DNA of 43,623 nucleotides from a virus. The notes under the pieces are model-generated. The model did no database searches. It had not been told where the DNA came from and saw nothing but the letters and a program-made list of their open reading frames with translations. The stretch lies in IMG/VR virus record IMGVR_UViG_3300044814_000103, positions 1 to 43,623 of that record; one strand, 5' to 3'. Shown here piece by piece: positions 1-43,623 of the stretch. Made by a program: the position numbers and the translations under genes. The stretch's first letter is position 1, and every line of letters starts with the position of its first letter.

Positions 1-2
1 TG

Positions 3-113
3 AAGTATCCGTGGTACAAAGAATGCGATCACGAGGCTGCGTCGCAGTTGCGCGAGGCTCGGGCTAAGCTAGCCACCGTTGAGGGTGGGGGTATTTGGGT
101 GCCTAAACAATGA
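3..113 (+). CDS. 3' end of an unknown gene cut by the window start
   Basis: An open frame runs in from the window edge for 36 codons and stops at TGA 111-113. The stop overlaps the ATG of the next gene (110) as ATGA, the junction type used throughout this arm, so I take it as the tail of a real upstream gene. The visible peptide is charged and partly helical (Arg, Lys, Glu, Ala rich) and ends in VPKQ. The start and most of the protein lie outside the window, and no family can be assigned. Confidence 0.55.
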   Translation, partial: KYPWYKECDHEAASQLREARAKLATVEGGGIWVPKQ

Positions 114-1405
114 ACACTCCTATACTCAGCGCCTCGCAGGTAGCCACCTTCGGCACGATTGCCGAAGGGGGTAACAACGAAGGTTGCCAGCGCAAATGGG
201 CATTTAAGTATATCGCCAAGTTGCCGGATATATCGGGGGCTTCGGCAGAAGCAGGAAAGGAAATTCATTCGTTGATTGAACATTGGCTCCGCGATTCGCG
301 ATTTCCGAATGGTACCAGTAAAGAGGCAAACTCAGCCCGCGCCATGATTAAGTACTTGCCGGAACCCTCCGCCGATTTGCGCGTGGAGGAGCCATTCGTG
401 CTTGATCTCGATGGGGTGAAATGGCGCGGCTTGAAAGACTTGGTGTACTGGGATGGCGCCACGCTCGTGGTGCATGATCATAAGACTACGAGCGACTTGA
501 AGTGGGCCAAGACAGAGGAAGATTTGCGCCATGACGCGCAAGCCATTTTGTATGCTCGGCATTCCTTCCAGGAAGCCGATACAATAGATCTATCATGGTT
601 GTATGGCACCCGGGCCGCGAAGCCACAAGTACTGCCAGTACGCTTCAATATCTCCTACGACGAAGTCGCAGCCGCCATGCCCACACTCACACGCACAGGT
701 AAACGGATGCTTGCTTTGTACGACCAGCAACCCGATCCGAATTCGCTTGATTCCAATTTGGCAATGTGCGATGCTTACGGCGGGTGCCCGTTTAAGGCCT
801 CATGTAATATCACGCCGATACAACGAATCAAATCACTCCAGCAGCAACACAAGAAAGCAGAAGAGGCGAAAATGGGTTTCCGCGATAGAATCAAACCAGA
901 ATCGATTGGTCAAGGCAATGGTGTTTTGGTAGCACCGAATGTAAATACTGCTTTCACTGAGACCAAACCAACCATGCGCGAAAAACTGCAAGGCTTTGGG
1001 TCGGCGATTAACCCCCCACCGCCGGAAGTGGGTGCGGTAGTGGAGGCCCTCCCCCCACCCGCGAAGCGCGGCCCTGGCCGGCCCCGCAAGGTTGCCGAGG
1101 TTGTACACGTGCATAACAATGCCGACACATTCACCCTTTATGTGAACTGCGCGCCCTCGACGCCATACACCACCCTGGCTAAATACCTGGAGCCTATTCT
1201 TGACGCCATCAACACCGAACACGGAGTGCAGTACTACGGCCAGATCGACTATAAAGCCGCGGGCATTCTCGGAGCCGCGCTGTATACCGCGTTGCAGGCC
1301 AATCCGCCGATAGGTTCAGTAGTAATGGATGCGCGTACGAAAGAAGGCGCTGATTGTCTCAGCACCCTGGAACGCTTCGCGGCATTGGTCGTACGAGGCT
1401 TCTGA
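110..1405 (+). CDS. PD-(D/E)XK exonuclease, Cas4/RecB-like, with Fe-S cysteines and an AT-hook
   Basis: 431 residues. The N-terminal two thirds look like a RecB/Cas4-type nuclease: a GKEIH motif, D110, the D123-H-K125 core of the PD-(D/E)XK site, and a following QAILYA helix matching the QxxxY motif. C26 together with C220, C226 and C232 would form the Fe-S cluster that staples such nucleases. In the family these enzymes resect DNA ends; here it opens the replication arm next to a SNF2 helicase, which suggests recombination-dependent replication (inference). A Pro-rich linker holds a GRPRK AT-hook-like motif at 321-327, followed by a roughly 100-residue C-terminal domain I do not recognise. 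The start overlaps the preceding stop as ATGA. The nuclease call is firm; the role of the tail is unknown. Confidence 0.82.
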   Translation: MNTPILSASQVATFGTIAEGGNNEGCQRKWAFKYIAKLPDISGASAEAGKEIHSLIEHWLRDSRFPNGTSKEANSARAMIKYLPEPSADLRVEEPFVLDLDGVKWRGLKDLVYWDGATLVVHDHKTTSDLKWAKTEEDLRHDAQAILYARHSFQEADTIDLSWLYGTRAAKPQVLPVRFNISYDEVAAAMPTLTRTGKRMLALYDQQPDPNSLDSNLAMCDAYGGCPFKASCNITPIQRIKSLQQQHKKAEEAKMGFRDRIKPESIGQGNGVLVAPNVNTAFTETKPTMREKLQGFGSAINPPPPEVGAVVEALPPPAKRGPGRPRKVAEVVHVHNNADTFTLYVNCAPSTPYTTLAKYLEPILDAINTEHGVQYYGQIDYKAAGILGAALYTALQANPPIGSVVMDARTKEGADCLSTLERFAALVVRGF

Positions 1406-1500
1406 TGATTGATTATTTGCTAATCGGCGGGGTTGCTGTGTTGATCCTGCTGAGGACCTTCTTTGAAGCACTGCGGTTGTTTGTGATATGTGTACCGTGA
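1405..1500 (+). CDS. 31-residue single-span membrane microprotein
   Basis: ATG 1405 shares a base with the TGA of the nuclease gene (TGATG), and the frame runs 31 codons to TGA 1498-1500, overlapping the ATG of the next gene at 1488. The peptide is almost all hydrophobic between residues 4 and 29 (LLIGGVAVLILL core) with few charges, so one membrane span is expected. The coupling at both ends supports translation. Similar tiny membrane peptides recur in this genome (8828, 13338, 40223). Function is unknown. Confidence 0.5.
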   Translation: MIDYLLIGGVAVLILLRTFFEALRLFVICVP

Positions 1501-1673
1501 CCGACACCCTTGAGGGCTGGCGTGCTATGGCTGACAGTCTTGGCCTTCCGCACATTCCGGGTGCTGTGCGCACCCGATTCTTGGATATGGAGCAGCATCA
1601 TCGTCAACATCACGAGACCGAAGAAAAACTTAGAGAATGTCTAGCAGAGCTGTCCAAGAAACCTCGGACTTAG
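1488..1673 (+). CDS. Small hypothetical protein between nuclease and helicase
   Basis: 61 residues with no family I recognise. The C-terminal half is a charged helix rich in His, Glu and Lys (about residues 34-57), consistent with a short coiled coil. It overlaps the microgene upstream by 13 bases and the helicase start (1637) by 37 bases, so it is packed into the same transcription unit. The overlap with the helicase is larger than the 4-base junctions seen elsewhere, which slightly lowers confidence. No metal-binding or catalytic motif is visible. Confidence 0.5.
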   Translation: MCTVTDTLEGWRAMADSLGLPHIPGAVRTRFLDMEQHHRQHHETEEKLRECLAELSKKPRT

Positions 1674-3322
1674 ATCGTATTTTAGCCCTGCCTAAGCGCC
1701 AGGGCAGTAGCGTTGACTTGGTGGAGGCGTTATCCACCTATCTTCGCAAGCCACACACCTGCACTGAGGCGTGCTCCATTACTCGGTTGCTACCGCTCCA
1801 GGCGCAGGCGCTGATCGAGGCGCACGATCGTGGGGGCCTTTTTCTACAGGCGCCAATTGGTGCCGGCAAGTCGCTTTGCTCCTATTTGCTCCCCGCGGTA
1901 TTTAACGCTAAGCGCCCCCTCTTGATAGTGCCGGGTGGCGCGATTATGGATCAGACCGTACAGTCTATTAAAGACCTTCGGCATCACTGGGATATTCGTC
2001 CCGTGGTATTGCAGTCGTACCAGTTTTTGGCGCAGGCGAGCAACGTTGATTATCTAGAGCAGTACAACCCCGACCTTATTGTTGCAGATGAGGTGCATCG
2101 CAGTAAGGATCCCAAACGCTCTGTGGCGCGTCGTTTGCGACGGTTTTTGAAGACACATCCTGAAGTGCCTTTTTGCGCGATGTCGGGGACCCCCGCTAAA
2201 AGGTCTGTCAAAGATTTCGCGCCCGCTATGCACTACGCCATGGGCGATCAAAGCCCACTGCCTTTGCGCGAATCCGATTTGCTTGATTGGTCTCTTGTTT
2301 TGGATGCAGGGCTGCGCGATGATCAACGTATTGGTCCCGGGGCTTTGGCGCGCTGGTATGGAACCAACATCCAAGATATTCGCCGAGGGGTACGGGATCG
2401 AATCTTTTCCACGCCCGGGTGTATCGCCTCGGACGTGGCCAACGTCACGGCCAAGCTTGAAATTACTTTGCGCAACGTACCGCTGTCTGCGGCCGAGGAC
2501 CAGTGCTATAAAAAGCTTTACGAGGACATGGAGACGCCCGACGGACATGCATTCTTTGATGCCATAGATCTGTGGCGTTATGCGCGCCAGCTCGCGATGG
2601 GTTTCTTTGGGCGTTGGGATCCGCCAGCACCAAAAGACTGGCTTGAAGCCCGTAAGGAATGGTACGCAGTGTGCCGCGAAATTCTATCCCACTCCCGACG
2701 CCTTGATACGGAAAAGCAGGTGGCTTTGCACATCGATGCACACCCCGACCATCATGCGACCGAGGTTTTGGCTCGATGGCGTGCGCTCAAGGATGCGTTC
2801 GTGCCTAACTCCGTGCCCGTATGGACGGGCTCGACGGCGCTTGAGTACGCCGCAACTTGGCTACAGGGAGGAGGCGTGGTGTGGACTGAGCACGTGGCTG
2901 TCGGCGAGCGTCTTGCAGTCATGACCGGTATGCCATACTTCGGGGCTGGTGGTCTGGACGCCATGGGGCACAGCATTGTACATTATCAGGGGTCGGGATT
3001 GATTGCTAGCATCCAGGCCAATGGGACGGGGTTGAACCTCCAGCGATATTCGAGGGGGCTGATTACCAGTATGACCCCCACAGCCACCCATTGGGACCAG
3101 ACCATGGGCCGCATGCACCGCCAGGGGCAGACCGCGGATGTCGTCACGTTTGATGCACCGATCTCTTGTCGTGAACAACTGGCGGGGTTTGAGCGCGCCG
3201 CGAACGACGACGCTGCTTTTCACCATGACCTACTTGGAATCCCTGGTAAATTGCTGGGGCAGCCCACACACGCCGAAAAGTTCTTGCAAAATGGATTCGC
3301 TTGGGGTACGGTCCAAAGATGA
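1637..3322 (+). CDS. SNF2/superfamily 2 DNA helicase
   Basis: 561 residues with a full set of superfamily 2 motifs: Walker A (APIGAGKS, K78), motif II DEVH at 151-154, motif III SGTP at 183-186, a motif V region (GTGLNLQ) and motif VI QTMGRMHRQGQ at 488-498. The DEVH box and the RxHRxGQ-type motif VI are typical of SNF2-like phage helicases, which translocate on double-stranded DNA using ATP and remodel forks or recombination intermediates. It lies directly downstream of the Cas4-like nuclease and upstream of a probable ssDNA-binding protein, as in many phage recombination modules. ATG 1637 puts Walker A at the usual distance from the N terminus. The precise role in replication is inferred. 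Confidence 0.88.
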   Translation: MSSRAVQETSDLDRILALPKRQGSSVDLVEALSTYLRKPHTCTEACSITRLLPLQAQALIEAHDRGGLFLQAPIGAGKSLCSYLLPAVFNAKRPLLIVPGGAIMDQTVQSIKDLRHHWDIRPVVLQSYQFLAQASNVDYLEQYNPDLIVADEVHRSKDPKRSVARRLRRFLKTHPEVPFCAMSGTPAKRSVKDFAPAMHYAMGDQSPLPLRESDLLDWSLVLDAGLRDDQRIGPGALARWYGTNIQDIRRGVRDRIFSTPGCIASDVANVTAKLEITLRNVPLSAAEDQCYKKLYEDMETPDGHAFFDAIDLWRYARQLAMGFFGRWDPPAPKDWLEARKEWYAVCREILSHSRRLDTEKQVALHIDAHPDHHATEVLARWRALKDAFVPNSVPVWTGSTALEYAATWLQGGGVVWTEHVAVGERLAVMTGMPYFGAGGLDAMGHSIVHYQGSGLIASIQANGTGLNLQRYSRGLITSMTPTATHWDQTMGRMHRQGQTADVVTFDAPISCREQLAGFERAANDDAAFHHDLLGIPGKLLGQPTHAEKFLQNGFAWGTVQR

Positions 3323-3579
3323 CCACGAAAGACGATTTTACTTCCGCGACCTACGACCTCGAATTTGCCACCAAGTCGTTTTTTCGAGCGGCCATGGACT
3401 GGGTGGACAGGGCACATGAGCTAGAGGAGACTGCCGTGTGCCAGCATTGCTTAAACGAACACGTGGCGTACATGGAGCGCGTGTTAGTGGACGTGACCGC
3501 AGAGCTGGCGCGATGCAAAGACTTGGCCGCACAAGCGGGTGTGACCCCGGTCGAAGGACATGTTGAAAAAACGAACTAA
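3319..3579 (+). CDS. Hypothetical helical protein with a CxxC motif
   Basis: 86 residues from ATG 3319, which overlaps the helicase TGA as ATGA; a TTG at 3301 would add six residues but lacks support. The protein is acidic and mostly helical, with a central CQHC followed by conserved-looking His and a long C-terminal helix. The single CxxC plus nearby Cys/His could bind a metal only if completed elsewhere. It is the last gene before an internal promoter at 3563-3591. No family is recognised. Confidence 0.6.
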   Translation: MTTKDDFTSATYDLEFATKSFFRAAMDWVDRAHELEETAVCQHCLNEHVAYMERVLVDVTAELARCKDLAAQAGVTPVEGHVEKTN

Positions 3580-3591
3580 TGGTGCTAGTAT
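3563..3591 (+). promoter_or_regulatory. Sigma70-type promoter before the ssDNA-binding-like gene
   Basis: TTGAAA (3563-3568) and TAGTAT (3586-3591) are separated by exactly 17 bases, and a TGC lies just before the -10 box, giving an extended -10 element. Transcription would start near 3598, leaving a leader of about 40 bases with an AAGGA ribosome site at 3623-3627 before ATG 3638. This is the best-formed promoter seen on this strand. It overlaps the end of the upstream gene, so it would boost expression of the next gene within the operon. Confidence 0.65.
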
Positions 3592-3637
3592 TTTGATGTA
3601 GGCCGTAAGGCTGAATAATGAAAAGGAACGAACGGAA

Positions 3638-4123
3638 ATGTCACAGTTTAATTTGAACAAGGCTCAGATTGGGGGCTCCAACACTTCTACCAAACTGCCC
3701 CCCGGACAATATCGGGTGCGAATCGAGAAGAATTTCATCAAGGAATCTGAAGACCGCAAGCGAGCTCTTACCACATATTTCATCTCGGAGTTCACGGTTG
3801 TTGCCGTTAATTCCGGCGGCTTGGAAGTTATTGACAAGCATGGTAATCTCTTCCCTGCCACGAAGGCGGGTGATTATCGCTCGTGGTCAAACAACATGGC
3901 ACATGCAAATGCCGCCGGCTCGCTGAATGAGTTTCTGGTGTCGGTCGACGGCCTGGATCCTAAGTCATCCGAGGCTGAGGCCGCGGATAAGGACCAGCTG
4001 CTGGAGGACGCCATTGACCCCAAAAATCCCATGCGGGGTGCTGAGGTTGATGTGATGGTTGTGCTTAAACTCACCGAAGGCAAAAACCACTATCCGGTTT
4101 ACCGCTTCTCGGTGGCAGCGTAA
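3638..4123 (+). CDS. Probable single-stranded DNA-binding protein
   Basis: 161 residues, abundant-protein type: its own promoter (3563-3591), a good Shine-Dalgarno AAGGA and a structured downstream region. The N terminus (MSQFNLNKAQ, then PPGQYRVRIE) resembles the opening of small beta-rich phage replication proteins such as DUF669-like and SSB-like families, and several alternating beta strands follow. The middle holds a stretch rich in Ser, Glu and Asp (about 113-130). Position between helicase and polymerase fits a ssDNA-binding role. There is no diagnostic catalytic residue to check, so the function rests on context and general fold impression. Confidence 0.5.
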   Translation: MSQFNLNKAQIGGSNTSTKLPPGQYRVRIEKNFIKESEDRKRALTTYFISEFTVVAVNSGGLEVIDKHGNLFPATKAGDYRSWSNNMAHANAAGSLNEFLVSVDGLDPKSSEAEAADKDQLLEDAIDPKNPMRGAEVDVMVVLKLTEGKNHYPVYRFSVAA

Positions 4124-4157
4124 GTCTGAAGCCCCGCCCGTGGCTTCGTAACGGGTC

Positions 4158-4220
4158 TTTCAAGCAACACCTAAAATACGTGCTAGTCACACGTATTGCC
4201 GCCTTAGGTGTTGCTTGAAA
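4158..4220 (+). promoter_or_regulatory. Perfect 17-bp inverted repeat with nested hairpin covering a ribosome site
   Basis: Bases 4158-4174 and 4204-4220 are exact reverse complements over 17 bp (arm TTTCAAGCAACACCTAA). Inside, 4175-4182 and 4190-4197 pair over 8 bp with a 7-base loop, leaving GCCGCC (4198-4203) as a one-sided bulge. The RNA would fold into a hairpin of about 25 bp. The Shine-Dalgarno GAAAGG (4217-4222) of the next gene lies partly in the 3' arm, so folding would hide it. No U-run follows, so it is not an ordinary terminator. A smaller hairpin, GAAGCC/GGCTTC (4128-4147), precedes it. The 108 bases between the two genes hold nothing else I can see. Confidence 0.75.
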
Positions 4221-4231
4221 GGTTGGTATCA

Positions 4232-4438
4232 ATGACACTTCGAGAGTTGTATATTTCCACCGGGGCTATTATCCCCGCCGGGTTGCGCGCCACCGAGCCC
4301 CCGCCCCCGTGTTTGTATTTGGATGATCTGGGCCATTTGATGGCACAGGTTCACATACTCGAGGATCAACAAGCGAACGATGAGGGCAGGTTGTGCGAAA
4401 TTCCCCTGGACCAAATTCCGGATTGGGTGGTTTTATGA
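4232..4438 (+). CDS. Small hypothetical protein downstream of the hairpin
   Basis: 68 residues from ATG 4232, preceded by GAAAGG at 4217-4222 that is partly buried in the long hairpin; a GTG at 4208 in the same frame lies inside the hairpin and is less likely. The sequence has a Pro-rich patch (PPPPC) and an acidic C terminus. It ends in an ATGA overlap with the next gene. No known family. Its translation, and by coupling that of the next gene, may be controlled by the hairpin. Confidence 0.6.
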   Translation: MTLRELYISTGAIIPAGLRATEPPPPCLYLDDLGHLMAQVHILEDQQANDEGRLCEIPLDQIPDWVVL

Positions 4439-5040
4439 ACATCTACGATAGCATCGAACTTGACGAAGAACGCCAACTCCCCCCACCCCCGCGCGTGCCG
4501 CGCGAGCATAAACCCACGATTCGCACAATACCAAACCCAAATTGGGTGGAGAATGAGATCGGGATAACGTACTGCTTGGTGCATGGTATCTATTGGCCCA
4601 CCAAAAGTAATGCGTTGGCATGCTCGGGCTGCGCGCAAGAGCGGGATGCGGAGGCGATGCTTGGTACACCATCGCACGCGTCACCAGATATGCGTAAAGA
4701 AGTACGCGTGACCGACCCCGAAACGGGTGGGCAGAAGGGCTCCAAGCTGGAAACATTGGGCTTTGTTGATCCGCTCGCATTGTTAGAACTGGCGCGTGTG
4801 GCTGGTTTTGGAGCAAAAAAATATGCACCTTTTAATTATTTGCGGGGGTTCGTGTGGTCCTTGTCGTATAATGCCCTTCAACGACACATTTTGTTATTTA
4901 TGTCTGGTGAAGACCGCGATTCCGAAAGTGGGCGTTTGCATATGGCGCACGCAGCTTGGCATTGTTTAGCTTTGTTATCGTTTTCTATCCGTCAACTTGG
5001 TACTGATGATAGGCCCCCCCAATGCGACAAGGAACCGTGA
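4435..5040 (+). CDS. dATP/dGTP diphosphohydrolase-like protein (MazZ-type domain) with zinc ribbon
   Basis: 201 residues. From about residue 93 it carries the phage domain annotated as dATP/dGTP diphosphohydrolase N-terminal: GGQKGSK, a GFGAKKY helix, WSLSYNALQRH, GED at 158-160 and a HMAHAAWH helix at 169-176, whose acidic and His residues are the expected metal and nucleotide ligands. Such proteins cut dNTPs to dNMP and pyrophosphate; relatives occur in phages that swap adenine for diaminopurine, but neither PurZ nor DatZ is seen here. The N-terminal part has C47-x2-H50 and C63-x2-C66, a probable zinc ribbon added to the domain. ATG 4435 overlaps the previous stop as ATGA. The domain assignment is fairly sure; substrate and purpose are not. 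Confidence 0.7.
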   Translation: MNIYDSIELDEERQLPPPPRVPREHKPTIRTIPNPNWVENEIGITYCLVHGIYWPTKSNALACSGCAQERDAEAMLGTPSHASPDMRKEVRVTDPETGGQKGSKLETLGFVDPLALLELARVAGFGAKKYAPFNYLRGFVWSLSYNALQRHILLFMSGEDRDSESGRLHMAHAAWHCLALLSFSIRQLGTDDRPPQCDKEP

Positions 5041-5351
5041 TGACTACCAAGCAAATCCTCACCCAGCTTCGCGAATTACTCGGCACGCCCGAGCGCTGGA
5101 CTCAGCGCGAAATGGCCCGTACACAGATGAATTATGCGACATCCCCGCTGGCTCCCGACGCGGCGAGTTTCTGCCTGGCGGGTGGTTTGTGCCATATCAC
5201 CAAGGACATGCTCGGGCGATCGGCAGAATATGTGACCGCCCGCGATGCCATTGCCGCTGCCGCGGGATGCACGATCGTGGCGTTCAATGATCGCAGCACT
5301 TACGAGGTTGTGTTGGCGGTCATCGAGAAAGCGATCGCGTCGTGCCCGTAA
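5040..5351 (+). CDS. DUF6197-like small protein
   Basis: 103 residues from ATG 5040, which shares a base with the upstream TGA (TGATG). The pattern is a helix, then ERWTQ with a following Ala-Arg, then PDAASFCLAGGL and a C-terminal acidic helical part. This matches my memory of DUF6197, found in phages and actinobacteria and without known function. It overlaps the polymerase start by ten bases, so it is expressed with the polymerase. No catalytic motif is evident. Confidence 0.6.
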   Translation: MTTKQILTQLRELLGTPERWTQREMARTQMNYATSPLAPDAASFCLAGGLCHITKDMLGRSAEYVTARDAIAAAAGCTIVAFNDRSTYEVVLAVIEKAIASCP

Positions 5352-8008
5352 TCGCGATTGATACCGAAACGGAGCTTATCACACCGCGGGTGAAATGCCC
5401 GCGCTTGGTCTGCGTATCGGCAACCACAGAGGGATCTCCTGTACTTTTTAAGTGGGACGCCCCGGACGCTTTAGCTGTGTTGACGCAGTGGTTGAACCAA
5501 GACATTTTGATTTTTCATAACGGCGCATACGATATGGCGGTTCTTGCCAATGCGTATCCTGAATTGTTGCCTTTGATTTTTGCGGCTTACGATGCCAATC
5601 GGATCACAGATACGATGTTGCGGCAAAAGCTCATCGATATCGCGGAGGGCCGGCAACACCAGAAGTACTCGCTGGCGGCGCTATCCGAGCGCCTACTGGG
5701 TGTGCACCTCGAGAAGGAAGACACGTGGCGTTTGCGGTACGGCGAACTTCGGGACGTGCCGTTGGTCGATTGGCCGCCCGAAGCCCGAGACTATGCCATT
5801 ACGGACGCCACGACGACGCTGAAAATATACGAGGCCCAGGAAGCGAATGCCTCATATCTGGCAGATCAGCACCGCCAGTCCTGCCACGCGTTTTGGCTTC
5901 ATCTCATGTCCGTTTGGGGTTTCAAAACCGACCTCGCCAAGGTCTCCGCACTCGAGGCTAGTATTACAGCCGCACTAGAACAAATTAAAGGAGAATTAGT
6001 ACAGTGCGGTTTGCTGCGTGCCGACGGTACGCGGGATACGGCTGTTGCCAAGGCCAGGATGGCCCAGGCAGGCTCCACGAAGCTGACCCCCAAGGGAGCT
6101 GTGTCCCTGGATGATGAGGCCTGTCGGGCGTCTGGCGACCCGCTGTTAGTGCAGTATGCCGAGTACACGCATCTGACAGGATTGCTGGCCAAGGACATCG
6201 CGGCACTCAAGCAGGGAGAAATACACACAAGGGTAAATTCACTGCTCGAGACGGGCCGGACGTCATGCGGCGGCAGCGCGGAAGACGGCGGGTACAACAT
6301 TCAGAACCCCGCGCGGACCGGCGGTGTCCGTGAGTGCTTCGTGCCCCGATCTGGATATCTGCTCGTGGATGCCGACTTCGACGGCCTCGAACTGCGCACC
6401 ATGGCCCAGGTATGCCTACAGCTACTCGGTGAATCCAAAATGGCCGAGGCCCTTAACGCCGGGCTGGACCCACATTTGATGCTAGCCGCACAGTTGATGG
6501 ACACGACATATGAGGATGCCGCCGCGCGCTACCGGATGGAGGAGCCCGCGGCGAAGAGTAGCCGACAATTCGCCAAGTGTTTTCATCCAGATACGGAAGT
6601 TTTGACAAAGAGGGGGTGGGTAGCAATAAATACACTACAGCCCGACGTGGAAATAGCGACGCCACAACTAGTGGACGACCAAATGCAGATGCGTTGGGAG
6701 GTACCGCTTCGCTTGACAACACGACGCGCAACTGAGCTTGTACACTTAAAAAACGAAGGCATTGATCTTCGCGTGACTGTAGATCATCGTATGTGCGGCT
6801 GGACCGGCAAAGGCGCATTTCAGGAATTCACGCCGGCACGTTTGTGTTTGTCGCGATATTGGCCTAATGCCGGACAGCTTATGGCGGACGAGTACCCTTT
6901 CGATTCTACGCTGCTGAAGCTGGCTGTGGCGACGCAGGCGGACGGTTCCTACTCGGGGCGTTGCATACGTTTTGGATTTACCAAACCACGAAAAATTGCC
7001 CGCTTTCGCAGTCTATTTAGCGCGTATGCAGACATCCGAGAATCAAAAAATACGCAAGGCGTGACGCTTTTCGTGGTCGGGCGCGAGACTTCAGCAAAGG
7101 TGCGGGCACTACTGACCCCTAAAAAACAACTCTCGTGGGAGTGGCTAGAATTACCACCGCGCGCGATGCGTTTGGTGGTGGATGAGGCGCGGTGGTGGGA
7201 CGGGTCCTGTACAAGCGGGCAAACGCAGTATCAATACACATCCGTAGACCGACAAAACACAGACGTATTGCAGGCCATGGCCACACTGACGGGCCATAAA
7301 ACAAGACTTATAACAGAGGCGCGCACAAATCTGGCCCACCAAAATCCGTGGGTATTGTCGGTTAAAAACAGAGATCGGTCGCGCGGCGGCAACCTAGAAA
7401 TACACAAACTGCCATACGAGGGGGATGTGTTTTGCGTTACAACCCAAACGGATCTCGTTCTGGTTCGAGATGGTGGCATACCCGTAATCACACACCAGTG
7501 TGGGAATTTCGGGTTCGCGGGCGGCATGGGCGTTTCGACGTTCGTGCAATTCGCCGCCAACAATGGCGTTGCCTTGGATGAGGCAAAAGCGCGAGCAATC
7601 AAAGATGCCTGGATTCAGACATGGCCTGAATTCCTTCGGTACTTCCAGCGCATTGCCGCCATGACCCAAGCGGGTTTGTGTCAAATCGAGCAGTTGTACT
7701 CCCGCCGATGGCGGGGCGGATGTTCATATTCGCAAGCAGGAAACACAATGTTTCAAGGTTTGGGCGCAGATGCCGCGAAAGCCGCGGGTTGGGCCATAGC
7801 AAAAGCGTGCTATTTGCCTGGCAGCGTGTTATACGGATCACGTGTGGTAAATTTCGTACACGATGAATTTTTGGTCGAAGTGCCAAAAGACATCGCCGCG
7901 GAGTGCGCCGCTGAGATCGGGCGATTGATGGTAGAAGCCGCAAACGTTTGGATGCCGGATGTTCCGGCGAAGACAACCCCGAAGATCACAGATTGTTGGC
8001 AAAAATGA
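5342..8008 (+). CDS. Family A DNA polymerase with 3'-5' exonuclease, interrupted by an intein
   Basis: 888-residue precursor; 581 residues after removal of the 307-residue intein (413-719). Exonuclease motifs: D7-x-E9, D64 in NGAYD, and Y151-x3-D155. Polymerase motif A is D343-x-D-F-D-G-L-E350-L-R; motif B (O-helix) is R408, K412 then, across the intein, NFGFAGGMG; motif C is H840-D841-E842. Where E. coli Pol I has the O-helix Tyr766 this protein has Gly, a change I recall from other phage polymerases. The start is GTG 5342, overlapping the upstream gene by ten bases; it is chosen because the DxE exonuclease motif begins five residues later. The protein replicates the phage genome. It cannot be active until the intein is spliced out, since the insertion separates the O-helix Lys from its Phe. 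Confidence 0.93.
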   Translation: MPVIAIDTETELITPRVKCPRLVCVSATTEGSPVLFKWDAPDALAVLTQWLNQDILIFHNGAYDMAVLANAYPELLPLIFAAYDANRITDTMLRQKLIDIAEGRQHQKYSLAALSERLLGVHLEKEDTWRLRYGELRDVPLVDWPPEARDYAITDATTTLKIYEAQEANASYLADQHRQSCHAFWLHLMSVWGFKTDLAKVSALEASITAALEQIKGELVQCGLLRADGTRDTAVAKARMAQAGSTKLTPKGAVSLDDEACRASGDPLLVQYAEYTHLTGLLAKDIAALKQGEIHTRVNSLLETGRTSCGGSAEDGGYNIQNPARTGGVRECFVPRSGYLLVDADFDGLELRTMAQVCLQLLGESKMAEALNAGLDPHLMLAAQLMDTTYEDAAARYRMEEPAAKSSRQFAKCFHPDTEVLTKRGWVAINTLQPDVEIATPQLVDDQMQMRWEVPLRLTTRRATELVHLKNEGIDLRVTVDHRMCGWTGKGAFQEFTPARLCLSRYWPNAGQLMADEYPFDSTLLKLAVATQADGSYSGRCIRFGFTKPRKIARFRSLFSAYADIRESKNTQGVTLFVVGRETSAKVRALLTPKKQLSWEWLELPPRAMRLVVDEARWWDGSCTSGQTQYQYTSVDRQNTDVLQAMATLTGHKTRLITEARTNLAHQNPWVLSVKNRDRSRGGNLEIHKLPYEGDVFCVTTQTDLVLVRDGGIPVITHQCGNFGFAGGMGVSTFVQFAANNGVALDEAKARAIKDAWIQTWPEFLRYFQRIAAMTQAGLCQIEQLYSRRWRGGCSYSQAGNTMFQGLGADAAKAAGWAIAKACYLPGSVLYGSRVVNFVHDEFLVEVPKDIAAECAAEIGRLMVEAANVWMPDVPAKTTPKITDCWQK
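6578..7498 (+). mobile_element. Intein with LAGLIDADG homing endonuclease inside the polymerase
   Basis: Residues 413-719 of the polymerase frame. Block A is CFHPDTEVLT with the nucleophile C413; block B has the T-x2-H pattern in VTVDHRM; block F is GDVFCVTTQTDLVLVRDGG; the end is ITHQ followed by extein C720. The last intein residue is Gln (719), not the usual Asn. Two degenerate dodecapeptide motifs, ending AVATQADGS (D534) and VDEARWWDGS (D620), mark a LAGLIDADG endonuclease. The insertion point is between K412 and C720 of the O-helix, one of the most conserved sites in family A polymerases. The stretch looks more A+T rich than the flanking polymerase, consistent with separate origin. Confidence 0.92.
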
Positions 8009-8448
8009 GTAAGCAAGACTATGGAACCCCACGAGCATTGATTGATGCGGTGGAGCAGCGGTGGGGTAAATTGACGATTGATTTGGCCGCCTCGGTTGAG
8101 AACGCCAAAGCCCCGAAGTTCCTCAGCGCAGCAGACGATTACCTCAAGCAGCCGTCTGTGGTATGTTCTGGACTATGTTGGCTCAACCCGCCATTCGCGG
8201 ACTTGGCCCCTTGGATGGCGAAGTGTCGTGATGATGCCGCTGACGGGGCGCGTATCGTTATGTTGGTACCCGCATCTGTGGGATCCGAATGGTTTGCCCA
8301 GCATGTTTGGGGGCGAGCCAAGGTGGTGGCTTTGCGCCCCCGTCTTACTTTCGAAGGCTGCCATGATCCATATCCTAAGGATTGCATGCTCTTGCTTTGG
8401 GGTAGGTTCGACGAACCCTCATTTTCTACCTGGAGGTGGCGACCATGA
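8005..8448 (+). CDS. DNA N6-adenine methyltransferase, phage Dam type
   Basis: 147 residues. It begins with YGTPRALIDAVEQ, continues with a D-L-A-A-S segment and a catalytic NPPF motif at 61-64, the layout of the compact phage N6-adenine methylase family (PF05869-like). These enzymes transfer a methyl group from S-adenosylmethionine to adenine and are commonly used to hide phage DNA from host restriction; no partner endonuclease is nearby, so I infer an anti-restriction role. ATG 8005 overlaps the polymerase stop as ATGA; an upstream in-frame start at 7948 lies within the polymerase and is unlikely. Its recognition sequence cannot be read from the gene. Confidence 0.82.
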   Translation: MSKQDYGTPRALIDAVEQRWGKLTIDLAASVENAKAPKFLSAADDYLKQPSVVCSGLCWLNPPFADLAPWMAKCRDDAADGARIVMLVPASVGSEWFAQHVWGRAKVVALRPRLTFEGCHDPYPKDCMLLLWGRFDEPSFSTWRWRP

Positions 8449-8831
8449 AACGAGTAATCGTAGAATCACCATTTGGCAAAACCCCCGCGGGCGCGACCGC
8501 GGAAGCCGCCGAGCTGGAGCGTAATGTCATATACGCCCGTCGATGCATGGCTGATTCCCTGCGGCGGGGGGAGGCGCCTTTCTTGTCCCATCTGCTATAT
8601 CCCCAAGTCCTGAATGATAAGGACCCAGAGCAACGCATCCAGGGGATTAAAGCAGGCTTTACGTGGGGGCTTGCGGCGGATATGGTAGCGGTGTATAGTG
8701 ACTATCTTATGACCCCGGGCATGGAAAAAGGCATTTCACGAGCCACCCTGGCCGGCCAGCCTATCGAGTATCGGCGCATAGGACGAAATCCTTATACGAT
8801 CCCCGCCACACTCGGACGCGGGCCGCTATGA
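8445..8831 (+). CDS. DUF7768/DUF4406-like nucleoside-binding protein
   Basis: 128 residues from ATG 8445 (ATGA overlap with the methylase). The pattern VESPFGK, then LERNVIYARRCMADSLRRGEAPF, SHLLYPQVL and a late GMEKGISRA matches a family of phage and bacterial proteins with a nucleoside-deoxyribosyltransferase-like Rossmann fold (DUF4406/DUF7768). Members sit in replication or nucleotide-metabolism clusters, but their reaction is not established. Together with the MazZ-like gene at 4435 it may belong to nucleotide handling (inference). It ends in an ATGA overlap with a microgene. Confidence 0.65.
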   Translation: MKRVIVESPFGKTPAGATAEAAELERNVIYARRCMADSLRRGEAPFLSHLLYPQVLNDKDPEQRIQGIKAGFTWGLAADMVAVYSDYLMTPGMEKGISRATLAGQPIEYRRIGRNPYTIPATLGRGPL

Positions 8832-8914
8832 TCGTTTTTACCACCATCATGTGGATATTCGCCGGCTACGGATTCTTGTGTCTGCTCGGTGATGTTCTGG
8901 AGTGGCGTCGATGA
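8828..8914 (+). CDS. 28-residue membrane microprotein
   Basis: ATG 8828 overlaps the upstream TGA as ATGA, and its own TGA (8912-8914) overlaps the ATG of the resolvase gene in the same way. The peptide has a hydrophobic span of about 20 residues starting MIVFTTIMWIF and a charged end (EWRR), so a single membrane pass with a cytoplasmic basic tail is likely. The exact chaining on both sides argues that it is translated. No homologue is recognised. Confidence 0.5.
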   Translation: MIVFTTIMWIFAGYGFLCLLGDVLEWRR

Positions 8915-9345
8915 TCTCTGTGGATCCCGGGGCACATCCAGGCTATGCGGTATTCGATCGTAAGGTGTTGATACACGCAGGCACGGAGTGGGTCGAAGCC
9001 TGGCGTCCGCATTGCGATGAGTTGGTAATTGAACACCCGGTCATTTATCCGCGCTCCAAGGCCAGCCCGAATAACATCGTAACATTGGCGATCACCGCCG
9101 GACGCATGGCCCAACGCGTGAATGCCCGTGAGGAGACGTGGTACACACCACGCGCTTGGAAGGGGCAAGTACGAAAGACCAAGAGGATAGAAGACTACAT
9201 CATTTATCGTAGGGTGATTCACAATTTGTCAGATTCGGAGAATCTGACCTTGGCGTGGGTCTTGGGGATCGTACTAAAAGCACACGAACATGATGTAGTT
9301 GATGCAGTTGGCTTGGGTTTACACCACCTCGCGAGGTTTCGATGA
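8911..9345 (+). CDS. RuvC-like Holliday junction resolvase
   Basis: 144 residues with an RNase H-like fold signature: VDPGAHPGYAVF at the start (D5), VIEHP with E41, and HDVVDAVGLG with H127, D128 and D131. These acidic residues are the metal ligands of RuvC-type resolvases, which cut four-way junctions formed in recombination and replication and help clear branches before packaging. ATG 8911 is used rather than GTG 8902 because it makes the ATGA junction and keeps the first strand at the N terminus. It complements the Cas4-like nuclease and SNF2 helicase of this arm. Confidence 0.8.
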   Translation: MISVDPGAHPGYAVFDRKVLIHAGTEWVEAWRPHCDELVIEHPVIYPRSKASPNNIVTLAITAGRMAQRVNAREETWYTPRAWKGQVRKTKRIEDYIIYRRVIHNLSDSENLTLAWVLGIVLKAHEHDVVDAVGLGLHHLARFR

Positions 9346-9533
9346 AGGATACTCCTATGGGTATGCCGAGGGTAGAATGGTCAGAGGATGATGCCTATGA
9401 GGGGGACGAGCCGACCCACCCGAGCACACCACCATCGCATACATGCTATTATTGTGGCAAGATAACGCGCGTGTCACGCCACGGGGTAGCTATTTGCAAC
9501 GAATGCGACGTCGCCGCGAAGCGAAAAAAATGA
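9342..9533 (+). CDS. Small zinc-ribbon protein
   Basis: 63 residues with C35-x2-C38 and C52-x2-C55, a four-Cys zinc knuckle pair 13 residues apart, behind an acidic N terminus and followed by a basic tail (AAKRKK). Such ribbons usually bind nucleic acid or protein partners. Overlaps both neighbours by ATGA. One of several small zinc modules in the genome (also 9938, 14491, 40324, 41234). Function unknown. Confidence 0.65.
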   Translation: MKDTPMGMPRVEWSEDDAYEGDEPTHPSTPPSHTCYYCGKITRVSRHGVAICNECDVAAKRKK

Positions 9534-9727
9534 CCAGCAACTTTCGCACGACCTGGCCTATCGTATGGGATCGGTTTGAGGCCGTGGGGGCTGAATACCG
9601 ATGGATATACCGGTTTGGGTGGCTGGTCCAGGAAGCGTGTTTCGCACGTGAAATCCGTATGGCCGAGCGGGCATACACCCGGACCTGTCACGAAATTACT
9701 GTCAGCTTGTTTTTAGGAGCACGATGA
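9530..9727 (+). CDS. Hypothetical protein, 65 residues
   Basis: Starts at ATG 9530 inside a longer open frame; this start makes an ATGA overlap with the zinc-ribbon gene and fits the local pattern. The protein is rich in Trp, Arg and Tyr, with no signal peptide and no motif I recognise. Its stop overlaps the next microgene start (9724). Confidence 0.5.
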   Translation: MTSNFRTTWPIVWDRFEAVGAEYRWIYRFGWLVQEACFAREIRMAERAYTRTCHEITVSLFLGAR

Positions 9728-9804
9728 ACTGGAATCTATTGCACGACGCCTGCGGGTTGTTGGTCATTTGTGGATCTTTTATGCTCGCGTATTATCACCA
9801 ATGA
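9724..9804 (+). CDS. 26-residue microprotein, probably membrane-associated
   Basis: ATG 9724 forms ATGA with the previous stop, and TGA 9802-9804 forms ATGA with the next start. The peptide has a short hydrophobic core (LLVICGSFMLAYY), enough for one membrane pass. The evidence is the double coupling only; no homology is claimed. Confidence 0.4.
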   Translation: MNWNLLHDACGLLVICGSFMLAYYHQ

Positions 9805-9941
9805 GCTCCGATCGAGGCCGTGCGGCTATATTGTCCTGGCTCAAGTTCGTGCACGCTTTCCAAGGCACGTCGATCGAACACTCGGTACGCCTGCAAGGCA
9901 TTCGTATTTGGCTGTCTTGTGGAATCGCGGACGCCATATGA
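9801..9941 (+). CDS. 46-residue hypothetical protein
   Basis: A frame from ATG 9801 to TGA 9939-9941, coupled by ATGA on both sides. It is mildly basic with two short hydrophobic stretches. If it is not real, the 9938 gene would have to start at an upstream codon inside this region, so the two calls support each other. No family recognised. Confidence 0.4.
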   Translation: MSSDRGRAAILSWLKFVHAFQGTSIEHSVRLQGIRIWLSCGIADAI

Positions 9942-10669
9942 CCGTCGCCGGCACTGCTTTCCGTTCGTGTTTTCCTTGCGCCAATTGCGGAGATGCAGGA
10001 CCGCAGATTTGGCTTGCTGTTCCTTCGAACCTTTGCTACAACTGTCGCATGCTCCCTACCACACTGACCGTACATGAAGCGGATTTTGAATCTGAAATTG
10101 AATCGCACACGATGGCCATTGAGGAGTACATCGGACCCGAGGCGCAGACATATGCCATAACGACGCAAGAGGACTTCACGGAAGCGTCCAGCATTGTCAA
10201 CGAGATCAAGCGTCATCTTGCGGACCTAGACAAAGTCGAGAAGACCGCCACCCGGCCGCTGCTATCCTCGTTAGATACAATCCGCGGTTGGTTCAAACCC
10301 GCTAAGTCCCGAGCCACGGAAGCGTCTGTCTTGTGGAAAGGCAAGATCACCGCATATTTGGCCGCCCAAGCCGCGGAGCAGCTTGAGGTCCAACGACAGC
10401 TTCAGGCCGCAGCTAAGGCCGGTAATAAGGCCGAAATGCGTCAGCAGCTCGCTAAGCTTGAGCAAGCGCCCGCGGCCGCGGGCGTGCAAGTGCGCCAGGT
10501 CTGGGAATTCACCATCATCAACGAAGATCTGGTTCCGCAGCAGTACTGGGCCATTGACCCGGATTTGGTCCAAGCGGAAATGCGCAAACAAGTAGCGGCC
10601 GGGGCCGAGCCCGTCGTCCCAGGCGTGAAGTTTACACAGCGGTCAATCGTCGCCGCGACGGGGCGCTAA
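9938..10669 (+). CDS. Coiled-coil phage protein with N-terminal zinc ribbon
   Basis: 243 residues from ATG 9938 (ATGA junction). The first 40 residues hold C14-x2-C17 and C33-x2-C36, a probable zinc ribbon. From about residue 38 the protein follows a widespread phage family found near recombination genes: a long helical region (about 65-170) followed by a C-terminal beta part with QVRQVWEF, then ALPQQY-like and a conserved PGVKF element near the end. The function of that family is not established. A second ATG at 10050 would remove the ribbon and start at MLPTTLTV, but lacks a clear ribosome site. Either start keeps the main domain. Confidence 0.6.
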   Translation: MTVAGTAFRSCFPCANCGDAGPQIWLAVPSNLCYNCRMLPTTLTVHEADFESEIESHTMAIEEYIGPEAQTYAITTQEDFTEASSIVNEIKRHLADLDKVEKTATRPLLSSLDTIRGWFKPAKSRATEASVLWKGKITAYLAAQAAEQLEVQRQLQAAAKAGNKAEMRQQLAKLEQAPAAAGVQVRQVWEFTIINEDLVPQQYWAIDPDLVQAEMRKQVAAGAEPVVPGVKFTQRSIVAATGR

Positions 10670-11298
10670 TGAAACGACCCAGATGTGGTAAGTTGCTGCG
10701 TCGATTGCAGGTCGCGTGTAATAGACCATCCAACCATCGGGGATGGTGTTGCGTTATAGATGCTACAGCTAAGAGTAAACACGCTAAGGCGTGGCGGGCT
10801 TCCAACCCGCACTATGCGGCGGAGTGGTATATCGCCAATGCAGACAGCGTGAAGGCCACGGGCGCGGCTTGGGTCAGAGCTAATCCAGATCGCAAGCGCA
10901 CCAATGGTGCTGCGTGGGCCGCACGAAATCCAAATCGCAAGCGCGCTATAGATGTTGCGTCTAGACAACGTCGACGAATCCCGCGCCTGGCAAGCGGTCG
11001 TCGACGGGAGCAGGTACGAAGGGCCTTGAAAAAAGGGGCGACCGCGGTTTCTTTTACCTCTTCTGAATACGCGGCTCGCATGGCGTCCTTTGACAACGCT
11101 TGTTACTATTGTGCATTATTGGGTATTTGGGGTCCTCATGAGTGTGACGATCATGTATTTCCCCTCAGCCCCCGCCGGGGCCACAAAGCTGGTCCTCATA
11201 CGCTCCGTAACTTGGTGCCAAGTTGTAACAAACACAACCACAAGAAATCTAATAAATCACCAACCGATTTTATCAACCAAATTTTAGGGGCGCCATGA
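10669..11298 (+). CDS. HNH endonuclease with repeat-rich basic N terminus
   Basis: 209 residues. The C-terminal 65 residues form an HNH nuclease: C145-x2-C148, then DDH at 160-162, a Leu-Val-Pro-Ser-Cys segment and CxxHNxxK, giving the zinc site and the catalytic His. The N-terminal part (about 38-105) has repeated units with a Trp, then NP and a basic patch (RANPDRKR, ARNPNRKR), as in DNA-binding linkers of homing endonucleases. Homing-type HNH genes insert in phage genomes without host benefit; nothing here shows a specialised phage role. It shares a base with the upstream TAA (TAATG). Confidence 0.8.
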   Translation: MKRPRCGKLLRRLQVACNRPSNHRGWCCVIDATAKSKHAKAWRASNPHYAAEWYIANADSVKATGAAWVRANPDRKRTNGAAWAARNPNRKRAIDVASRQRRRIPRLASGRRREQVRRALKKGATAVSFTSSEYAARMASFDNACYYCALLGIWGPHECDDHVFPLSPRRGHKAGPHTLRNLVPSCNKHNHKKSNKSPTDFINQILGAP

Positions 11299-11852
11299 TC
11301 GAACACTTTTATAAGGACATACAAGGCCATTTTGATTTTGAGGGCCCGTACGCAGATGCCGTGAGTCGCGCTAAAGACGGGGGCGTGTTGGTTGAAGTGG
11401 GCACATGGCGTGGGTGTTCGCTGGCGTTCTTGGCCGTTCAGGCCCACAATTCTGGTAAGCAATTGCAGGTTATTGGAGTGGATATGTTTGAGGATTCGGC
11501 TGATACACACATGGCCAACAATCCGGAGAATGGGCAATTTCCCACACTGGCGGAAGTTAGCGCGCATTTCATACAGCTCCCTCAGGTTCGGCTTATTAAA
11601 GCCCTGTCCTGGGTGGCCGCGGGGCAGTTCGCACGAGAATCCGTGGATTTCATCTGGCTGGATGCGTGCCACGATTACGCTTCCGTCAAGCGCGACATAG
11701 ATGCATGGTGGCCAGTGCTTAAGCCGGGAGGTGTCTTCGGGGGGCACGACTACGATTTGTGGAACTATCCTGGAGTCGTAGCTGCTGTGCACGAGAAGTT
11801 TGGCCCATGTCGCCGAATACATCGATCGTGGATTGTGGAGAAACCGTGCTAG
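11295..11852 (+). CDS. Class I SAM-dependent methyltransferase
   Basis: 185 residues with motif I VEVGTWRGCSLAFLA, an acidic second strand ending VIGVDMFED, and a motif IV-like IWLDACHDYASV followed by WWPVLKPGGVFGGHDY. This is the Methyltransf_24-type fold, which often modifies sugars, small molecules or proteins. The substrate cannot be told from sequence. It lies two genes before a glycosyltransferase, so a shared sugar or glycan substrate is possible (inference). Start overlaps the HNH stop as ATGA. Confidence 0.78.
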   Translation: MIEHFYKDIQGHFDFEGPYADAVSRAKDGGVLVEVGTWRGCSLAFLAVQAHNSGKQLQVIGVDMFEDSADTHMANNPENGQFPTLAEVSAHFIQLPQVRLIKALSWVAAGQFARESVDFIWLDACHDYASVKRDIDAWWPVLKPGGVFGGHDYDLWNYPGVVAAVHEKFGPCRRIHRSWIVEKPC

Positions 11853-12211
11853 ATCTACACCGAGGCATACTCGAGGAGTTCGCGCAGTTCGCCCCCCGGC
11901 TTGTATACTCAGCAGGCTTTTGTGTCCGCTCACCGGCCAAGCAGCAAGAACAAACGGCGGCATGGAAGGCTGCGCACCCCGCCGCAGTACGTGCCCACCG
12001 TACGGCGTACAACCGTGCCCACGGGGTGGGGCCGAAACTGCGCGGCGCAGCAGACCCCAGGTCCAGGCCGTTTGTGGATCAGCATGGTACGCAGTACGGC
12101 AGCTTGACCGAGGCTGTGCGTGCTACCGGCATCGCCAAAGGTACGATTAGCAAGGTATTGCGTGGCGTAGCCAAATCGGCCCGTGGGTTGGTATTCCGAT
12201 ATGCAGCCTGA
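11846..12211 (+). CDS. Stand-alone NUMOD-type HTH protein, likely homing-endonuclease remnant
   Basis: 121 residues from GTG 11846, with GGAG five bases upstream and a 7-base overlap with the methyltransferase gene. The C-terminal 45 residues (VDQHGTQYGSLTEAVRAT, then GIAKGTISKVLRG and FRY near the end) match the NUMOD1/IENR-like helix-turn-helix that targets homing endonucleases to DNA. No GIY-YIG or HNH catalytic domain precedes it; the middle has a basic helix with an AAHPAAVRAHR pattern like linkers of HNH proteins. It may be a decayed homing enzyme, or a small DNA-binding regulator made from its targeting domain. Confidence 0.65.
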   Translation: MLDLHRGILEEFAQFAPRLVYSAGFCVRSPAKQQEQTAAWKAAHPAAVRAHRTAYNRAHGVGPKLRGAADPRSRPFVDQHGTQYGSLTEAVRATGIAKGTISKVLRGVAKSARGLVFRYAA

Positions 12212-12836
12212 GGTCGTAGTATTGTCCACCGGCTTCAAAACCCCCGCGGCCATAGCCGAGCGATGTAAAGCATCTGTTCGCCGTCAAAGCATTGATGCCC
12301 TCCATATCTACATAGATGCCGCAAAATACGGAGGCACAGCCGCGGAGAATCGTTTCGACATCATCAACAAACTGGACCCCGCAACCATAGTTGCAGAAGT
12401 AGACTGTGACGATTACCTGGCTTGTTATGATGCCATCGCCAAGGTGGTCTACGCACACACCATGGGGGCGTGGCTAACCTACGGTCAGTTCGTCTATGAT
12501 GACTACTCCCCCGGTTGGGCGCGGCCGTGGCCCAAAGGCGCGAACCCGCGTGACGTGTCGTGGTTTGCAACCCATCTGAAGACGTACCGCGCCGGCTTAT
12601 TTCAGCAGATCAAGGAGTCGGATCTTCGCAAGCCGGATGGCTCTTGGTGCGAGCATGCCATCGACAATCTACTGATGATGCCGATGCTTGAGATGGCAGG
12701 CCCCGATCGTAGCCATTATGTCTCGGACGTGTTGTATGTATACTCAGGCCGCGGGACGGATGTGGCTTCTATGGCTGAGGCGGTGCGTATACGCGCCAAG
12801 CCCCCGTATCCGCGCCTTGAGCAACGCCCCTGGTAG
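12201..12836 (+). CDS. Glycosyltransferase family 2-like protein
   Basis: 211 residues. It opens with a beta strand (VVVLSTGF), has an alternating strand-helix N-terminal half, and a VDCDDYL motif at about 67-73 that fits the DxD nucleotide-sugar site of GT-A fold transferases. A later ID-N-L-L-MMPMLEMAG segment fits the acceptor side. Donor and acceptor are unknown. Next to a methyltransferase it might build a glycan on phage DNA, a virion protein or the host surface (inference). Start at ATG 12201 overlaps the preceding stop by 11 bases; a GTG at 12183 is possible. It ends the main + strand operon. Confidence 0.65.
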   Translation: MQPEVVVLSTGFKTPAAIAERCKASVRRQSIDALHIYIDAAKYGGTAAENRFDIINKLDPATIVAEVDCDDYLACYDAIAKVVYAHTMGAWLTYGQFVYDDYSPGWARPWPKGANPRDVSWFATHLKTYRAGLFQQIKESDLRKPDGSWCEHAIDNLLMMPMLEMAGPDRSHYVSDVLYVYSGRGTDVASMAEAVRIRAKPPYPRLEQRPW

Positions 12837-12854
12837 GGGGGACTAAAGCCCATC

Positions 12855-12883
12855 TTGCGCGATCTGCCCGCGGGGGTTATATT
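12855..12883 (+). promoter_or_regulatory. Sigma70-type promoter for the last + strand gene
   Basis: TTGCGC (12855-12860) and TATATT (12878-12883) are 17 bases apart. The expected start (near 12890) is just ahead of ATG 12898, with AGGTG at 12890-12894 in between. With the terminator at about 13308-13343 this makes an independent single-gene unit. The 61 bases from 12837 to 12897 contain nothing else. Confidence 0.5.
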
Positions 12884-12897
12884 TGCGGCAGGTGAAC

Positions 12898-13296
12898 ATG
12901 AGGCATGCCGTAGCCGTTGCTGGGGGTGTAGGTATTTTCTACGACTCTGACACCGATACCTTCCACACTGTTGGAGGGAGTGGTGACAATCGCCGCTTTA
13001 CTAGCGAACACAATAACCAACACAACCATGAAAAATTGAGTCAACTCCTGCTCCATGTGGAGCAGCTTATCAAACAGGTGAAATACATGTCTGCTAATCT
13101 CGACGTCCTCACGGCCAGTGTTAAGGCCAACACCGATGCGGTTGAATCCGCCATCGTCCTTATCAATGGTATTTCGGCTCGCATCACTGCGGCCGGTGTC
13201 GATCCCGTCCAGCTCAAGGCCCTCACGGACGAGCTGGACACGGAAGATACGAAGCTCGCCGCCGCGGTCGTGGCCAACACCCCCGCCAAGCCATAA
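12898..13296 (+). CDS. Coiled-coil protein in its own transcription unit
   Basis: 132 residues from ATG 12898 with an AGGTG ribosome site. Residues 1-45 form a His/Asn/Gly-rich part; the rest is helical with heptad-like spacing (LTASVKANTDAV, AAGVDPVQLKALTDELDT) and a Pro-Ala tail. The repeat style is like trimeric or self-associating helical proteins common in phages and soil bacteria. A second start, ATG 13087, has its own AGGTG seven bases ahead and would give the 69-residue helical part alone. With its private promoter and terminator it behaves like a moron. Function unknown. Confidence 0.65.
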   Translation: MRHAVAVAGGVGIFYDSDTDTFHTVGGSGDNRRFTSEHNNQHNHEKLSQLLLHVEQLIKQVKYMSANLDVLTASVKANTDAVESAIVLINGISARITAAGVDPVQLKALTDELDTEDTKLAAAVVANTPAKP

Positions 13297-13307
13297 CAGG
13301 GCAGTAC

Positions 13308-13343
13308 CGGCCCGGCACTCGAAAGGGTGCCGGGCTTTTATTT
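13308..13343 (+). terminator. Intrinsic terminator ending the + strand arm
   Basis: GCCCGGCAC (13310-13318) pairs with GTGCCGGGC (13327-13335); a T-G and a C-G pair extend the stem to a GAAA tetraloop at 13321-13324. TTTTATTT follows at once. The stem starts about 13 bases after the stop at 13296. This is a textbook Rho-independent terminator for the + strand; reading from the other strand there is no U-run, so it is one-way. Confidence 0.9.
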
Positions 13344-13424
13344 GTGAAAAAGCACGCCCCACACAGCGGCCAGACACAAAGCTAGCAGTACACCGCCCAT
13401 CATTGACAACACGAATTCAAGCAT
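13338..13424 (-). CDS. 28-residue membrane microprotein after the endolysin
   Basis: ATG at 13424 lies within the last codons of the endolysin gene, and TAA at 13338-13340 falls in the terminator of the facing arm. The peptide is MLEF followed by a hydrophobic span (SMMGGVLLALCLAAVWGV) and ends FHK. A single membrane pass is clear. In a lysis module this could be a small holin-like or regulatory peptide, but length and lack of homology prevent a firm call. Confidence 0.5.
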   Translation of the reverse strand: MLEFVLSMMGGVLLALCLAAVWGVLFHK

Positions 13425-13980
13425 TCGGCAGGTTATCCCAAATGGACTGCGCGACGCTGTGCATAATTTCGTTCTTCTGCTCGTCGGTCAAAACGGCGTC
13501 ATTGTTGGGGGTACGGTCCGGCATCTTGAACCACGCGCCCTCGCGTTTACGCCGGGCCAGCAGGTTCGCATCAAACGCACCCCCAGACTTGTCGTACACA
13601 AGAATCGCGCTGGGCCACAAATCGTAGCGCTTCAAGTTCAGCAAGCGCGTTGGCGTAGAGTACTCCTGATTGGCGCGCGAGGCGCCTTCATTGAAGAGAA
13701 ACGACAACATGGCAGATCTTTGGTGATCTGTCAGTGGTACCGTGATACCCTGGTCGATAGCTTGTTCAAAGCGCTCAACGTCCTTACGGAAGAGTGCGAA
13801 TACACCTTCTTTGGTCAGGCCTTTGGAGAAGTCGTCGGTAGCCTTGACCAAGTGCCCAATGCCGATGGTCGGAAAGCCTTTGTAGTCGTTGTAGATATAA
13901 TAAAGGCCGTTTTTCAGACCTATCAACCCCTCTTCTGATGCAAGAAATCCCAATCCAGCAGAGGATACCCGCTGAGTCAT
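13417..13980 (-). CDS. Endolysin, GH24 lysozyme
   Basis: 187 residues. The lysozyme signature is present: E17 in SEEGLIG, then D32 and T38 in YNDYKGFPTIGIGH. T4-type lysozymes use this Glu-Asp-Thr set to cut the N-acetylmuramic acid-N-acetylglucosamine bond of peptidoglycan. The spacing between Glu and Asp is some six residues longer than in T4 lysozyme, so there is a small insertion in the catalytic loop. The late RRKREGAWF segment also fits GH24 enzymes. No signal peptide is visible, so export depends on a holin. It overlaps the endonuclease gene upstream by ATGA. Confidence 0.88.
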   Translation of the reverse strand: MTQRVSSAGLGFLASEEGLIGLKNGLYYIYNDYKGFPTIGIGHLVKATDDFSKGLTKEGVFALFRKDVERFEQAIDQGITVPLTDHQRSAMLSFLFNEGASRANQEYSTPTRLLNLKRYDLWPSAILVYDKSGGAFDANLLARRKREGAWFKMPDRTPNNDAVLTDEQKNEIMHSVAQSIWDNLPNA

Positions 13981-14453
13981 TGTGTCCGTCCTATGTATTT
14001 AAGAAGCCGCGCCAACCACTCCTGGCTTCGTGTTTCAATTTTACCAACCGAACAATTACATCCGTTACATAAAATGCCGCGAACCAACTTTGTTCCGTGT
14101 TTGTGATCAACGTGAACGAATCGTCCGGATTTTAAAGGCTCAAAACACAAGGCGCAGCAATAGTTTTGAGCCAACAGCACGGCTTCGTATTGTTCTAGTG
14201 TAATGTTATATCGTCGCTTGAGGTGCCCCGCCTTTTTTGTTTTTTTGCCTTTGGGGGTGGCGCTATGCCTACGCGCTAGTTCATTGATTTTGTCTCTGTT
14301 TTCGATTTTATATTGTTTATTGTAGGCGGCTCGTTCGGCTTTGTGTGCCTTCACATACGTCGCCGTTCGCGCAATTACCTCGGGGCGGCTTCGGTACTCC
14401 ACACCATATTTGGCATTATAAGTAGCGCGTGTTGTGGGGTCTTTTAAAGGCAT
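13977..14453 (-). CDS. Endonuclease VII-like HNH protein within the lysis module
   Basis: 158 residues. The C-terminal half matches the recombination endonuclease VII family: a YNITLEQYEAVL helix, C-x2-C, VDHKHGT with the catalytic Asp-His, and a VRGILCNGCN zinc element. The N-terminal 80 residues are basic with repeated short helices, typical for free-standing copies in phages. T4 endonuclease VII resolves branched DNA before packaging, but small relatives scattered like this are usually homing-type. It sits between a zinc-ribbon gene and the endolysin, and its gene is clearly more A+T rich than its neighbours, with T-runs near its start. A relative lies at 43322. Confidence 0.82.
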   Translation of the reverse strand: MPLKDPTTRATYNAKYGVEYRSRPEVIARTATYVKAHKAERAAYNKQYKIENRDKINELARRHSATPKGKKTKKAGHLKRRYNITLEQYEAVLLAQNYCCALCFEPLKSGRFVHVDHKHGTKLVRGILCNGCNCSVGKIETRSQEWLARLLKYIGRTQ

Positions 14454-14490
14454 AAAAAACCAAGACCTTCAGACGATACGCGTTGCGGCA

Positions 14491-14643
14491 TCAGATCAAC
14501 CTCAGGAAATCAGACTTACGGGGTTTTCGGGCCGGCAACGCCCGTGCCTCGTTCGTCGCACAGAAGTAGCAACACACCACAATCACCTTAGACCAAAGCA
14601 CCATGAAACTAGCGGCGCGCTCCTTGCAAACGCCGCACGTCAT
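14491..14643 (-). CDS. 50-residue zinc-ribbon microprotein
   Basis: ATG at 14643 lies just past the TAA of the upstream 73-residue gene, and the frame runs 50 codons to TGA. C3-x2-C6 and C25-x2-C28 (C24 adjacent) give a four-Cys zinc site, and the tail is basic (LPARKPRKSDF). The Cys spacing and short intergenic distance support it as a gene. Function is unknown. The 37 bases between it and the HNH gene are T-rich. Confidence 0.5.
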   Translation of the reverse strand: MTCGVCKERAASFMVLWSKVIVVCCYFCATNEARALPARKPRKSDFLRLI

Positions 14644-14644
14644 A

Positions 14645-14866
14645 TTAGGGCTTGCCCCACCCATCCGCGATGCCCTGGGCTTCCTGCGAATATCGGGTGA
14701 CGATGGCGTTGACATCATCAATGGATTTGCCGGTGCTGATCCACATCGCAGCCAGACGCAAGGCGGCGGCCATGATCGGGCCCTCGGGCGGAGGTATAAA
14801 GGCCGCCATCGTCGCCATGGCATTGATGACGGCTGGGTTCTCAATCGTGTCTAGAATAGTGCTCAC
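14645..14866 (-). CDS. Hypothetical 73-residue protein of the lysis module
   Basis: Starts with GTG 14866, which overlaps the lipoprotein stop (GTGA). It has an amphipathic region with two hydrophobic stretches (AVINAMATMAAFI and MAAALRLAAMWI), neither clearly a membrane span, and an acidic helical C terminus. Phages commonly carry small proteins of this type near holins, but I recognise no named family. Confidence 0.55.
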   Translation of the reverse strand: MSTILDTIENPAVINAMATMAAFIPPPEGPIMAAALRLAAMWISTGKSIDDVNAIVTRYSQEAQGIADGWGKP

Positions 14867-15084
14867 TCCACACCCCCGTCAACACCACACGTGAACTTCA
14901 ATGGACACAAAGGCTCTTTGGCCAGCGTGCGGACCTTCGCCTCGGAACATGAGAAGCCGTTCATCTTGTCCGCCTTCAAATCCGCCAGCGCCCGCTGGCA
15001 TGATTCATCAACGACCGTGGTCGAGGACGGCGGCAGCAATGGGGCCGAACAGGCGGCTAGCAACAGCCCTGGCAACCACTTCAC
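14863..15084 (-). CDS. Lipoprotein, candidate outer-membrane spanin
   Basis: 73 residues from GTG 15084: MKWLPGLLLAAC gives a short signal peptide with a lipobox ending at C12, followed by SAPLLPP. A longer frame begins at 15123, but only the GTG start places the lipobox correctly and makes the GTGA overlap with the holin-like gene. Mature protein: 62 residues, Pro/Ser-rich then helical, with four further Cys. A phage lipoprotein beside a holin and endolysin suggests an o-spanin that joins the outer membrane to an inner-membrane partner (the 15626 gene is the candidate). Spanin function is inferred; the lipobox is seen. Confidence 0.65.
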   Translation of the reverse strand: MKWLPGLLLAACSAPLLPPSSTTVVDESCQRALADLKADKMNGFSCSEAKVRTLAKEPLCPLKFTCGVDGGVE

Positions 15085-15257
15085 GGGACCACCGGCGCGC
15101 CCGGCTTCTGCATATGTGCCCATCCCGCAAAGAAGCCAGCAAGCATAACAAGTCCCTGGGCCACCAGCGGGTACGTCGCCAGGTCAGGCAGTTGGGCAGC
15201 TCCGCCGAACACCAAGGCCGCTAGCGTGAGCAAAGATCGCTTCATCGTATCAGACAT
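15081..15257 (-). CDS. Holin-like protein with two membrane spans
   Basis: 58 residues from ATG 15257, with AAGGA six bases upstream. After a short MSDTMKRS head there are two hydrophobic stretches: LLTLAALVFGGAAQL (about 9-23) and LVAQGLVMLAGFFAGWAH (about 31-48), then a Pro-rich polar tail. Size and topology fit a class II holin, which forms the membrane lesions that release the endolysin. Position directly before the lipoprotein and four genes before the endolysin supports this. No homology is claimed. Confidence 0.65.
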   Translation of the reverse strand: MSDTMKRSLLTLAALVFGGAAQLPDLATYPLVAQGLVMLAGFFAGWAHMQKPGAPVVP

Positions 15258-15403
15258 TATTTTCCTTGTTTACTTTTGTGATGCTTGAAATATTCTACCT
15301 GCCGAAGTCTTGCCACCGCTTGCTTCTTAGTCAAGGAGGGTTTACTAAGGTTTTTACCCCCCTCAGACTTGACGATGTAGCCCTTGGAGGTCTTGCGAAT
15401 CAT
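15257..15403 (-). CDS. Small basic phage protein (KSEGGKNL family)
   Basis: 48 residues from ATG 15403 (ATGA with the upstream gene), sharing a base with the holin ATG (TAATG). The pattern YIVKSEGGKNLSKP, then LTKKQAVARLRQVEYFKHH matches a very common phage micro-family whose function is unknown; it is often encoded near structural or lysis genes. Strongly basic. The family pattern makes it a confident gene despite its length. Confidence 0.75.
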   Translation of the reverse strand: MIRKTSKGYIVKSEGGKNLSKPSLTKKQAVARLRQVEYFKHHKSKQGK

Positions 15404-15543
15404 TTGCCGACGGTCTTGGGAAGCGGCTTGACCCTCGGCACGGTCTTGATTTTAGCATTGGGATCGCCCAGGTTGGGGCGGCTAGGGCCGGATTGACCGG
15501 AGCCTTTGTTAGAGTTTTTCGTAGGGCGTTTGAAAACTTTCAT
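15400..15543 (-). CDS. 47-residue basic Pro/Lys-rich protein, probably leaderless
   Basis: ATG at 15543 with no ribosome site upstream; instead a promoter -10 box ends six bases before it, so the mRNA should begin at or next to this ATG. The peptide is rich in Lys, Arg, Pro, Gly and Asn (MKVFKRPTKN start, KPLPKTVGK end) and looks disordered and nucleic-acid-like in charge. It is coupled to the next gene by ATGA. Function unknown. Confidence 0.55.
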   Translation of the reverse strand: MKVFKRPTKNSNKGSGQSGPSRPNLGDPNAKIKTVPRVKPLPKTVGK

Positions 15544-15549
15544 GATGGT

Positions 15550-15578
15550 AGTATATCTCAGCTGGTGCCATACGTCAA
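15550..15578 (-). promoter_or_regulatory. Sigma70-type promoter for the lysis module
   Basis: On the - strand, TTGACG (15578-15573) and TATACT (15555-15550) are 17 bases apart. The predicted start falls at about 15543, the A of the ATG of the 47-residue gene. The 82 bases between this promoter's gene and the spanin-like stop at 15626 hold only a 23-codon open frame. It would give the holin, lipoprotein and endolysin genes their own late transcript. Confidence 0.65.
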
Positions 15579-15625
15579 TACGACTATTTCACCGCGCTCG
15601 CCGGCCCCCACGAGCAGGGACGTTT

Positions 15626-16018
15626 TCATCGCGGTCGGCGGCGGCTTATCTGCGATACAAGGGCTTCCAAATCCGCGCGTCTGACCATGTTCTCCCGGAT
15701 ATCCGCAAGAGACTCCACCAAACCCGTGAGATCCGCCGCATGGGCGTCAATTTTGGTGTCCATCACGGCGGCTCGGTTTTCTGCCAGTTGAAGGCGTATG
15801 TCTAAATCTCGACTACTGCGGCCTATGTTGTCTTCGAGCCGTATCACCATGTTGGATAATTGGTGATTTTTCTTGTCGTGGGCTTGCAGCCGCTCATCCA
15901 TAATCAAGTGCTTGTCCCTCATCGTGGTGTGTTCATGAAGCACACGATTGAGGTACCAACCACACACGGCAACGAATCCAGCCGTTACCGTGTGCAGCAG
16001 TACGTTGACATCGGGCAT
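15626..16018 (-). CDS. Membrane-anchored coiled-coil protein, candidate inner-membrane spanin
   Basis: 130 residues: an N-terminal membrane span (about 8-26, LHTVTAGFVAVCGWYL), then a long charged helical region (37-125) with heptad-like spacing and an Arg-rich end (SRRRPR). This is the topology of Rz-type i-spanins, whose periplasmic coiled coil contacts an outer-membrane lipoprotein; a lipoprotein gene lies about 540 bases downstream. It also resembles small DUF-type membrane coiled-coil proteins of phages, so the call is tentative. ATG 16018 shares a base with the upstream stop (TAATG). Confidence 0.5.
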   Translation of the reverse strand: MPDVNVLLHTVTAGFVAVCGWYLNRVLHEHTTMRDKHLIMDERLQAHDKKNHQLSNMVIRLEDNIGRSSRDLDIRLQLAENRAAVMDTKIDAHAADLTGLVESLADIRENMVRRADLEALVSQISRRRPR

Positions 16019-16227
16019 TACGGACCGGGGCCCGTCGGTCCGGTCGGTCCGGTGGGTCCAGTCGGTCCAGTCGGTCCGGTTGGGCCGGTGGGACTTACGC
16101 CAGCCGGGCCGGTAGGACCGGTAGCGAAAGTCTTGGTTCCACCAGGACCCACCAACTTAGGGGCCAGGGCAACATCATCCCAAACGAGAGAGACTCCGCC
16201 GCCAGTGAGTAGACTAATGAGCGCCAT
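16018..16227 (-). CDS. Short collagen-like protein, copy 2
   Basis: 69 residues from ATG 16227 (MALISLLTGGG), chosen over an upstream start because it matches the neighbouring paralogue. Residues 1-36 form a small N-terminal unit with GGVSLVWDD; the rest is about nine Gly-x-Thr/Pro triplets, mostly Gly-Pro-Thr, ending GPGP. Collagen-like triplets trimerise in phage fibres. It is a tandem paralogue of the gene at 16229-16444. Role: probably a small virion fibre or trimerisation peptide (inference). Confidence 0.65.
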   Translation of the reverse strand: MALISLLTGGGVSLVWDDVALAPKLVGPGGTKTFATGPTGPAGVSPTGPTGPTGPTGPTGPTGPTGPGP

Positions 16228-16228
16228 G

Positions 16229-16887
<659 letters not shown>

Positions 16888-16938
16888 AGATAATCTCCAT
16901 ATTAGCACGAGCGTGCGGGCCGTACCAGATTGTGTTGT

Positions 16939-19932
16939 TCACTTATCAATCCCCAGGAATGTCGACGTTTGAGTATTCATCCGTGAGGTGATTGTACTCG
17001 GCCGGCGCAGGGCGCGGCCGCCTCCTTTACTGCCTTTGCCACTTTGTCCGCTGGGTTGTGGGGCCATATTCTGCGCGGCCAGGGCTTGTGCGAAAGTGTC
17101 GCCATATTTTTTGACGAATGCATCGGCATCTACGCCCGTATTTACACCCAACACGATATCCATCACCTTGCGCTGCGAGGGCAACAGACTTTGCCCCGCG
17201 GCATCCATCGCTTGGAGCTTCTCCGCGGCGGGGCCTACCAGTTGCTCTTGCGTCCAGCGGGGATACACCGTTCGCAATGCCTGCATCTGGGCCGAGACTA
17301 CCGTGCCGTTGGCAATAGCTCGGACAACGGTGCTGGGATGCAGCACGGCATCGTACACCACGGAAAATTCATTAATTTCAGACCTCGTGGGTTTTTGCGC
17401 ATCCGTCATGGGCGTGAGCGAGTTCGGATTCGGGGTCGACTTGGGGGCCTTATCGAGTAAATACTTTACACCAGTCTGCGCGGAATCCATCGTGGCTTGT
17501 AGCGCACCGCGCTGGGACTGAGCCAAGTCGCCGAACGAATTGGCCACCCGGTCGCGTATAAGCGCGCCATTGTCGGCATCCAGGGCCTGCAGCCCTTTGT
17601 AGCGATCTTTGTAGGCGCGCTGTGCGTCTGTGTCCGTGCTGTAAAAATAGTGCTGGCCGTACTTGGCGACTTGCTGCTGCATCGCGCCCGACCAGTCACC
17701 CGGGATCTTTGCTCCCGTGCGCATGGCCATGTCCAATGCATCCAAGGTCATGGTGGTGCCTTTCTTAGCCAAACGAAAAAGCCCGCGGCCAATCACAGGG
17801 ACAGCTTCTCCGAGCACCCCGCCGGCGATGATCCCCGGCAATCCGCCCATTACACCACCTGCCACGCCCCCCAGCACCATACGCGCCGCATGGCCTACAA
17901 GGCGACGCCCTAGGGACTTCTGCGATGCTGCCAGCAAGGCCTGCCATTGCCCCTGTGCCTTGGTGGGGGCGCTCCCCGCGCCGCCGACGTCGCTGGGGTT
18001 GATACCAATGACATCGGGGCTTGTGGGGCCCCCCAGGCCCGGCCCTTGATACGAACCGGGGGCTGGGGGGTTGCGCAGCCCAGGGACAGGGATTTCGGGC
18101 AGGTCTCCGATAGCGGCAGGGTTGGCGCCCGCGTTGGGGTTGTACGTCCCCGGGGCTGGGGCGTTCGGGTCGGGCGCCAGCTTGCCATACGGCTCCGGGG
18201 TCAGCTCGCCTATCGCTGACGCATTGGGGGGGTTGTAGGCCGGCCCTTGGGGCGCGGCCGGGGGGCCTGGGGCGGCAAGGGGGTCATGCGGCGTGTACTC
18301 TGTATTAGGCCCCTCTTTGAACCACTTACCGTTATCCGGTGTGTAGCCCTCCCTTTCGGCGACCGCGTCTTCGAGGGCTTGCCAGGTGTGTTCACTTGCT
18401 TTAGGTACTCCGATATATTCGCAGACAGCATCGCGTTGTTCCTCCGTCATACCACGTATCCAATCGGGGTGCGCCCCCTCGGGGACCACCTCCATGAGCT
18501 TCGCCACTTTTTCGGTGCGGCGCAGGGAGTTGAGCGCCTCACCATTCAAGGCGGCACGCAACTCCTCCGGCTCGGCCGCGGTGCCCTTTCGGCCACCCAG
18601 TGGCAGGTCGTGGCTAGCATACTCCGGCTCGAAGACATCTCGGGCGCCGCGTGCGTAGCGTGTCCTGCGAACGAAAGCGGTATCATCAGCACCGGCCAGT
18701 GCCGGATCTGGCTCCGTGATGGGTTTGGACAACTCATCCACAGGGGCGGCCGGAAGACCCATGCCGTTCTCAGGCAGTTTGGGGTGCTCCGCACGAAATT
18801 CCTTGTACAGTTCGGCATCGCTTTGTTGCGGTCGCGTGACTGTGACATCACCTTCTGGGGTCCGATGCCCCATGCCCTGCTCAGATTCGACGGGTCTGGA
18901 ATCCTGCCACTCCTTGTACAGTTCGGCGTCGCTTTGTTGCGGGCGCCGGACTGTGACATCCTCGCGCACGCCCGCCCGTGCCGTAGGTTCAAAAGCTTCG
19001 GGGGGTTGTGGCGCACGCTCCGGCACGAGCTCGTGCCGTGGTTCACCACGACCGCGGGCGTAGACCCCGGACACCGGCGTATGGGCCGTGATATCTTCTT
19101 CCCAGCCTAGCTTGATGTTAGGATTCTCGCGCACAACGCGTTCGACATGTTGTGCGTTGGGGGTCTCCAAGTCGGGCACCGTGGCGGGTCGGCGGCCTTC
19201 GAGAAATTTGCCCGCCACTTTACCTCCCACCATCAGGCTGCCTGCTAAAATCGCACCAAGGCTTCCTCCAACAAGCGCCTGCTGCCCAGTCAAGTACGAT
19301 GCGTTGTGGTGTGCTTCCGCTGCGGCTTGTGCCACGCCTGTAGTACCGCCGATCGCCGCGGCTTCCGCGGCCACGTTGGCCGCCCGGCTGACGAAGCCCG
19401 CACCTTTGAAGGTGCCGCCAGCGGCGCTGCCCAGGGCACCCAGCCCGCCTGCTTCAAAACCCGCTACCGCACCAACCAGCTGCCCCGCACCCGCTGCCCA
19501 GGGGTTGGCCTGTTCGAGGTGTTGGGCGTTTTGCAGAACCTGCTCGGTAGAATTGGTCTGGGCCAATGTTGCGGGTGTGGCCTGCATGTAAGGCGCCGTC
19601 GGGGCGGGTCCTGACGGTTGTCCCAAAGCCCCCAAGCCGCGTACGACGTTTTCGGGGGTGACTTGCCCCAGCGTCTCCGAAACCGCGTTAGGCCCTGCAA
19701 TTGCCTCGCCTAGACCTCCTATTGCCCGTGGGATGGCGGTAGCCGCATCCAGCGCCCCGTGGCCGACTCCGACAAGAGCGGCCTGCCACGGGTGCTCCGC
19801 AGCGGCGGCTTTTGATTTGGCGTCCTGAACATCCGCCGGGGACACATCCGTATAACCCGTGGCTTTGGCACGCGCGAGATCTTTATCAGGGATCGAGACA
19901 ATCGCACCCTGTGGGTTGCGGACGACGGCCAT
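16939..19932 (-). CDS. Large internal virion protein, probable ejection protein
   Basis: 997 residues, rich in Ala, Pro, Gly and Glu. N-terminal Ala-rich helices (about 40-260) include a Gly-rich hydrophobic region; the middle (about 270-640) is disordered and holds a direct repeat of 37 residues (RPQQSDAELYKE twice); around 690-720 another Gly-rich hydrophobic segment (LGGVAGGVMGGLPGII) could insert into membranes; the C-terminal 250 residues are helical. Size, composition and place after a transglycosylase protein fit the internal core proteins ejected by podoviruses, such as those of T7. I see no enzyme motif. The role is inferred from context. Confidence 0.6.
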   Translation of the reverse strand: MAVVRNPQGAIVSIPDKDLARAKATGYTDVSPADVQDAKSKAAAAEHPWQAALVGVGHGALDAATAIPRAIGGLGEAIAGPNAVSETLGQVTPENVVRGLGALGQPSGPAPTAPYMQATPATLAQTNSTEQVLQNAQHLEQANPWAAGAGQLVGAVAGFEAGGLGALGSAAGGTFKGAGFVSRAANVAAEAAAIGGTTGVAQAAAEAHHNASYLTGQQALVGGSLGAILAGSLMVGGKVAGKFLEGRRPATVPDLETPNAQHVERVVRENPNIKLGWEEDITAHTPVSGVYARGRGEPRHELVPERAPQPPEAFEPTARAGVREDVTVRRPQQSDAELYKEWQDSRPVESEQGMGHRTPEGDVTVTRPQQSDAELYKEFRAEHPKLPENGMGLPAAPVDELSKPITEPDPALAGADDTAFVRRTRYARGARDVFEPEYASHDLPLGGRKGTAAEPEELRAALNGEALNSLRRTEKVAKLMEVVPEGAHPDWIRGMTEEQRDAVCEYIGVPKASEHTWQALEDAVAEREGYTPDNGKWFKEGPNTEYTPHDPLAAPGPPAAPQGPAYNPPNASAIGELTPEPYGKLAPDPNAPAPGTYNPNAGANPAAIGDLPEIPVPGLRNPPAPGSYQGPGLGGPTSPDVIGINPSDVGGAGSAPTKAQGQWQALLAASQKSLGRRLVGHAARMVLGGVAGGVMGGLPGIIAGGVLGEAVPVIGRGLFRLAKKGTTMTLDALDMAMRTGAKIPGDWSGAMQQQVAKYGQHYFYSTDTDAQRAYKDRYKGLQALDADNGALIRDRVANSFGDLAQSQRGALQATMDSAQTGVKYLLDKAPKSTPNPNSLTPMTDAQKPTRSEINEFSVVYDAVLHPSTVVRAIANGTVVSAQMQALRTVYPRWTQEQLVGPAAEKLQAMDAAGQSLLPSQRKVMDIVLGVNTGVDADAFVKKYGDTFAQALAAQNMAPQPSGQSGKGSKGGGRALRRPSTITSRMNTQTSTFLGIDK
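18802..18961 (-). repeat. Imperfect direct repeat inside the 997-residue gene
   Basis: About 48 bases beginning CCTTGTACAGTTCGGC recur 111 bases apart (18802 and 18912) with few changes. The spacing is 37 codons, so the repeat stays in frame and doubles a RPQQSDAELYKE-containing unit. It is a coding duplication. Confidence 0.8.
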
Positions 19933-19934
19933 GC

Positions 19935-22234
19935 TTACGGGGCCACCGGCGTTTCGGGTATGTCGTCCCCTGTATCCTCACCAAATATATGTTCTTGTGG
20001 TTCGCTTCCGGCGTTGCGGCGATCGAAAGCGGCCTCCGCACCGGGGAATGCCTTGGCCAAGTCTTTTTTCTTGCCTGCGATTTCTTTCATAGCCAGGGTA
20101 AATTGATTGGCTTGATCTTCACGACCGCGGCCGGAGAATTTCTTGAAATGCAACGCACTCAGTTCCTTGGATGCGCGAGGGAATAGCAGTTTTGTGTATT
20201 CAACCGACGCATCCCTAAGCTGCGACTCCGCTTCCGCGCGCTTGACCGACATTTCATTTCCCCGAACAGCATCCAGGGGGTGCCGCAACACACGCCCATA
20301 TTCACCCAGCATACCCGCAGACAGCGCCACACCGGACAACGGATCGCGCGGTATAGGATCGGGCACGGCAGAATTCACTTTAAATGACCGTGTCTTAGGA
20401 TCAAATTCGAAACCGAGTGTTTTGGCGGTGGTCAGCAAACGGCGTTCGGTACTATCAAGTTGGTCGCGGCCGGGGTCTGCGATTGTACCCTTGGCATATT
20501 TATCAAGGACTTTGGTGCTCACCGGTACCTTTCCGGATTCGCCGTGCGCGCCGCGAACTGCGGCCAAGACTTCGGGATCTTCGCCGGCTTTGATAAAGGC
20601 ATCGACTCGTTTATTGACCGTCTCGACATCGGGACGGCCCCCAGCTGTCGGGCTGATATTTATGTTTTGGACGCTGGTTTCAGCTTTATCCCGTGCCAAG
20701 CGCTGTAGGTTTAGATCAAGATCATTGTACTTCTGTATGTTGGCTGTCTGCATCAAACCCAAGGACTTTTGCTGGTCTGCCCCTTTTGCCAAGGCAAGAT
20801 TTTGCTGAAGCTCGTTGTCAACAATCAAACGCTGCTGCATCTCACGCTCTGTCTTCTGCGCCTGATAATCGTGCCATTGATCGGCGCTGAGGTCCTTCTC
20901 CGTCTTGACTTTGAACTCTTTGTCCAGATGTTGTTGCTGCCATCGCCGATTGTCTTGTTCAATCGCCCCGTCGATGATTTTCATCGCGAAGTTGTCGGTA
21001 TGATTGATTGCTGCGGAATAGGCGCCCATGCCCTGAGCAACAGCCGCCAGGATGCCCGCAAACACGTTGCGTTGGGTGAACGGCGGGGGTTGTTTGTCCT
21101 GTAACACATCTGTTGTGGCTTGCTGTACACGATTCAGAGAAGCATCATATGCTTGCCGTGCGACATCTTCCCTGGCCGCGGCCGCGTCCCGCGCCTTTTG
21201 AAGTTCGTGCTGTGCCGCAATCTGTTGAAGCTGAATCTGTTTTTCTGCTTCGATGGCAGGAGCGTACGCGGCCTCGAGTGCCTTGGATGCTTGTTCTTGA
21301 TTACCCCGCAATGCCAGCTTATCTGCTTCCTTGTATGGTAACCCCGTGTCCGTCTTGTGGGTGGTGGTGGTTTGCGTCATGCCAGGACTGCCGGCCATCG
21401 GTGCGTATAGACTGGCGGCTAGCTTGTCCATGGGCGTGGTGGGGGTAGGGGGTGAAGCGCCGGCACCGGATCCTTGGAGTATCGACCCCACGGTAATTTT
21501 ACCGGTGTGGGGATCAATCCAGGAGGAGTTTGCTTTCATCACTTCTGGGTTATTGTACTCTTTCACAATTGTATCGGAGGGTGCGCCGCGGTAGGCGGGT
21601 GCCTTGACGGCCATCAACAAATCGTCCCCGGACTTGGGGTCCCCCCCATGCTTGGCGAGATATGCGGGCAATGCCTGTGATAGTTGTTCAGCACTGGTCA
21701 TCTTCGACAAATCGAAACCCGCCGCCTTAGCTTCATTTTCGTCCCACTGAAACACACCCTTGTGCTTGCCGTTGGCCGCAAGCGGGTTGGTGCCGCCTTC
21801 ACTCTGCAAAAGGCGTTCGTAGTCCGCGGGTGTGGTGCCAGGGAAACGCTTCGTCAAGCCGTCGATGGCGGCTTTGTCCCCCTCGCTGAGCTTCAAAGAA
21901 GCGGCGGTTTTACGTGCGGGGGGTGGCTCGTCTACGAGATCTGTGGCCTGCCTCACTTCCGTCGCGTATTTACCTGCGGGTGCCGGTGCCGGTGCCGGTG
22001 CCGGTGCCGGTGCTGGTGCTGGTGCACCCCCAGCATCCGTCGCCGTGGCGGGTACCTCAGCTCGCGCGCCGCCGACGCCCCCCGGCGCGTATATACCCTC
22101 GGGTGTGGGTTCTGCCTGTGCCAGGCGCTGAGCCTCTTCGGGCAGGTATGCAGGCATCGTCCGACCCTGATCGTCGGTAAAGTCGCCGGCACCGAACGCG
22201 GCGCCGGGGTAGGGCTGATGACTAACCCAGGCCA

Positions 22235-22235
<1 letters not shown>
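19935..22235 (-). CDS. Virion-associated lytic transglycosylase-type protein
   Basis: 766 residues. After an Ala-Pro repeat linker (71-88) comes a lysozyme-like domain (about 120-250): LLQSEGGTNPLAANGKHKG with catalytic E146, then VFQW, the pattern of SLT-type transglycosylases that open a local hole in peptidoglycan during DNA ejection. The rest is long helical and coiled-coil regions (Gln, Ala, Lys, Glu rich, about 300-560) and a helical C terminus ending in acidic repeats. In T7 and P22 relatives such domains are carried by internal or tail proteins. It lies between the S74-domain gene and the 997-residue protein and shares TAATG junctions. Confidence 0.72.
21979..22026 (-). repeat. Hexanucleotide repeat coding (Ala-Pro)8
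   Basis: Eight tandem hexamers (GGTGCC, last ones GGTGCT, on the + strand) code for eight Ala-Pro pairs in the transglycosylase protein. A similar run of about seven hexamers (23250-23291) codes Ala-Pro in the next gene. Such runs change length by slippage and serve as stiff linkers. Confidence 0.85.
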
Positions 22236-23343
<1,108 letters not shown>

Positions 23344-23344
<1 letters not shown>

Positions 23345-24453
23345 TAGTAACGCACTCCATAATTTTCTGGCATTGGTACAATCCGCTGTTTTGCTCGCAC
23401 ATCGGAACTGCCGATAGCTGTACCGATACCGCCGCCCGCGGCAGCGCCCCCAGCCGTTCCCGCGCCAGGTGCGATGACGGTCCCGACAATCGCCCCCACA
23501 CCAGTACCTATGGCGCCCGCAATGCCAGCACGTTCGTCCGCTTCGCGTTTTGCATCTGCCGCGGCTTTGGTTCGTGCCGCTTCGTCCAGTGCAATTTGAC
23601 CATGCAGATTTTGCAGATCCGTACTTTGATTGTTGTTCTCGCCACTCTGCATGGTGTCTTCGCCCAGCTTGCTGTATCCCATGTTGGTGTTCATACCGGC
23701 ATTGAGGGCACCCGCGGCGGCGGTATTGTAGCCCGTATTAATTTGGCCGTATTGATTAGCCGCGCCAAAATTCTGATTCATGGCATTGACATCACCCGCA
23801 CGCATGGCTGTCGCCCCCGCCCCTTGAGCGCCGATGCCTTGGAGTTGTTGCCCGCGGAATGCCGAGGCCTCTTGTGCTCGTTGTCCTGCGAATTGTGCCA
23901 AACCCGGATTGGCGGCCTGGGCTCCGCGCATTGCCATGGCGTTCTCGGCCGGATTGCGTCCGGCTGTGGCGGCGCCCATGCGCGCACCCATGGCTGAATC
24001 GGCTGCTTGGCCCATCTGCGCCTGCGCAACTGAAGCAGTAGGCCCCTGGGCGTAGAACTGCTTCATCCGGTCGAGATTCTGTTGCTGTTGCTGACGCGCA
24101 TCTATTTGTTGGCCATAGTTGCCAGCTGCCGCAGCGCGCAGATCGGCGGAAGTTTTATCGAGGGCATGCCCCTGGGCAAGATACCCAGCACCTAAGGTAC
24201 CAAGCGCGGATTGAGCCGCCTGTCCTTGATCATAGAGCCCCCCCGAACGCCCTGGCAGAATAGGCAGTGGGGCAGGCGGCGGTTTGGCCGCTGCCGCCGC
24301 CGCATCGCGAGCCGCTTGAGCGGTGGCCAACTGATCAGCGGTCGGCGGCAACATAGGCGCCGGCGCGTGCTGATCCGCAAACTTACTGGGATTCGTTTGT
24401 CCGCCCTGTCGCCCACCCACCTGGCCGGGATCTCGATCGCCGCCACCTAACAT
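23344..24453 (-). CDS. Internal virion protein paralogue B with truncated S74 motif
   Basis: 369 residues, mostly Ala/Gln/Gly-rich helix with regular AAQ and MGAR-type heptads (about 100-290), a Gly/Ala-rich hydrophobic segment (AGAIGTGVGAIVGTVIAPGAG), and a C terminus SDVRAKQRIVPMPENYGVRY. The last 20 residues copy the first part of an S74 chaperone domain (SDxRxKxxI) and then stop. It shares a KQFYAQGPTASVAQAQ segment with the next gene (KFYDNGPGPSAAQAQ). Probably an ejection or tail-core protein; the function is inferred from neighbours. The stop shares a base with the ATG of the 22235 gene. Confidence 0.6.
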
Positions 24454-24454
24454 C

Positions 24455-25543
24455 TTAGTAATTCTCCGGCATAGGTAGGATGCGTCGTTTCATGTGCACG
24501 TCGGAGCTTTTATCCGTATCCTTACCACCCGCGATTTTTGCTATACCCGCGACGCCAGAGCCGACCCCACCGACTATGCCGGCAGTGGTGTGAGCACTAA
24601 GATCATTCATTTGCGTCGCATACCCCATTCTCCCAAGCTGTTCGCTAGTTGCGCCGGCTGCCATCGCATTCATATATTCGGTTCGTAGGTCATCCTGATG
24701 CGATGCCGATCCGGCAGCCTGGCCCGCATACCCCAAGCCCAGCTCCTGTCCCTGGCTGGTGGTCGTGGCGCCCAGCTTGCTCATATCCAGTCCCTGGTTA
24801 GCAGCATTCACACCCCCGGTGATGTTGCCGCTCATCGTGCTCAAATCCCCCGAGCGCACGTTCCCCAAACCCGCCTGTTGGGCAGCAAGTGCCGCTCCTT
24901 GCTGCGTACGCCAATCCGCCGCTTCTTGAGCTCCGAGTACGTTCGACTGCTGTGCTGTCGTTTGATTCTGCGCAGCGTTTTGAAAAGCCAAATTGCGCGA
25001 AGCTGTGGGATCAACACCACCGCGGGCGCTGCGACTCAGCGCCGTGTTTTGCGCCTGTGTCGCCGCATTGCCTTGCTGCAACTGCGCCTGGGCTGCTGAA
25101 GGGCCCGGCCCGTTGTCATAAAACTTTTGGAGTTGATTCAGGCTGTCGATCTGATTAGCACGATCGGCCCCCGACAATGCCGAATCTTGCTGAGCATTGT
25201 TTTGGTAGCCAGCCTGATTGCCACCTGCGATCATCCCACGAATGCCGAGATCATTACTGATCCCCGCCATTGTCCCCTGTGCCGCGCCTCCTGTTTGATT
25301 GAATAAACTAGAGCGCGCCGCGGTGGCATCGGAAATGGCTCCTTTGGTTTGTGCCGTACCTTGGGCGGATCCGCCTACAAGCGCGTTGTTGGGGGCTGTC
25401 CAATTATTGACCTGGCCCCCATTCGCGTCCGTAGTGATAGAGCCCGGAGGGGCCGTGGTATGATCCGTCGGTGCATAGGTGCCGGGCGGCCCGCCGGTTG
25501 GTCCCGTTTGCCCAAGTAGTGCCCAAGGAGGTAGACCCGGCAT
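24455..25543 (-). CDS. Internal virion protein paralogue C with truncated S74 motif
   Basis: 362 residues; same plan as its neighbour: Pro/Gly-rich N terminus, Gln/Ala-rich helical region, a Gly-rich hydrophobic segment (IVGGVGSGVAGIAKIAGG) and a C terminus SDVHMKRRILPMPENY, again an S74-like start cut after about 16 residues. The pair are clear paralogues. ATG 25543 has GAGAGGG upstream and a candidate promoter at 25556-25584. The 48 bases between it and the 1123-residue gene hold just this promoter. Likely a virion protein delivered with DNA (inference). Confidence 0.6.
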   Translation of the reverse strand: MPGLPPWALLGQTGPTGGPPGTYAPTDHTTAPPGSITTDANGGQVNNWTAPNNALVGGSAQGTAQTKGAISDATAARSSLFNQTGGAAQGTMAGISNDLGIRGMIAGGNQAGYQNNAQQDSALSGADRANQIDSLNQLQKFYDNGPGPSAAQAQLQQGNAATQAQNTALSRSARGGVDPTASRNLAFQNAAQNQTTAQQSNVLGAQEAADWRTQQGAALAAQQAGLGNVRSGDLSTMSGNITGGVNAANQGLDMSKLGATTTSQGQELGLGYAGQAAGSASHQDDLRTEYMNAMAAGATSEQLGRMGYATQMNDLSAHTTAGIVGGVGSGVAGIAKIAGGKDTDKSSDVHMKRRILPMPENY

Positions 25544-25555
25544 TTATCCCTCTCT

Positions 25556-25584
25556 AGTGTAGTAGGTTGGCGACTTCATTGCAA
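25556..25584 (-). promoter_or_regulatory. Weak promoter candidate before the paralogue C gene
   Basis: TTGCAA (25584-25579) and TACACT (25561-25556) on the - strand with a 17-base spacer; each box matches consensus at four of six positions. It sits in one of the few intergenic gaps of the late operon, twelve bases before ATG 25543. Weak by sequence alone. Confidence 0.35.
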
Positions 25585-25591
25585 TATTGAA

Positions 25592-28500
25592 TTACCCCCG
25601 GTTGGCGTTGGCAAGGCGCGGTGTGCCACTTTGTGGATAATGCTCCAGAGAGATGGCGTTGATAATCAGGGCCGGATGCCCGCTGTATAAAAACCCCACT
25701 GGCGTCCACACAAACACGAAGCCGTCCGGCGTTTTCTGAAAAACCTGCCCGGTCGTGGTGTTCAAGTAGTACGCGCCTGAGCCGGTGTCAGGAGGCGCGG
25801 GATCCCCGATACCAGAATTTAGGGGCAGTCCAGACGTCCCGGGCGGCGGGTAGATCAAATTTGTAGTTAGGTCCAGCCAAACATTTTGCGTGTCGCCGAG
25901 CGGTGGGGGAAAACCTAAGCGGTACAGCGGGGAATCGGGCAATACGGGTGCAATCGTCAAGCGCAAGCGGTAGTTGGTCCCCTTGACTTTGACAACCATA
26001 TGCTCGACATAAAACGGTTCACCGGCAGCGGTCGGCGTTATGGTGTTGGTTGATGATTCGAGCCAGGTCTGGCCAGAATCATATGATACTTCGATTTGAA
26101 GCGTCGAAGAAAATACGGAGGCGCTTTCACCCAGCACGACAACCTTACGCACCCTTCCACGACCCTGAAGCCCAAAGGGTCGTATGTCGCCCGTAGTGCA
26201 TTGCATCGATACGGGGATAACGGGGCCCGTGAAACGATCTTCATAACCAGCAGGTTCGTAGATACCACTTAGGACAACGTGATCATCGAAGCGATCCAAG
26301 CACCACAGACGATTGTCCTGCGTCAAAATATCGGTCATCCATTGCTTCGCGCGAGTGTCGTAGATCAACAGTGCGAATTTATGCGAATCCGCGCCTACGC
26401 AGATAAAATAGACCAGGTTGGAATCCGGAAGCAGGCGCGCGGCGGTGATTACCGGAAACTGCGCCAATGTCGTACGTACCGCCTGCGCGATCCACACGGG
26501 GGCGCCGCCGCCGCGGGGCATAAGATAGATTCGATCTGCGGCGGCCTGGAACAACAAGCCTTCGGGTATTTCGACAATGCTGCGTTGCGAAAGGCAACCC
26601 ACATCCGCGGGTATGCGTTGGGGTGAAGAAAATGAACCCGCGCCGGTATCATCGGGTCCTTCGCCCGTGACAACCCACCACCCCCGCGTGCTGGCAATGA
26701 ACCACTGTCCATCCAAACTTGCTATTGCCGATACGTCGTCGTCGATGTAGGCGCGATAAGCCTCGTTGTGCGCGAAGGCCATAGGCTCGCCTGGAAATAG
26801 TAACTTACTCCACTGCACAGCCGAGGTTTGCTCGAGACCCCCCATGAACAAACGATCATTGCCCCCCCAAATCATGCGACACGGGGGCGGCTCGTCGTTT
26901 GGCAATAGCCCGGACAGGCCCCCATTGCGGCCTTGTGTGTACAATACCTCGTGCGTGGCTAGATCCGCATCGGTAGTAGAGTGGTCGTGAAAAATGCGTA
27001 CTTTACCATCAAGCAATCCTACGGGCACCGGCGTTTCAGTCACCAGGTAGAAAATTGACCCATTTGCCTGCGTGCGGTAGATTTCGACTTGAATCGAGCA
27101 AGTCAAACCGTCGATTGCAATGCGATCGGAAAAAGCGGGGATTGAGTAGTAGACATCTGTGCTGGTCCAGGGAACGAAAGGTCCGAACAAAATACTGACC
27201 GGTGCGGCGGGAGCACTGCGGTGTCGGCGTCCCAGATCATCAATCCACGAGTATATGGCCGTGTAGAGATACGTGCCGGAATTCGGTGGCAGAACCCCTC
27301 CAGGGTTTTGGATCTCTGTCTGCCCCACGAGCACTAAATTCTCAATGCCCTCCGCGAGTCCCGATTCGTACAAATTTGATCCATCAAATTCCTTAAGGCG
27401 GCCACCCGACAAGAACAATTGGCCGTTGATGTGCGCCGGAAGACATGTGTCAATAAGTGGACCCGAATCGAAACGCACCAAATCCGCGCCGAACTGGCCG
27501 GTCGTCGGCAATCCGCCAAGACGAGAAAGTACCGGCAGCAGCGCCACATACGATACGAGCAAGAAATCGGAGGTGGGCACTTGATCCGCGGACATAGGCG
27601 CCAAGATACAAAACCGCCGTGGATCACTAAATACACCAACGAGGGGGTTATATTCTTGAAAATACCCCGGCAGCGCGGTCAATTGACATGCTACGGCCTC
27701 ACACACCGCGCCTTTGACTGCGAATGGGGTGTTGGGCTGTGCTACCGATTCAATGGCGATCAGTTTATATGTGCCAGTCCCTTGATCCTCGGCTATGACA
27801 TCGCTGACACACCACATAGCTACGCCTTCGGGCCCTACGAAAGGCTTGCTGACGGGGTACAAAAACCCCACCAAACGGGGAGCCAAATATCCGGGAGCCC
27901 ACACGTTGGTTCCGGTAGATCCCGCACCGGTGACTTCTCGGACATGCCACGCCATGACCCAATCAAAATTAGGGCTGGGTCCGATAACAGGAAAACCCAG
28001 GCCCCCCGTACCAATCGTAGCACTGGCAAGTGTCCCACCGGTAATGAGATAAGTGCGGTACTTCACAGCACCTGCTTCAATGTATCCTATGGCTATTGGG
28101 CGACTGGAAGAAAAACCGTAGTTTGCGGTGATCGTAAGATAGGCGTCAGCCGCGATCGTGAAGGAGTCTACGGCCGTGTAAAAACCGGTGCCGTCGACTG
28201 TGCCCCATTCAACAACCGTAGCGCTTTTTTGGTACACCAATAGGCATTTGGTGTCATCATAAGGAGCAACGTCGTACAAATACCCTTTGCCGGAAGCCGG
28301 CGTAAGGATGTTCACAATAACCGCGTCTCCCGTGGGATTGTTGGTGTCTACAATTGCCGTCCACAGAAAATCGGAGGTGACATAGAACGTCAGAAGCTTG
28401 TCTCCAATGGCCACACATTTTGGAGCGTGGCCGGTAGCGTCAGTTTGCTCGCGGTGGACCACATCATGCGAAATAGCACTACGCACGGAAAGCCCCACGC

Positions 28501-28963
28501 CAAACAACGTGCCAGATACGTAATCGGCGTCTTGCCAAGCCTCGACCAAATATTTATTGGCGTAAGCTACGTCGCAGGTCATAACCTGCCCGGAGGTGTT
28601 GCGCGCCGTAACATAACGCCGAACGTCGCTGATTGTGCTCAAGCAACTGGCTTGCTGCGCTTGTGTAAAAAGGGGCTGCGTGGTCAGGGTTTGGTTGTCT
28701 TCTCGAGCAAACCACCCAGTCGTGGCGGGGAAACCCACGGGACCTCCGACGTATACGGAGAAGCGCGGACCAAAGTTCGCGGCGGCGAGTGCGAGTGGGG
28801 GGGAGGGGACGTGCCCTACCGTCTGATATCCCTGTCGTACGCCGACGCGTGCGTCCTTCAAAAAGCGAGCATTAGAAAGCGTCGTAAGTCCGCCTTCGGG
28901 CAAGATCTTGGGATCGATGCCTTCGGACAATCCCTGTATCAGGGGGATATGCAGTTCACCCAA
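25592..28963 (-). CDS. Large tail protein, probable nozzle/tubular type
   Basis: 1123 residues, almost all beta strand with many Tyr, Trp and Gly, no coiled coil. The N terminus (PLIQGLSEGIDPKILPEGG, LSNARF, RQGYQTVG) fits the opening of podovirus tail nozzle and related proteins, which begin with an FxQGxDxK, LxNxxF and RxGY pattern and form a beta-propeller hexamer at the tail tip. The C-terminal 150 residues include a GDPAPPDTGSGAYYLNTTTGQVFQK module like the YYLDxxTGxVY units of the collagen-like fibres. It overlaps the glycosyltransferase gene by eight bases. Function from pattern and position. Confidence 0.65.
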   Translation of the reverse strand: MGELHIPLIQGLSEGIDPKILPEGGLTTLSNARFLKDARVGVRQGYQTVGHVPSPPLALAAANFGPRFSVYVGGPVGFPATTGWFAREDNQTLTTQPLFTQAQQASCLSTISDVRRYVTARNTSGQVMTCDVAYANKYLVEAWQDADYVSGTLFGVGLSVRSAISHDVVHREQTDATGHAPKCVAIGDKLLTFYVTSDFLWTAIVDTNNPTGDAVIVNILTPASGKGYLYDVAPYDDTKCLLVYQKSATVVEWGTVDGTGFYTAVDSFTIAADAYLTITANYGFSSSRPIAIGYIEAGAVKYRTYLITGGTLASATIGTGGLGFPVIGPSPNFDWVMAWHVREVTGAGSTGTNVWAPGYLAPRLVGFLYPVSKPFVGPEGVAMWCVSDVIAEDQGTGTYKLIAIESVAQPNTPFAVKGAVCEAVACQLTALPGYFQEYNPLVGVFSDPRRFCILAPMSADQVPTSDFLLVSYVALLPVLSRLGGLPTTGQFGADLVRFDSGPLIDTCLPAHINGQLFLSGGRLKEFDGSNLYESGLAEGIENLVLVGQTEIQNPGGVLPPNSGTYLYTAIYSWIDDLGRRHRSAPAAPVSILFGPFVPWTSTDVYYSIPAFSDRIAIDGLTCSIQVEIYRTQANGSIFYLVTETPVPVGLLDGKVRIFHDHSTTDADLATHEVLYTQGRNGGLSGLLPNDEPPPCRMIWGGNDRLFMGGLEQTSAVQWSKLLFPGEPMAFAHNEAYRAYIDDDVSAIASLDGQWFIASTRGWWVVTGEGPDDTGAGSFSSPQRIPADVGCLSQRSIVEIPEGLLFQAAADRIYLMPRGGGAPVWIAQAVRTTLAQFPVITAARLLPDSNLVYFICVGADSHKFALLIYDTRAKQWMTDILTQDNRLWCLDRFDDHVVLSGIYEPAGYEDRFTGPVIPVSMQCTTGDIRPFGLQGRGRVRKVVVLGESASVFSSTLQIEVSYDSGQTWLESSTNTITPTAAGEPFYVEHMVVKVKGTNYRLRLTIAPVLPDSPLYRLGFPPPLGDTQNVWLDLTTNLIYPPPGTSGLPLNSGIGDPAPPDTGSGAYYLNTTTGQVFQKTPDGFVFVWTPVGFLYSGHPALIINAISLEHYPQSGTPRLANANRG

Positions 28964-29855
28964 GGGCCTCCAGGGCCTCTCTGGCTCTGCCCCCGGGGCC
29001 GTACACGCTCAAGTCGATGAAGCCGGTATCGCGTTTCGGCACGGGCAGATTTGCGGCGCGCTCCAGGCATTCACGACTGGCCATTAGCTGTCCAAGATAA
29101 AACCAAGGTTCCGCACGATGCGGGCGCATGTTGATTGCTTCGACCAACCGATCCATATCTCCGTACGCGCCAGCGCGTACGTGTGCCTCCCAAAACTCGT
29201 CGTGGTAGCCGACCCCTGCCGCAATGCGTCGTCCATATGTAGCCTTGGCTTCGGGGATCATACCCAAACAGGAATAGGTTTGAGCCAGATAAAAGAGGGT
29301 GCGAGGATCTTCGCCCTTGTGCAATTCCGCCTCAAGCAGCTTACGATCCTGTTGCCACCGCGCAGTACGATCCTCACCCGCACGGCCTGACCGCAGGGCC
29401 AGAGGAGCCAACTTGCCCTGGTTGCGAGGGATGATCACTTCATGGGTAACACCCGTATAGCGCCCACTGCCCGCGGGGCGCACCAAGCGCACATGGCCGA
29501 ATTTGAGTGCCCCAAAACGAATCGTAACCGCGTGCTCGGCATGTGTACTGCTGCGCAAGAAGGCGTGCAACATATCGCGGTCGGCCCAGGTCACAAGCTC
29601 GTCCCCCGATAAAAGTAGGGCCCACTCCGATTGACACAAATTCAGGGCGGCATTGCGCGTGGTGGAATAGTCCACGAAAGATCCGTGGTGGAGAGTACCA
29701 GGTATGTCCTTGAGCGTCTCCTGAATAAGATCCTGGGTCCCATCCGTCGAGCCGGTGTCCAAAATGTCCCAAGTATCAAGCAGGTGCTTACAGGACTCAA
29801 GCGTCTGCACGATGCCGCGTTTTTCGTCCCGGACAATCATATTAAGACTCAGCAT
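28956..29855 (-). CDS. Family 2 glycosyltransferase with TPR region, within the fibre genes
   Basis: 299 residues. The N-terminal GT-A part has MIVRDEKRG, LDTGSTDGTQD and a LLLSGDEL motif as the metal/donor site, typical for GT2 enzymes of the WaaE/SunS-like group; the C-terminal half has TPR-like helices (LFYLAQTYSCLG, WFYLGQLMA). It lies directly downstream of the long collagen-like fibre gene (29857) and upstream of the nozzle gene, in the same operon. TPR-bearing GT2 enzymes often glycosylate proteins, and a modification of the Thr-rich collagen triplets is a reasonable inference; host-glycan modification is the alternative. Domain call firm, target unknown. Confidence 0.8.
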   Translation of the reverse strand: MLSLNMIVRDEKRGIVQTLESCKHLLDTWDILDTGSTDGTQDLIQETLKDIPGTLHHGSFVDYSTTRNAALNLCQSEWALLLSGDELVTWADRDMLHAFLRSSTHAEHAVTIRFGALKFGHVRLVRPAGSGRYTGVTHEVIIPRNQGKLAPLALRSGRAGEDRTARWQQDRKLLEAELHKGEDPRTLFYLAQTYSCLGMIPEAKATYGRRIAAGVGYHDEFWEAHVRAGAYGDMDRLVEAINMRPHRAEPWFYLGQLMASRECLERAANLPVPKRDTGFIDLSVYGPGGRAREALEALG

Positions 29856-29856
29856 A

Positions 29857-31934
29857 TCATCCCTGACATATCACATCGACCTGACCGCGTCCACCGGCAC
29901 CCCCTGCGCCGCTTGGTCCGGTGAACACGGCCGCGCCGCCGCCACCACCACCCCCGCCACGATCGCCGCCCGCTCCGCCAATGAAGCCAACGCCTCCCGT
30001 CCCACCGCCACCACCGCCGCCGCAGCCGCCACGTCCAGCGACGGATGCGCCCGCCACGCCGGGGTTATCAATAGCACCTCCCGCGCCGCCGTTGCCGACA
30101 AACGTACCATCAGAGCGCGCCCCCGCAAAACCTCCCGCACCACCGGCAGTCGCCGCCGACCCGTTCGTCGTCCCGCCACCGCTACCACCACCGGCGCCAC
30201 CAAAAAGTGAATTACCGCCTTTCAGTCCGGCGCCGCCGCTGGCAGCCTGACCGGCGCCACTACCTCCGCCAAATACAGCCGGTTGTCCATCCGTGCCGGC
30301 GTTGCCCGTGCCGGCGCCTTCATAGCCGACACCTTTCATGTTCGCCGTGGCCCCTTGATCGGTCTGGCCTCCGCCGCGTATAAGCGCGCCCGAACCGACG
30401 CCACCGGCTTCAATCGCGCCGCCACCAGAACCGCCCTGTTGCGTACCACCTGCGCCGCCACCGTACGCTGACACAAAAGCACCAAACCAAGAGTTGCCGC
30501 CGACGCTTCCTGCGGTCGGCGATGATGTAGAGGTGGCACCCCCCGCGCCGCCTGCCCCCACGCTACCGGCGACGACGGCGCCGCTGCCGCCAACCTCAGC
30601 AAAAGTGAATGTCTTTTCGACGAATGCGCCGCCACCGCCCGCGCCACCGCCATTGCCACCACCAACGGCCTTGGTGCCAGACGCGCCTCCGCCGCCGGCT
30701 GCCCAGCACCTAACTAATACACTCGTATATGCGCCTGTAGGTAGCGTACAGTTGAAAGAACCGGTCGCGGTAAATGACTGCGCGTTGTAAAGAAGGCTGC
30801 CATTAGAACCCGTGGCGCCGGTCGGTCCCGTCGGGCCTGTGGGACCGGTCGGTCCCGTCGGACCCGTGGCACCTTTGTCGCCCGTAATATCAACACACCA
30901 GAGACACTCGTCGGTGTTTGCTATATCGGGCGAACTTTCTTCAATCTCAACGACGGTGTATTCGCGATATCCTGTGTGTGAGATCCTCGCAGACATCGTA
31001 AAATAAACGAAACGAGTCGGATCACTTTTCTTGACAAATCGAAAACGCGCTTTCTTTGTTGAGGTCGAAACATCGAGAGAATCGAGTACGCTCGTCAGGT
31101 CGTTGCCGAGATTGTCTGTTGTGGAAACATAGATCGCCGTCACATCGGAAAACGGTGGGGTTGCGTTGAAGCGAAACTTACCGGCCCCGGGATCTGCATT
31201 TGCCGTGGTGTTGTCGTAGATGTAATCGAATGTGAAAGCCCCACCAAATGCGCCGGTGGGTCCAGTTGGGCCTGTGGCCCCAGCTGTGCCGGTAGCACCA
31301 GTAGGTCCGGTGGCACCGGCAGCCCCAGCAGTGCCGGTAGCGCCAGTCGGGCCTGTGGCCCCAGCAGTGCCGGTAGCACCAGTAGGTCCGGTGGCACCAG
31401 CCGCCCCAGCAGTGCCGGTAGCGCCAGTAGGTCCGGTAGGTCCGGTGGCACCGGCCGCCCCGGCAGTGCCGGTAGCGCCAGTAGGTCCGGTGGCACCAGC
31501 AGCCCCAGCAGTGCCGGTAGCGCCCGTGGCGCCCGTGGCACCAGCAGCGCCAGCAGTGCCGGTAGCGCCAGTAGGTCCGGTGGCACCAGCAGCCCCAGCA
31601 GTGCCGGTAGCGCCGGTAGGTCCGGTGGCACCAGCAGCCCCAGCAGTGCCGGTAGCGCCCGTGGCGCCCGTGGCACCAGCAGCGCCAGCAACGCCGGCAG
31701 GTCCAGTCGGACCAGTAACCCCTGCGCCAGTGGCACCCGTGTCGCCGGTAGGTCCGGTTGGCCCGGTCGGGCCAGGAGAGCCCGCATCCCCTGAGATGTT
31801 CGCTACGATATCATACAGGCCAAAAGCCTTATGATAAACATTACCCGTGTCATCATCGAGATAATAATCCCCATCCTTGCCCAAGCAGTGATCGGGCGGC
31901 CCGGTGCCGTCGCGCCAAACAGAACTGGTGCAAA

Positions 31935-31938
<4 letters not shown>
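29857..31938 (-). CDS. Collagen-like fibre with glycine-rich adhesin domain
   Basis: 693 residues. Residues 7-50: a WRDGx[18 protein letters not shown] module. Residues 50-230: long Gly-x-y collagen region, mostly Gly-Ala-Thr and Gly-Pro-Thr. Then a beta domain (about 230-350), a second short triplet run (GPTG x5), and from about 395 a glycine-rich C-terminal domain ([21 protein letters not shown], then many GGGxGG runs) ending [11 protein letters not shown]. The last domain fits the glycine-rich phage adhesin fold, related to the polyglycine-II sandwich tip of T-even gp38. Likely a trimeric receptor-binding fibre. Gene, repeats and domain order are seen; receptor role inferred. Confidence 0.8.
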
Positions 31939-34234
<2,296 letters not shown>

Positions 34235-34238
<4 letters not shown>

Positions 34239-35053
34239 CTCCAGCGCCCCGCGAGGTTGAATCGCGAATAACGCTGTTGGGCTTGGATATCCCGGCGCTG
34301 ATATGGACCCACGCGCTGTAGGCGATTCACACGCGAGGTCAGCATGGCCTCGGCCTTTGCACGTTCAGACATAGCAAGTTGTGCCACATTCTGCATGTCG
34401 GCATCGGCAGCAGCGATCTTGATTACGACATCCCAAATCGCCCAATCCGTATGTCCGTTTATGCCGTTGAAAACATGATCATCCTCGGTGCGCTCCTCCC
34501 ACACCGGGATGTACCAGCAAGTATATGTGTACTCCTGGTCGGGCGCCGGGAAGATGGCAATGCGCCCCGACGATACGTTACAATTAACTTCATCCCCTAT
34601 GTTGATGATGCAAAAACCGATTGGGCGTCCTGTTGACCCCCCGTGGAAGGAGAAGCCATTATTGGCGCAGAAAATGTTGCGGTCGCCCCAGGACATGGGT
34701 TGAAGGCTATAGATGTTGTTGCCATTATTGCAACCACTCGGCGATGACACCGCACCGCCATTCCATCGCACATCGATGCCATGAATCTGGACGGCCTGGT
34801 CCGGCCAGCGGATCACGTTGAATGAAGACGTGCTGTCCATACAGCCCGACGCCATCAACGTCGGACCGGTCTGGCGCAAATACATCAAGCCATCGCCCTG
34901 CATAACGGCGATTTCGCGCGCCCGCTGCCAGGACATGTTGATCTCCCGGTTCAGGCGATCATTGGGATAGCGTCCGGCAGTGGTGTCGCCACCAATATCT
35001 GCAAGCTCACGAACCCGCGTTCGCATGGTCAGCAGGGTTACCGGACTAGCCAT
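34235..35053 (-). CDS. Head-tail adaptor-type connector protein
   Basis: 272 residues. The N terminus (TLLTMRTRVRELADIGGD, then PNDRLNREINMSWQRARE) fits phage adaptor proteins that ring the portal and start the tail (P22 gp4 / T7 gp11-like by position). The middle is a beta part with several Cys, the C terminus helical and basic. It stands between the capsid genes and the fibre genes, as expected for the connector. An AGGGGG ribosome site precedes ATG 35053. Assignment is by pattern and position. Confidence 0.65.
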
Positions 35054-35065
35054 AGGCCCCCTGAC

Positions 35066-35308
35066 TTAGTAGCTGTGATCGTCTTTGCTGGAATCCACAC
35101 AAGCAGAAACGGCATCGTGGAAGGCTTGTGCCGACGGATGATCGTGGTATTCTTTCCAAGCGGTTTCGAAGGCCGGATCGAGTTCGCTCTCACCCTCGGC
35201 TTCCTCGTCCGCCCCAGAGTCGTGCGTATCCTCTTCATCAGCCCCGGGCGGGGGCTTTTTATGGCCCCCCAGGGCGAGTATGATATCCACACCCGACTTG
35301 CGTTTCAT
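35066..35308 (-). CDS. Small acidic protein near the capsid genes
   Basis: 80 residues: basic start (MKRKSGVD), Pro-rich link, then a strongly acidic part (EEDTHDSGADEEAEGESE) and a helical end (FETAWKEYHDHPSAQAFHDAV). A competing frame at 35038-35292 is rejected because this one has the acidic composition and the TAATG junction with the upstream gene. This pattern recurs beside phage head genes, but its role is not known; a connector or scaffold-type partner is possible. Confidence 0.6.
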   Translation of the reverse strand: MKRKSGVDIILALGGHKKPPPGADEEDTHDSGADEEAEGESELDPAFETAWKEYHDHPSAQAFHDAVSACVDSSKDDHSY

Positions 35309-35688
35309 TAGTTTCCAGCTCGCTTGTCGCAGGTGAGCGTCAACCAGACTTCGTCACCCGATGCCGGGGCCGCCGCCAGGTCGTTGAGGAGCGTCTTGAA
35401 GGTCATGGTCCCCAGAGTAGGGGCCTTGGCCGTCACGACGACACCGGTGATAGACAGAAGCGGGGAGTAAATCCCCGTTTCGATTTGGAGCAGTCCCGGG
35501 CAAGCCGGCAGCGTACAATCGTACGTGCCGGTGCCGTTGAGGACCGCCGTCAGACCGGGGTCTGACATGTCGCTGGTGGCGCTGACCGCCCCAGCAGAAG
35601 CGAACACAATTCGCATTGTGAGCTGCGTTCGCTCTTTCTTCGTTGCGCGGAGCGGATACTCGGCCGCCTGCCCTACCACAGTGCTCAT
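35308..35688 (-). CDS. Virion-region protein, possibly capsid decoration
   Basis: 126 residues, beta-rich with Ala, Thr and Gly, no charge clusters. An excellent AAGGAG ribosome site is nine bases before ATG 35688, suggesting high expression directly after the capsid gene. In podoviruses this place is often held by a decoration or head-fibre protein. The fold cannot be named from sequence. The gap to the capsid gene is 20 bases. Confidence 0.55.
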   Translation of the reverse strand: MSTVVGQAAEYPLRATKKERTQLTMRIVFASAGAVSATSDMSDPGLTAVLNGTGTYDCTLPACPGLLQIETGIYSPLLSITGVVVTAKAPTLGTMTFKTLLNDLAAAPASGDEVWLTLTCDKRAGN

Positions 35689-35708
35689 ATTATTTCATCT
35701 CCTTGAGA

Positions 35709-36989
35709 CTAAGCCATCGCAACTCGGCCTTGAAAGCCTGGGGCCTTGACCTGGAATGCGGGATAGCAAGTCAGACGATACTCATAGTCATTCGAGGCAG
35801 CGAGGCGGAGCAGGTCCGTCCCGTCCTGGTTGATCACACCCGGAAATCCTGTGTAGGACTTCGCCTCGATATAATCGAAATTCACGGCGAAGGCTGCGTT
35901 GAAGGTACAGAAGCGGTCCGACCACACATTGACCATTCCACCAGCGGTGCCGAGTTCGATCTTCTGGAAGTTGAATCCAGCGACCTTCTCACCAAGGGGA
36001 CGATTACCACGCGACTCGAGCGAGTCCGCGAGGTCCTGCCATTTCTCGGGGTGAAGGAAGACATCCGTCGGAGGCGGCGCAGCCGCGCGGCCAGACATCC
36101 GAGCCACGAGCCGCTTGATGCGCTGCTCGTTGTTTGCACCAGCAATTTCAGTAGCCGTGAGGCGCACACCCGAAAGAGCCGTGATGTCAATCGTGCGATC
36201 GACGTTCTCGTACACGGTGGCCGTGGGGTCCGCTGCCGGAACCCAAGCACCAAGGCCGAGGACGATGCGGGTGAAGGTCGCGGCCGAAGAGGCCCCGAAA
36301 TCACCAAGCTTGAAAGCATACATCGTGCCCGTCCAGCTGGCGGGGGTGCCGGCCACGCCCGTCGCCGTCGTAGACACCGTAAAGGTGCCGGCGTTGCGGT
36401 TGACGGCAATGACGTAGCCGATGCTGCCCGAACCCAGGAGGGTGTCGGATGCGGTCACGCCGGTCCCGGCCGAGGCCTGGAGCTGCATACCGACATAGAT
36501 GAACACCGAATCGTCAGGCTGGAGCAGTGTACAAACACCGGTCGAGATGGTAAAGCTGCCGGGGGTCACAGAATGGCCCGCGTCGCCGATGAAGTAGTTA
36601 CCCATCGTGTCGCCGAACCCCTCATAGAGGCGGTCGATCTCAGCGGTCTGGTCCTTGAAGAAGGCCCCGACGTTGTCGCGGCTGGCGGCAATCACCTTGT
36701 CAGCGATATCCACCACACCGTTGTAGTCGCCGAACGACGACATCCAACGCACACCCTTGAGGTTGCCACCACCACCGGCTGCCGTCGCGATAATCTGCGC
36801 ATTGGCGAGCGTGGAGCTGGTCCCCTGCGGGTTGGCGTAAATGACCGGGGTCACCCAAGGATCACCCGAGCCGAGGCTCTTTTTAACCTTGGCATAGAAA
36901 ATGCGATTCTTGATCGTAAGGCTGGTAACCTGCCCGGGATTGTAGTACTGCTTAAGAAACGGCGCGAACGTCGTCATCGATGATGCCAT
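35709..36989 (-). CDS. Major capsid protein
   Basis: 426 residues. Features of phage major capsid proteins are the location after the scaffold gene, a Met-Ala-rich start, N-terminal segment (FLKQYYNPGQ), long spine helix region (about 80-120), a beta-rich insertion rich in Gly, Ser and Thr (about 135-245), and a C-terminal half with a FLHPEKWQDL segment and a regular beta/alpha mix expected of the HK97 fold. AGGA precedes ATG 36989. Codon use looks strongly biased to G/C third positions, as for highly expressed genes. Position and size make this the clear candidate. Confidence 0.82.
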   Translation of the reverse strand: MASSMTTFAPFLKQYYNPGQVTSLTIKNRIFYAKVKKSLGSGDPWVTPVIYANPQGTSSTLANAQIIATAAGGGGNLKGVRWMSSFGDYNGVVDIADKVIAASRDNVGAFFKDQTAEIDRLYEGFGDTMGNYFIGDAGHSVTPGSFTISTGVCTLLQPDDSVFIYVGMQLQASAGTGVTASDTLLGSGSIGYVIAVNRNAGTFTVSTTATGVAGTPASWTGTMYAFKLGDFGASSAATFTRIVLGLGAWVPAADPTATVYENVDRTIDITALSGVRLTATEIAGANNEQRIKRLVARMSGRAAAPPPTDVFLHPEKWQDLADSLESRGNRPLGEKVAGFNFQKIELGTAGGMVNVWSDRFCTFNAAFAVNFDYIEAKSYTGFPGVINQDGTDLLRLAASNDYEYRLTCYPAFQVKAPGFQGRVAMA

Positions 36990-37001
36990 GTGAATATCCT
37001 A

Positions 37002-38144
37002 TTAAAGGTTGCGAGCTAGCTGCTCAGATCTCGCCATCCGGGTGTACCGTTCCAAGATTTTCTCTTGGGTCTCGGGGGTCCAGGGGCCATTTAGATCAGG
37101 TGCTGCTTCGGTGGGTTGCGTGTGTCGTAGCGTTGTGGTGGCCGCTTGCGCGGAGTTATTACCATTTGCCCTAGGTACTTGGGTGGATCCAGCTTGAGCC
37201 CTGGCGGCCGGTGGCGCTACGACGTCACCATAAAGGTCATCCCAAACTATCTCAGCCGCTTCGATCGTATCGATCGTGGTCTGGGTTTTGCGGTCATATG
37301 CTTGCTGCTGGACGGCGAATACACGCTGTACGAAGGCAGGCTTTACAGCCACCTTCTCAAACTGTGGCACGGCTTTCAATTCGGTCGAGATGTCGGCAAT
37401 CCAAGCTTGTTGTGCTTGTTGGTAACGCAGCTGGCTGTGCTCGGCCTGCAAACGCTCTTGCTCAGCTCTCATCGCCGCACGTTCCTCAGCGCGCTCGCGC
37501 TTGAGTTTTTCGATCTCTTGCACAAGCTTAGGATCAGACTGGCCGGGGGTCTCGTGCAGTTGTGCAATCAACTTACGCTGAAAGGTTTCGGGGGTATCGC
37601 CCGTAGTAAGTTGCAAGAACTTGGCGAAATCCCCGGCCAGGTACGCTTGTGCTCCTTCAACGAAAGGCATGACCTGCCCAAGGGCGGTCTTGGCCTGAGC
37701 CACGTGCGAGGCGGCCTCAGCCTTGGCAGTGGCCACTTCCGTGCGCGCCTCAAGCACCTGGCGCTTGACCGCTTTCCAAGCCTTTGTAGTCGGCTCGACC
37801 TTATCAATAGGAATGCCCGCGGCCTCAAGGGCCTCGGTGATTTTACCTTCGTTGTAAAGGCGGCGAATCTTCGCTAGCGAACCGGGGGATTCCTTTGGCT
37901 CGTCTTTGGCAGGCTCGGCCTTGGCCGCGGCGGCGGGTTCGGTCTTATCGGCCTCGGCTGCATTCTCACGGTCACGCGCTTCTTGGACGGTCCCGGCTTC
38001 TTTCAGCGCGGCGTCCAGGGCTTTCTGAAAATGCTGCTCCGTACCCGGCTCGGCCACTACCTCGACCGCGGCAGGCGCTTCGACCGCGGCAGTTTCCGCA
38101 ACGGGGGCGGCTTCGGCGACGGGCGAGGTGACGACTGTCTCCAT
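37002..38144 (-). CDS. Scaffolding protein
   Basis: 380 residues, highly charged and helical. The first 90 residues are Ala/Glu/Pro-rich and disordered; about 95-330 form long helices (KLKRERAEERAAMRAEQ core) and the end has a basic helix (LERYTRMARSEQLARNL), as in P22- and T7-type scaffolds whose basic C terminus binds the capsid protein. It sits between portal and capsid genes, the usual place. There is no ribosome site before ATG 38144; a promoter -10 box ends seven bases before it, so the mRNA may be leaderless. Confidence 0.82.
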   Translation of the reverse strand: METVVTSPVAEAAPVAETAAVEAPAAVEVVAEPGTEQHFQKALDAALKEAGTVQEARDRENAAEADKTEPAAAAKAEPAKDEPKESPGSLAKIRRLYNEGKITEALEAAGIPIDKVEPTTKAWKAVKRQVLEARTEVATAKAEAASHVAQAKTALGQVMPFVEGAQAYLAGDFAKFLQLTTGDTPETFQRKLIAQLHETPGQSDPKLVQEIEKLKRERAEERAAMRAEQERLQAEHSQLRYQQAQQAWIADISTELKAVPQFEKVAVKPAFVQRVFAVQQQAYDRKTQTTIDTIEAAEIVWDDLYGDVVAPPAARAQAGSTQVPRANGNNSAQAATTTLRHTQPTEAAPDLNGPWTPETQEKILERYTRMARSEQLARNL

Positions 38145-38151
38145 TGTTTTA

Positions 38152-38180
38152 ATAATAGCTAAGGCAAGCTAAGTAGGCAA
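38152..38180 (-). promoter_or_regulatory. Promoter for scaffold and capsid genes
   Basis: TTGCCT (38180-38175) and TATTAT (38157-38152) on the - strand, spacer 17 bases. The predicted start is at or one base before the A of ATG 38144. It lies in the short gap (38145-38187) after the portal stop, which holds nothing else. Confidence 0.6.
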
Positions 38181-38187
38181 GATTGCG

Positions 38188-40200
38188 TTATTGCGCGGGT
38201 GGGGGGCCTGCTGGTGGGGCGCCCGCTGGAGCGCCCGGTGCCGGCTGTCCTTGATTGACCAAAGCCTGCACGCCTGCGGAAGAGCCTTTCATAGCTGCTC
38301 CTTGTTCAGCGGCCACGTTCGTAAGCGTGGAAATAATTGCGTCAGTTTCGGTCATGAACTTTTCATACCACTGAAGGTTGAACTGTGGCGCATTGCCCAT
38401 CTCGGCGTCCAAATAGGCCAGGCCCGTTTGCAGAATACAATCGGTCAATACTCCGACTCCGAGCCAGCGTGGAGGTGCTCCTTTATAACGAAAGGCACCG
38501 GAGTCCAAATCTTCCTGCGTGGCATCGGCCCACTGGTCAATACACTTCTCCATCCACGAATGGGCCGAATTAGTCTGCCCGAGTTCTTGATCGATATCCT
38601 TCGCTTGAATCACGCGCAAGTAGGCTTCTTTCGACATGAAGTTGCGATCAACCAACTCTGTTGCCAGGGCCAGGCGATCGGCCGGGGTGTTCACCAGGCC
38701 ACTGACACCATACACCTGAAGGTGGTATTGCGACTCGTCGAGTTTTACTTTAGACCAATGGAGGTCTTCAAAATAGTCCCCACCGGGCCACTTGACAACG
38801 ACATCCTCACCGTGAGCCTCGGCGAGTTCTTGCATTGCGGCAATGATCTGGCGTGGTAGATCTACGGCCAATGTCTTTTCATAATTTTGCCACTGTATGG
38901 CAAACCGTTCGGATCCGATATCACGTATCTCGCGGAGTGCGACGCCTGAGTCGATGCCGGGTTGTTTGACCGCGGCGGAGTCTTGCTGGCTGACGCCCGA
39001 GGATTCGTGCGCCCACTGCTGCAATGCAGAGGCCCATTGGACCGAGCCTTGAGAAACAACATCGGGCACGCGAAACGTCGGCTCGGGTGTGCCGGGTTTA
39101 CGTTCAATGATAATACACGGGCGGTTGTCTTCAAGGTCTTCGCGATCGATTGAACCCTCTTCGCACATAATGACCATGTTGGACCCAAGCGTTTCCGCCA
39201 TAGCCCGACGTTGAATCGCGGCATTGAGCTCGTCGCACAAACCAGCAATGTTTTCCACAAGGCTGGTGCCGTAAACGCCCATAAGATGAGGCTCCCAGGT
39301 TGAGCCAAGCAACGGGAAAAACGGACGGATCCAATCCTCTCCCTTACGTTGGCCCTTGCGCACTGTCAAATCAATGCCTGCATTCGTGCCCGATGACGCC
39401 AAGATGATGGAGTGCTTACCGGGTGAGTCGGGGCTGGGTGGCAATCGCCAAGCTTCGCGCACCTTGATCATGCGCCCAAGCGCGGTTTCGTATCCATACA
39501 GCAAGCCGGATTCGTGGTCATCGGCGTCCAGTCCCTGTGCCGCCATGATTTCTTCACGACGCTCCGGAAACTGTTCAGCCAAAAGATAGCGATCAGCGCC
39601 GTACACATGGAAGAGGTTCTGCGGTTCACCGTAACGAGCCTCGTTGGGATCTACCAAAACCTCCCAGGGCAGCACGCGCTGTATGCACACGCGCTTGAGC
39701 ACGGGATCTGCCCACACTTTGAGCCACCCCGAATCCATCACACACAAATCGCGGAACATCTGCAAGCCAACCGCGAAGCCGTCAGTCTGCCCGCCTTGTC
39801 GTTGAAGCATGACCGCGTCGATGAACTTCTCGAGTTTCTTGGCACGCCGGCGCAAGGCCCACGTAGATTCCGAGCAACAGAATTGCGCTCGCGGTCGCTG
39901 CTTGCCGGCTATCTTCGCGATGGCAGTATTGACAATCGCACGAGCCTCATTCAGCCGCACGCGATCATAATGCTCCCCCGTATAGGGTACCGATTTCAAG
40001 TACGCCGCAGGATACAAACCACCGAGGCGCTTACCCTCATAGATCTCGAGGTTCTCGAGGCTCTGCCGCCGGCGTTCTTTATGCAGCGTCTCGAGATGGT
40101 TGCACGTGGCGATTACCGAGGCGGCGCGGTCCGCCTCTTTGTCCAGTGTGTGCCATAGCTCATAACCTTCAAGGCCCGTATCGGAGGCGGAGTCCTGCAT
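38188..40200 (-). CDS. Portal protein
   Basis: 670 residues, the usual length for podovirus portals. It has helical N terminus, a WAD- and LPWEVLVDP-type segment in the first third, a beta-rich wing, and a long helical middle with NAAIQRRAMAE, an ALREIRDIGSERFA helix, and a Pro/Ala/Gly-rich C-terminal tail. Twelve copies would form the ring through which terminase pumps DNA. It is flanked by scaffold and small genes leading to terminase. ATG 40200 has no good ribosome site (AGG lies too close); a TATACT box ends six bases upstream. Confidence 0.85.
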   Translation of the reverse strand: MQDSASDTGLEGYELWHTLDKEADRAASVIATCNHLETLHKERRRQSLENLEIYEGKRLGGLYPAAYLKSVPYTGEHYDRVRLNEARAIVNTAIAKIAGKQRPRAQFCCSESTWALRRRAKKLEKFIDAVMLQRQGGQTDGFAVGLQMFRDLCVMDSGWLKVWADPVLKRVCIQRVLPWEVLVDPNEARYGEPQNLFHVYGADRYLLAEQFPERREEIMAAQGLDADDHESGLLYGYETALGRMIKVREAWRLPPSPDSPGKHSIILASSGTNAGIDLTVRKGQRKGEDWIRPFFPLLGSTWEPHLMGVYGTSLVENIAGLCDELNAAIQRRAMAETLGSNMVIMCEEGSIDREDLEDNRPCIIIERKPGTPEPTFRVPDVVSQGSVQWASALQQWAHESSGVSQQDSAAVKQPGIDSGVALREIRDIGSERFAIQWQNYEKTLAVDLPRQIIAAMQELAEAHGEDVVVKWPGGDYFEDLHWSKVKLDESQYHLQVYGVSGLVNTPADRLALATELVDRNFMSKEAYLRVIQAKDIDQELGQTNSAHSWMEKCIDQWADATQEDLDSGAFRYKGAPPRWLGVGVLTDCILQTGLAYLDAEMGNAPQFNLQWYEKFMTETDAIISTLTNVAAEQGAAMKGSSAGVQALVNQGQPAPGAPAGAPPAGPPPAQ

Positions 40201-40206
40201 CCTATG

Positions 40207-40234
40207 AGTATAGGCTTATGTATTATTTCCGCAA
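40207..40234 (-). promoter_or_regulatory. Weak promoter candidate before the portal gene
   Basis: TTGCGG (40234-40229) and TATACT (40212-40207) on the - strand, spacer 16 bases. The -10 box is good, the -35 box is poor. Transcription would begin at the A of the portal ATG (40200). It overlaps the stop codon of the small membrane gene upstream. Confidence 0.4.
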
Positions 40235-40327
40235 TCTTGCAAGGTCTCGCAACGCCTTGTGCAGGCGCACGGTCTGGGTGAGATAAGCCAGCCACCAGAT
40301 GACGGCCAGCCCCCAACTAATCATCAT
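40223..40327 (-). CDS. 34-residue membrane microprotein before the portal
   Basis: ATG 40327 forms an ATGA overlap with the zinc-ribbon stop; a second ATG follows at once. The peptide is one hydrophobic span (MMISWGLAVIWWLAYLT) with a basic helix behind it (RLHKALRDLARLRK). A membrane anchor with a basic tail is expected. Function unknown; placement between chaperone-like and portal genes is unusual for a membrane peptide. Confidence 0.5.
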   Translation of the reverse strand: MMISWGLAVIWWLAYLTQTVRLHKALRDLARLRK

Positions 40328-40503
40328 TCCGAGGGTGAGGAAGAGCATGCTTTGTGTAGGGCCGCTTTATGGCAGGCGTCGCAATGTTGAGGACCTTCAT
40401 AGTATCGCGCCTTGACGTCGGCTTTGATATAACCACAACTGGCACACCTTTCGCCTGCTAGCTCCATGGGGTAACCGCCGGCGCTAATCCAAAAGCCGTT
40501 CAT
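40324..40503 (-). CDS. 59-residue zinc-ribbon protein
   Basis: From ATG 40503, overlapping the stop of the GroES-like gene as ATGA. C20-x2-C23 and C41-x2-C44 (with H45 next) make a zinc ribbon of 18-residue span. The longer frame to 40674 runs through the GroES-like gene and is a shadow. No specific partner known. Confidence 0.6.
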   Translation of the reverse strand: MNGFWISAGGYPMELAGERCASCGYIKADVKARYYEGPQHCDACHKAALHKACSSSPSE

Positions 40504-41237
40504 GTGGCCTCGAAAACGCCCGCCACTTGATAGGCTTGCACAACGGTCATGACCGCGCCCGCGACAGCAATCTGAAAGCCGGCGCCCGCGAAGCACAACT
40601 CGTCGCCGGGTTTGACCGGCATGGGTCGACGCGCCAGCTCGGGCACGCGACCCTTGTCTTGCTTCAAGCACCATGGACCCTCGCCGACTCCTAGAACCTC
40701 CCAGCGATCAGGCATAGCCTTATTGCCCGTGGCGTCAGGCTGACCGGGCATATAGATACCACCTGTTGATTTGCGAACTGCATCAGCTTCTTTGGTGAAG
40801 ATATAGTCGTGGAGAGGCTCCAAGGTCTCGGGGCCACTGGCGTCTTTGTGGATGATGGCTAGGATCGAATAATCCTGTGCAAGGTTCAGGAAGCCCCCAT
40901 TGACCACGACCGGTACAACGCCTTGCTGCGCAAGCACTACATCTCCGGGTGCGCAGGACATTGGCTTACGCAGGAATACGTTCTGATGCAAATCATCAGA
41001 TACATCAAGAAACGTACCTGGACCGACGGCTAGCACTTCATAACGACCGGTGCCACGCGACTGGGTCTTTTGTATATCGCGATCGGGACGGTGCTCGCGT
41101 CGGGCTTTTTCTGTTTTGAGGGATTCGTATTCTTGCCCCGCCTTAGGCAGGATCAGGCCGCCCTTGGTGACCTCCTCATGCTCGATTTCGGGTGAAAGCA
41201 ATACCCAGTCATTCGTCGGAACCAATCGCTCACTCAT
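40500..41237 (-). CDS. Double GroES-like co-chaperonin domain protein
   Basis: 245 residues with two GroES (Cpn10) folds in tandem. Unit 1 (about 3-130): PTNDWVLLSPE, mobile-loop EEVTKGGLILP (21-31), YEVLAVG (66-72), CAPGDVVL (95-102) and the C-terminal SILAII (124-129); it carries an extra 30 residues after the mobile loop. Unit 2 (about 138-244): LEPLHDYIF, loop VRKSTGGIYMP, WEVLGVG (179-185), VKPGDELCF and QVAGVF. GroES caps GroEL during folding; T4 gp31 replaces it for the capsid protein. Here it lies between terminase and portal, which suggests capsid or portal folding (inference). ATG 41237 overlaps the C2H2 stop. Confidence 0.8.
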   Translation of the reverse strand: MSERLVPTNDWVLLSPEIEHEEVTKGGLILPKAGQEYESLKTEKARREHRPDRDIQKTQSRGTGRYEVLAVGPGTFLDVSDDLHQNVFLRKPMSCAPGDVVLAQQGVVPVVVNGGFLNLAQDYSILAIIHKDASGPETLEPLHDYIFTKEADAVRKSTGGIYMPGQPDATGNKAMPDRWEVLGVGEGPWCLKQDKGRVPELARRPMPVKPGDELCFAGAGFQIAVAGAVMTVVQAYQVAGVFEAT

Positions 41238-41530
41238 TGTGCATCCTTTTGAGCTTGTGCTCGCTTACCTAATACCCCATGTGAAAAGCGGCGATGTGCC
41301 GCCGCGGCGGTTGTGTTGGCGAAAGTCTCGTGGCACTCGGGGCACTCGGCCTCCGTGATACGTACCATGAAACGTATCTGCGACATTGGCACTACCATAT
41401 GTCCGAAGGAAATTGTCTGATCAGAAGCGTTAAACTCGATCGGTCCCACGGACTCCATCCGGATTTCGTCCGTGGATGTGCCGTCCTCCATTTTCATCAG
41501 CGATGAAAATCTTACCCAGGTCAAACGCAT
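41234..41530 (-). CDS. C2H2 zinc-finger protein
   Basis: 98 residues. The C-terminal third holds C63-x2-C66, a 12-residue loop with F70, then H79-x4-H84: a classical C2H2 finger. It is followed by a basic tail (GKRAQAQ). The first 60 residues are a small beta-type region (MVVPMSQIRFMV). Single C2H2 fingers in bacteria and phages usually bind DNA (Ros-type) or proteins. It is in the terminase-portal interval. The start, ATG 41530, has GAGG seven bases upstream and overlaps the preceding gene by ten bases; an alternative ATG is 41497. Confidence 0.65.
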   Translation of the reverse strand: MRLTWVRFSSLMKMEDGTSTDEIRMESVGPIEFNASDQTISFGHMVVPMSQIRFMVRITEAECPECHETFANTTAAAAHRRFSHGVLGKRAQAQKDAQ

Positions 41531-41769
41531 TGTGCCCGCCTCCGCCTTTTTAGCAGATTCTTCGTTGCATTGTATATGGCCGCCTTGTGATCATCATCCA
41601 CGGCGGCATATTCCTCGAAAGCCGCAGCATTCATATATTGTACTACTTCTAGCGGGTGTGGCGCTTTCCATTCCTGTCGCTTCGCTCGAGCCTGCATGCG
41701 TATGGCCCGAGGCGCTTGCGCCAGCGCTCGGCGTCGAGTAAGACGGTTGGGCATGAACGTAGTATACAT
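41521..41769 (-). CDS. Small basic protein after terminase
   Basis: 82 residues from ATG 41769, which shares a base with the terminase TGA (TGATG). The N-terminal half is very basic (NRLTRRRALAQAPRAIRMQARAK), the middle helical and acidic (AAAFEEYAAVDDDHKA) and the end again basic (LLKRRRRAQ). A DNA- or terminase-binding accessory is possible. I do not call it the small terminase because no HTH is visible and it lies after, not before, the large subunit. Confidence 0.55.
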   Translation of the reverse strand: MYTTFMPNRLTRRRALAQAPRAIRMQARAKRQEWKAPHPLEVVQYMNAAAFEEYAAVDDDHKAAIYNATKNLLKRRRRAQCV

Positions 41770-43322
41770 CACTCGGGATCGAAATACGACCAGTTTTTTG
41801 CTTTGGCTGCTTTATTTGCTTCTTTGTCTTCCATGCGGGCGTGTTTGCGGGCTGAGGCGAGGGCCTCCGCTTTTTCCTCAGCTCGTAGCATAGCCTCGTG
41901 TTCGGGCGTCCCGAGCTTTGGCTTTGGTGTCGTGGGGGGTCGACATCCCATGGACAGCACTCGCGCAATTGCCGGCGCGTAGTCGCAGTGTCGGCCGTCG
42001 GGCGTTTTGAGCAGTACGATAGTAACCCGTGAGGATACTTTCTTGCGGATGCCAAGCAGATCATTGCGCAGCACGTGGTCGGGCGGTAGCTCGACCTCGC
42101 CATCAGCGAACTTCGTGGCGAGCGATGTGAACAAATCGATATTCTCCTCACGTGTGGATGCGATATCGTACAAGTAAAGCCTGTGGCGTCGTGCGATGTC
42201 TTTATTAGCATCGGCTGCATGTTGATCGGTGGCACAGCGGTCTAGATGGTAGTCGCGCAGGATCTGTGCCTGCTCGGCCAATACGGCGTCGGGTGATAGA
42301 GGCTTGACCTTGGAGCCAATCCACTCCTTGGCAAAGACGATACGTTGATGTGGGGTTTCATGGTACAAAGAGCAAACGACCAACGTCCAGGCATTGCCCC
42401 GAGTAGCCGGATCCATTGCCGCCGTGTAGGTGTGGCCTTCGACATAAGGCAGGATTTCTTCGCACCGCATGGCTGCATCTATGTGCGCGGCGGGGATGAG
42501 CGCCGTGTCTTGATCTGCCCACACCGCGTCAAACTCGCGACTCGCGGCATCGGGATCTCGGAGGCGCAGCTCTTCTATGACCCCGGGACTTACGGTAACG
42601 GAATTCATTGCCATGGTGGGGGCATGACAAACCAGCACTTCTCCTGGTTTACCAAAATGCGTTCGCCATAGATTGTACAATAAACCAGAAGGTCCCATAG
42701 GACTCGAAATAATAAAACCTTGGCCACCCGGAACCAAACGTGTCGAGGCTGCACGCAACAGCTCCTCACCGTTTACAATGTACCCCGTGGCGTTATCGCC
42801 AAAAAACGCAACTTCTTCGAGTATATACCCGGCGAGCCAGGTACCTCGTAAAGCTACGGCGCCGCGATGTGCGGCTACGACGAGGATGTCTACGTGGCGG
42901 CCATCCTCGCGTCGCACGGTCATTTCACCCGACGTGGGTTCTCCAACCACCAAAGCTTTCAAGGCGGGGGCGGCGTTGACGGCCCCGGTCAGCAAGCGAA
43001 ACGTCGTTTCAGAATTAGCGACGGTGGGGGCACAAACGACCACACGGCTTCTTTCATGTAAAGGGAGCTTCGACAGGTCGGCGGTAAGTGCGGAATAGAA
43101 GGCAGCCGCCCCGGCGATCAAAGACTTACCACTTCTCACCCCGCAGATTAGAACCATCATTGAAGGGCGTTGGGTGGGCTCGATGCCAAAGTGTCGTTGG
43201 GCGTCCTCCGGAGACAAGCCGGTCGGTTTACCCTGAGATGCGCGGCAGATCGCGCGCTGTAATGGTGTCGCCGTGGTTAAACGAAACCCGTTGGGCGAGG
43301 TCAATAAACTCTCCAAATCCAT
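41769..43322 (-). CDS. terL: Terminase large subunit (packaging ATPase and nuclease)
   Basis: 517 residues from ATG 43322 (TAATG with the upstream HNH gene; GGGAG is nine bases before). Walker A CGVRSGKS (K66), Walker B LAGYILEE (E169/E170), and the nuclease acidic triad at D304 (AAMDPATRG), D366 (ATDQHAA) and D447 (CDYAPA). Terminase cuts concatemers and pumps DNA into the head through the portal. The ATG at 43337 would add five residues but sits in the HNH gene. A small terminase is not visible and may be upstream of the window. This is the firmest anchor of the late operon. Confidence 0.92.
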   Translation of the reverse strand: MDLESLLTSPNGFRLTTATPLQRAICRASQGKPTGLSPEDAQRHFGIEPTQRPSMMVLICGVRSGKSLIAGAAAFYSALTADLSKLPLHERSRVVVCAPTVANSETTFRLLTGAVNAAPALKALVVGEPTSGEMTVRREDGRHVDILVVAAHRGAVALRGTWLAGYILEEVAFFGDNATGYIVNGEELLRAASTRLVPGGQGFIISSPMGPSGLLYNLWRTHFGKPGEVLVCHAPTMAMNSVTVSPGVIEELRLRDPDAASREFDAVWADQDTALIPAAHIDAAMRCEEILPYVEGHTYTAAMDPATRGNAWTLVVCSLYHETPHQRIVFAKEWIGSKVKPLSPDAVLAEQAQILRDYHLDRCATDQHAADANKDIARRHRLYLYDIASTREENIDLFTSLATKFADGEVELPPDHVLRNDLLGIRKKVSSRVTIVLLKTPDGRHCDYAPAIARVLSMGCRPPTTPKPKLGTPEHEAMLRAEEKAEALASARKHARMEDKEANKAAKAKNWSYFDPE

Positions 43323-43621
43323 TATTGCGTCTCCCATAGAAATTTGTGGGCGGCCAGATACGCCTTCATACGATCGAGAATTTCAGGGCTTTCTCGGGCG
43401 GCCGCTATGCCTAAGTTACACTCGCGACACAGCACCCCCCGCACCTGACCGGTATCATGGTTGTGGTCAACGTGTGTGTGCCTGCCTGTTTCTAATTTAC
43501 ACTGGCATATGGGGCAACAGCCCCCTTGTTCATTCTCTATGTCTTGGCGCTCTTCTATTGTAAGGCCGTACTTACTTTTTAGATTGGCCTTCATACTGTA
43601 ATGTTTTACTTTATCTGGATT
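43322..43621 (-). CDS. Endonuclease VII-like HNH protein, 5' end cut by window
   Basis: Open from the window end to TAA at 43322, 99 codons visible. A Met at 43594 exists, but the nine codons before it (NPDKVKHYS) are the usual linker that precedes LKSKYGLT in this family, so the true start is outside. It carries C-x2-C, VDHNHDTG with catalytic Asp-His, and a VRGVLCRECN zinc element. The copy at 13977 is a relative. Placed directly upstream of terminase, as HNH genes commonly are beside packaging genes; either a homing enzyme or a packaging-linked nuclease. Confidence 0.8.
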   Translation of the reverse strand, partial: NPDKVKHYSMKANLKSKYGLTIEERQDIENEQGGCCPICQCKLETGRHTHVDHNHDTGQVRGVLCRECNLGIAAARESPEILDRMKAYLAAHKFLWETQ

Positions 43622-43623
43622 AT

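Follow-up and report, generated by a model that had tools for sequence, protein, structure and literature searches.

The window, meaning the whole stretch of DNA that was analyzed, is an entire linear IMG/VR record (43,623 bp) of an uncultivated bacterial virus. Near one end of it, a single 245-aa frame encodes two Cpn10 (GroES) units joined head to tail. The frame runs uninterrupted from an ATG at position 41237, and this ATG overlaps the stop codon of the upstream 98-aa gene (ATGA). The original prediction had the coordinates of the gene right and left its strand, which is minus, unstated (Table 1). A chance ORF or an assembly artifact was considered and is ruled out by the contiguous ORF, the coding-like GC content by codon position, the ribosome-binding site, and the overlap with the upstream gene. 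The product of that upstream gene is a zinc-finger-like protein (41234-41530, minus strand), and the two genes are translationally coupled.

In the order of transcription, TerL is followed by small genes, including that of the 98-aa zinc protein, and then by the double GroES gene, a small zinc-ribbon-like ORF, and the genes for the portal, a probable scaffold, and a probable capsid protein. This gene order, together with the profile matches of TerL and the portal, bears out the predicted placement of the double GroES in the head module between these two genes. No family match was obtained for the putative scaffold or the putative capsid protein. Neither GroEL/Cpn60 nor tRNA genes were found within the 43,623-bp record.

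Table 1. Features of the double GroES gene and the surrounding head module
Feature	Position	Strand	Basis
Tandem Cpn10/GroES protein, 245 aa, 26.6 kDa	40500..41237	-	Single ORF; PF00166 twice; PHROG 3188 per half
Unit 1 (residues 1-134)	40836..41237	-	PF00166, 21.4 bits; BLAST and hhalign to GroES; model
Unit 2 (residues 135-245 and stop)	40500..40835	-	PF00166, residues 139-241; Thauera/Azoarcus identity; 8wuc
Short linker, ~residues 132-138 (DASGPET)	40824..40844	-	Unit alignments
Unit 1 mobile loop, residues 21-62, GGLIL contact motif and 25-residue insert	41052..41177	-	Alignment; model
Unit 2 mobile loop, residues 152-178, GGIYM motif	40704..40784	-	5 residues longer than GroES (alignment)
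Unit 1 roof hairpin segment, 25 residues	40947..41021	-	Alignment
Unit 2 roof hairpin segment, 25 residues	40608..40682	-	Alignment
Probable ribosome-binding site, AAAAGGA	41244..41250	-	6 nt before ATG (sequence)
Terminase large subunit (TerL)	41769..43337	-	phrog_2, E 1.2e-17; 27.6% over 460 aa to L207/L210 ORF
98-aa protein, C2H2-like/Phage_zn_bind_3 zinc motif	41234..41530	-	PF24071, E 1.6e-5, just under cut-off
Portal protein, 74 kDa	38188..40200	-	phrog_156, E 1.9e-8; portals of L209 and L210
Probable scaffold protein	37002..38144	-	Position and composition only
Probable major capsid protein, 45 kDa	35709..36989	-	Position only

Several other features of the record deserve mention. A family A DNA polymerase gene (5342-8008, plus strand) is split by a probable intein of ~310 aa (residues about 413 to 722). 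This element lies inside motif B (RQFAK / CFHPDTEVLTKRGW ... VITHQ / CGNFGF), and its last residue is Gln, not Asn. The region gave a weak match to TIGR01445 and also matched annotated ribonucleotide reductases of Salmonella phages. Two adjoining paralogous tail-region proteins (23344-24453 and 24455-25543, minus strand) are about 30% identical, and the gene next to them (22235-23344) encodes a C-terminal Peptidase_S74 chaperone domain. Two collagen-like tail fiber genes (29857-31938 and 32672-33862, minus strand) contain similar repeat stretches with 59-84% identity and are adjoined by a glycosyltransferase-like gene (28956-29855).

The whole 245-aa protein matched Pfam PF00166 in two stretches (41.6 bits; E = 1.3e-10). 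When the units were cut apart, units 1 and 2 scored 21.4 and 25.2 bits, respectively, unit 1 lying barely above the family cut-off of 21.1 bits. The phage GroES family PHROG 3188 matched either half alone (E = 7e-5 and 1.4e-4). The halves also aligned with each other over their full length at 25% identity (BLAST E = 1e-7), with an alignment score of 79 versus a best score of 59 among 5,000 shuffles. Unit 1 aligned with GroES over its full length (BLAST E = 1e-5; hhalign, 96%). Unit 2 was 39% identical, over its whole length, to the groES products of Thauera and Azoarcus, compared with about 30% identity to bacterial GroES for unit 1, and the closest sequence of solved structure was GroES 8wuc, matched by unit 2 (E = 1.8e-8). 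All of the motifs that had been read from the sequence at the outset (the mobile loops, the EVLxVG strand, the PGD turn, and the final strand) are there.

Structure prediction had been proposed as a check on this assignment. In the full-length AlphaFold2 run, the GroES alignment rows all fell on unit 2; the mean pLDDT was low (57.9), with unit 2 good and unit 1 partly formed. A model of unit 1 guided by GroES rows reached a pLDDT of 72.6, with mostly 83-93 in the barrel strands and <60 in the loop insert, which was partly helical. With this model, Foldseek returned the Cpn10s of M. tuberculosis, human mitochondria, E. coli, and Thermus (E = 1e-6 to 3e-5), and the TM scores normalized to the target were 0.68-0.79 for 1p3h, 4pkn, and 1wnr. 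The full model returned GroES, matched over unit 2, and the Cpn20 chain 7ekq_R was aligned with it across 161 columns. Thus, GroES was the nearest fold both for the guided unit 1 model and for the full model over unit 2. Because GroES rows guided the modeling, the unit 1 model is consistent with a GroES fold and is not independent proof of it. The presence of two GroES-like units in one chain, as originally claimed, is supported by the double PF00166 match, the likeness of the halves beyond that of shuffles, and the GroES folds nearest the unit 1 model, with the main weight on the sequence scores.

Loop and roof segments were compared by length across 94 further GroES domains aligned with the two units. 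From GG to EV, the loop segment has 14 residues in 91 of these 94 domains but 39 in unit 1 and 19 in unit 2, and the expectation that the units are unlike each other holds. An insertion had been predicted behind the mobile loop of unit 1; it is present, with a length of 25 residues after GGLILP and not 30. The loop of unit 2 is likewise extended, by 5 residues. The hydrophobic triad at the place where GroES contacts GroEL is kept in both units (GGLIL and GGIYM). The roof hairpin, overlooked in the original prediction, is 8 residues longer in both units, with a segment of 25 residues in each versus 16-17 residues in all 94 of the other sampled domains.

Relatives were sought in IMG/VR with the two units as an alignment, and three loci were found (L207 to L209; L210 is L207 extended). 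In L207/L210, one GroES with a roof of 26 residues is followed downstream by a TerL (E = 8e-33) and, in L210, a portal (E = 2.8e-41) homologous to those of this record. L209 also carries one GroES and a homologous portal (E = 1.5e-56). The single GroES precedes TerL in L207/L210 and L209, whereas the double GroES follows TerL here. The single copies in these distantly related phages suggest that the lid gene underwent duplication. Peptide-pattern scans of IMG/VR gave no close relatives of the double GroES, the portal, or TerL, and no GroES was found among the genes tested in the TerL-related phages Rctr16k and S-CBS4. Pattern scans for E. coli-like GroES in viral and bacterial genomes yielded 111 ORFs, all encoding single-domain proteins and none a genuine two-domain one.

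Two origins of the double gene were weighed. In a better-sampled tree including L207 to L209, units 1 and 2 formed a clade (96/84) within a phage group that also held these three loci (96/91). The branches are long, and the AU test left other groupings unrejected, such as a pairing of unit 2 with only L207. In the first, less sampled tree (96 domains), which was uninformative, the two units fell apart. That a phage head-module GroES was duplicated internally is the favored origin because the units group in the tree and share the 25-residue roof; it is unproven because the AU test rejects no alternatives and long branches meet. Alternatively, the double may have been formed by fusion of a phage GroES to a captured betaproteobacterial host groES, and the identity of unit 2 to the Thauera and Azoarcus proteins, the separation of the units in one tree, and the tolerance of the AU test for unit 2 with L207 would all fit such an event. 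We consider a fusion unlikely, however, as the roofs of both units measure exactly 25 residues, a length seen in none of the 94 other domains, and the better-sampled tree unites the two units.

Phage co-chaperonins had been described in the original prediction as single domains. This generalization is countered by GroES proteins of 187 to 200 aa encoded beside TerL (PHROG_13932), in which the N half is only a probable GroES-like domain. PHROG_13932, annotated as "co-chaperonin GroES" (200 positions), includes proteins of Cellulophaga phages phi18:3 and phi38:1 and of ctfjg026. The BFVD predicted structure of phi18:3 gp096, a 200-aa "Chaperonin cpn10," aligned over 198 columns with the model of the 245-aa protein, and the same fold search also gave an unnamed 304-aa protein with 210 columns aligned. 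The gene order in phi18:3 is gp096, a small gene, TerL, and portal, and the same place is filled by phi38:1 gp089 (194 aa) and the 187-aa ctfjg026 protein. A pattern scan of IMG/VR revealed at least 446 loci of the PHROG_13932 type. Among the 77 that were fetched, the proteins are 183-195 aa long and TerL lies 160-840 bp downstream in 75. Cpn10 is recognized in the C half (Pfam E = 8.5e-8; hhalign, 96%). The N half falls in no assigned family, gave no significant hhalign match (<5%), and has GroES-like features by eye. Members were located at L118 41458-42060, L206 348-932, and L124 3896-4459 and in L128 to L204. Cellulophaga phage phi38:1 (L205 2251-4374, L206 348-932) has its own GroEL with an adjoining single Cpn10, as well as the separate 194-aa GroES beside TerL. 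In PHROG_13932 phages, small genes also separate GroES from TerL, and these share no common family match with the 98-aa protein.

The PHROG_13932 proteins resemble the double GroES in their two-domain length, the Cpn10 nature of the C half, and a gene beside TerL and portal; their gene precedes TerL, whereas the double GroES gene sits between TerL and portal. The 245-aa protein gave no profile match to PHROG_13932 (hhalign, 9.6% over 14 columns). By sequence comparison, it lies outside this family, and its units bear a much closer likeness to canonical GroES. The genomic search proposed for the two-domain form in phages therefore had a mixed outcome: the IMG/VR pattern and alignment scans gave no second genome with the exact tandem, and two-domain-length proteins of PHROG_13932 are very common, their N half not reaching significance. 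The other phage GroES proteins that were fetched are all single. Xanthomonas phage PBR31 also carries GroES in its TerL-portal module, but as one unit ahead of TerL. In Thauera and Azoarcus, GroES is a single domain encoded adjoining groEL, in contrast to the double in a head module here. No tandem or double phage GroES was encountered in the literature searched; given PHROG_13932, the tandem form in phages is not wholly new.

As anticipated, chloroplast Cpn20 is the closest understood analogue, as both proteins are head-to-tail pairs of GroES units in one chain. Cpn20 cooperates with GroEL and substitutes for GroES in E. coli (PMC3542282). Like Cpn20 (7ekq chains Q and R), the phage protein has a short linker, two recognizable units, and the problem of fitting an even number of units to a seven-fold rim. 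This mismatch, previously presented as an open question, is a known one for which the Cpn20 work has supplied answers: concatamers of 6 and 8 domains are functional with GroEL, as are mixed rings of 7 domains, which are probably the native form in plastids (PMC5780408). PDB entry 7ekq contains one Cpn11, one Cpn23, and two Cpn20 chains and therefore seven domains. The Cpn20 gene is organellar, whereas the phage gene belongs to a head module and has the unit 1 loop insert and longer roofs in both units. Sequence closeness to Cpn20 does not extend beyond Cpn10 (7ekq_R, E = 0.49). The phage protein is thus at most Cpn20-like in its working and is not a Cpn20 member; a plastid origin does not apply because the gene lies in a virus record with TerL and portal.

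By analogy with T4 gp31 and RB49 CocO, the double GroES may be a phage-encoded alternative lid for host GroEL. During T4 infection, gp31 replaces GroES; its mobile loop has 22 residues versus 16, and through longer loops it enlarges the chamber for the capsid protein gp23, which at ~56 kDa is described as a little beyond the capacity of the GroEL-GroES cage (PMC6318259). The 74-kDa portal of the present phage exceeds gp23 in size. The longer mobile loop of gp31 is matched by the double GroES (39 and 19 residues versus 14). Unlike the double GroES, with two domains and larger roofs (25 versus 16-17 residues), gp31 and CocO are single domains without roof loops.

The observed features are two Cpn10 units, an operon context, an enlarged loop and roofs, single-unit relatives, and the absence of GroEL from the record. 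On this basis, the protein is probably a phage co-chaperonin that caps host GroEL, a covalent GroES dimer derived from internal duplication and engaged in folding head proteins. We infer its GroEL binding, stoichiometry, and substrates as follows. The double GroES would be made late, as an alternative lid for host GroEL, which must serve because no Cpn60 is encoded in the record. Both mobile loops would be able to bind GroEL apical domains. Following the Cpn20 precedent, the lid could be a seven-unit mixed ring of three doubles and one host GroES, or it could consist of three or four doubles, with one rim position empty or one unit idle (an eight-unit ring); the simplest forms would be three doubles with one host GroES and four doubles with one idle unit. 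The large loop of unit 1 and the large roofs of both units may alter the shape of the cage to suit late virion proteins of the same operon (TerL, portal, and capsid). Folding of the capsid or portal, as proposed originally, is plausible from the position of the gene, and GroES near TerL and portal recurs in PBR31, L209, L210, and the PHROG_13932 loci. The logic of gp31, which combines a bigger chamber with the absence of a roof, is opposite to a larger roof and speaks against this overall reading.

Other functions were also considered. One unit of each chain might take part in a seven-chain lid while the other, its loop altered, lies outside it or in a second tier and holds a specific phage protein or scaffold. 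Such a division of labor would suit the 25-residue loop insert of unit 1, the greater closeness of unit 2 to bacterial GroES (39% versus about 30%), and the PHROG_13932 N half, which has drifted far from Cpn10. It appears doubtful, however, given that the hydrophobic loop triad and the entire barrel are kept in both units and that the short linker suits neighboring ring places, as in Cpn20. The double lid could also occupy GroEL and block or divert host folding without helping phage proteins. A high-affinity co-chaperonin late in infection would indeed rival GroES, as gp31 displaces it in T4 (PMC6318259), but the gene is placed with the head genes and not with early ones, and the recurrence of a TerL-neighboring GroES across several phage groups points to assembly, which makes a decoy very unlikely. 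It is just as improbable that the GroES barrel has been reused as a head or connector part no longer working with GroEL: the gene does sit in the TerL-portal interval, a possible site of connector and head-completion genes, yet this concerns position only, whereas the GroEL-contact motifs are retained in both loops and the nearest folds are GroES only.

Beyond the co-chaperonin reading itself, we tentatively raise a broader possibility, to which we give less credence: the protein may be this phage lineage's own Cpn20, with duplicated, unlike units whose larger loop and roofs shape the GroEL cage for large head proteins, as a seven-unit lid mixed with host GroES or as an eight-unit lid, and with PHROG_13932 as a second, independent case. 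If so, covalent doubling of the lid would be a recurrent route. The surprise is lessened by Cpn20 and PHROG_13932 and is heightened by the canonical units, the common new roof, and the single-unit kin, which give a view of how the double may have arisen. In the literature searched, tandem GroES was described only from plastids and apicoplasts, where the symmetry is debated and many partners are mixed in. A phage version acting on ordinary bacterial GroEL would make the question of even units on a seven-fold rim testable in a simple system, and it would reveal one way in which phages enlarge or specialize the folding cage of their host to accommodate virion parts.
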